40,904 nucleotides of DNA from a virus. Each line of letters begins with the position of its first letter. Within the stretch, counting starts at the first letter, position 1. The notes below the pieces were generated by a model. The model did not search any database. It worked only from the letters and a program-made list of their open reading frames with translations, and was not told where the DNA came from. Made by a program: the position numbers and the translations under genes. Below, in pieces: positions 1-40,904 of the stretch. Location: positions 1 to 40,904 of IMG/VR virus record IMGVR_UViG_3300043446_001778, one strand, 5' to 3'.

Positions 1-487
1 TAACAGTTACATTACCAGTTAGACCAGTACCAGAAAGTTGATGACCGACAACAGGAGTTTGTACCCCTGTTACATTACCTGCAATGTAAGTAACATAAGC
101 ACTGGTTCTTGCACCGTTATTGGCAATGTTTGCACCATTGATTGTAGCAACGTTACAAAGAATAGTAGCAGTATTAGCTGTAGCCAATTCTGTGCTGAGT
201 GCATTTACAAGGGTAACAATAGAAGTATTAGCGTCACTGGTGTTGTTAACACGAAACTTCATGCTGCCTTTTTGTGCGCGAATATAACCTGTATCTACTG
301 CACTGGTTGTTTCACGAAGATATCGAATTCTAATTGTGGGTACTGTTTGATCGTTATCACCGCCTGTACCACCAATGTTTGTACCATTAATCTGTGTTGG
401 GCTTACATAACTGTCTACAGTAACACTGGCGCCTGCTTGATAGCCTGCACCGCCTGTATATGTGTGTTGTATTTTTAACTTTGCCAT
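1..487 (-). CDS. Partial virion-like protein, cut by the left edge
   Basis: An open frame runs leftward from an ATG at 487-485 for 162 codons without a stop and leaves the window. The product begins MAKLKIQHTYTGGAGYQAG and is rich in Thr, Asn, Gly and Ala, with segments such as TVPTIRIRYLRE and SGTGLTG-type turns, which suits a beta-rich structural protein. An AAAGGA ribosome-binding site lies about nine bases before the ATG. It is the last visible gene of the leftward head block, after gp23 and the LamG-type gene, and has its own TAAATA box 72 bases upstream. I do not recognise a named family. A virion or decoration role is inferred from position and composition only. Confidence 0.75.
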   Translation of the reverse strand, partial: MAKLKIQHTYTGGAGYQAGASVTVDSYVSPTQINGTNIGGTGGDNDQTVPTIRIRYLRETTSAVDTGYIRAQKGSMKFRVNNTSDANTSIVTLVNALSTELATANTATILCNVATINGANIANNGARTSAYVTYIAGNVTGVQTPVVGHQLSGTGLTGNVTV

Positions 488-559
488 TTCATTTAATCCT
501 TTAGGTTAGCGTTCTAGGCCGCCCGGAGTGGCGCTCACGAGAGTTCATTGGAACAAGTA

Positions 560-565
560 TATTTA
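560..565 (-). promoter_or_regulatory. Late promoter core TAAATA
   Basis: TAAATA on the minus strand, 72 bases before the ATG at 487 and just before the stop of the LamG-type gene. It continues as TAAATATACTTG, the same 12 bases found at the promoter of the tape-measure gene (9244-9255). This shared extension makes it one of the stronger candidates. Confidence 0.55.
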
Positions 566-570
566 GCTGA

Positions 571-1311
571 TTATGGATTTAACAGCAGTGTACACTCTGT
601 GTTAATTGCTAGTGTATTAGCACCACCATAAGGGTTAGCACTTTGTGTTTGTCCTAATGGACTTGTGGGCACTGTAAAGTTTCCAGTATATACGCCTAAA
701 CCTTTACAAACTCTAAAACTGGTAATGCTACCACCAAACTGTTCGCTGGCCAAACCTGCACCGGCTTTACTACCTATATAAAACACACTGGTAGTATCTG
801 AGACATTGGTGGTAAATGATGTGCCGCCTGCGTTTTGTAGCACACCATCATAATACAAATAAACAAGACCGCTGATTCTAACTACTGCAAAATGGTGCCA
901 CGCATTTTTTTGACTAAGACCTGTCTTTAATAGTGTCAATGGCCAAAGATAAAACGATCCGCCTTCAATGCTTACACCTAAGCTGGGAGTAGTCCCATAC
1001 CAAAATACTCTTGGAAAAGCATTTGTATCTGTTTCGTATTGAAACCATTCAATAGTAAAATCACCTGTGCCAAAAGCATAGTTAGTGCTGCCAGGGGTCG
1101 AGACATAATAGTAAGGAGGAACACTGGCTCCAGCTGTCCAGTAGTAACTGTTTACTGTTGTGCTGAATGGGCTACCGTTAGGACTGGTGCCTTGATTTAC
1201 ACCTGCTGCTAGTGTAGGAGATATTGTACTACTAGTATTGCCTACAAATTGAGGTGCAATTAATTGCACTCCCGGTGTTATCACTACTCCATTTGTAATT
1301 GTAATTGCCAT
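571..1311 (-). CDS. LamG / concanavalin-like jelly-roll protein, probably virion-associated
   Basis: A 246-residue protein whose central part has the LamG-like jelly-roll pattern seen in many phage structural proteins. From about residue 80 it reads FGTGDFTIEWFQYETD, then WHHFAVVRISGLVYLYYDGV around residues 137-156, then FYIGSKAG and a closing GSITSFRVCKGLGVYTG segment. These folds usually bind carbohydrate or act as decoration domains, so a capsid-surface or adhesion role is plausible but inferred. The gene follows gp23, from which it is separated by a strong terminator, and has its own TAAATA box. The ATG at 1311-1309 has no ribosome-binding site; TAAATA ends five bases before it. The first 60 residues are Thr/Ser/Gly-rich and carry no recognised domain. 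Confidence 0.8.
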   Translation of the reverse strand: MAITITNGVVITPGVQLIAPQFVGNTSSTISPTLAAGVNQGTSPNGSPFSTTVNSYYWTAGASVPPYYYVSTPGSTNYAFGTGDFTIEWFQYETDTNAFPRVFWYGTTPSLGVSIEGGSFYLWPLTLLKTGLSQKNAWHHFAVVRISGLVYLYYDGVLQNAGGTSFTTNVSDTTSVFYIGSKAGAGLASEQFGGSITSFRVCKGLGVYTGNFTVPTSPLGQTQSANPYGGANTLAINTECTLLLNP

Positions 1312-1316
1312 GGAAA

Positions 1317-1322
1317 TATTTA
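1317..1322 (-). promoter_or_regulatory. Late promoter core TAAATA, five bases before ATG
   Basis: Minus-strand TAAATA, then TTTCC, then the ATG of the LamG-type gene. In T4 late promoters transcription starts about six bases after the last A of TATAAATA, which would place the first mRNA base at the ATG. It lies immediately downstream of the gp23 terminator, so the gene needs its own promoter. Confidence 0.65.
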
Positions 1323-1328
1323 GCCAAC

Positions 1329-1349
1329 AAAAAGGGCTCCGAAGAGCCC
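1329..1349 (-). terminator. Rho-independent terminator after gp23
   Basis: Read on the minus strand, GGGCTC-TTCG-GAGCCC forms a perfect six-base-pair stem closed by a stable TTCG tetraloop, followed directly by five T. It lies 28 bases after the gp23 stop codon. It should end most capsid transcripts and separate them from the two downstream genes. Confidence 0.9.
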
Positions 1350-1377
1350 AATTTGTTTCTTCCCATCCCTTTGAGAA

Positions 1378-2562
1378 TTATTGGAAGGACAAGTTAGCAA
1401 CAGAAATTTCGCTAACGTAGTCACCAGCATTACCTAGAGATGATGCTGTGTTTGTCAACTCAACATATCCGTAACGAGTCATAAAGCTTACGACTGGTTC
1501 GAATGTGCTTGGGTCTAGAACAACACCGCTGCTCATCAATGGAATGTATGGGCAGTAGAATGCTGCAGCATCAGCTTCGCTGGAACCTTTGTAACCAACT
1601 AGAACAGCGGTTGTGTCGCTGGCATAGCTGTCAACATAGATACGCATTGCGCCGTTTAGTGTACCAACGAACTTGGTGTTTGTTGGAGCTTCGAAAGTAC
1701 CTTCTGTGGTACGAGCGAATGCACTGGTTGTAGCAGACTGAAGAACAGTCAAGCTTGCTGGACTTACAACAGCCCAGTTACCAGCGCCACGACGAGTACG
1801 CTGAGCAATCAAGTTAGCTGCACGGTTGATAAGAACAGCTAGAGCAGCGTGTTCGTCACCAACGAATGTAGCTGTACCGGAAACGGCAGCTTGATCGTAA
1901 GCGAAGTCAGTAGCAGCCAAACCACGTAGAGAGCCAAGAATTTCTTGGTCGATTTCAACTGTGATTTCTTGTGCTAGAGCAGCCATGATTTCTGCTTCAA
2001 CATCCAAACCATGCATGGCTTGTGCGTCTTGAGCAGCTTCAAATGTCCAACGAGCAGACAACTTGCGTGTCTTAGCTTCAACAACCTGTTTCAAAATTTG
2101 GACATTGATCTTACGGCCTGGAGAACCTTCAAGTGTAGCAACGCTGTCAGCGCGGCCAGTTGTAAGGCTACCAGAGTAAGCTGTAGCAATTTTGAATGGG
2201 CTTAGAGCTTCGTCACCAGCTGTTGTGCTTGTGTCGAATGGACTTGGTGCTGTTACAGCGGTTGTTTCTGCGTAACGAACACGTAGTGTGTGGATCTGTG
2301 CAACAGGTCCAGTCATTGGCTGAACACCAACGATTTCGTTAGCAATAACAGTAGGCATAACACGACGGATAACTGGTAGAATAACACGGTTAAGTGTTGC
2401 TACATTACCTGCAGATGTTGCACCTGCTGTGGCAGCTTCTGCCAAGTGCTTGCGGGTGTTCTCAAGGATTACACCCATTGTGGTTCTACGAGAACCGTTT
2501 AGACCTTCTAACAGGGCTTCTTTTGTTTCGCCCCAACGGCCTTCTAATAGTGCTTGTGTCAT
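1378..2562 (-). CDS. 23: Major capsid protein, T4 gp23 family
   Basis: The 394-residue product is the hexon-forming shell protein. Recognition rests on the segment around residues 60-100: LPVIRRVMPTVIANEIVG followed by VQPMTGPVAQIHTLRVRYAE, a hallmark of the gp23 family. T4 gp23 is longer (about 520 residues), so this is a shorter marine-type version. The T4 precursor is trimmed by gp21 after a [LI]-x-E motif. Two candidates are visible before the conserved core, after ILE34 and after LAE42; LAE followed by Ala is closest to the T4 site. A strong AAAAAAGGAAAG ribosome-binding site precedes the ATG, as expected for the most abundant virion protein. It follows gp22 directly and is followed by a strong terminator. 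Confidence 0.97.
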   Translation of the reverse strand: MTQALLEGRWGETKEALLEGLNGSRRTTMGVILENTRKHLAEAATAGATSAGNVATLNRVILPVIRRVMPTVIANEIVGVQPMTGPVAQIHTLRVRYAETTAVTAPSPFDTSTTAGDEALSPFKIATAYSGSLTTGRADSVATLEGSPGRKINVQILKQVVEAKTRKLSARWTFEAAQDAQAMHGLDVEAEIMAALAQEITVEIDQEILGSLRGLAATDFAYDQAAVSGTATFVGDEHAALAVLINRAANLIAQRTRRGAGNWAVVSPASLTVLQSATTSAFARTTEGTFEAPTNTKFVGTLNGAMRIYVDSYASDTTAVLVGYKGSSEADAAAFYCPYIPLMSSGVVLDPSTFEPVVSFMTRYGYVELTNTASSLGNAGDYVSEISVANLSFQ

Positions 2563-2587
2563 TTTCTTTCTTTCCTTTTTTTAGGGT

Positions 2588-3685
2588 TTACTTAAGCCCT
2601 GCTAAACGCTTTATTTCAAAAACATTACTGTCATTGACTTCGGCGCTGACTTTAGCAGATTTATCACCAGTTACTTCTTTACGACTTTCGACTACCATTT
2701 GCTTTTCGGCTTTTGGTAGTGTAGCGTTATTAAGTACTGCTGGTAGATACTTTTCATATGCAGCCTGCAACTTTGCGGTCTGCACACTTTCTAACAAGTC
2801 ACGCATTACTGCTTGCTTGTCTTTGTTCAAAGGCTTCAACAGCTCATTTAGAGTTTGTTGACGCTCTTGACTTTCTTTAATAACTCGGATTTCACGGTCT
2901 TTAGATTCAACTAGTTTTGTTGTTTGTTCAGCTTGAGCGCGAGCTTCAGCAACTGCTTGCTTCTGTTCTTCAACTTCTTTGCGTAGTTTAGCGATTTCGC
3001 TGTTCTCATTTAAGTGAGTAATAGCAAATTCACTGGCAAATGCTTCAAACAAACGACGACCAAAATTGTTCTCGCGAGCAACTTGAATGTCTTCTTTTAG
3101 TTGAGTCAATTCAGACTCTAGCTTTTTAGCTACAGACTCTTTAACAAGAGCAGCAGACTTAGCAACGAATTGCTGTTGTAGTTGTTCTAGTTTACCTTTT
3201 GCTTCAGCAACTAGTCGAACTTTGGTTTCTACTACTTCTTGTTTGTCCTTGGCGAACTCCTTGATTTCTTCAGACAGTGCAGAGATTACAAAGTTTTCAA
3301 GTCTGCTTACGCTTTCTTTTTGTACTTGGCGATCACCACGCAACTCTTTGATTTCTTCAGCTAGTTTTGCAACCAGGAATTGATCAAATTTGCCTGCACT
3401 TTCTGCCATACGCTGGTTAAAGCGAACACGGTCAGCGGCAAGCTGTTGTTTTTCGTCTGCGAACTCACGGATTTCTGCTTGGAGACTTTCTGTGACCATC
3501 TTGTCTAGAGCTTCGACCATTACACCTTTATCGTGTTCGTAGCGGCCAGCAAATTCTTCGCGAATTTCTGCGCGGATTTGCTCGCGGGCTTCATTTAACT
3601 TAGCTTCCCAAGCTTCGCTGATGGCTTGCTTGGTATCTTCGTTAATGATACCACTGTCTACTAATGGTTTGATAGCATCAAACAT
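2588..3685 (-). CDS. 22: Prohead core scaffold protein, T4 gp22 family
   Basis: A 365-residue protein, almost entirely charged heptad-like coiled coil (Glu, Lys, Gln and Ala rich), that forms the inner scaffold around which gp23 assembles. The N-terminus, IKPLVDSGIINEDTKQAISE followed by AWEAKLNEAREQIRAEIREE, and the C-terminal EIKRLAGLK match gp22-family ends. It should be degraded by gp21 during maturation; several [LI]-x-E sites are present, for example LQAE near residue 70. It lies between the protease and capsid genes, the T4 order. The ATG at 3685 is preceded by AAGGGG about nine bases upstream. No late promoter box was seen directly in front, so it is probably co-transcribed with gp21. 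Confidence 0.95.
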   Translation of the reverse strand: MFDAIKPLVDSGIINEDTKQAISEAWEAKLNEAREQIRAEIREEFAGRYEHDKGVMVEALDKMVTESLQAEIREFADEKQQLAADRVRFNQRMAESAGKFDQFLVAKLAEEIKELRGDRQVQKESVSRLENFVISALSEEIKEFAKDKQEVVETKVRLVAEAKGKLEQLQQQFVAKSAALVKESVAKKLESELTQLKEDIQVARENNFGRRLFEAFASEFAITHLNENSEIAKLRKEVEEQKQAVAEARAQAEQTTKLVESKDREIRVIKESQERQQTLNELLKPLNKDKQAVMRDLLESVQTAKLQAAYEKYLPAVLNNATLPKAEKQMVVESRKEVTGDKSAKVSAEVNDSNVFEIKRLAGLK

Positions 3686-3698
3686 GGATCATTTCCCC

Positions 3699-4334
3699 TT
3701 ATATTTTTAAGTCTTTGATGAAGCGTTTTACTTCTTCTTGCAAATACTTTTGGACTTTTTGATTAGCACCGGCATCTCTTGCCATATCGAGAACCCTGTG
3801 ACCACCACGCATATTCATAAGCCCCTCGTAAACGGCTTTAGGATATGCATTTGGAGCACTGGGTTGTGCTACTATGTCAACTGTGACTATTTCAAAGTCA
3901 CTTACATGGCCCGAGCTTTCGTTAACGTTGCCGCTACCTCTGCTGGACACTCCTAACTTCACCCCCGATTCCAACATTGTTGTTACAAGTTGGCCCATTG
4001 GGGTTGGAAGAATCTTTAATTTACCAAAACCGTTGGGGCCATCCATCCACATGTCTGTGATCATATGGCACACACGATCTAGGTTAATTTTTAAGTCATC
4101 GGGATGGTCTAGTTCGCCTAACACGCTATAACCTTCACGAATCTGTTTATTAATGTTTTCTACTGCTTCGGCAATTTCTTGCACAGGGTAAACACGCTGA
4201 TTAGCATTCTTTACCCCGCCCTGAATGAAAATACCTTTCATGTACAGGTTTTTCTTACCGTCAGTAGCAGACTCTGCCAGAACTTCCATTCTGGCATTGT
4301 CAAATGATAAGTGTTCCTGTATTAAACCACGCAC
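3699..4334 (-). CDS. 21: Prohead maturation protease, T4 gp21 family (GTG start)
   Basis: A 211-residue serine protease of the herpesvirus-assemblin type fold, which digests the scaffold and trims gp23 inside the prohead. The expected catalytic elements are visible: His77 in GELDHPDD and Ser130 in the GVSSRGSG loop. The conserved opening QEHLSFDN, the early ANQRVYP segment and the INLDRVCHMITDMW segment also fit. The start is GTG at 4334-4332. No ATG is possible upstream because the stop of the preceding gene is in the same frame two codons earlier, and the next Met (residue 16) would remove the conserved N-terminus. The ribosome-binding site is weak, suggesting coupling to the upstream gene. 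Confidence 0.95.
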   Translation of the reverse strand: MRGLIQEHLSFDNARMEVLAESATDGKKNLYMKGIFIQGGVKNANQRVYPVQEIAEAVENINKQIREGYSVLGELDHPDDLKINLDRVCHMITDMWMDGPNGFGKLKILPTPMGQLVTTMLESGVKLGVSSRGSGNVNESSGHVSDFEIVTVDIVAQPSAPNAYPKAVYEGLMNMRGGHRVLDMARDAGANQKVQKYLQEEVKRFIKDLKI

Positions 4335-4340
4335 GGTAGA

Positions 4341-5228
4341 TTAACTTTCAATACTTTTCTTGTTGATGCCGCCCTCTTCGCCTTTTTTGGCTGCAGGGGC
4401 TTTGCCAATCTTAGCAGCATTTCCACCTGGAACATTCTTGTTGCCAGAGTTGATTGTGCCTTGACCTTTTGTGTAAGCATTGCTGGGGTTCTTAGGACCT
4501 GTTGGAACTGTTTCGTCTGGGCTTCCGCCTACAACTTTACCACCCATGTCGTTCTTACCGGCTACTGGAGACTTAGTATTTCTTTCGCCTTGTTGTTCGC
4601 TTTGTGCGCCTGTGCCAGCCATTTTGCCTGTTGGGCTCTTTTGCTCGCCTGGGTATTCACCGATTTTTTCAACATATTCACGAATCCACTCAGCTTCAGT
4701 CATCTTACGACCAGACTTAGATTCTTGAACGCTTTCGTCCATTTCTTCGTCGTCTTCTTCGTCGTCAGCTTCTTCGTCTTCCATCATGTCTTCTTCTTCG
4801 CCTTCATCGCCCATGCCCATAGTCATGTCGTCGCCCATGTCTCCATGTTCTTCTTCACCGGCTTCATCGGCCATCAATGCGTCGAATTCAGCTTTTAGTT
4901 CGTCTAGAGCGTCTTCTAGGTCCATAACACGGTCTTCAAGTTCTTCTTCTCCGCCCATGTTATCGCCCATGTCCATGCCGTCTTCTTCTTCTTCAGAATC
5001 CATTTCGACATCCATTTCTTCATCTTCGCTCATGCCTTCTTCGTCGCCAGTAATTTCGTCAACCATTTGTTCAACTTCGTTACCGCCAACTTCGGCCAAA
5101 TCCTCTTCGTCAATGAGAGATTCATAAATTTCGCGGCTCTTTTCTACAACGATTTGGTGGAAAAGTTCACGAGCTTTATCTTCTTGCTCATTGATAATGT
5201 ATTCAATAAGTTGTTCGTACTTGCTCAT
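4341..5228 (-). CDS. 67: Acidic prohead core protein, T4 gp67-like, strongly extended
   Basis: A 295-residue protein. The first 45 residues (YEQLIEYIINEQEDKARELF and the helix after it) resemble the N-terminal helix of T4 gp67, also a short helical segment followed by an acidic tail. Residues about 40-170 are extremely rich in Asp, Glu, Met and Gly, with runs such as DEEADDEEDDEEMDE. The rest is a Gly/Asn/Lys/Pro-rich basic tail. T4 gp67 is only about 80 residues. The position between gp20 and gp21 agrees with gp67/gp68. The T4 counterpart is part of the prohead core and is cut by gp21 into small internal peptides; LAE46 and IYE36 are possible sites here. AAGGA precedes the ATG by seven bases. 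Assignment is by position and composition. Confidence 0.8.
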   Translation of the reverse strand: MSKYEQLIEYIINEQEDKARELFHQIVVEKSREIYESLIDEEDLAEVGGNEVEQMVDEITGDEEGMSEDEEMDVEMDSEEEEDGMDMGDNMGGEEELEDRVMDLEDALDELKAEFDALMADEAGEEEHGDMGDDMTMGMGDEGEEEDMMEDEEADDEEDDEEMDESVQESKSGRKMTEAEWIREYVEKIGEYPGEQKSPTGKMAGTGAQSEQQGERNTKSPVAGKNDMGGKVVGGSPDETVPTGPKNPSNAYTKGQGTINSGNKNVPGGNAAKIGKAPAAKKGEEGGINKKSIES

Positions 5229-5272
5229 TTTGTATCCTTATAAAGCAACACGCCAATGTAATAGCGTAATAT

Positions 5273-5278
5273 TATTTA
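5273..5278 (-). promoter_or_regulatory. Late promoter core TAAATA in a 108-base gap
   Basis: Minus-strand TAAATA lies 44 bases before the ATG of the gp67-like gene, giving a normal leader with a good ribosome-binding site. The box is embedded in a perfect inverted repeat, ATATTAT-TTAC-ATAATAT. Confidence 0.6.
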
Positions 5279-5336
5279 CATAATATGCTAATTTATAGGG
5301 TAATATGTGTGTTTTTTGAAGGATTTTAGCAGTATA

Positions 5337-5567
5337 TTACAGACCAGGTGCGGCTGCTGGTATCTTGTATTGATCTGCTACTTTTTCTAACTTACGCTCA
5401 TGTTCGACTTTTCTAGCGTCGTTCATAATGCGTAGGCGATTTAACTTGTCCAAAGTTAATCGCATTTCGTGACGCTTGCGAGTATCGTGCAGATTCAAAG
5501 TAGAATTATCTTCTTTGTCTGTTCTATAAGCATCAGGTGTTGGGCTTAGTAATTCGTTAAGGACCAT
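5337..5567 (-). CDS. Small conserved protein between portal and core genes (gp68 position)
   Basis: A 76-residue basic protein. The pattern LLSPTPDAYRTDKEDNSTLN, then RKRHEMRLTLDKLNRLRIMN and a charged helix, recalls a small protein commonly found just after gp20 in marine T4-like phages; I have no firm functional name for it. T4 has gp67 and gp68, both prohead core proteins, between gp20 and gp21. The next gene looks like gp67, so this one may be an equivalent of gp68 in the wrong order or an unrelated head-assembly protein. The ATG at 5567-5565 has no ribosome-binding site and follows TAAATA by five bases. Confidence 0.8.
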   Translation of the reverse strand: MVLNELLSPTPDAYRTDKEDNSTLNLHDTRKRHEMRLTLDKLNRLRIMNDARKVEHERKLEKVADQYKIPAAAPGL

Positions 5568-5572
5568 ACTGT

Positions 5573-5578
5573 TATTTA
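5573..5578 (-). promoter_or_regulatory. Late promoter core TAAATA, five bases before ATG
   Basis: Minus-strand GGGTAAATA, then ACAGT, then ATG of the 76-residue gene. The geometry is the same as at 1317-1322 and predicts an mRNA starting at the ATG. There are 21 bases between the portal stop and this ATG. Confidence 0.6.
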
Positions 5579-5588
5579 CCCAAATTTA

Positions 5589-7298
5589 TTAAACTGTAGG
5601 ACTTGGGGGAGCTGGTGGTGCTCCCACTGGCCCGCCTGCCAATGGACTTGCGCCTGTAGGCGCAGCGCCTGCTTCAGTTTCAGCAGGAGCTGCTGTTTCT
5701 AAATCTTGAGACATACCTTCTAGTCCACCGGGACTGATTCCAATACTGCGTAGGCCTGCGGTTTCGCTAGGTGCTTTTTCAGTGTCGCCCTGTTCTTCGG
5801 CCCACATGCGCTCGTTGTCGCTCATTTCTTCTTCAGTTAAGCCCAAGAATCTACTCAACAAGAATCGTTTAGCAAGGTATGGATACTGTTCAAGTTGTGT
5901 AAAACTTGTAATCCTGGCTTGATCAACTTCAGCTTGACGATAGCTGGCAAAGTTTTGTGGCTCATTTAACTGTAGTTCAAACAGATTACCATCTATGTTA
6001 ATACCGCGCCAACGCATGAATAGCTTAAATTCTTGATCCAATTTTTCAATTATCAGCTTTTGTAGTCTAATACAATATTGGTTAAAACGCCATTCTTGAA
6101 TCAGTGCTGTACCAACACGACCATCGGTAAATGTATTGCTGTTACTGGTTCCATCGTCTAAACCTGTTGGCAAGTAACTGGCAGGAATACGCAAGCCACG
6201 AAATAGCTTGTTGGTAAAGTAGTGCAGGTCTGTGATTTCACCTAAGTTTGAACCACCTTGCAACAGTGTAACATCACTGCCACGGCCGTCTGCTGTTTGA
6301 GGGAAAAAGTAATCTTCGTTGGTGCTTAGAGGGTTATAAGTAGCATCCATCATGTTCTGACCGCCCCCAGTTTGTGTGGGGATTCTACGCTGATGAACTT
6401 CGTTTTTAACACGCTCCACAAAGGCCATGGCCATATGTGATGGCATGTTACCTACATCAATCTTAAAGACTCTGCGTTCTGGTGCTCGCTGTACACGGTA
6501 GATAAGAATAGCATCTTCCAGCAATTCTTTTTGTTTGAACACTTTAAACACATTTTCTAACACACTGTTACCAAAAGGCCATGTAAAGTCCAGGCCTTCT
6601 GTTAGGCTAAGATGAACTACATGCTCTGCATTAACAGCAGTTTCATTCTGTGCATGACTGAATCTAGAACCGCCGCTGTAGGGGTTTTGAGGTTGAATAT
6701 AAGTACCAGTAGGTCCGCCTACTTGTGGGTGATTGACCTGTACATCGCTGGTGTTCAAACTGGTAGCACTGAGATTTTCTAAATTGGGTGCTAACTCTCT
6801 AACAATGTATTGCTCAGGCTTTTTGCCTTCTGCTTCGTTGACGATAACTTTGACAACTTTGCTCATTTCTACCCAAAACAGTTTAAATGTTTCAGGATCA
6901 CGAATAAAAACTTGATCTCCGTACTTGATGGTATTACGGAAGATTTTGAACATTCTTTTGTTAAGTTCGTTTAAGCTGACCCACTGTGTTAGCTGTTCAC
7001 GGATAATTTTAACTTCGTTGTCAGTGGGTTTTTCTTTCCAGTAGAACTTGAATGGAGTACCATTTTCGTCACTGGTCTGTGTGCTGAATTCAGCCAAAAT
7101 ATCCAGTGCAGCATTGACTTCGGAATCCATGTCCATTTGTTCATATTGGTTGTAACGCTCAATACGGTTAGGATGGCCAATATAAACTTCAGGTAAATTA
7201 CTTTGGTAATTTCTAAAGGTAATATTGTCAGTTGTGCCGCTAATAGGACTAATACTTCCTGATAAATTAGCGACTTTAAAGTACTTTTTCCAACTCAT
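5589..7298 (-). CDS. 20: Portal vertex protein, T4 gp20 family
   Basis: A 569-residue protein (T4 gp20 is 524) that forms the dodecameric ring through which DNA enters and to which the neck attaches. Family segments are clear: NRIERYNQYEQMDMDSEVNA near residue 45, ALDILAEFSTQTSDENG, YGDQVFIRD, VHLSLTEGLDFTWPFGNSVL, YRVQRAPERRVFKIDVGNMP around residues 270-290, and the LPTGLDDGTSNSN segment. The last 60 residues are Ala, Pro, Gly and Thr rich and probably disordered. The ATG at 7298 has a GGA ribosome-binding site. In T4 the tail sheath and tube genes precede gp20, whereas here a tape-measure gene does. Confidence 0.96.
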   Translation of the reverse strand: MSWKKYFKVANLSGSISPISGTTDNITFRNYQSNLPEVYIGHPNRIERYNQYEQMDMDSEVNAALDILAEFSTQTSDENGTPFKFYWKEKPTDNEVKIIREQLTQWVSLNELNKRMFKIFRNTIKYGDQVFIRDPETFKLFWVEMSKVVKVIVNEAEGKKPEQYIVRELAPNLENLSATSLNTSDVQVNHPQVGGPTGTYIQPQNPYSGGSRFSHAQNETAVNAEHVVHLSLTEGLDFTWPFGNSVLENVFKVFKQKELLEDAILIYRVQRAPERRVFKIDVGNMPSHMAMAFVERVKNEVHQRRIPTQTGGGQNMMDATYNPLSTNEDYFFPQTADGRGSDVTLLQGGSNLGEITDLHYFTNKLFRGLRIPASYLPTGLDDGTSNSNTFTDGRVGTALIQEWRFNQYCIRLQKLIIEKLDQEFKLFMRWRGINIDGNLFELQLNEPQNFASYRQAEVDQARITSFTQLEQYPYLAKRFLLSRFLGLTEEEMSDNERMWAEEQGDTEKAPSETAGLRSIGISPGGLEGMSQDLETAAPAETEAGAAPTGASPLAGGPVGAPPAPPSPTV

Positions 7299-7318
7299 TA
7301 TATAATCCGTGTGATCAG

Positions 7319-7324
7319 TATTTA
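7319..7324 (-). promoter_or_regulatory. Late promoter core TAAATA for the portal gene
   Basis: Minus-strand TAAATA ends 20 bases before the gp20 ATG, with ACGGATTATATA between as leader and ribosome-binding region. It lies a few bases past the tape-measure stop codon. Confidence 0.6.
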
Positions 7325-7329
7325 CCTAA

Positions 7330-9210
7330 TTATGCTAGAGTGTACAACAATCTTTCTTGTGCATCTCTACTGTCCCTCATAGCTCTTAGCATTTCGTCGT
7401 TTTGAGCTACCTGTTGTTCTAGAATTTGTACCAATGGTCTCCAATCAATGTTCATGGGAACAGCTCCTTTGGCCAGTGGAATGACAGCTTCTGGACCATC
7501 TTCACCTACCAAAGTTGGACCACGAGTAACACCTCCTGTGGCCATTGGATCGGCCATTGGATTTCCAATTGCAGTTCCACCATTTTGTTGAGGTTCAGGT
7601 GTCATAATTTTATTAATTACACCTTCTGCGCCCTGGATTATGATATTTGTAGCGGTAACAGCAAGATCCTGAACTTTGAATCCCAGCTTCACTAAATTGG
7701 TCATTTCAACAAACTGTTCTGCTATCTTTACATCAATTTTTTGTTGTCCTTCCAACATCTGCTGCATTGCACTTTGGATTGTAGCATTTATTGCATCTGC
7801 TTGGCCTCTCGCAGCCTGTTGCTCTTCAACTGTAAGACCAACTGTAGACGGTTGCAAAATCTTACTTAGATTTGCAATTGTGTTAAAACTTGCAATAACT
7901 GAATTGGCAGCGTCTGCTATGTCTTTTAATGGGCCGTCAATTCTATTATAGATATCTTTGTACATGTCGCCGGCCAGCTTGGCTTCTGCATCGATAGCAT
8001 CTCTATTATTTTCAAACAGCACTTTAGTAAAGTTTTTAAACTCTGTTGCGCTCATTGTTTTGGCTGCTTGTGTCAGCTGTTCCATGACATCTGCTAGCAC
8101 AGGAAACTGTGATATTAATCTCTGCTGCTCAGCTCCCAGTTTGTCACGGCCTTGAACCATTTGCATGGCTACATCACCTAACACAGGACTCATTTTGCCA
8201 AAAATACCTGTAACCAGTTGCAAATTAGTACCAGCATCTTTGAATCCTGCAGCTTCTGCTTCTCTAATTGTTGATGCATAGCCCAGTCGCGCTCTACGCT
8301 GTCTTTCAGCAGCTGCTTGTTGTTCCGCTGTCTGTCCAGTTATTTCTGACAGCATTTTTACATTTCTCAAGTATTCTTTAATGGCAGCAGTTTGATTTGC
8401 AGTGTTACTGTAATCTGTTCTACCCAGTTGACCTTGTAGAGCCAAATACTGAGCAGTGGCAGCAGCCAAGTCATTAAAGCTGCCATACAGTCCAACTAAT
8501 GCTCGATCCGTTATAAGTTCTTGTTTAGTAAAACCGATCACTGCTTGAGTAGCACTAGTCATTCCTATGCCCATTGCTGAAAGATTATCAGCACTGCGGC
8601 CAACCAAAGCCACAAACTCTCTCATAGGCACGCCTGTGGCCTGTACGGCATTTTGCAGATAAAACAGTGATCCACCAAAAGTAGCTCCAGCTTTACTGAC
8701 ATTTATATAACTGTCCAACTGCTGTTGCATGGCACCCAATTGGAACGACAAAGCTCTGTTAACTAATCCCAGGGCTTCTGCTGTGGCTTTCGCAGCTACG
8801 TTAATAAATGTGCCTAGGCCTTTGAAATGGCCAGCAACTTTACCCAAACCGTCCGCTATACCTTGTACAGTATTGAAAAATAAGTTCATACCGCCGGCAG
8901 CTGATTGAAATACACCTGTGGCAGCAGCAAAACTTTGAGTAGTGCTGATTGCACTGTTGCTTAAATTTATTAATCCTCGTACTGTGTTCGACAAAAGACT
9001 TTCATAGGCCAACTGTCGTCTTTCCAGTTTTTTCATGGAATCTTCAACAGCGTCACTGGCTGTTTTCAATCCAACAAAACTGCCTGCCAAAGATCGTAAC
9101 GTTGATGAAGTTGCGCTGCTGGCGCCAGAAACACGACCCGACATGCCGTCAAAAGCTGCGGTCAATCTGTCAATTGAGTCTTGTAATCGTGAAATGTCTG
9201 CTGCGTCCAT
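7330..9210 (-). CDS. Tail tape-measure protein (functional equivalent of gp29)
   Basis: A 626-residue, Ala/Gln/Leu-rich, largely helical protein. Near the C-terminus it carries GGVTRGPTLVGEDGPEAVIP, the GxxGPEAVIPL signature common to tape-measure proteins of many tailed phages. The N-terminal 100 residues (LQDSIDRLTAAFDGMSGRVS followed by SMKKLERRQLAYESLL) look like coiled coil, and the middle holds Ala-rich hydrophobic helices. The length is close to T4 gp29 (590 residues). I start it at the ATG at 9210, giving MDAADISRLQ. A TTG at 9246 would add 12 residues but begins only four bases after the promoter box. It sits directly upstream of gp20, an arrangement unlike T4. Confidence 0.85.
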   Translation of the reverse strand: MDAADISRLQDSIDRLTAAFDGMSGRVSGASSATSSTLRSLAGSFVGLKTASDAVEDSMKKLERRQLAYESLLSNTVRGLINLSNSAISTTQSFAAATGVFQSAAGGMNLFFNTVQGIADGLGKVAGHFKGLGTFINVAAKATAEALGLVNRALSFQLGAMQQQLDSYINVSKAGATFGGSLFYLQNAVQATGVPMREFVALVGRSADNLSAMGIGMTSATQAVIGFTKQELITDRALVGLYGSFNDLAAATAQYLALQGQLGRTDYSNTANQTAAIKEYLRNVKMLSEITGQTAEQQAAAERQRRARLGYASTIREAEAAGFKDAGTNLQLVTGIFGKMSPVLGDVAMQMVQGRDKLGAEQQRLISQFPVLADVMEQLTQAAKTMSATEFKNFTKVLFENNRDAIDAEAKLAGDMYKDIYNRIDGPLKDIADAANSVIASFNTIANLSKILQPSTVGLTVEEQQAARGQADAINATIQSAMQQMLEGQQKIDVKIAEQFVEMTNLVKLGFKVQDLAVTATNIIIQGAEGVINKIMTPEPQQNGGTAIGNPMADPMATGGVTRGPTLVGEDGPEAVIPLAKGAVPMNIDWRPLVQILEQQVAQNDEMLRAMRDSRDAQERLLYTLA

Positions 9211-9249
9211 AAGTCTAAACCGGTACTGAATTTGTGATAAGTACAAGTA

Positions 9250-9255
9250 TATTTA
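9250..9255 (-). promoter_or_regulatory. Late promoter core (CA)TAAATA for the tape-measure gene
   Basis: Minus-strand CATAAATATACTTG, sharing TAAATATACTTG with the site at 560-565. It lies 39 bases before the ATG at 9210, so a leader of about 33 bases is expected. It sits in the divergent gap shared with the rightward gp26-like gene, which has no TAAATA of its own. Confidence 0.6.
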
Positions 9256-9267
9256 TGGATATCAAAA

Positions 9268-10110
9268 ATGACTGATTCGACTGCTAGCAATCCTCTAAGC
9301 AAATATTTTAGACAGCCTAAACTGTATATCAAACTGCCCAGCGGCGGCAAGTGGTATGCCCCGGAAAGCTTTGTGCCTTCGGTAACAGGGGAAATACCCG
9401 TTTATGCCATGACGGGCAAGGACGAACTGATACTAAAAAACCCCGACGGTTTACTTAATGGACAAAGCACAGTGGATGTTATTCAAAGCTGTGTGCCCAA
9501 TATCAAAAATGCTTGGGATATTCCCTTAGTTGACTTAGACGCGGTTTTGATAGCAATTAGACAAGCTACCTACGGTAATAGAATGGATTTTGTCAGTGTT
9601 TGCACACACTGCGGGCATAAAAATGAAAATTCAATGGATTTAGGAGTACTGTTCAGTAAAATCACTGCACCTGACTACAGTCAAACAATTAAAACACACA
9701 ATCTAGAATTTTATCTCAAACCACAGACTTATCACTCAATGAATCAAGCCAGCTTTGAAACTTTTGAACAACAGAGATTGCTGAATGTAGTGGCAGATGA
9801 CACGCTGTCTGCCCAAGATAAATCTATAAAATTTAATCAACTGTTTAACAATTTATTGAATATCACAGTAAATCAAGTGGCCAGCTGCATAGCTGCAATT
9901 AAAACACAGGAAGGTGAGCTGGTCGACGATGCTAAACTTATTACAGAATTTGTTAAAAACTGCGATAAAGATATTTGGAACAGTCTTAAAACCAGTTTAG
10001 ATAAAATCAACGAAAGTTTTGCTACAAAAAATATTCCTGTTACTTGTGAAAGCTGTACCAAAGACTACACATCACCCTTAATTTTTGAACAAACAAGTTT
10101 TTTCGGCTAA
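9268..10110 (+). CDS. 26: Baseplate hub protein, T4 gp26-like, with zinc-ribbon cysteines
   Basis: A 280-residue protein with the pattern of the T4 gp26-type baseplate hub family: KLYIKLPSGGKWY at the start, then EIPVYAMTGKDELILKNPDG, followed by LVDLDAVLIAIRQATYGNRM. In T4 the family acts in assembly of the central hub that meets the tape measure. Two cysteine pairs, C112-x-x-C115 and C260-x-x-C263, probably bind one zinc ion across the domain. T4 gp26 is shorter (about 208 residues). The ATG at 9268 has GGA eight bases upstream; the ATG a few bases earlier is out of frame and closes at once. It is divergent from the tape-measure gene and followed by a small gene. Confidence 0.85.
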   Translation: MTDSTASNPLSKYFRQPKLYIKLPSGGKWYAPESFVPSVTGEIPVYAMTGKDELILKNPDGLLNGQSTVDVIQSCVPNIKNAWDIPLVDLDAVLIAIRQATYGNRMDFVSVCTHCGHKNENSMDLGVLFSKITAPDYSQTIKTHNLEFYLKPQTYHSMNQASFETFEQQRLLNVVADDTLSAQDKSIKFNQLFNNLLNITVNQVASCIAAIKTQEGELVDDAKLITEFVKNCDKDIWNSLKTSLDKINESFATKNIPVTCESCTKDYTSPLIFEQTSFFG

Positions 10111-10178
10111 GGCTTTTGACTCTTAGTAATCAGGAAATTGGCGACTTTATCAACAGTTTAGAAAAAGAGTCAAAAGCC
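10111..10178 (+). repeat. Perfect 14-bp inverted repeat spanning a start codon
   Basis: GGCTTTTGACTCTT at 10111-10124 is exactly reverse-complementary to AAGAGTCAAAAGCC at 10165-10178, with 40 bases between. The TTG start codon of the 72-residue gene (10116-10118) lies inside the left arm. In mRNA the start would be paired with codons about 17-21 of the same gene, suggesting translational control. Confidence 0.85.
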
Positions 10179-10334
10179 CTAACAAAACACATTCATAATT
10201 TAGTTTGGCAACAAAGAGGCGGTCTCACTACCAACGAAGCATTTGAACTGTCATTCAGTGATCGAGAAATTATCGTTGAACTGATAAAAGAAAGAACTGA
10301 TGTTACCAATGAAACTAAATTGCCTTACTTTTAA
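10116..10334 (+). CDS. Small conserved hub-neighbour protein (TTG start)
   Basis: A 72-residue protein that starts five bases after the gp26-like stop. It matches the general pattern of a small protein I associate with the gene after gp26 in marine T4-like phages: LSNQEIGDFINSL at the start, a central WQQRGGLTTNEAFELSFSDR and a terminal KLPYF. I have no function for it; a chaperone-like role in tail or hub assembly is possible given its place. There is no ATG anywhere in the frame, so a non-ATG start is required. TTG at 10116, with AAGG three bases before it, gives the expected N-terminus. The start codon is inside a 14-base inverted repeat. Confidence 0.75.
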   Translation: MTLSNQEIGDFINSLEKESKALTKHIHNLVWQQRGGLTTNEAFELSFSDREIIVELIKERTDVTNETKLPYF

Positions 10335-10352
10335 AGATGTGCTACGCACATC

Positions 10353-10390
10353 TATCATTTTCGCTTACGCTCAATGATATATTGTTTTTT
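10353..10390 (+). terminator. Probable terminator after the gp26-like unit
   Basis: Stem TATCATT (10353-10359) pairs with AATGATA (10373-10379), followed after five bases by six T at 10385-10390. The stem is AT-rich and the loop holds a short GC inner pairing, so it is weaker than the gp23 terminator. The hairpin at 10335-10353 directly after the stop codon may add to it. Confidence 0.5.
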
Positions 10391-10503
10391 CTTCAAGAGC
10401 GAAGCGATTTAATATTCATCTAGATTAATCAGTCACACTTTGCCCGAACTGGGCAAAGATAGCTTCATCTGAGTTGAACCAAGCCACTTAGCGTTAGAAC
10501 TAT

Positions 10504-10527
10504 ATTTGCTATTTGCAAATAGCAAAT
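10504..10527. repeat. 24-bp perfect palindrome
   Basis: ATTTGCTATTTG followed directly by its exact reverse complement, with no spacer. No T run follows on either strand, so it is not a typical terminator. A dimeric protein-binding site or a cruciform-forming site fits better, but no function is shown. Confidence 0.85.
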
Positions 10528-10612
10528 GCGTAGGCGGTTGTCCGGTACCTACTCGTTCCGTCTTATCACAACGGCGGGTTTATACACATACGCTAACATA
10601 CATATAAACCGT

Positions 10613-10636
10613 GCAGTATCACTACTGCGTCTTTTT
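10613..10636 (+). terminator. Second possible rightward terminator
   Basis: GCAGTA-TCAC-TACTGC hairpin followed by GTC and five T at 10632-10636. It is rightward-oriented and could be a back-up terminator that protects the leftward genes from readthrough. It lies about 280 bases beyond the last rightward stop codon. Confidence 0.45.
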
Positions 10637-10788
10637 AGCCTTTTGAATCCTGTTCCAACAACCAAACAGCGGCACTTGCTGTCTTCATCCTTGCGGGTAG
10701 TGGTTGAGTGCTCACTAGCGCGGTGAGTCTTCCATCCCTGCGATCCAAGATCCAGGTCTAGGGCACATGAAATTGACCTGTGCGAGTC

Positions 10789-11223
10789 TTAACTGCTTAG
10801 TTTGTCCTTGATATGGGAGCCATGAATACGACAGTTTATGATGCCGTTATAATAATCGTTTGATTCTAATACACGCCTTGCAAACTGTTCTCTTGCTTCG
10901 ATATAACTACATTCTGCTTTGGATTTACAATAGTAAAGTATTTCTCTAGTAAAATTTTCTGCGCCTAACTGCTCAATGTCCTTTTGCAGTTCGGGGCTGC
11001 TGCCATAATAATCGCGCCAATCGCTGTCTATTTTTGATCTTATTTTTCGTTTTCGTTTATTGCCGTTTTTAAATTTTACTGTTTTAACCGTAGTTTTACT
11101 GAATTTTGCCAGTTTTTTGCCTATGTATTTGCGCCCTGATAATTGATTTGTGATGATGTATACAAAACCTACACAGTCCTCGGGTAAATTCTCAACTGAT
11201 ACGCCTTCGAATAACCAAGTCAT
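10789..11223 (-). CDS. GIY-YIG nuclease-superfamily protein
   Basis: A 144-residue protein with the two hallmark strands of the GIY-YIG fold: GFVYIITN at residues 19-26 (GFVY in place of GIY) and KYIG at 32-35. A basic stretch follows, then WRDYYGSS, and later YIEAREQF around residue 108, whose Glu could be the metal-binding residue. The fold is a DNA-cleaving domain found in homing and repair endonucleases. No extra DNA-binding domain is visible, and the protein resembles small freestanding GIY-YIG proteins that recur in marine T4-like phages. It lies just after gp46/gp47, so a role in repair or recombination is as likely as homing. The ATG at 11223 has no close ribosome-binding site. Confidence 0.8.
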   Translation of the reverse strand: MTWLFEGVSVENLPEDCVGFVYIITNQLSGRKYIGKKLAKFSKTTVKTVKFKNGNKRKRKIRSKIDSDWRDYYGSSPELQKDIEQLGAENFTREILYYCKSKAECSYIEAREQFARRVLESNDYYNGIINCRIHGSHIKDKLSS

Positions 11224-11240
11224 GTGTTTGTTTGATAGTG

Positions 11241-11265
11241 TGCCTTAATAATTATGCCTTAATAA
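11241..11265 (-). repeat. 11-base direct repeat upstream of the GIY-YIG gene
   Basis: TGCCTTAATAA occurs at 11241-11251 and again at 11255-11265 (period 14) in the gap between gp46 and the GIY-YIG gene. On the transcribed strand each copy reads TTATTAAGGCA and contains AAGG. It could be a regulator site or a slippage duplication. Confidence 0.6.
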
Positions 11266-11293
11266 ATGATAGTAATGTGATATTGAAATTAAC

Positions 11294-13057
11294 TTAAACA
11301 ACTTCTACATCTGTGCTGTAGTTGGTAAAACCGTTTTCTTTTACAACTGTAAGGATGTTGTTAACACGCCCTGCTAGTTCATCTTTGTGCGACACTAACC
11401 ATACTGACCTATTACCTTCGCGACTCATTTTCTTTAGAATGCCCAGTGCATTTTCTACACCTGACGCATCCATGCCCGAGTCTACTAGTTCGTCGATGAA
11501 CAATAAATTAATGGGTTGATACAAGCTTTCCCATACATCGCGGAAACTCCAACTTAGGCTTAGGATCAATCTATTGCGTTCGCCTCTGCTTAAGTTGTCA
11601 AAGTCTAATTCGCGACCGTATTCTTCAATGCTGACAGTTAAATCGTTTAAGAACTTGACGGTATGCGGTAATCCAATCTTGTCCAAATAATGACTGAGTC
11701 TTGCGTTTAAATGACTTAAGTTTTGATCAATAATCTTTTTACGAATAAACGAATCTTTGTTGGTCAGTAACTTCAACAAAAACTCTTGATGTTCTTTAAT
11801 TCTTGTAAGTTCATTGATCAAGTCATAACTGACTGTTTCCAATGCTTGTGTTTCCATGTCTGAAATTTGATCAGCATAGGGATCTGCTTCGTTTTGTTTT
11901 GCTGTTAGCTGTGTTAGTACCGTGGCCATACTGGCTCTGTGTTCAAATGCGTCACTTTCACTGGCGTAGAATGTTTCGGGTTTACTACACATAAACACAG
12001 GATTAGCTTCCAGTGTAGCAATTTCACTGTGCAGTTGATCTACGGTCTTTGCTGATTCTGCCAGTGCTTGTTGTTTTGAATCCAGCACAACACTGTGTTG
12101 GTCATCGTGAAATGCTTGTCCGCAGGCATAACATTTATGATCTTTTAACTGTTGCACTTCAGTATCTAACTTAGCCCAAGTCTTTTGTTCTTTGGACAAT
12201 GCTTGTTTGGCCGCAGTTAATTTCACAGCATGATCTCTACTCAATCTTGCTTGTTCATTATATACTGCTAGAGTTTTGTGTGCTTCCAGTTCAGATTCGA
12301 TGTCTAACTTTGCCAGTTCATCATAAGCTGACTGTAGGTCAGCACAATCTGTGTCTTTCTTTTGTAGCCACAGTGATTGCCTGCGTTTTAGTGCATCAAT
12401 TTGATCCTGCACTCGCTTGTTAGCATCCTGTACAGCTTTGATTCTATATTCTTCTTCAGTTATTGCTTCTTTGGTAGCTTTAGTCTGTTCTTTTAGTGTT
12501 TCGGCTTTTTCACTGAGCATGGTAATACCCAGCAACTGTTCAATTATAGTACGCTGGTCATTGGCCCGCATACTTAGGAAAGGTTCTGTATAAGTATTCA
12601 GTGCCACAATGTGTTTGAACATGTCGTGACTCATGTTTAACAGTCGTTCGATTTCCTGTTGCGTTTCTCTACTGTCACCTTGACTGTTATCGTCTTTACT
12701 TTCTAATTCTTCTTCGTCAATGTAAAACTTCAGCACATTGGGCTTGCGACCACGCTCGATTCTATAGCTACGACCTTCACATTCAAAGTCAATGGTCACT
12801 AACATGTTACGACTGTTAGTTTTGTTGATAAGATTGTCTTTTTTGATGTTAGTCAGTGCTTGGCCGTACAGCGCATAACTCAGCGCATTGATAATGGTAG
12901 TTTTGCCTGTACCATTTCTAGCACCGGAATCATCACCGCCTAAGTCTAGGTTTTCACCCAAGACCAGTGTTAAATCTTTTCGATCAAAATCAATGCCCTG
13001 CGTGGCATTGCCTACACTCATAAAATTTTTAACAGAAAGACTTTTAATTTTAAACAT
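11294..13057 (-). CDS. 46: Recombination endonuclease ATPase subunit, T4 gp46 (Rad50-like)
   Basis: A 587-residue ABC/SMC-type ATPase that works with gp47 to resect double-strand ends for recombination-dependent replication. The Walker A motif is at residues 48-53 (NGTGKT) within the gp46-typical GENLDLGGDDSGAR context from residue 34. Two coiled-coil arms flank a zinc hook, C309-Y-A-C312. The C-terminal half has the signature LSRGERNRL at 489-497, Walker B LLFIDE at 518-523, a D-loop-like SGMD and the H-loop His557. All catalytic elements look intact. Its ATG overlaps the gp47 stop by one base (TAATG), so the two are translationally coupled, as expected for subunits needed together. Confidence 0.97.
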   Translation of the reverse strand: MFKIKSLSVKNFMSVGNATQGIDFDRKDLTLVLGENLDLGGDDSGARNGTGKTTIINALSYALYGQALTNIKKDNLINKTNSRNMLVTIDFECEGRSYRIERGRKPNVLKFYIDEEELESKDDNSQGDSRETQQEIERLLNMSHDMFKHIVALNTYTEPFLSMRANDQRTIIEQLLGITMLSEKAETLKEQTKATKEAITEEEYRIKAVQDANKRVQDQIDALKRRQSLWLQKKDTDCADLQSAYDELAKLDIESELEAHKTLAVYNEQARLSRDHAVKLTAAKQALSKEQKTWAKLDTEVQQLKDHKCYACGQAFHDDQHSVVLDSKQQALAESAKTVDQLHSEIATLEANPVFMCSKPETFYASESDAFEHRASMATVLTQLTAKQNEADPYADQISDMETQALETVSYDLINELTRIKEHQEFLLKLLTNKDSFIRKKIIDQNLSHLNARLSHYLDKIGLPHTVKFLNDLTVSIEEYGRELDFDNLSRGERNRLILSLSWSFRDVWESLYQPINLLFIDELVDSGMDASGVENALGILKKMSREGNRSVWLVSHKDELAGRVNNILTVVKENGFTNYSTDVEVV

Positions 13058-14073
13058 TAGAGATTTCTATAAATGTCCAAGAGCAATCTACTGTCAAATT
13101 GATTGCTTTCGATATTTGTAATTTGATTGGTAACAATTTGATCTACACTTTCAAATGCCACATTGCCTTGAATAGCGTATTCTTCAAGATTAACATTCTT
13201 TTGGGGAATCAGTGTAATTTCACGCAGACTGTGACTCTGCATATAAGTTTCTTTGATAAAGTTAGCTTCTTCGTAACTGATATCTATATCAATATTTACC
13301 CTCACATGCATTTTGGGTTTAAGGATCTTGTCTGCGTGATCTAAAATAGCACCCAGCCCCAATACACGATAAGTGGGTTGATCTGGCCAAGCATGAAACT
13401 CGGGTTCCTTGCCCCATTCCAGTACAGTTAGGCCACGCTCGTCGTCATCTGCATCCGCATAATTATGCGGGAAACAGTTGCCAATGTAAGTAATATTTTT
13501 GTGTGTTTGTCGTTTATGAAAGTGTCCAGTAAACACATGTTCAATGTTACTGAAACTTTCTCGTTTTAGTTCACCGTGGTCTGGCATCTGTACCATGGCA
13601 TTCATATAAAAGTGCGGCAGTTCAAAATGCCCAAACACATACTTGCCTTTTAGTTTAGGTATCTGTTTATGATCGTCGCCTACCAACCATGGGGCAATAA
13701 CAACGTTACCACTGTTAAACCAATCATTGCAAATATGGATGTTAGGTAAATGTCTTGCCCATTCAACGCTTTGGATGTCTCTCTTATCGCGATAATAAAG
13801 ATCGTGATTGCCAGGAATAAAGTAAACATTGGAAAAATTGGCGTTGAGATGCTCAAGAGCCCTAAGGCTATAGTTAAGCGTAACAATATTAATGCTAGCA
13901 CGATTATTATGCCAGTCACCCAAAAATAACGCTGTGTCACAGTTTAACTCCTTGGCTTTTTCGGTAGCCCATTTGACAAAAGCCAAACAATCCTCGTTGT
14001 GAACTTGACTATTGGACTTTAGTCCAAAGTGAATATCTGTAAAGATTGCGGCTCGTTTGAATAAATTAGACAT
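13057..14073 (-). CDS. 47: Recombination endonuclease nuclease subunit, T4 gp47 (Mre11-like)
   Basis: A 338-residue calcineurin-type metallophosphoesterase, partner of gp46. The metal-binding motifs appear in order: D13-x-H15 in FTDIHFG, GDWH at 52-55, GNHD at 88-91, GHF at 148-150 and GHFH at 183-186. The C-terminal 100 residues are the capping and gp46-binding region. Length is close to T4 gp47 (339). The ATG at 14073 has no clear ribosome-binding site. It follows the gp55-like gene by 46 bases and overlaps gp46 by one base, giving the T4 order 55-47-46. Confidence 0.97.
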   Translation of the reverse strand: MSNLFKRAAIFTDIHFGLKSNSQVHNEDCLAFVKWATEKAKELNCDTALFLGDWHNNRASINIVTLNYSLRALEHLNANFSNVYFIPGNHDLYYRDKRDIQSVEWARHLPNIHICNDWFNSGNVVIAPWLVGDDHKQIPKLKGKYVFGHFELPHFYMNAMVQMPDHGELKRESFSNIEHVFTGHFHKRQTHKNITYIGNCFPHNYADADDDERGLTVLEWGKEPEFHAWPDQPTYRVLGLGAILDHADKILKPKMHVRVNIDIDISYEEANFIKETYMQSHSLREITLIPQKNVNLEEYAIQGNVAFESVDQIVTNQITNIESNQFDSRLLLDIYRNL

Positions 14074-14119
14074 TAGGTTAGTTTACTATGCAAAAAGAGC
14101 AAAGTCAAATACTGCTTTG

Positions 14120-14992
14120 TCATTCTTCGTAATAACCGCCTCCCCCACTCATGTTTTGTCTTGTATAGCTGGGATTCAAGTTGTTCATTTCTAAAATGTC
14201 ATCTCGAAGATTTTGATTACGCTTTTCGATGTTTAGTACACGAGTAAAACTGTTGGTAATGGCTGCGGTATAATAAGCAAACGGGTTTTGACTTTTTGAT
14301 TCATCAAACTGTAGTCCAATTTGACTGAGCTGTAACAGTGCTTGACTACGCATTTCATCATTGTAAGTGTAACCACGCCAATTACTGCGAGTGGCATATC
14401 TTTCACAGAGTTTCATAAACATTAAAGCCAGTTTGTTAGTCATTGACCCGTGATCCTTGCTGAACTGTCCTGTGTCTAAATCACCACGCCAATGGCTTTT
14501 GCCTACAATATAGGGTTCGCCTTCTTCGTTAACTTTGTAGTGATAGAAAGGTGGGAAATTTACTTTAACATATTTGTTGTGTTTGGGATCTTCTTCGTCA
14601 TATTCTGTGTGTGCTGTTTCTTCTTCATCCTCAAACAGCTCTTTGGCAGCGTCCCTGGCCTTTTTGGTTTTAACATCGTCTAGAGGTATATGTTCCCAAG
14701 TCATTACACGAAATACTATGTCTGTAACGGGAATTTTAGTGTGTTTTATTTCAAAATCGTCAAGTTTTTGTTTTTGACCAGTTTCCTGTACAGCAGTTTC
14801 GTGAGCTAGTTTGGTTAATCTTTCTGCCCTAAGTTTTCTAGCTTCTGATATGTTTTTCTTATTGATTTTCTTAACATCAGTAAGAATCATATCGTAGTCT
14901 GCACAGGTTTGATCCAAATACTTGCAGTAAGTGTTTTTGCTTTTATGTATTTCTTTTAGTATATCTTTATTATTTAGGTAGTTAGTCTTCAT
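14120..14992 (-). CDS. 55: Late-transcription sigma factor, T4 gp55-like
   Basis: A 290-residue protein whose C-terminal part matches the phage late sigma factor: MTNKLALMFMKLCERYATRS from residue 184, NWRGYTYNDEM, and region-2-like QNPFAYYTAAITNSFTRVL at 235-253, followed by basic EKRNQNLR. T4 gp55 (185 residues) directs host RNA polymerase to TATAAATA promoters. Here the N-terminal 180 residues are an extra charged, partly acidic extension (EDEEETAHTEYDEED near residue 125). T4 gp55 ends in a sliding-clamp-binding tail; this one ends GGGGYYEE and shows no obvious equivalent. Position before gp47/gp46 agrees with T4. AGGA lies six bases before the ATG, and a host-type promoter is upstream. 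Confidence 0.9.
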   Translation of the reverse strand: MKTNYLNNKDILKEIHKSKNTYCKYLDQTCADYDMILTDVKKINKKNISEARKLRAERLTKLAHETAVQETGQKQKLDDFEIKHTKIPVTDIVFRVMTWEHIPLDDVKTKKARDAAKELFEDEEETAHTEYDEEDPKHNKYVKVNFPPFYHYKVNEEGEPYIVGKSHWRGDLDTGQFSKDHGSMTNKLALMFMKLCERYATRSNWRGYTYNDEMRSQALLQLSQIGLQFDESKSQNPFAYYTAAITNSFTRVLNIEKRNQNLRDDILEMNNLNPSYTRQNMSGGGGYYEE

Positions 14993-15011
14993 AAAATTCC
15001 TAAGTCAGCGT

Positions 15012-15041
15012 ATACTAACATCTTTTGTGTTGCTGTGTCAA
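15012..15041 (-). promoter_or_regulatory. Host sigma70-type promoter for the gp55-like gene
   Basis: On the minus strand a perfect -35 TTGACA (15041-15036) is followed after 18 bases by TAGTAT (15017-15012), a 4/6 match to the -10 consensus. The start would fall near 15005, about 13 bases before the ATG at 14992 and just ahead of the AGGA ribosome-binding site. Use of a host promoter suits a gene needed before late transcription. Confidence 0.6.
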
Positions 15042-15070
15042 CCAATCAAAATCTCCAGATTTTTACTAGA

Positions 15071-15076
15071 TAAATA
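15071..15076 (+). promoter_or_regulatory. Late promoter core GATAAATA for the baseplate block
   Basis: TAAATA within the palindrome AGATAAATATCT, ending 11 bases before the ATG at 15088. The expected leader is about six bases. It opens the long rightward structural block and is divergent from the gp55-like gene's early-type promoter. Confidence 0.65.
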
Positions 15077-15087
15077 TCTAAAAGACT

Positions 15088-15969
15088 ATGGCAGACTTAA
15101 CACAACCCTCAGGAGCAGCGTACAGCAGTACTGGTGATCTTACAGCCAACCCCGGTGGAATAACTCCTGCCAGTGTAGCTGCAAACGATCCTAGCAGTGC
15201 TAGATTGGCCGCAAGTTTAATTACTCGCGGTGCTGTAGCCGCAGCTCAAAGCGTCGCTGGACAAGTATTTAATTTAAATTTTCTAAGCACTACAGGATCT
15301 GCTATTCCTACAGAAGCAGATTGGCGTGTTAGAATTAGCATGGCCCCTGCAACAGCCAGTTTGTTTTACAATCAAAATAATCCTATCATGGGGCCTTTGT
15401 ATCAAACCAACGGTGTGATATTTCCCTATACTCCCAGTCTGGCTATATCTCACGGCGCAAGATGGAACGCAACACAGTTAACACACAGTAACTATGCTTC
15501 TTATTTTTATGAGGGCAGCGAAATCAATAGCTTTAGTATCAACGGCGAATTCACAGTACAAAATATTCAAGAAGGCCAATACTTAATGGCAGCTATACAC
15601 TTTTTCAGAAGTTGTACAAAAATGTTTTTTGGACAAAGCGCACTGGCCGGCACACCGCCCCCAGTAGTTTACTTAGATGGTTACGGGAAAGCTTATTTGC
15701 CAAAAGTGCCCTGTGTGGTTACAGCATTCAATCACACTATGCCTGCTGATGTTGACTACATCAATGTACCTATTGGTATTAGTTTAGATCAATCTAATAT
15801 AGCAGGTCAAATATTTAATTTAACGGGTGCTGCTGTACCACAGAGATTACCAACAACCAGTACAATCAGTGTAACACTACAGCCAATCTACAGCAGAAAC
15901 AATATTCAAAATAATTTTACATTAGAAAAATTTGCTGCTGGTGCTTTAATTGGAAATGGATTTGTATAA
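15088..15969 (+). CDS. Tail-tube cap / tube-initiator-like baseplate protein (gp48/gp54 type)
   Basis: A 293-residue protein with a low-complexity first 60 residues and then a compact domain: DWRVRISMAPA, a VIFPYTPSLAISHGA segment, QLTHSNYASYFYEGSEINSF, FRSCTKMFFGQSAL near residue 172, LDGYGKAYLPKVPC and a final STISVTLQPIYSR. I associate this pattern with a marine-phage structural protein of the tube-fold family, comparable to T4 gp48 or gp54, which cap the hub and start the tube. The C-terminal strand followed by a short tail is similar in layout to gp48. Which T4 gene it matches is uncertain. The stop overlaps the gp53 ATG (TAATG). Confidence 0.6.
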   Translation: MADLTQPSGAAYSSTGDLTANPGGITPASVAANDPSSARLAASLITRGAVAAAQSVAGQVFNLNFLSTTGSAIPTEADWRVRISMAPATASLFYNQNNPIMGPLYQTNGVIFPYTPSLAISHGARWNATQLTHSNYASYFYEGSEINSFSINGEFTVQNIQEGQYLMAAIHFFRSCTKMFFGQSALAGTPPPVVYLDGYGKAYLPKVPCVVTAFNHTMPADVDYINVPIGISLDQSNIAGQIFNLTGAAVPQRLPTTSTISVTLQPIYSRNNIQNNFTLEKFAAGALIGNGFV

Positions 15970-16301
15970 TGGCCACATATACCGCACAGTCAGTTACAAC
16001 AAGACCTGTATATGACAAAAACAGTCCCTATGCTAAGACTGTGTTTTTTGGCAATTATTTAGATCTTATAAATTTGCCAGTTATTCCTAAACTGGCAAGT
16101 GATCAATATTTTACTGTTAATAAAACTTATCAGTTTAGGCCAGACTTATTGGCCTATGACTTATATGGCGATGCTAATTTATGGTGGGTATTTGCTGTTA
16201 GAAATCCTAATACTATTAAGGATCCTGTATTTGACATGCGCCCCGGAGCTAAAATATTTCTTCCTAAAAAAGAAACAATATTATCAGCTATAGGAATATA
16301 A
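15969..16301 (+). CDS. 53: Baseplate wedge subunit, T4 gp53-like (LysM-type)
   Basis: A 110-residue protein whose second half has the LysM-like pattern of gp53: QFRPDLLAYDLYGDANLWWV followed by FAVRNPNTIKDP, then DMRPGAKIFLP. In T4, gp53 locks wedges together around the hub; its LysM-like part is thought to bind protein or peptidoglycan. The length is about half of T4 gp53 (196 residues), typical of marine versions as I remember them. Its ATG overlaps the preceding stop by one base, and the next gene starts two bases after its stop, so these three genes form a tight unit. Confidence 0.88.
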   Translation: MATYTAQSVTTRPVYDKNSPYAKTVFFGNYLDLINLPVIPKLASDQYFTVNKTYQFRPDLLAYDLYGDANLWWVFAVRNPNTIKDPVFDMRPGAKIFLPKKETILSAIGI

Positions 16302-16302
16302 T

Positions 16303-19149
16303 ATGGCATCAGTAGAAACAGCCGCATTTAACGCAACCGCACTGACTCCTCAAGAACAAGCATTAGTAAACCAAACCGCTGGTGCTGATGCATTTTATAA
16401 TCCAACATTTGTAGGTAAAACTGCTGCTGACGAAAATGTTTTTGACCCCACTTATGGCGGATCTTTGCCTACTGGTAAAACTGCGGCAGATGAAAATGTT
16501 TTTGATCCTACATACGGAGGCACACTGCCCACCGGTAAAACTGCTGCTGACGAAAATGTGTTTGATCCCACTTACGGCGGCACACTGCCTTTGCCCGGTG
16601 TTACACCTACTTCTAACACAGCCGTGCTCAGACCTTCACAGCAGTACCAGCAGACTTTTGATAATCCACTGTTTGATTTTGAAAGCTATACCTATAATCT
16701 AAGTTGGCATATTCTAACTATTAACGATTTTAACAACTTATCTGCCAATCCCGAATCAACTTATGTTCCACTAAATTGTTTGATAGCTTCGGGAGGAAAA
16801 AATGCTGCAACTTTTGCAAGGAATCCGCATTTTCTTGAAGATTTTTATTTTGATGATTTCAAAATCAAAACAACTGTAAACACTACTGTATACAATAAAA
16901 ACAGTAATGCATATAGTTTTGAATTTACTATAATTGAACCCAATGGATTTACTCTTATTAACAGACTGTTAGATGCTGTTGAAAGTGTCGGTGGCCAAAA
17001 TTATTTGTTACAGCCTTATCTTTTAATGGTAGAATTTGTAGGTTACAGAGACGGAACCCCTGTATACATTCCCAATCAAACTAAGTATTTGCCTTTTAGA
17101 CTGACAACCGTTAAAACTTCAGTAAGTGCCAAAGGTACTGAATATAGATTCATGGCAGCACCTTACAATCATATAGCATTTGACGAAACAAGAGCCAAAA
17201 CACCTGCATTAATTAAAGTTGAAGCAAAAACTGTACAGGACCTATTAGGCACACTTAATGCTGCGGATCCTTTGACCACTGCATCCATAACTTCACAGCT
17301 GGCTGAAAAAAATCAAAGATCGAAAAGTTACAATGAACTAAAAGCTGTTTACGATGCTGCAACATTACCTGAAGAAAAAGCAGCAATTAAAGCGCAACTA
17401 GACGCATTAGCACCCAGCGCCACCAGCAGCATAGAATATCAAAGTAAAGGTTTATGTGACGGTATAAATGCTTACTATGAAAGTGTAAAAAATAATACTG
17501 GAGCAATTAAGTATCCTGACATTTATAGAGTAGTATTTGATGCGGAAATAGGTAATCAGCCTTTGATTGTATCAGGTCAGGGCGGCAACAATATCAGTAA
17601 TGCCGCAACAAAAAATGAAAAGAAAACCAATGCTCAAGCAGCAGCTGGCAAATCAGTTGGCAGCATTGATTTTAATGGCAGCACTTTCAACATCAAACCT
17701 GGCACTAACATAATGACAGTTATAGAATATGCTGTACGCAACAGCAAATATATAACGGATCAATTGGTAGATCCCACAGCAAATAATGTGGGTATCAGTC
17801 AATTTAGATTACAGTTTGGAAATAACCTCCGTTGGTTTAAGGTAATACCTAAGGTCACTGTAGGTAGTTACGACAATATTACTAAACGATATCAAAAATT
17901 TATTACTTACTATGTTAGAACATGGACTGTTAGTGTTAAAAATCCCTATGCTCCGTTGGGTCGTGCAGCAGGGTATGCTAAAAAGTATGATTATATTTTT
18001 ACAGGACAAAACAGAGATGTCATTGACTGTAAGTTAGATTTTGACATGTTGTTTTATCTACAATTAACTGCGGATGTTAATAAAAATAGAAAAATTGAAA
18101 CGCAAGGTTCGCAAGTACCAGACGGTGCAGCCACGGGCCCTAATGCAGGAACTGCTGTGCCCACCAGCAGACTACAACCATATTCCACTTACTATAACAG
18201 CGGTGATCAACAGCAATCAGTTAGATCAGGTCCTGACGCAGCCAAAGCAGTTAGAGCAGCAGATACTAGTCGAGACCTAACACTAAATGGTCGCGGCGAT
18301 ATGATAAATGTAAAGTTAAGAATCGTAGGAGACCCGCATTTCATTAAACAAGATGATTTATTTTATAATCAAAATTTAACTCCTAATAACAGTCTGTTTG
18401 TCAGCAGTAAAAATCAAAGTTTGGTTTTTGATGACGGCGAATTATATGTATTTTTAAATTTCCAAAGTCCAACTGACTACAACGACGCAACAGGCCTGGC
18501 CATCCCAGGAATCAGTCCTTATCAGTACAGTGCATTCACTGGAGTATATAAAGTAATTGATGTACTAAATGAATTTAGAGCAGGTAAGTTTGAACAAATT
18601 CTAGATCTATCAAGAATACCTATAGATGACAACATAAGAAATTCAGCGTTAAATATACAATCAAGAGTTGACAGTTTAGTCAGTCAAGGCCTGGGTCAGT
18701 TAGTGGCATTTGGTCCTACACGATTTGCTGGGCCTTTGGTACTGAGGAATCAAGCCGCAGCAGGTTTGGTTAATGCAGCACTTACTGGTAGTGGCGGAGG
18801 TGTTAGTGGGCTTGTACAAGGTCTTGTTAATCAGGTGGTTGGTAAAGTTGCCGATCAAGCAGTTGGTAAACTTGTAAACTATGCTAAAGATCTGCTAGGA
18901 GTTGGAGCTCCAGATAAATTAACGGGTCTGCAGGGTCAAGGTCTTGAAGGGCAAACAGGTTTGTATGGAGATGCAGCAGCAGGTGCAGACTTATTAAATC
19001 CAGAGCAAGTTGATTCTTATTTGGCAGAATTTGCACCTGAAGTAAGTGATGAAACGTTGACGGCAAGTCTTGAAGGTTTGCCTGATGCATTACCGGATGC
19101 AGGCTATGTTGATACCACGGAACTATTTGGCGGAGATTTTGCTTTTTAA
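16303..19149 (+). CDS. Large baseplate hub-type structural protein with N-terminal tandem repeats
   Basis: A 948-residue protein between gp53 and gp5, the place where a hub component such as gp27 would be expected. Residues 38-97 are three tandem 20-residue repeats (GKTAADENVFDPTYGG core). From about residue 125 the pattern FESYTYNLSWHILTINDF, FSFTIIEPNG-like strands (EFTIIEPNGFTLINRLLDAV near 205) and YLLQPYLLMVEFVGYRDGTP suggest a tube or hub fold. The middle holds NNLRWFKVIPKV and YVRTWTVSVKNPYAP. The last 180 residues are Gly, Ala and Leu rich and low in complexity. I do not recognise a named family with certainty; gp27-like function is inferred from position and fold hints. AGGA precedes the ATG. 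Confidence 0.75.
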   Translation: MASVETAAFNATALTPQEQALVNQTAGADAFYNPTFVGKTAADENVFDPTYGGSLPTGKTAADENVFDPTYGGTLPTGKTAADENVFDPTYGGTLPLPGVTPTSNTAVLRPSQQYQQTFDNPLFDFESYTYNLSWHILTINDFNNLSANPESTYVPLNCLIASGGKNAATFARNPHFLEDFYFDDFKIKTTVNTTVYNKNSNAYSFEFTIIEPNGFTLINRLLDAVESVGGQNYLLQPYLLMVEFVGYRDGTPVYIPNQTKYLPFRLTTVKTSVSAKGTEYRFMAAPYNHIAFDETRAKTPALIKVEAKTVQDLLGTLNAADPLTTASITSQLAEKNQRSKSYNELKAVYDAATLPEEKAAIKAQLDALAPSATSSIEYQSKGLCDGINAYYESVKNNTGAIKYPDIYRVVFDAEIGNQPLIVSGQGGNNISNAATKNEKKTNAQAAAGKSVGSIDFNGSTFNIKPGTNIMTVIEYAVRNSKYITDQLVDPTANNVGISQFRLQFGNNLRWFKVIPKVTVGSYDNITKRYQKFITYYVRTWTVSVKNPYAPLGRAAGYAKKYDYIFTGQNRDVIDCKLDFDMLFYLQLTADVNKNRKIETQGSQVPDGAATGPNAGTAVPTSRLQPYSTYYNSGDQQQSVRSGPDAAKAVRAADTSRDLTLNGRGDMINVKLRIVGDPHFIKQDDLFYNQNLTPNNSLFVSSKNQSLVFDDGELYVFLNFQSPTDYNDATGLAIPGISPYQYSAFTGVYKVIDVLNEFRAGKFEQILDLSRIPIDDNIRNSALNIQSRVDSLVSQGLGQLVAFGPTRFAGPLVLRNQAAAGLVNAALTGSGGGVSGLVQGLVNQVVGKVADQAVGKLVNYAKDLLGVGAPDKLTGLQGQGLEGQTGLYGDAAAGADLLNPEQVDSYLAEFAPEVSDETLTASLEGLPDALPDAGYVDTTELFGGDFAF
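16414..16593 (+). repeat. Three tandem 60-base repeats in the hub-type gene
   Basis: Units at 16414-16473, 16474-16533 and 16534-16593 each encode GKTAADENVFDPTYGG plus four variable residues. The protein copies differ at only a few positions, while the DNA copies differ at many third codon positions, so selection acts on the peptide. The preceding DAFYNPTFV may be a decayed fourth copy. Confidence 0.95.
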
Positions 19150-19165
19150 TTTCAGATAATACACT

Positions 19166-21313
19166 ATGGCTAATCAAGGACGAGCTTTTGCTAGCAGCAA
19201 ACAAAGCAACTGGGCTAAACCAGAACTAGGTGACATAGATGGTCAGCCAGGAATTTATGTTGGCGAAATAAAACAGATTATCACTGGGTCTAGAGACGGT
19301 GCAGTAAGAGTTTATATTCCTGTATTTGGCGGAGACCCCGATGATGCCAACGGTTGGCTGCAAGTAACTTACGCCAGTCCATTCTTAGGATCAACAACGG
19401 GACCTAATAACACACTTCAATCTAATACCTATGAAGTAGCTCAACAAAGTTACGGATTTTTCATGACTCCGCCGGATGTTGGTAACTTAGTGTTGTGTTG
19501 TTTTCCTCCTGGTAGGGGCAGTGTTGGTATATGGTTTGCCTGTGTTAGCAATAACATGAGCAAATATATGATCCCAGCATCAGCACCAAGCACCAGTTGG
19601 GAAAACATTGATCCTTTTAGCCTACAGCAAGGCAGCGGAGCACAACTGCAAGGAATTGTACCAGGTATACCGTATCCTGTTGGTGATTTTAACGACAAAA
19701 ACCCAACCACAGCTAAAGCAGATTGGATAAAAAATTTAAGACCTATCAATACTTTGGCTGCTGCACAGTTAATAGGTGTCGGTCTAGACAAAGATATTAC
19801 AAGAGGTGCAATTACCAGCAGTGTACAAAGAGATCCAATCAACAGTGTATTTGGTTTCAATACACCAGGTAGACCTGCACCAGCACAGGATACTAAAAAT
19901 ATTCCTGATCTAAATCAAAAAATTAACGCTGGAACTTTTGTACAGCCTACAGTAACTGCTAGAATTCCAGGCCATAGTTTAGTCATGGACGACGGCGATA
20001 TCTATGGAAAGAATAATTTAGTTAGATTAAAAACAGCAGCTGGTCATCAAATAATGATGAATGACAGTGAGGGTTTTATCTATATTAGTAATGCTACAGG
20101 TACGGCATGGGTAGAATTAACTAAACAGGGCGATGTTTTAATTTATAATTCAAGAGATCTAAGTATTCGCAGTCAAGGTAACATTCAACTACACAGTGAT
20201 AGAGATGTAATGATAAACGCTACCAGAAGCTTAAAAATGCGCGGCGGCTCAGTCACGGTAGAAGGAACATCTGCAACTAACATTGTCGGTAAACAAAATT
20301 TAAGTTTGTTTGGAGGCCAAGCCAGTCTTAAAGGTCGCAGCAAGGTTGCTATTAACAGCGGAGGTTCCATGGCGCTTACTGCAACAGGAGCCATGCAATT
20401 AAAAGGCAGTACAATTGGACTAAACAGTGGTGGCGGCGGCGAACTGCCTAGCCCTCAACCTATTGCTAGCTTTTTGAATCCTGATGCAATTTATGCTGAC
20501 AATCAATGGGTGGTAAGAACTGACAGTTTAAGCAGTATCTGTTATAGAGTCCCCACGCATGAACCGTATATTAGGGGTAACATTGCCGCAGTATTGGAAC
20601 AGCAAGACGCTATATCTAATTTTAACCAAGAAGCTGATGGTAATATCACAACAGTAACTGGAGAAACTGTAGCTTCTATAAATTTAGCAACTAGCCAAGC
20701 AGTTGAAGTTGCCAGTGTCCAAAATATCAATAATCCTGCCCCTACTAGCGCATTTATCAGTCAGCCTAATACAACAGAATCCATTGGTGTCCTTTCATCT
20801 GACGAATATCAAGCTTATTTGGCGCAGACTGGATATACTAATAGTGGCGGCCTTTATGAAACAGTCAGTGTTGATGGATATGCAGGAAGATACGGACTCA
20901 GCAGTCAAGCACTACAAGCAACTGGATATCTAAAGCCTGGAACGCCACAGACACTTGAAGCCATCAATAACCCCAATAATTGGGTAGGTGGTCCTGGCCA
21001 GCCCAGCAATTTAAACGAATTTTTAGCAACACCACAGTTTCAAGATTATGCAATGAATGTTTATACAACACAAAATTACAGTGCGCTGCAAACAGCCGGT
21101 GTTATAACTGCTAATTCTACCAAGGAGCAGGTAGCAGGCCTGCTAAGTGTCAGCCATCATACTAGTTCAAATGAAGCCGCTGCATGGTATACAGGCGCAC
21201 TAAACAATACAAGTCAAATTGATCAATTTTACCAAGAAGGTAGGTTCAGTCAAACACAGGTTGGCGTTATACAAATTAGCAAAGCATCTAAGACACTGGT
21301 GGGTGCTGGTTAA
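19166..21313 (+). CDS. 5: Baseplate central spike / hub lysozyme, T4 gp5-like, with C-terminal muramidase-like domain
   Basis: A 715-residue protein with three parts. Residues about 25-150 form an OB-fold like gp5/VgrG (GIYVGEIKQII, AVRVYIPVFGGDP, TPPDVGNLVLCCFPPG). Residues about 265-425 contain SLVMDDGD and the beta-helix repeats of the spike (DLSIRSQGNIQLHSDRDVMI, SLKMRGGSVTVEG, SKVAINSGGSMALTATGAMQ). Residues about 555-700 resemble a muramidase: LYETVSVDGYAGRYGL with Glu565 as candidate acid, then GYLKPGTPQ, NPNNWVGGPGQPS, and a helical end with VAGLLSVSHH. In T4 gp5 the lysozyme lies between the OB-fold and the helix; here it is at the end. The protein should form the trimeric membrane-piercing spike. 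No ribosome-binding site is seen at the ATG. Confidence 0.9.
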   Translation: MANQGRAFASSKQSNWAKPELGDIDGQPGIYVGEIKQIITGSRDGAVRVYIPVFGGDPDDANGWLQVTYASPFLGSTTGPNNTLQSNTYEVAQQSYGFFMTPPDVGNLVLCCFPPGRGSVGIWFACVSNNMSKYMIPASAPSTSWENIDPFSLQQGSGAQLQGIVPGIPYPVGDFNDKNPTTAKADWIKNLRPINTLAAAQLIGVGLDKDITRGAITSSVQRDPINSVFGFNTPGRPAPAQDTKNIPDLNQKINAGTFVQPTVTARIPGHSLVMDDGDIYGKNNLVRLKTAAGHQIMMNDSEGFIYISNATGTAWVELTKQGDVLIYNSRDLSIRSQGNIQLHSDRDVMINATRSLKMRGGSVTVEGTSATNIVGKQNLSLFGGQASLKGRSKVAINSGGSMALTATGAMQLKGSTIGLNSGGGGELPSPQPIASFLNPDAIYADNQWVVRTDSLSSICYRVPTHEPYIRGNIAAVLEQQDAISNFNQEADGNITTVTGETVASINLATSQAVEVASVQNINNPAPTSAFISQPNTTESIGVLSSDEYQAYLAQTGYTNSGGLYETVSVDGYAGRYGLSSQALQATGYLKPGTPQTLEAINNPNNWVGGPGQPSNLNEFLATPQFQDYAMNVYTTQNYSALQTAGVITANSTKEQVAGLLSVSHHTSSNEAAAWYTGALNNTSQIDQFYQEGRFSQTQVGVIQISKASKTLVGAG

Positions 21314-21320
21314 AGACAGT

Positions 21321-21326
21321 TAAATA
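21321..21326 (+). promoter_or_regulatory. Late promoter core TAAATA, four bases before ATG
   Basis: TTAAATA, CAGT, ATG of gp25, seven bases after the gp5 stop. No ribosome-binding site is present. One of four near-leaderless arrangements in the window. Confidence 0.6.
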
Positions 21327-21330
21327 CAGT

Positions 21331-21705
21331 ATGGCACTATACAAAGGATTCAGCACAGTTTCAGGTACCGCTAACTATAGATTAACGGACTTTGACCTTG
21401 TCAAACAGGATTTAATTAATCATTTTAATATTCGTAAAGGTCAAAAGCTAATGAATCCTGACTACGGCACTGTTATTTGGGATTTAATATTTGAACCCTT
21501 TAATGATGCTACTAAACAGGCCATTGAAACTGATATCAAGCGAATTGTAGCATCCGATCCTCGCATAGGGGTTCGCAGTGCTGTTATTACACAGTACGAT
21601 TACGGCGTACAAATTGAGTTAGACTTAGTATTTGTGCAGACTAATCAAGTTGGAACTCTAGCACTGCAATTTGATCAAAACAGCAAAAGAATCACCCGAG
21701 TCTAA
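21331..21705 (+). CDS. 25: Baseplate wedge subunit, T4 gp25 family
   Basis: A 124-residue protein of the gp25/GPW baseplate family, shared by myovirus tails and type VI secretion baseplates, where it bridges wedges and sheath. The central block NIRKGQKLMNPDYGTVIWDL followed by IFEPFND contains the family's conserved Arg-Lys-Gly, Pro-x-x-Gly and Phe-Glu-Pro elements. The length matches T4 gp25 (132). The C-terminal GVQIELDLVFVQTNQVGTLA forms the expected strands. It lies between gp5 and gp6; in T4, gp25 is in a separate cluster with gp53, so the marine-type baseplate block is more compact. Confidence 0.95.
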   Translation: MALYKGFSTVSGTANYRLTDFDLVKQDLINHFNIRKGQKLMNPDYGTVIWDLIFEPFNDATKQAIETDIKRIVASDPRIGVRSAVITQYDYGVQIELDLVFVQTNQVGTLALQFDQNSKRITRV

Positions 21706-21723
21706 GCCCATATTTTTTCCGAA

Positions 21724-21729
21724 TAAATA
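21724..21729 (+). promoter_or_regulatory. Late promoter core AATAAATA for gp6
   Basis: TAAATA ends 18 bases before the gp6 ATG. A GGAA ribosome-binding site follows at seven bases from the ATG, giving a conventional short leader. Confidence 0.6.
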
Positions 21730-21747
21730 CTAAAAAATGGAACAAGT

Positions 21748-24700
21748 ATGGCCAATACCACACGACAAAGCAGTTTGTTAGTCAATCAAGACTGGACAAA
21801 AATTTACGAAAGTTTTAAAAACGCTGACTTTCAAAGTTACGATTTTCAAACTTTGCGTAAAGCAATGATTGATTACTTGCGTTTTTATTATCCCGAAGAT
21901 TTTAATGACTATACAGAAAGTAGTGAATACATTGCACTGATTGACCTTATTGCGTTTTTGGGTCAAAACCTAGCTTTTAGAAATGATTTAAACACAAGAG
22001 AAAACTTTATAGACACTGCCGAACGAAGAGACAGTGTGCTCAAGCTAGCAAAACTGGTCAGTTACAATCCTAAAAGAAACACCGCTGCATCGGGATTCCT
22101 AAAGTTTGACAGCGTACAAACAACAGAAACAGTTATTGATGCCAATGGTACAGACTTGTCTAATACTATTATCAAATGGAATGACACCACAAATATTGAT
22201 TGGTTTGAACAGTTTGTTACTGTACTAAATGCCAGCTTCCCCACTAGCCAAAACTTTGGAAAACCTGGAAATAGTCAAACTATTGCAGGCATAAAGAACG
22301 AAGAATATGGAGTCAGCATTGCACCAGGTGCGTCATCAGTATTACCATTTCAGTCAATTATCGACTCCACAACTTTTAACTTTGAAGCTGTAAGTGCTAC
22401 CAGTATTAATCAAAGTTACATTTATGAAGCAGGACCTGCATCTGGCGGACTGTTTAATATTTTATATAGAAATGATAATCGCGGCAACGGCAGCAATAAC
22501 ACAGGATTCTTTTTTTATTTTAAACAAGGTCAACTTCAAAATCAGCAGTTTACTGTAAATGAAAAAATTCCTAATAATTTAATTTCAGTTAATTACGATA
22601 ATATTAATAACACAGATGTGTGGCTTTATCAATTAAACAATGTAGGAACTATAAGTCAGTTATGGAACTCTATTCCCAGCGTGTCCAGTTATAATGTAAT
22701 TTATAATAATGGCGCTCCCAAAACCAGCTACCAAGTTAACAGCAGAGCAAACGATCAAATTGATTTAGTTTTTGGCGATGGCACTTTTGCTGACATGCCA
22801 TTTGGTAACTTTAGATGCTACTTCAGAGTCAGTGCAGGTTTAACTTATAAAATTACTCCCGACGAACTACAAGGTATTGAAATTAGAATTCCTTATGTAA
22901 GTCGTAGAGGACGATTAGAAACACTAACAATAGTTGCTAGTTTGAAAACAACAGTTGTCAATGCTATCGCAAGAGACGCATTGGCCGATATTAAAAGCAA
23001 AGCCCCACAACAGTACTATAGTCAAAATAGAATGATTACAGGTGAAGACTATAATACTTTTCCTTATAGTCAATTCAACAGCCTAAGTAAAGTCAAAGCA
23101 GTTAACCGAGTTAGCAGTGGAACTAGCAGATATTTAGATGTTGTTGATAATACTGGTAGATACAGCAGCACGAATATCTATTGTGACGACGGTATTCTTT
23201 ATAAAGAAACAGCAGAAAGCACATTAAGTTTTACTTGGAGTACTACCAGTGACATTAACAAGGTAATTCAAAATCAAATATTACCCATTGTCCGAGGAAA
23301 GCCTTTACTGCAATTTTACTATGAATATTTCAATAGATTTAATCTAAGTAACTTGTACTGGAATCGCAGCACAGTGGGCTCAGGAAGTTGTACAGGATAT
23401 TTTGTTGACTCATCGGGTGTACCACAACAGATAGGAGCCAATGTAACTGGCAATAATGTCTACATGAATCAAGACAGCATTATTATTTTTAGTCCGGGCA
23501 CAGGCAATTATTTTGACAGCAGTAACAATATCCAACCTATACCAACATCTGGCATTCCCTTAAATGGTAATCAATATCTGTATATTACTATTACAAGCTT
23601 AGTAGGAAATGGCAGTCAAGGCGTGTTGTCTACGGGCTTGGGCCCAGTTGCATTAAGTGATAATGTACCTTCCGATGCACAGGCAATCACAGTGTTACCT
23701 GCTTTTAGCAATAGTTTTACAAACAGTTTCCAAGCAACACTGATCGGCTTGATTTCTTCTTATACAGAGTTTGGTATAAGATACGATCAGTTTACAAGAA
23801 CCTACAAAATTATCACAGCGCAAGATATTGATTTAACTAGTGATTTTAGTCAAACAAACCAAGGCGACACAGCTGGTCTTAACAGAGACAGCAGTTGGCT
23901 TCTAAGTTTTACTCTTAATGGAACTATTTACAGCGTTCAGTCTAGAGGACTGGGCTATGTTTTTGAAAGTGTAGCCCAGACAAAATTTTACTTTGATAAA
24001 AACACAAAGATTTTTGATCCGGTTACTGGAAAAACTGTCAATGACTTTGTGAATGTTTTGAAAGTTAACGGAGATCCAGACACAGGCGAACCTTTAACCA
24101 ATAATATCTATTGGTATGTATATGATCAGGTTGCAGAGGCGGATGGTTTTGTAAATGGCAGCAAAGTTCAAGTTACTTATAGCGATATAAATGATGATGG
24201 TGTTCCAGATAATCCTGATATTTTTAATTTAATTGTTCAGCCTTTAGTTGATCCTACAAACAAGTATGTGTTTTTTGTAAAAACTTACGGCTACGACAGT
24301 TTTATTACATATACACCCATACCAGCTTCTAGTGTAGTTACTACATTTGCTACTCAAGCAGCACTATTGCCTAATATCAACAATTATCCTTCGGGACAAA
24401 TTTTTTATACTACAACTGAAGGCAGTTTTTATATTTCTACAGTCACTTCAACCAGTTCATCCATAACTGAAAGCACAGATTATATTGCAAGAGTCGGTAG
24501 AGAATCATTGAATTTCCAATACAGACACAATGCTCCAGGTAACAATAGAATTGATCCAAGTCCAAACAACTTGATTGACATGTATGTGCTAACTAAAAAC
24601 TATGAAGATTCATACAGAGCTTGGGTGCAAGACACTACAGGCACAGTAACAGAACCTACAAAACCTAACAGCGAAGAATTAAGATTAACTTATCAAAGTT

Positions 24701-25149
24701 TGGAAAATTATAAGAGTGTTAGTGATGCAATAATTTATAGCAGTGCTAGTTACAAACCTTTGTTTGGTGCAAAAGCTAGCCCTGAGTTACAGGCCACATT
24801 TAAGGTAGTGAAGAATACCAATACTGGAATAACGGACAGTGAACTACGAAGCAGAATTTTAAGCTACATCAATAATTTCTTTGCAACTGCTAACTGGGAC
24901 TTTGGTGAAACTTTTTATTTTACTGAGTTGGCTACTTATATTCAACAAAGCATGACACCTTATGTCAGCAGTATTATTATTGTTCCTAACAGCAGTAATC
25001 AAGTATATGGTAGTTTGCAGCAAATAACCAGCTTGCCAAATGAAATTTTGATTAGTGCAGCAACAGTAGATAATATTGAAATTATTAGTTCTATTACAGC
25101 AGCACAATTAAACCTACAAAATTCTGTGGTAAATACTATTATTAACTAA
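21748..25149 (+). CDS. 6: Baseplate wedge protein, T4 gp6 family, enlarged
   Basis: A 1133-residue protein; T4 gp6 is 660. The N-terminal 110 residues are typical of the family: DWTKIYESFKNADFQSYDFQ, MIDYLRFYYPEDFNDYTESS, EYIALIDLIAFLGQNLAFRN, then DLNTRENFIDTAERRDSVLK and YNPKR. Around residues 330-450 there is the ring-forming DLVFGDGTFADMPFGNFR and later DIKSKAPQQYYSQNRMITGE, the baseplate J-like core. The last 110 residues, from LRSRILSYINNFF to the end, give the C-terminal dimerisation region (TPYVSSIIIVPNS). gp6 forms the inner ring of the baseplate. The extra length lies mainly in the beta-rich middle, about residues 480-950. The giant gene starts eight bases after its stop. Confidence 0.93.
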   Translation: MANTTRQSSLLVNQDWTKIYESFKNADFQSYDFQTLRKAMIDYLRFYYPEDFNDYTESSEYIALIDLIAFLGQNLAFRNDLNTRENFIDTAERRDSVLKLAKLVSYNPKRNTAASGFLKFDSVQTTETVIDANGTDLSNTIIKWNDTTNIDWFEQFVTVLNASFPTSQNFGKPGNSQTIAGIKNEEYGVSIAPGASSVLPFQSIIDSTTFNFEAVSATSINQSYIYEAGPASGGLFNILYRNDNRGNGSNNTGFFFYFKQGQLQNQQFTVNEKIPNNLISVNYDNINNTDVWLYQLNNVGTISQLWNSIPSVSSYNVIYNNGAPKTSYQVNSRANDQIDLVFGDGTFADMPFGNFRCYFRVSAGLTYKITPDELQGIEIRIPYVSRRGRLETLTIVASLKTTVVNAIARDALADIKSKAPQQYYSQNRMITGEDYNTFPYSQFNSLSKVKAVNRVSSGTSRYLDVVDNTGRYSSTNIYCDDGILYKETAESTLSFTWSTTSDINKVIQNQILPIVRGKPLLQFYYEYFNRFNLSNLYWNRSTVGSGSCTGYFVDSSGVPQQIGANVTGNNVYMNQDSIIIFSPGTGNYFDSSNNIQPIPTSGIPLNGNQYLYITITSLVGNGSQGVLSTGLGPVALSDNVPSDAQAITVLPAFSNSFTNSFQATLIGLISSYTEFGIRYDQFTRTYKIITAQDIDLTSDFSQTNQGDTAGLNRDSSWLLSFTLNGTIYSVQSRGLGYVFESVAQTKFYFDKNTKIFDPVTGKTVNDFVNVLKVNGDPDTGEPLTNNIYWYVYDQVAEADGFVNGSKVQVTYSDINDDGVPDNPDIFNLIVQPLVDPTNKYVFFVKTYGYDSFITYTPIPASSVVTTFATQAALLPNINNYPSGQIFYTTTEGSFYISTVTSTSSSITESTDYIARVGRESLNFQYRHNAPGNNRIDPSPNNLIDMYVLTKNYEDSYRAWVQDTTGTVTEPTKPNSEELRLTYQSLENYKSVSDAIIYSSASYKPLFGAKASPELQATFKVVKNTNTGITDSELRSRILSYINNFFATANWDFGETFYFTELATYIQQSMTPYVSSIIIVPNSSNQVYGSLQQITSLPNEILISAATVDNIEIISSITAAQLNLQNSVVNTIIN

Positions 25150-25157
25150 TAAAAACA

Positions 25158-28100
25158 ATGCCGGTAACTAAAACCTATCCTTTTCTACCAACACAGTTTC
25201 AAAGTGAAACAAACAAAAAGTTCCTAAACGCAACTTTAGATCAACTTGTAACTGAACCAAATTTAAAGCCTATAAGTGGTTTTGTAGGAAGAAAATTTAG
25301 TCCGGGTAATAATGATATTAATTCATATATAAGAGAGCCCAGTGCAAGTAGAGCAAATTATCAACTTGAACCCGGTATTGTCCAGCGAAACCAAACAACT
25401 AATGAAGTTGAATTTGCAATCGCATATCCTGAATTTTTACAACAAATAAATTATTTCAACGGTAACATTGCCGACCCAAATAAACTGTTCAGTAATGACT
25501 ACTATTCTTATACACCATATATTGATCCCGATAAGTTTGTAAACTTTGGAGAATACTACTGGCTACCCGACGGACCAGCCGCAGTTAATATTTTTGCCAA
25601 TGTAACAGAGCTTGAAAAAACTTACTTTGTTAATTTAAATGCCAACAGACAAATTGTTTATTTTAATAAATTTAACACTGTAAAGAATCCTATAATAACA
25701 TTAACAAGAGGCAGTGTATATCATTTTACTGTGGATCAAACAGGACACGATTTTTGGATTCAAACAGATTCCGGGACCAGTGGAGTTCAAACTAACAATA
25801 ATAATTTGTCTAGTAGACAAATATTTGGTGTAACTAACAATGGCACAGATGTCGGCACCGTAACTTTTAATGTTCCTTTACAAAGTGCTCAAGATCAATT
25901 TACCAGCATGCCTATTTTTCAAAATGTTGATCTTGCAACTACATTAAATTATAGTCAAATTCAAGGACAATTAGTTTCGGATGTAGTTGATGCGTATGGC
26001 GGTATAGACGGTCAAAGAAATAACCTAAATGGAAAGTATTTAATTTTTACATCGAACAGCACAAACGATGCAGATTGGACAGCAAACGCTGTAACTGTTC
26101 CTACAAATCAAAGATACGGCATTTGGCTTATTAATGTAACTGTTGTGGGCGGCAATTCTTATTTTGATTTAGTGTTTCAAGCAGCCTTACCTGTAAACAA
26201 TAGAGTTTTGATTGCTTCGGGTGTAGACTATGGAAACACTCAGTGGTATACTAACGCCAGTTATCAAATTACACAAGTACCAGTTATAACAGCCAATCTT
26301 GACACATTGTATTATCAAATTGGCGATTTGTCTGATGCTTATGGTATCATTAAAATTGCTGATGCAGGCAGCAATATAATTGATGTTGAAACAGAAATTT
26401 TAAATCAACAACAGTATCAAAGTCCCAACGGCGTTATTTTTAGCAATGGACTAAAAGTAAAATTTGATTCTTATGTAACTCCGGCTAGCTATCAAAATAA
26501 AGAATACTATGTAGAAGGGGTTGGAACAGCTATCAGTTTAGTTGCTGTAGACAATTTAATTTTTAGCCCTACGCAGGTCACCAGCACCTATACTCCTGTA
26601 ACAGGTTTTACAGACAGTGCCAGTGCTAATATAAGTGCAGGTAAAGATCAACTAACAATCACTTCTAATGTCAGCCCAAGCCAAACACTTATTGGAACAT
26701 TTCCAAATAACAATAATTCAAACGCATTAATTACACAAAACTTAGAATTTAATTATCCTTATAGAGGCGGCCAAAATACGCAAGGGGATCATGCTAGTCT
26801 TGCTTACGAGCGCGGCCCGATTGGTATAAGTTTAGTAGGTATTCCTCTGTATGGTACCGTAAATGGTTGGTCAGTGCCTGGTCTTAATGGAACTACTTGG
26901 AATTTAGTATCATCAGAGGCTAAAGTGAATGGAGAAGACATCTACGGTGGTACTGTTAACAGTAATGGCTTGTACTATTATGAAGACAGTAATTTTATCA
27001 CAGCTAATGCTTGGGGAAATGTTACAGGATTTACCGGCGGTTATACGCAAACAGACGGCCATAGTAAAATTATAGGTTTTGCTGCAGACGGATATCCAAT
27101 TTACGGACCTTTTGGTTACCTAAGTCCTCAAGACAGCAGTAGCCCTACAGTTCGCATGTCTAGTTCTTATCAAAGCAATAACACAGGTGACAATAGACCA
27201 CCAGCTGTTACAGTTACTTTAACTGCTAATACTACAGCCAATAGTTATATAACTGTTGCTAGTACATTTGGTTTGAATCCAGGCATGCGTGTTACTGTTA
27301 ACAGTGCAGGTTTAACAGCAAACCAATATTGGATTGAAAATGTTGGATTAGCAACAGCAACAGGTCCAGCAAAATTTCCTGGTGGAACTAATCAAATTCA
27401 ACTTAATGCAAATGTTACAGTAACAAAAGATGCAACAATAACTTTTGAATATCTATCTGGGGTATTTGTGGAAGATTGGTCTTATGTGCAAGGTTCAGGA
27501 ACACTAGATCAATACAATGGAAGATATTGTGTAACACCTGAATTTCCTAACGGCACTTACGCTTATTTCTGTACACAAAATATATCCAATCAACCTGTTT
27601 ATCCTTACTTTGTAGGTAGAGCTTTTTATGGCAGCATATTTGTAAATCCAATTACTGCATTAGCTGACCCCGACTATTTAACTATAAACAGAAGCAGTAT
27701 TGACCTTAATGCTTGGAGTAGAAGAAATCGCTGGTTCCACAAAGACATTGTACTCCAGACTGGAATCTACAATGGTAAAACTTATGAATTAGATTCCAAT
27801 CATAAAGCAAAAAGGCCTATCATTGAATTTGATCCCAGCTTACAACTATATAACTTTGGTAAGGTAGCTAAATTACCTGTCGACATATTTGACACAACTA
27901 CAACCCAGCCTTTCCTTACTGTAGAAGGTTCTGCAGGTGTTTATCTAGATCAAACATTCTTGTCTGAAGGCATGCGTGTTATTTTTGCTGCCGACCAAGA
28001 TCCTACAACTAGAAACAAAATTTGGCAAGTAACTTATATCGATCAAGATGCTAATGTTGTTACACCTAAAATAATTCATTTAGTCGCCGCTATAGATTCT

Positions 28101-31100
28101 ACGGTGAATGAATACGAAACTGTTGCTGTATTCAGCGGGGTTAACAACGGTGGTAAAACTTTCTGGTTCGACGGAACAAATTGGATAGAAGGACAATCTA
28201 AAACTTCTATTAATCAAGCTCCTCTTTTTGATGTGTTTGATTCAGCAGGTGACAGTTTAAGCAATAGAACAAAATATCCTATCAGTAACAGTGCTCTAAG
28301 TTTCAATGGCACAAAATTATTTGCTTATGTTGAAGGTACGGGTAGCAATGATGCTGTATTAGGTTTTCCTTTAAGTTATCAAAGTTTTAATAATATCGGC
28401 GACATAAAGTTTGAAAATCATTTTGCCACTGACACATTTACATATACCATTGACAAAGTAAATTATACAAACCCTATTAATATAGGATATTTGCATAAAA
28501 ATAATTCGTTGACTAGCTATGATCTTTTGAACACCTGGAAGTCAATTGATCATGCTAGTAAACAATATCAATTGTTTAGTTTTATCTATGACGGAATTGA
28601 TAATTTATTCAATATAGATATCGTTCCAAATGCAAATGTAGTCGATAATAATTTGTTTGTTTTTGCAAATTTCAAACAAATACCTACCAGTAGATACAGA
28701 ATATATTCTATACCAGGTAATAATCGTCAAATATGGATTGATCCTACAGTTATACAAGAAAACGATAGAATTACTGTAAGAGTTTACAGTGACTCTATTA
28801 GTACAACTGCTTTCTACGAAGTTCCAGATAATCTCAATAATAATTTATTAAATGCTAATTTTTCCAATGGTACGCTAGGTGATCTTAGAAATCATTATCA
28901 AGCAACTACTCAAGATAACTTAGATTTTATTGGTTCATTCCCTGGTGTTAGCAATCTGCGCGACTTAAATGTTAAACCTAACGCAGGCAAAATTTTACAA
29001 CATGCTGCACCTTTAAGCTATGCAATGATGTTTCTTACCAACGAACAATACGATTTTGTTAAATCGGTAAGTTTTGCTGAACAAGAATATCAAAAATTTA
29101 AAAATAAATTTTTATCTTTGGCTGAAACCGGTAGCAGAGTTACATCTTGGACTACTGCACAGGCAGTAGACAATATTTTATCTAAAATAAATGAATTTAA
29201 AACAAATAAATTTCCTTATTACTATAGCGGTATGGTTCCTTATGGTCCTAATAGGAATGTCATTAACTATACAATATTTGATCCTGCAAAAACCAACTAT
29301 CAAATTTCTGCAATTTTTGACCCAATTGCATTAACTAATAAGGCAGTATTAGTTTATCTAAATGGCAGTCAGTTGCTTTATGGGCACGACTACGCATTTA
29401 GTGCCACTGTTCCTGCTGTTACTTTGTTGGATAATTTAATTCGCTCTGTAAACGACACACTAGTCATATATGAATACTATGATACAGATGGTTCATGTAT
29501 TCCCGAAACTCCTACTAAGCTAGGATTATATCCAAAATTTGATCCACAAATAATTTTAGATACAACATATTCAACACCACAAAGTTTTATTCGTGGGCAC
29601 GATGGTAGTCTAACTCCTGTATATAATGATTTTAGAGATGATCTTCTATTAGAATTAGAAAGAAGAATTTATAACAATATTAAAGTTAATTTTGATAACA
29701 AAGTTATTGACATTTATAAAGCTAAACCAGGTAAGTTTAGAACAAGTGATTTCACAGTCGCTGACTATACAAGATTAGTAGCTGAAAATTATTTGCCGTG
29801 GGTAGGATATAATAGATTAAATTATACAGACAATACAATTTATGATGTAACAGACCCATTTACCTACAACTACAACACTTGCCCAGACACATTAGACGGC
29901 GAACTTCTGCCAGGATCATGGCGTGCTTGCTACGAATATTATTACGATACACAACGACCTAACACTAATCCATGGGAAATGTTAGGCTTTAGCGAAGAAC
30001 CAGACTGGTGGCAAACCACCTATGGCCCAGCACCTTACACTTCTGGTAACCAAATATTATGGGATGATTTAGAAGCTGGTTTTATAGCTGCTGGCGTACG
30101 ACAGGGCTATGACACAAGATTTGCCCGTCCCGGCCTATCAAATTATATTCCAGTAGATGCCAACGGCAATTTAAAACCACCGTTAGGTTTAATGACCGTA
30201 AACTTCAGCAATCAAAAGTTTAACAATAATTGGACAATTGGTCAATATAGTCCAGTGGAAAATGCTTGGAGAAATAGCAGTAATTACCCATACGCAGTTC
30301 AAATAATATTGGCCTTGACAAATACTGCAAGTTATTTTGCTGAAGGTGCTTGTGTTAACAAAATTACCTACGATAGCACCTTAAATCAATTTATTAACAA
30401 AGAAACAAATCAACGATTAGTACAGTCAGATGTTGTGATTAATGGTTATAACTATGCAACAAAGACTGTGGACAGAAGTGCCAGTTATATAAATTACATA
30501 GCTGATTATTTGACTAGCCAAGGTATTAAAGATCATACTGATTTACAAGATTTTGTCCAACACTATCAAGTAAACTTAATTTATCGAATGGCTGGGTATA
30601 CTAACAAAAATTCTTTAAAAGTTTTAGCTGAACAAAACAGTCCTGCCAGTATTAACGAATCTATTATAATTCCTGACAGCAACTTTGATTTAATTCTTAA
30701 TAAATCAACCCCATTGTTTGCTGTTAGATATAGTGCAGTTGTAATTGAAAAAGTTTCCAGTGGTTTTAAGATCAGTGGTTATGATAACGAAAGTCCTTAT
30801 TTTAATATCATCTTACCTGAAACTAACAATACTCAAAATGCCGTTGATATTATATCAGGAACTTTGAAAGTAAACTGGTATCAAAAGTTCAGAGCAGTAA
30901 GAGCTAGCGTACCATACGGGACTATACTTTCAGACTTACAGCAAGTTGCTAATTTCCTAGCAGGATATGAACAGTATCTAAAACTTCAAGGTTTTATTTT
31001 TGAAGATTTTGATCAAAGCTTAGGCCAAATTCGTAATTGGCAATTGAGCATGCAAGAATTTTTGTTTTGGGTAAAACAAGGGTGGGCAGCAGGCAGTGTG

Positions 31101-34100
31101 ATTATTCTAAGTCCTGTTTCATCTACTATAAGTTATTTTAATCCTACGGCTGTTGCAGACAGTTTAACAAATAGCTATACTGGCAGTAAAGTGCAGACTC
31201 AAAACTGGAAAATCCTTACCAGCAAAGACTATACAATTAATAGAGACAGCAACAACGGAAATATATTCCAACTGACCTTAAATAATAATCAAGATTTAAT
31301 TGCGTCATTGAATTTTGACTTAGTGCAATATGAACATGCTTTAGTGTTCAATAATGTAACAGAGTTTAATGATGTAATTTATACACCAGAAACAGGACAA
31401 AGACAGTATAAATTAAAATTAGTAGGACAAAAAACTACAGCATGGACTGGCGCATTGAATCCTCCAGGATTTATATATGCAACTAAACAAATAGCCACTT
31501 GGAATCAAAACACTGATTATCTAAGAAGCGACTTAGTTGAATACAAGGGTTTTTATTACACCGCCAAAGAAAATATTGCAGGCAGTGAAACTTTTGATTT
31601 TACAAAGTGGTTACCTGAACCTACCAGCAGCATTAAGTCGGGTTTATTAGAAAATTACGCTACCAAAGCTAAAAAAGCAATAGGATTCTACGATACAGAT
31701 AAAGTTAATTTAGAATCAGATGAAGACGGTCTTGCTTTTAGTTTAATTGGGTACAAAAATAGAAACTACTTGTCAGATCTGGGTATAACAGATACTAGTC
31801 AAATAAAATTTTATCAAGGCTTTATTAAACAAAAAGGTACAGTGGATGCGCTAAATGCATTCGCCAATATTACAGTTAACAACGAAAGTACAAATGTCAC
31901 AATAAGCGAAGATTGGGCGTTTAGAGTAGGCGCATACGGTGCCACTGATATTAATAGATATGTTGAACTGTTACTAGAAGAACAATATATTCTTAATAAT
32001 CCAAGCAGTCTAGAAGTTGCTACCAATAATTCTGTTGTTTATAATTCTTTAAATTCTAGCAGCATGGGCTTATATGATTACAGCACTGCCACATTTAGCA
32101 GCCCGTTCCTGTTGAATAGAACTGAAAATTCTACTAGAACAGATGATATTAAAACAGCAGGATATGTTAATATAGACGATGTAGACTTTACAGTTTACGA
32201 TCTAAATGACTTATCTACTTTAAATGGTGACATTAACAAAATAAATGTTGGATCTATTATTTGGACAGCAAAAAATTATAACAATGATTGGGACGTTTAC
32301 AAGATAAGTTCAAATGCTGTTAAAGTTTTAAGTATAAAAAATTCTCTAAACAGTAATGTCACAATTAATACAGCAACTCCACACGGATATAATTTAGACG
32401 ACACTGTAATTTTAACCAATACTAGTAAGTTTGATGGTTTTTACAGAGTGTTGTCAATAGTCGATGCTTATAATTTCACAGTTAAAGTAACTTTAAATTT
32501 AACTGGGTTTACTTCAACTTCGTTTGCTGACCCTGCTTCAAGTTATCTATTAGAAAGCCAACGAGTTACATACGCTTCACAAATTTATGATATGGCAAAT
32601 GCAACTTCTTGGTTAGCCAATAATAAAGTGTGGGTAGACAGCAGTACCAATGACACTTGGGCGGTTTATGAAAAATCTGAACCTTGGCTTGCTAACATAC
32701 AACTACAAAAGAGTCAATATACCAGTAATGGTAAATTTGGACAAAGTTTGAAGATAAGCAATGACAACAATTTTGCATTGGTGGGAGAACCAGGAGCTAA
32801 TAATGGTAAAGGAACAATTACCAATTATGTTCTAGGATTTGACAATAACTTTGTTGAAGATATTACAGTAAGTCCTGGCGCAGTAAACACCTTAGGGTTT
32901 GGCTCTAGTTTAGATACAGGTAAAGAACATTTAGTAATCGGTGCGCCCGACAGTAGTTCTGGAGTTGGTTATGCTTATATTTACAGACGAAACTTTTTAG
33001 GAACAATATCTGAAACACAGATTTTAGCTCCTCAATCTGTTGGAGTTGAAGCATTTGGTACTAGTGCAATAATTAGTAACGACGACGCATGGATTTATAT
33101 CGGAGCATCGGATGCAAATAAAGTGTACGCATATGGATACTATGATGCAGCAGAAAGTCAAAGTACAACACTAACAGCAGATTTAGGTAATGTAAGCTAC
33201 AGCCTAAGCTTTACACCAGTTACGACAGAATTACTAAGTGTAAGGGGCTCAGTATATTCTTATGTTCCTTTTGTTGATTTTACCGTCAGTGGGTCAACTA
33301 TTACTTTTAATACACCAGTTGCTGATACAATTGTAGTAAGACAAACTCCAGGTTATGTTTATGTTGACACTATTTCGTTCGCTAATAGTAACAGCAACTT
33401 TGGTCAATCTATTGCACACACTACAGATGGTAGACAGATAGCTGTGGGAGCTCCAGCAGACAATAGTTCAGCAGGAACAGTTACACTTTACGATAGAAGT
33501 GTTGAGAATTTTATCAGTATTGCTAATCAAACATTATTCGGTGGAGTAAGAACACTGGGACTAGTTCATAAAGTTTATGTGAACAATGTCTTGCAAGAAC
33601 AAGGAACAGATTATGTAATTGTTGCGTCTAATTGGGTTCAATTGACAACAGCACCACAAGCCGGTTCAATTGTAACTATAGAAACTAATCAATTTAATAA
33701 GATTATCACAGTTACAGCAGATCAGCAACAGGCAAAAAGTCAGTTTGGTTATGATTTAGATATATGTCCTAATAATTGCAGCCTGTACATAGGTGCACCA
33801 TATTATACTGACGGTACTAATTTTAATGTAGGTACAGCTTATAGATCAATTAATCAAAGTAGAATATACGGAACTATAATTGGCACAATACAAAATCCAA
33901 CCGTGACTGGCGGAAATAGCATAAGGTTAAATGATTATGAAGTATCTTTTTCTGGTACTAGTTTAACTGATGTTGTGAATGCCATTAACAATGCTAATGT
34001 ACCCGGTGTCACAGCACAGGATGTAAATGGTTACCTACAGCTTAATTCTGACAGTGTCATATCAACTAATAAACTAACTATACTACCCGGAGTAGGCACT

Positions 34101-37100
34101 GCCATCACAGATTTAGGATTGAAAGTTTTTGTTCAGTCTGAACAAATTAAAAATCCAACCAACAACGCATACGACCAATTTGGTTATAGTGTAAGAATTG
34201 ACAGCACAAGTGAAATTTTAGCAGTTGGAGGCCCAACTGCTAGAACACTAACTGCTACCAGCTTTGACATTTATTCAACACTTTTGTCAAATTCTCAAAC
34301 GCTGTTTGGTACAGAATATGTTACAAATCCTCGCGGTCCGGTAAGTGAAATGGCTACATCATTCGACGGCAACAGCACCAGATTTGTAGATAAAGTTAAG
34401 AGCGGTGCAGTTTGGATACTAAGTTATTTGCCTGACAGTAGACAGACTATATCACATCCTGGTAAATTCATGTATGTCCAACAGTTGAATCCCAGCAACT
34501 TAAGCATTGCTCTTGTACCTAATGTAAGTTTTGGTGTTAGTGTTGATATCAGCAATTACAAGATTTTAGTTGGGGCATCAACAGACAGTTTATTTGCCTT
34601 AAACGGCGGAACTGTTTATAAATTTAACGATGTTGATAGATTAAATGGTTGGGATATTATTAGATCCCAAGACGACAAAGTTGATATAGACGGAATTATC
34701 AAGGGCTATGTCTATAACAATGAAACACAGATAATAATTGACCATTTGGATTATATTGATCCTGCAAAAGGAAAAATACTAGGACAAGCTGAACAAGAAA
34801 TCACATATAAAGTGGATTATGATCCTGCGGTCTATAACAACAGTTCGACTGCTTCCTTAAAAACTAGCTCAACATTATATTGGGGTCAACCTCAAGTTGG
34901 TCAGGTATGGTGGGATTTAAGCGCAATTAGATACCTAGAATACGAGCAGGATACTATTAAATATAGAACTGCTAACTGGGGCAGAAGCTTCCCAGGCAGC
35001 AGCGTAGATGTGTATGAATGGGTACAAAGTTTGTATCCTCCTGGCCAGTATGTTCAAACTGGGGGCAACGGAATTCCTAAATATCTAGATGATAACTATG
35101 TAACTGAAAGCTATGTTGATCCAATTACCAACATACCTAATGTCTACTATTATTTCTGGGTAAAAGACAAAACAGTAACTCCAACTTATGTACCTAATAG
35201 AAATATACCTATAATAACAATCGCTCAATATATAAGAGATCCAAAGAATTCTGGAATCAAGTATTTTGCTGCTATAAAAGATAACGCTGTAGCAATTTAT
35301 AATGTAAACAATGATACTGTAGGAGATAAAATAGTATTTCATTTAGATTATGCTAAAGAAATTAATTCAAGCATTATTCACAGTGAATATGCCCTACTAA
35401 GCGAAAAGGCAGAAAACAGTAACAGCATTCCTACAAGTATATACAACAAGCTAGTAGACAGCGTGTCTGGACTAGATGCTGTTGGTAATGTTGTGCCGGA
35501 CGCAACTTTACCAGTTGCTAAACGATACGGCATTGAAATAAGACCTCGTCAAAGCATGTATATTGACAAAAACATGGCTGTAGAGCAGATGGTAACATTT
35601 GTGAACAGTGTGTTTGCTACCACAACATTCGCTCAAAGCTTTGACCTAACAAATCTAAGTGCAGGCGAACCAATTCCTCCTGCTGACAGTGGATTTTGGG
35701 ATATCAGCGTTAGTACATTTACTGAATTAGGATATATCGATATCTACACAAAACCGGTGGGCTACAAAGTTTTGGTTGTCAATAATAGTGAAATTGATAA
35801 TTTGTGGACCATTTATGTCAAAGACACAGCAGTCATTGTATGGACAGCAAATACTGCATATACAAAAGGTCAAATAATTTCCTATGAAAACACTGCTTAT
35901 GTAGTGACTGCCGATTTTACTAGCGGCACAAGTTTTAATACAGTAAATCTTGATTTATATACTGTGAAAAATAACTGGCTGTTATACCAAGTACAAACTT
36001 ATAAAACAAGTGATTACTGGACTACTGTTGATTGGTATGCAAGTTATTTCGATCCTACTACACAACCCAACTATACCTTTAACACAACCGCAGACATGGT
36101 TAACACTAGATTCAAGTCTGGTGATGTAGTTAAGATTTTAAACAATGGTTCTGGTAAATGGATGCTATTGCAGATATTCGCTAACACCAGTGTAATGGTT
36201 GGCCTGCAAGATGGTACAATTGAACTTAGCACATCTTTGTACGATACTGCTACCAATGGGGTTGGCTTCGGCAATGATAATTTTGATATTAACAGATTCG
36301 ATCAAAACCCTAGTATAGAACTAAGAAAAATCATCGAAGCATTAAAGGATGATTTGTTTATTAATCAATATAGTCAAGACTTTGTAAAATTGTTCTTTGT
36401 ACTAATTAACTATGTACTTGAAGAACAAAAATCTGTAGATTGGGTGTTTAAAACCAGCTTCATTAATGTCTTGCATAAGATTAGAGGGTTAACTCAACCT
36501 GAAATTTACTACAGAGAAAACCAAACTTACTATCAGCAGTACCTAGAAGAAGTAAAACCATTCCATACTACAATAAAAGAGTATGTGTCTGACTACACAG
36601 GATCTGACAACTATAACGGTTATACTACAGACTTTGATGTACCAGCTTATTACGATCCAGTGTTAAAGGTATACAGAAGTCCTAGCGGTGATTATGCTCA
36701 GGATGTAGCAGCACTGCAACAACCACAGTACGCAGATTATGTAAACAACAACTGGTATGAAATTCAAGAGATAGTAATATCGGATGGTGGTTCAAATTAC
36801 ACTGTAGCACCTACCATTGTAATTAGCGGTAGCTCTATTGGAGACAATGCATTGGCAACACCTATATTAGCCAACGGACAAATCGTTAAAGTACAAGTAT
36901 TGTATCCAGGAAGTTATTATTATAGCCAACCCGTTATCACATTAAGTGGTGGTAACGGTTCAGGCGCAAGATTGTATGCTCGATTAGTTAATAATACAAT
37001 TAGAAAAATTAAAGCTACACTGACCTATGATAGATATACATATGGATCTACTGTAGTAGAATGGTTGCCAAATACCACTTATACTGCGGGTACTATACTT

Positions 37101-38540
37101 ACATATAAGAACATTGCCTATGTTGTTAATACAACATTTACCAGCGGCACTACATTTAACGGCAATTATCTAACAGTATACGCCGCTAATAATTTTAACA
37201 CAGCTAACGACAGGATTGTAGCTTATTATGCTCCGACAGTTGGTATGCCAGGAAAAAATCCTGCACTACTACAAAATGGGATAAGTTATCCTGGGGTAAC
37301 CGTAGAAGGAGCATTATTCACAGATGCTGGAGGATTTGATGTCGCGGCATTTGACACAGATTATTTTGATGCTTTAACACTAGATTCCGACGGAACTTAT
37401 GTTATAAGCGATACAATTTTAGATACAAAAATTGAAAGTTTATTTACAGATACCAGCCTGGGTCTAAGACCAGAAGACATTATAGTCGATGGGGATGGAT
37501 TCGTAACTCCCAATACCAGTCATGCTCCTGAAGAATTAATTCCAGGCAGAGTCTACGATACTTTAGATCTTACAGTATCTACACTTGAAACTTTAGAAGA
37601 TTCTAATTATACTTCATGGCTTACTGGTACAGCATTCTATGTAAATGAAATTGTAGTTGTAGACGGAGGATCCGGTTACACAGCTAATGCCGCTATTACA
37701 ATTTTAGGTAATACTGGTGTTGGGGCAAGCGGAACCTTAAATGTTGATGCCAACGGCAAAATAACCAGTATAACACTTACTGCTAGCGGGTCCCAGTATA
37801 CTACAATTCCAAATGTTACAGTTGCTAATACAGCAGCCAATGCCAATTTGACATTTAATACTGCAACCCTTACAGCAAGATTGGCCCAAAACACCTACGA
37901 TGTGTTTAGTTATAGAATGTTCAAAGATATGAATGATAATTGGACTTACCTGCGTGAAGATTCTGCTGCTACAACAACCCTAGCTACAAATTTATCATTG
38001 ACCAGCAATACTATTACAGTAGCTAATTCTGCGGTGTTATCAACTCCTAATCCAGCAATGAATTTGCCCGGTGTTGTTTATATCAACGGCGAAAGAATTA
38101 CTTACTTTACTAAAAATGATGGCACTAACACCCTGGGCCAATTAAGAAGGGGTACTTTAGGTACTGGAGCAAATATACATTATGCAGGAGATACAGTTGT
38201 AAGTGGCAGTATTAATCAAATAGTTCCTGATAGTTACCATATGGCCAATACATTTACAACAAATACTCAACTACAAATGACCAATAGCATTTACCGTGAT
38301 TTCTACGCTGGCCAAACTTATATTCAGGCTAATTTGTGGTTAAACGGCGGTCTTGCGGCAGTACCACTAGCAGCAGAATTTACATTAAGCGCCAATGTAG
38401 ATATTCCATTCATTACTAGTGAATCTAATATTGGGTTAGAAACAGATCAAGCTACTACTCCGATTCAAACCGATGGTAGGGGATTATACGCTAGTAACAA
38501 GATTCAAGCACTTTTTGTTAAGAAGCAGCTAGGGGCATAA
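25158..38540 (+). CDS. Giant 4460-residue multidomain baseplate/tail protein in the gp7-gp10 position
   Basis: A single uninterrupted frame of 13.4 kb directly after gp6. Visible modules, by residue: 165-225 cupredoxin-like (NPIITLTRGSVYHFTVDQTG); 550-675 YHYH-like domain with GHSKIIGFAADGYPIYGPFG; 780-830 NGRYCVTPEFPNGTYAYF; 2115-2152, 3561-3604 and 3969-4014 short W-x-x-N-T-x-Y repeats like carbohydrate-binding modules; 2525-3158 seven FG-GAP-type blades; 2920-2968 a flagellin-hook-IN-like insert; about 3780-3830 helical segment with YLEEVKPFHTTIKEYV; 3874-3945 and 4167-4243 GGSxYT repeats. It takes the place of T4 gp7 to gp10, so a baseplate-periphery or host-binding role is inferred; no direct gp7 or gp8 match was recognised. 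No ribosome-binding site is seen at the ATG; translation is probably coupled to gp6. Codon use looks like its neighbours. Confidence 0.9.
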   Translation: MPVTKTYPFLPTQFQSETNKKFLNATLDQLVTEPNLKPISGFVGRKFSPGNNDINSYIREPSASRANYQLEPGIVQRNQTTNEVEFAIAYPEFLQQINYFNGNIADPNKLFSNDYYSYTPYIDPDKFVNFGEYYWLPDGPAAVNIFANVTELEKTYFVNLNANRQIVYFNKFNTVKNPIITLTRGSVYHFTVDQTGHDFWIQTDSGTSGVQTNNNNLSSRQIFGVTNNGTDVGTVTFNVPLQSAQDQFTSMPIFQNVDLATTLNYSQIQGQLVSDVVDAYGGIDGQRNNLNGKYLIFTSNSTNDADWTANAVTVPTNQRYGIWLINVTVVGGNSYFDLVFQAALPVNNRVLIASGVDYGNTQWYTNASYQITQVPVITANLDTLYYQIGDLSDAYGIIKIADAGSNIIDVETEILNQQQYQSPNGVIFSNGLKVKFDSYVTPASYQNKEYYVEGVGTAISLVAVDNLIFSPTQVTSTYTPVTGFTDSASANISAGKDQLTITSNVSPSQTLIGTFPNNNNSNALITQNLEFNYPYRGGQNTQGDHASLAYERGPIGISLVGIPLYGTVNGWSVPGLNGTTWNLVSSEAKVNGEDIYGGTVNSNGLYYYEDSNFITANAWGNVTGFTGGYTQTDGHSKIIGFAADGYPIYGPFGYLSPQDSSSPTVRMSSSYQSNNTGDNRPPAVTVTLTANTTANSYITVASTFGLNPGMRVTVNSAGLTANQYWIENVGLATATGPAKFPGGTNQIQLNANVTVTKDATITFEYLSGVFVEDWSYVQGSGTLDQYNGRYCVTPEFPNGTYAYFCTQNISNQPVYPYFVGRAFYGSIFVNPITALADPDYLTINRSSIDLNAWSRRNRWFHKDIVLQTGIYNGKTYELDSNHKAKRPIIEFDPSLQLYNFGKVAKLPVDIFDTTTTQPFLTVEGSAGVYLDQTFLSEGMRVIFAADQDPTTRNKIWQVTYIDQDANVVTPKIIHLVAAIDSTVNEYETVAVFSGVNNGGKTFWFDGTNWIEGQSKTSINQAPLFDVFDSAGDSLSNRTKYPISNSALSFNGTKLFAYVEGTGSNDAVLGFPLSYQSFNNIGDIKFENHFATDTFTYTIDKVNYTNPINIGYLHKNNSLTSYDLLNTWKSIDHASKQYQLFSFIYDGIDNLFNIDIVPNANVVDNNLFVFANFKQIPTSRYRIYSIPGNNRQIWIDPTVIQENDRITVRVYSDSISTTAFYEVPDNLNNNLLNANFSNGTLGDLRNHYQATTQDNLDFIGSFPGVSNLRDLNVKPNAGKILQHAAPLSYAMMFLTNEQYDFVKSVSFAEQEYQKFKNKFLSLAETGSRVTSWTTAQAVDNILSKINEFKTNKFPYYYSGMVPYGPNRNVINYTIFDPAKTNYQISAIFDPIALTNKAVLVYLNGSQLLYGHDYAFSATVPAVTLLDNLIRSVNDTLVIYEYYDTDGSCIPETPTKLGLYPKFDPQIILDTTYSTPQSFIRGHDGSLTPVYNDFRDDLLLELERRIYNNIKVNFDNKVIDIYKAKPGKFRTSDFTVADYTRLVAENYLPWVGYNRLNYTDNTIYDVTDPFTYNYNTCPDTLDGELLPGSWRACYEYYYDTQRPNTNPWEMLGFSEEPDWWQTTYGPAPYTSGNQILWDDLEAGFIAAGVRQGYDTRFARPGLSNYIPVDANGNLKPPLGLMTVNFSNQKFNNNWTIGQYSPVENAWRNSSNYPYAVQIILALTNTASYFAEGACVNKITYDSTLNQFINKETNQRLVQSDVVINGYNYATKTVDRSASYINYIADYLTSQGIKDHTDLQDFVQHYQVNLIYRMAGYTNKNSLKVLAEQNSPASINESIIIPDSNFDLILNKSTPLFAVRYSAVVIEKVSSGFKISGYDNESPYFNIILPETNNTQNAVDIISGTLKVNWYQKFRAVRASVPYGTILSDLQQVANFLAGYEQYLKLQGFIFEDFDQSLGQIRNWQLSMQEFLFWVKQGWAAGSVIILSPVSSTISYFNPTAVADSLTNSYTGSKVQTQNWKILTSKDYTINRDSNNGNIFQLTLNNNQDLIASLNFDLVQYEHALVFNNVTEFNDVIYTPETGQRQYKLKLVGQKTTAWTGALNPPGFIYATKQIATWNQNTDYLRSDLVEYKGFYYTAKENIAGSETFDFTKWLPEPTSSIKSGLLENYATKAKKAIGFYDTDKVNLESDEDGLAFSLIGYKNRNYLSDLGITDTSQIKFYQGFIKQKGTVDALNAFANITVNNESTNVTISEDWAFRVGAYGATDINRYVELLLEEQYILNNPSSLEVATNNSVVYNSLNSSSMGLYDYSTATFSSPFLLNRTENSTRTDDIKTAGYVNIDDVDFTVYDLNDLSTLNGDINKINVGSIIWTAKNYNNDWDVYKISSNAVKVLSIKNSLNSNVTINTATPHGYNLDDTVILTNTSKFDGFYRVLSIVDAYNFTVKVTLNLTGFTSTSFADPASSYLLESQRVTYASQIYDMANATSWLANNKVWVDSSTNDTWAVYEKSEPWLANIQLQKSQYTSNGKFGQSLKISNDNNFALVGEPGANNGKGTITNYVLGFDNNFVEDITVSPGAVNTLGFGSSLDTGKEHLVIGAPDSSSGVGYAYIYRRNFLGTISETQILAPQSVGVEAFGTSAIISNDDAWIYIGASDANKVYAYGYYDAAESQSTTLTADLGNVSYSLSFTPVTTELLSVRGSVYSYVPFVDFTVSGSTITFNTPVADTIVVRQTPGYVYVDTISFANSNSNFGQSIAHTTDGRQIAVGAPADNSSAGTVTLYDRSVENFISIANQTLFGGVRTLGLVHKVYVNNVLQEQGTDYVIVASNWVQLTTAPQAGSIVTIETNQFNKIITVTADQQQAKSQFGYDLDICPNNCSLYIGAPYYTDGTNFNVGTAYRSINQSRIYGTIIGTIQNPTVTGGNSIRLNDYEVSFSGTSLTDVVNAINNANVPGVTAQDVNGYLQLNSDSVISTNKLTILPGVGTAITDLGLKVFVQSEQIKNPTNNAYDQFGYSVRIDSTSEILAVGGPTARTLTATSFDIYSTLLSNSQTLFGTEYVTNPRGPVSEMATSFDGNSTRFVDKVKSGAVWILSYLPDSRQTISHPGKFMYVQQLNPSNLSIALVPNVSFGVSVDISNYKILVGASTDSLFALNGGTVYKFNDVDRLNGWDIIRSQDDKVDIDGIIKGYVYNNETQIIIDHLDYIDPAKGKILGQAEQEITYKVDYDPAVYNNSSTASLKTSSTLYWGQPQVGQVWWDLSAIRYLEYEQDTIKYRTANWGRSFPGSSVDVYEWVQSLYPPGQYVQTGGNGIPKYLDDNYVTESYVDPITNIPNVYYYFWVKDKTVTPTYVPNRNIPIITIAQYIRDPKNSGIKYFAAIKDNAVAIYNVNNDTVGDKIVFHLDYAKEINSSIIHSEYALLSEKAENSNSIPTSIYNKLVDSVSGLDAVGNVVPDATLPVAKRYGIEIRPRQSMYIDKNMAVEQMVTFVNSVFATTTFAQSFDLTNLSAGEPIPPADSGFWDISVSTFTELGYIDIYTKPVGYKVLVVNNSEIDNLWTIYVKDTAVIVWTANTAYTKGQIISYENTAYVVTADFTSGTSFNTVNLDLYTVKNNWLLYQVQTYKTSDYWTTVDWYASYFDPTTQPNYTFNTTADMVNTRFKSGDVVKILNNGSGKWMLLQIFANTSVMVGLQDGTIELSTSLYDTATNGVGFGNDNFDINRFDQNPSIELRKIIEALKDDLFINQYSQDFVKLFFVLINYVLEEQKSVDWVFKTSFINVLHKIRGLTQPEIYYRENQTYYQQYLEEVKPFHTTIKEYVSDYTGSDNYNGYTTDFDVPAYYDPVLKVYRSPSGDYAQDVAALQQPQYADYVNNNWYEIQEIVISDGGSNYTVAPTIVISGSSIGDNALATPILANGQIVKVQVLYPGSYYYSQPVITLSGGNGSGARLYARLVNNTIRKIKATLTYDRYTYGSTVVEWLPNTTYTAGTILTYKNIAYVVNTTFTSGTTFNGNYLTVYAANNFNTANDRIVAYYAPTVGMPGKNPALLQNGISYPGVTVEGALFTDAGGFDVAAFDTDYFDALTLDSDGTYVISDTILDTKIESLFTDTSLGLRPEDIIVDGDGFVTPNTSHAPEELIPGRVYDTLDLTVSTLETLEDSNYTSWLTGTAFYVNEIVVVDGGSGYTANAAITILGNTGVGASGTLNVDANGKITSITLTASGSQYTTIPNVTVANTAANANLTFNTATLTARLAQNTYDVFSYRMFKDMNDNWTYLREDSAATTTLATNLSLTSNTITVANSAVLSTPNPAMNLPGVVYINGERITYFTKNDGTNTLGQLRRGTLGTGANIHYAGDTVVSGSINQIVPDSYHMANTFTTNTQLQMTNSIYRDFYAGQTYIQANLWLNGGLAAVPLAAEFTLSANVDIPFITSESNIGLETDQATTPIQTDGRGLYASNKIQALFVKKQLGA
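25650..25830 (+). other. Cupredoxin-like segment in the giant protein
   Basis: Residues about 165-225 read NPIITLTRGSVYHFTV, then QTGHDFWIQTDSGTSG. This is the beta-sandwich pattern seen in cupredoxin-like repeats that often accompany YHYH domains in marine proteins. The metal ligands are incomplete, so a structural rather than redox role is likely. Confidence 0.5.
26800..27180 (+). other. Degenerate YHYH domain in the giant protein
   Basis: Residues about 550-675: GPIGISLVGIPLYG opens the domain, GGTVNSNGLYYYEDSNF occupies the place of the YHYH signature, and GHSKIIGFAADGYPIYGPFG closes it. The naming His residues are replaced (YYYE near residues 606-609), while the scaffold glycines and the DGYPIYG motif remain. 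Confidence 0.7.
32730..34630 (+). other. Seven-bladed FG-GAP-type beta-propeller in the giant protein
   Basis: Seven copies of an FG-x-S ... VGAP pattern occur at about 32736, 32892, 33049, 33395, 33738, 34175 and 34525, for example FGQSIAHTTDGRQIAVGAP and FGYDLDICPNNCSLYIGAP. Seven is the count of a closed integrin-type propeller. The calcium loops of integrins (DxDxDG) are not present, and three to four blades carry long inserts. Confidence 0.7.
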
Positions 38541-38551
38541 TTCAGAAGTAA

Positions 38552-38557
38552 TAAATA
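38552..38557 (+). promoter_or_regulatory. Late promoter core AATAAATA for the fibre gene
   Basis: TAAATA ends 21 bases before the fibre ATG, in the 38-base gap after the giant gene, with a TTAGG element nine bases before the ATG. Confidence 0.6.
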
Positions 38558-38578
38558 TCATATAAGTTAGGTTTAGAA

Positions 38579-40294
38579 ATGTCATATATTAAGATTAGTG
38601 AATTACCCAGTTTAGCATCAAGCAATTTGATCAGCTCAAATCTCGCTATTGTACCTGTGGTTTCAGATATTTCTGGAAATAATGTTAGCTATCAAACCAC
38701 TGTTGCTAATATTAAAACTTATGTAGGAACTGGTAATTTAACAGTCACAGGCAATTTAAGTACCGGTGGAGCCATAACTGTTGGGTCTAACTTAACTGTA
38801 ACAGGTAATTTAACTGTCAATGGAAATACAGTCGTTATTGGTTCAAATAATTATGCTACAACAGACAACATAATTGAATTACATTTAGCAAATTTAGCTA
38901 ATACCAGTCAGCCTTGGCTGTCGGATGACGGCAAAGATATTGGTATTAGAATGCACTACTACGATGGTACTAATAAAGATGCTGCTTTGGTTTTTGCCCG
39001 AGATACAAATTATTTAGAGTGGTATGTAAATGGGTCAGAAGGTAATGTAAGTTTTACTGGCAATGTTTATGGTGGATTTAAACCTGGCAGTATCATACTG
39101 GCAAATACCACAGATTCTACTAGTTTAACTACAGGCACACTAGTTTCAAACGGCGGTGCTGCACTGGCAGGCAATTTGCGTACAGGCGGTAATATAGTAG
39201 TGGGAGGTTATGCAAACATAACTGGCAATACAACTACCACAGCTAATATTTCAACAAACGCATCTGTTATTGCTGCTACAATTTTTGCCAACAGCTCATT
39301 TACCACAACTGGGTATGCTTATTTGGGTTATGTTCAAACAACAAATTCAGGAACTTTTGGTTCTACACTTAATGTTCAAGGCACAGCAACTGTAAATGCA
39401 CTAGCATCTAACACAACAGGTACTTTTGGTAGTGGAGTCATTACAACTACATTAAATGCCAATAGCACTGCCACAGTTAACGCATTGACATCAAATGGAG
39501 CAGTTACTGGAACGACAGGAACTTTTGGCACATCTCTTGTAACTGGTACTATTAATGCTAACGGAACTGCTACAGTAAACGCATTAACATCAAATGGAGC
39601 AGTTACTGGCACAACTGGTACATTTACAACCAGCACTACAACATCTACACTGAATACTGGCACATTAAATGCTAATAGTACAGCAACGGTAGCAAGTTTG
39701 ACAGCAAACGGTAATATTACCTTAGGTGGTAACATTATAGATACTGGTGCTTTGGCAATTCAAACCAGTAGCAATGGAAATATTAGATTAGAGCCCAACG
39801 GTACAGGCGTAATTATTGTAACCAAAGATATTATAAATGGCCAATCCAATGGTAGCGGCAATATTGGTTCAAGCACAACTTATTTTAATACTGTATTTGC
39901 CAAAGCAACATCTGCACAGTACGCTGACTTGGCTGAAATTTATCAACCAGACAATTTCTATTATCCAGGCACCGTGCTTGTGTTTGGGGGATCAGCAGAA
40001 GTCACTGTAACAACAAAAGAATCAGACACAAGAGTAGCAGGTGCAGTTAGTACAGATCCAGCATATTTAATGAATGCCAAATCTGACGGTGTCGCAATAG
40101 CCCTAAGAGGAAAAATTCCATTAAAGATTGTGGGTGCAGTAGAAAAAGGTGATTTGTTAGTGACAAGTGCAACAGCAGGCCATGCTACAAGTGTTAAGAA
40201 TTTAGCAAGTTATGATCCAAACGCAGTGTTTGCTAAGAGCATGCAAACAGATTCTGACACTTCGGAAAGAACAATTTGGGCAGTGATTTTATGA
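38579..40294 (+). CDS. Repetitive tail-fibre-like structural protein
   Basis: A 571-residue protein made of Thr, Asn, Gly, Ala and Val-rich repeats. The opening SYIKISELPSL is a common start of phage fibre and appendage proteins. Residues 50-90 hold GNLTVTGNLST-type repeats, and 290-385 hold longer repeats with TATVNALTSNGAVTGTTGTF. The last 130 residues form a different domain beginning QYADLAEIYQPDNFYYPGTV and containing DTRVAGAVSTDPAYLMNA and ALRGKIPLKIVGAVEKGDLL, a C-terminal module I associate with fibre proteins of marine phages. A beta-helical or triple-stranded fibre is likely; whether it is on the tail or the head cannot be told. The stop overlaps a possible downstream ATG (ATGA). 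Confidence 0.8.
   Translation: MSYIKISELPSLASSNLISSNLAIVPVVSDISGNNVSYQTTVANIKTYVGTGNLTVTGNLSTGGAITVGSNLTVTGNLTVNGNTVVIGSNNYATTDNIIELHLANLANTSQPWLSDDGKDIGIRMHYYDGTNKDAALVFARDTNYLEWYVNGSEGNVSFTGNVYGGFKPGSIILANTTDSTSLTTGTLVSNGGAALAGNLRTGGNIVVGGYANITGNTTTTANISTNASVIAATIFANSSFTTTGYAYLGYVQTTNSGTFGSTLNVQGTATVNALASNTTGTFGSGVITTTLNANSTATVNALTSNGAVTGTTGTFGTSLVTGTINANGTATVNALTSNGAVTGTTGTFTTSTTTSTLNTGTLNANSTATVASLTANGNITLGGNIIDTGALAIQTSSNGNIRLEPNGTGVIIVTKDIINGQSNGSGNIGSSTTYFNTVFAKATSAQYADLAEIYQPDNFYYPGTVLVFGGSAEVTVTTKESDTRVAGAVSTDPAYLMNAKSDGVAIALRGKIPLKIVGAVEKGDLLVTSATAGHATSVKNLASYDPNAVFAKSMQTDSDTSERTIWAVIL
39449..39646 (+). repeat. Two tandem 99-base repeats in the fibre gene
   Basis: Units at 39449-39547 and 39548-39646 encode LNANSTATVNALTSNGAVTG and INANGTATVNALTSNGAVTG with matching context. 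Twenty bases around TCAAATGGAGCAGTTACTGG are identical in both, so recent duplication or gene conversion is likely. A shorter related unit lies near 39370-39430. Confidence 0.85.
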
Positions 40295-40300
40295 TAAATA
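40295..40300 (+). promoter_or_regulatory. Late promoter core GATAAATA, five bases before ATG
   Basis: GATAAATA overlaps the fibre stop codon region and is followed by ACAAC and an ATG at 40306. Same spacing as at 1317 and 5573. Confidence 0.55.
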
Positions 40301-40305
40301 ACAAC

Positions 40306-40449
40306 ATGGATTCTAACAAAGAAGAAATTGATGAGCAGCAGTTGCCAAAACCCGCTCGTCCCAATGAATCCACTGGAATTTATGTTCGGGGTTTTGTAAA
40401 AATTTCAGACCCTGAATCAGGTGAAGTAATAGTAGAAACAGCAAATTAA
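40306..40449 (+). CDS. Small protein with a G-x-[VI]-K-I-x-D-P-x-[ST]-G-E motif
   Basis: A 47-residue protein, MDSNKEEIDEQQLPKP followed by a strand-rich half, GIYVRGFVKISDPESGEVIV and ETAN. The second half closely resembles the N-terminus of the next gene, suggesting a partial duplication. An in-frame ATG at 40291 overlaps the fibre stop (ATGA) and would add MINNN. I prefer 40306 because TAAATA lies five bases before it, as in three other genes, but coupling to the fibre gene through the earlier ATG is possible. Neither start has a ribosome-binding site. Function unknown; it could be an accessory of the neighbouring structural proteins. Confidence 0.65.
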   Translation: MDSNKEEIDEQQLPKPARPNESTGIYVRGFVKISDPESGEVIVETAN

Positions 40450-40459
40450 TGGATAACTT

Positions 40460-40904
40460 ATGTTTGACAAAAACGGTGTAATGATTCAAGGACATATTAA
40501 AATATTTGATCCTATTACAGGAGAAATCCTACAGGACAAGTCTAATGCTATCCATTATGAAAATATGAGTGAAGCATTAGCACAAAGTATTGCTAATAAA
40601 GGCACTGGAGTTATTGAAAGCATGGCGTTCGGTAATGGTGCAACCGCAGTTGACACTACAGGTATTATTACATATTTGCCACCAAATACAACCGGACAAA
40701 ACGCTACATTATATAATCAAACCTACAGCAAAATTGTAGACAATACCAATGTTTTGAATACAGATCCTGCTAGAAATTATATAGAAGTAAGACATACCCC
40801 TGGCACAATTTACACAGATTTGTTTATTAGCTGTCTGCTTGATTATGCAGAGCCTACAGGCCAAAGTAGCTTTGATAACAGTACAACCATGCAGGGCGAT
40901 TATG
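40460..40904 (+). CDS. Partial structural protein, cut by the right edge
   Basis: An open frame of 148 codons from an ATG at 40460 to the end of the window. It begins MFDKNGVMIQGHIKIFDPIT and continues GEILQDKSNAIHYENMSEAL, then ANKGTGVIESMAFGNGATAV and ITYLPPNTTGQNATLYNQTY, with LFISCLLDYAEPTGQ near the edge. I associate this pattern with a virion structural protein of marine T4-like phages, but no function is established from the sequence. It is the fourth gene after gp6 in the appendage block and follows its small relative by 10 bases. A GGATAAC stretch before the ATG is a possible weak ribosome-binding site. Confidence 0.75.
   Translation, partial: MFDKNGVMIQGHIKIFDPITGEILQDKSNAIHYENMSEALAQSIANKGTGVIESMAFGNGATAVDTTGIITYLPPNTTGQNATLYNQTYSKIVDNTNVLNTDPARNYIEVRHTPGTIYTDLFISCLLDYAEPTGQSSFDNSTTMQGDY

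Follow-up and report, generated by a model that had tools for sequence, protein, structure and literature searches.

A Predicted Integrin-Type FG-GAP Propeller in a Giant, Probably Baseplate-Associated Protein of a Large-Phage Lineage

Gene Content and Domain Map of the Locus

The DNA analyzed here (referred to as the window) is the full 40,904-nt (40.9 kb) virus record IMGVR_UViG_3300043446_001778. It contains a giant ORF encoding a 4460-aa virion structural protein with a phrog_10938 framework, in which residue n starts at nt 25158+3(n-1). Directly upstream, separated by 8 bases, is an ORF encoding a gp6-type baseplate wedge subunit (phrog_10646, "baseplate wedge subunit," E = 1e-295), which also has a weak Pfam Gp6-like match, while a downstream ORF (38579-40294) has tail-fibre-type matches. 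The features relevant to the giant protein are as follows:

21748..25149, + strand: gp6-type baseplate wedge subunit
25158..38540, + strand: giant virion structural protein carrying the propeller
32625..32675, + strand: framework hairpin, first strand(s) (VWVD..TWAVYEKS), present in propeller-less relatives too
32688..34628, + strand: FG-GAP propeller domain (residues 2511-3157), which starts with the probable closing strand (32688-32702)
32730..32870, + strand: blade 1 (FG motif at residue 2527; strands from the model)
32898..33026, + strand: blade 2 (FG motif at 2581; from the model)
33054..33377, + strand: blade 3 (FG motif at 2633), with an insert (33144-33350) in its 3-4 loop, a DYxVxGxxIxF module
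33399..33713, + strand: blade 4 (FG motif at 2748), with an insert (33513-33668) in its 3-4 loop
33744..34151, + strand: blade 5 (FG motif at 2863), with an insert (33855-34127) in its 3-4 loop and a CxNNC turn
34179..34484, + strand: blade 6 (FG motif at 3008), with a low-confidence insert (34233-34400) in its 2-3 loop
34530..34628, + strand: blade 7, strands 1-3 (FG motif at 3125; from the model)
34644..34688, + strand: framework hairpin, returning strand (GWDIIRSQDDKVDID)

Elsewhere in the window, an SbcC/SbcD-type nuclease pair is encoded on the minus strand (11294-14073), with the portal gene (5589-7298) and the major head protein gene (1378-2562) nearby on the same strand. A scan of the genome contig gave no hint of the host.

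A Predicted Calcium-Free Seven-Bladed FG-GAP Propeller

FGxS/FGxD motifs with a GA-type turn after each one occur seven times, at residues 2527, 2581, 2633, 2748, 2863, 3008, and 3125 (nt about 32736-34628), compared to a mean of 0.003 and a maximum of 1 in 2000 shuffles of the same residues. A 700-aa slice matches Pfam FG-GAP_2 (PF14312) at 7.6e-16 in six stretches (58.5 bits vs. a cut-off of 23), and matches the classical FG-GAP family (PF01839) only weakly, with 10.6 bits, below the cut-off of 22.1. With a repeat profile whose training set included the window sequence, 7/7 repeats were recovered. The seven FG-GAP repeats claimed in the original prediction are therefore borne out, and so is its claim that calcium loops are missing: direct reading of the seven 1-2 turns (SNDNN, TGKEH, SNDDA, TTDGR, CPNNC, DSTSE, and SNYK, in order) and of the 19-sequence alignment found no DxDxDG loop.

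Using this alignment (A1) as input, AlphaFold2 modeled the propeller segment with a pLDDT of 84.3 and a pTM of 0.84, with strand 1 starting at each FG and the GA turn coming after strand 2. When the model was searched against the PDB with Foldseek, the first 32 matches were all integrin alpha chains, with E-values from 1.7e-11 and TM-scores up to 0.60 (9ind_A, normalised to its chain length of 440 aa), and the match spans the whole domain over 720+ alignment columns. The RMSDs of these matches are large, mostly 8-11 Å over gapped alignments, as would be expected from the four inserts. The A1 profile also hits integrin alpha-4, with an E-value of 1.5e-5 and a match length of two repeats; a PDB sequence search with the single protein gave no match. 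Since the matched PDB entries are closed integrin heads, the model strongly suggests a closed seven-bladed ring. By analogy to the integrin arrangement, the N-terminal strand (32688-32702) probably serves as the fourth strand of blade 7.

The same FG and GA words could in principle arise by chance or from composition in a beta-rich protein without any propeller. The shuffles, the Pfam match, the predicted model, the Foldseek matches, and the integrin profile match all contradict this explanation, which we consider exceedingly improbable and rejected on the basis of the model and the shuffle statistics. We thus identify residues 2511-3157 as a predicted calcium-free FG-GAP_2 (integrin-alpha-type) seven-bladed beta-propeller, in agreement with the integrin-like propeller originally predicted from the sequence.

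Four blades carry long inserts. The original prediction located them correctly by FG spacing and placed them between blades; however, FG-to-FG spacing is the same for in-blade and between-blade inserts, so the secondary structure of the model is needed to distinguish the two, and the model strands put the inserts inside blades 3, 4, 5, and 6. In the integrin convention, the 3-4 loops form the bottom face and the 2-3 loop lies on the top face, which assigns the inserts of blades 3, 4, and 5 to the bottom and that of blade 6 to the top. Blades 3 and 4 carry mutually homologous inserts (hhalign 96.5%, E = 7.8e-10), both representing a phage-type DYxVxGxxIxF module; the blade 4 insert also has a sub-cutoff Phage_T7_tail match. 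The blade 5 insert matches Flagellin_IN, also under its cut-off, and the blade 6 insert is poorly modeled (pLDDT < 50 at model-local residues 598-632). The CxNNC motif that blade 5 has in its 1-2 turn (33765-33779, + strand) is nearly invariant across the family, and is a possible disulphide or metal site of the virion protein.

Insertion Into a Framework Hairpin

The propeller occupies the turn of a framework beta-hairpin. Minimal relatives have a short hairpin (e.g., GWTVYSYINHAWMPVRNEQLKVD) where the window has TWAVYEKS, the propeller, and GWDIIRSQDDKVD, and the phrog_10938 profile matches both propeller flanks, not the propeller itself. Framework relatives include proteins of phages RaK2 (ORF070), CBB (CBB_236), PA5oct (gp355), SCTP-2, Vibrio 2.275.O, and Atu_ph07 (gp180), whose alignment to the window protein skips from about residue 2425 to 3153 and resumes on the far side of the propeller. 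FG-GAP repeats are absent at the site in all of these six, and the propeller-less relatives carry short or unrelated inserts there. For example, Atu_ph07 gp180 (4449 aa; L156:15917-29266), which is near the window protein in length, has a different insert of ~1000 aa without FG-GAP at this site. This position is a hot spot for domain insertions. Taken jointly, the propeller fold and its insertion into the framework are well supported, and we hold them with high confidence.

Distribution and Evolution of the Propeller

Although a first scan of IMG/VR with the propeller as a single sequence gave no match, a framework scan yielded 69 loci, and a scan with the propeller alignment (A1) yielded 190 relatives, of which 80 were kept. 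After near-copy removal, 90 insertion sites were read, comprising 68 with the propeller, 15 minimal, and 7 with other inserts, these classes being assigned by a repeat profile trained on 19 members; as an independent check, Pfam FG-GAP_2 matches 34/42 of the more divergent long inserts. A tree built from 89 framework sequences, insert excluded, places all propeller carriers (67/67, window included) on one side of a single branch with 100% support, in a quick search that does not distinguish gain from loss and has long branches outside the carrier clade. The propeller-based scan inflates the number of carriers, not their clustering. The propeller was thus probably inserted once, then kept and vertically inherited.

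Carriers include jumbo phages, as four of them that were checked are on contigs of 219-354 kb with FG-GAP_2 in only one giant ORF each. With the propeller as the query, no cultured phage record was matched in the phage collection searched; with a bare relative (L023) as the query, the sole cultured match was Sinorhizobium phage Phosso, over 43% at 27% identity. In a sister carrier clade (L030, L032, and L049), the inserts reach 1200-1270 aa, and their FG-GAP propellers are themselves interrupted by very large insertions lying after the second blade and ahead of a later one.

Across 53 carriers, the identity of the propeller tracks that of the framework (Spearman rho 0.74) and is about 0.1 below it. 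In eight close pairs, dN/dS of the propeller insert is about 0.05-0.11, ratios that are rough because dS is saturated in most pairs, and its dN is 1.0-2.0 times that of the preceding flank. The propeller is under purifying selection. Its blade 3, 4, and 5 inserts are retained in the 53 carriers with an occupancy of 0.96-0.99, and the blade 5 insert ranks among the best conserved parts. In the 19-row clade of the window, conservation is 0.57 for the propeller, 0.66-0.67 for the framework, and 0.57 for the C-terminal part. Neither the 89-framework tree, the 53 carriers, nor the eight pairs gave any sign of module swapping or hypervariability, and we rejected a fast-evolving swapped module given the single tree branch, the rho of 0.74, and the low dN/dS.

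Location in the Virion

The original prediction of a phage tail protein is supported by the upstream baseplate-wedge gene and by the detection of core relatives in virions. CBB_236, the corresponding framework protein of CBB, was detected in virions (PMC5259590), and PA5oct gp355 is a virion protein by ESI-MS/MS according to its record note. The baseplate-wedge gene is directly upstream in cultured relatives as well, and in 28/42 carriers with enough upstream sequence. Framework profiles found nothing in the PDB above noise beyond a short resemblance to a chitin-binding module, and framework residues 1445-2400, modeled with AlphaFold2 at moderate confidence (pLDDT 70, pTM 0.49), had no global fold match there. 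The baseplate placement therefore rests on gene order and on the proteomics of relatives, from which a baseplate position of the giant protein is likely. The giant ORF shares with the T4 gp7-type wedge protein its position directly after gp6, but neither the framework profiles nor the model matched gp7 in the PDB, and gp7 identity is therefore not claimed.

Possible Functions of the Propeller

We propose that, probably in a single event, the propeller entered the hairpin turn of a giant virion protein associated with the baseplate in large-genome myophages, and that it would project from the framework at that hairpin and be exposed on the virion. Most of the inserts, namely both copies of the common phage beta-module as well as the Flagellin_IN-like module, would decorate the integrin-type bottom face. 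The propeller may then be a permanent, rigid binding platform at the periphery of the baseplate, where a conserved partner would dock. This partner could be another virion protein, e.g., the base of a fibre, or a surface component that is conserved and varies slowly. Stable inheritance favours such a docking or low-specificity platform over a fast-changing host-range head, and we give this reading about even chances; the slightly lower conservation of the propeller compared to the framework is also compatible with host contact.

The receptor-binding head suggested in the original prediction, which would bind a host surface protein or glycan at adsorption, draws on the fact that integrin FG-GAP propellers bind extracellular ligands. 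It would also fit the lack of the propeller in framework relatives with other hosts, the slightly faster divergence of the propeller, and the long, length-variable, poorly ordered top-face loop of blade 6. However, receptor-binding proteins commonly, though not universally, are hypervariable or swap modules between close relatives, whereas here a large clade has a single gain or loss on the tree without swapping, the propeller follows the framework (rho 0.74) with low dN/dS, and the decorations are among the most conserved features. Vertical inheritance together with evolution only slightly faster than that of the framework is atypical for a host-range determinant, and the tail-fibre-type ORF downstream (38579-40294) offers an alternative host-range protein. 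We regard this role as less likely than the docking platform. A purely architectural insert, i.e., a spacer or size-adding baseplate decoration with no specific partner, would explain why the framework works without a propeller in relatives where the site is empty or holds something unrelated. This seems quite unlikely, as the seven blades and matching inserts are kept in 53 carriers under purifying selection, which suggests that a specific surface is maintained. A further, rather unlikely reading is that the baseplate-fixed propeller of this uncultured jumbo-myophage clade serves as a general adhesion device for a conserved host-surface protein or glycan; if true, it would be a phage counterpart of integrin-mediated adhesion.

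Comparison With Known Propellers

The phage propeller shares with the integrin alpha propeller (PDB 9ind_A, 8w30_A, and 3v4p_A) its seven FG-GAP repeats, the best PDB fold match, and a profile match. It differs in that it lacks DxDxDG loops, has four in-blade inserts, is part of a virion protein, and is only about 12% identical. The thigh and calf domains, the membrane anchor, and the beta-subunit partner of integrin alpha have no equivalent here, where the propeller is flanked by the phrog_10938 framework. A calcium-dependent integrin homologue was rejected because of the missing DxDxDG loops, and with the remaining subunit also absent, the protein is not a strict integrin alpha homologue. 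The propeller belongs to the FG-GAP_2 fold family (PF14312, direct match), here as a single insert in a 4460-aa phage framework, and by analogy may work like a binding propeller. The phrog_10938 relatives RaK2 ORF070, CBB_236, PA5oct gp355, and Atu_ph07 gp180 share the framework and lack the propeller at the site.

Similar predicted folds exist among viral FG-GAP proteins in BFVD, the best being A0A6J5L8L4 (uncultured Caudovirales, 24% identity), followed by A0A6J5S3H5 (uncultured Caudovirales), A0A2L0UZX4 ("hemagglutinin" of Atu_ph07), and NCLDV FG-GAP proteins, the Atu_ph07 and giant-virus proteins having at most about 15% identity to the propeller. The related jumbo phage CBB encodes Kelch-type propeller proteins (CBB_550, 552, and 554), of which CBB_552 is in the virion (PMC5259590); these are separate genes of the Kelch type, in contrast to the FG-GAP insert described here. 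With viral FG-GAP propellers in structure libraries and the Kelch-type propellers of CBB, this kind of protein is already known. In the open-access literature searched (a scope excluding subscription papers and preprints), we came across neither a description of FG-GAP propellers in phage virions nor published studies of virions carrying this propeller. What appears to be new, being unreported in that literature, is that a whole clade has the propeller fixed in the same hairpin of a giant baseplate-associated protein. A receptor-type fold familiar above all from the adhesion of animal cells would thereby be permanently built into this protein in a large phage lineage. With the site occurring with the propeller, without it, or with another domain, this is a natural experiment on what a jumbo-phage baseplate framework tolerates and what the propeller contributes.

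Other Domains and Inserts

Unrelated inserts at the propeller site were also observed in L064, L069, L072, L073, and SCTP-2. A second lineage-specific stretch of the giant protein, about residues 150-830, has no alignment to RaK2, CBB, PA5oct, SCTP-2, or the Vibrio phage, and contains a YHYH domain (PF14240, 2e-28; residues 538-701, nt 26769-27260, + strand). Further downstream, residues 3968-3998 (nt 37059-37151, + strand) form a CBM_5_12-like motif of the chitin-binding type, just under the Pfam cut-off. Similar motifs are repeated in relatives, in some cases inside propellers, and Foldseek also detects one in the framework.
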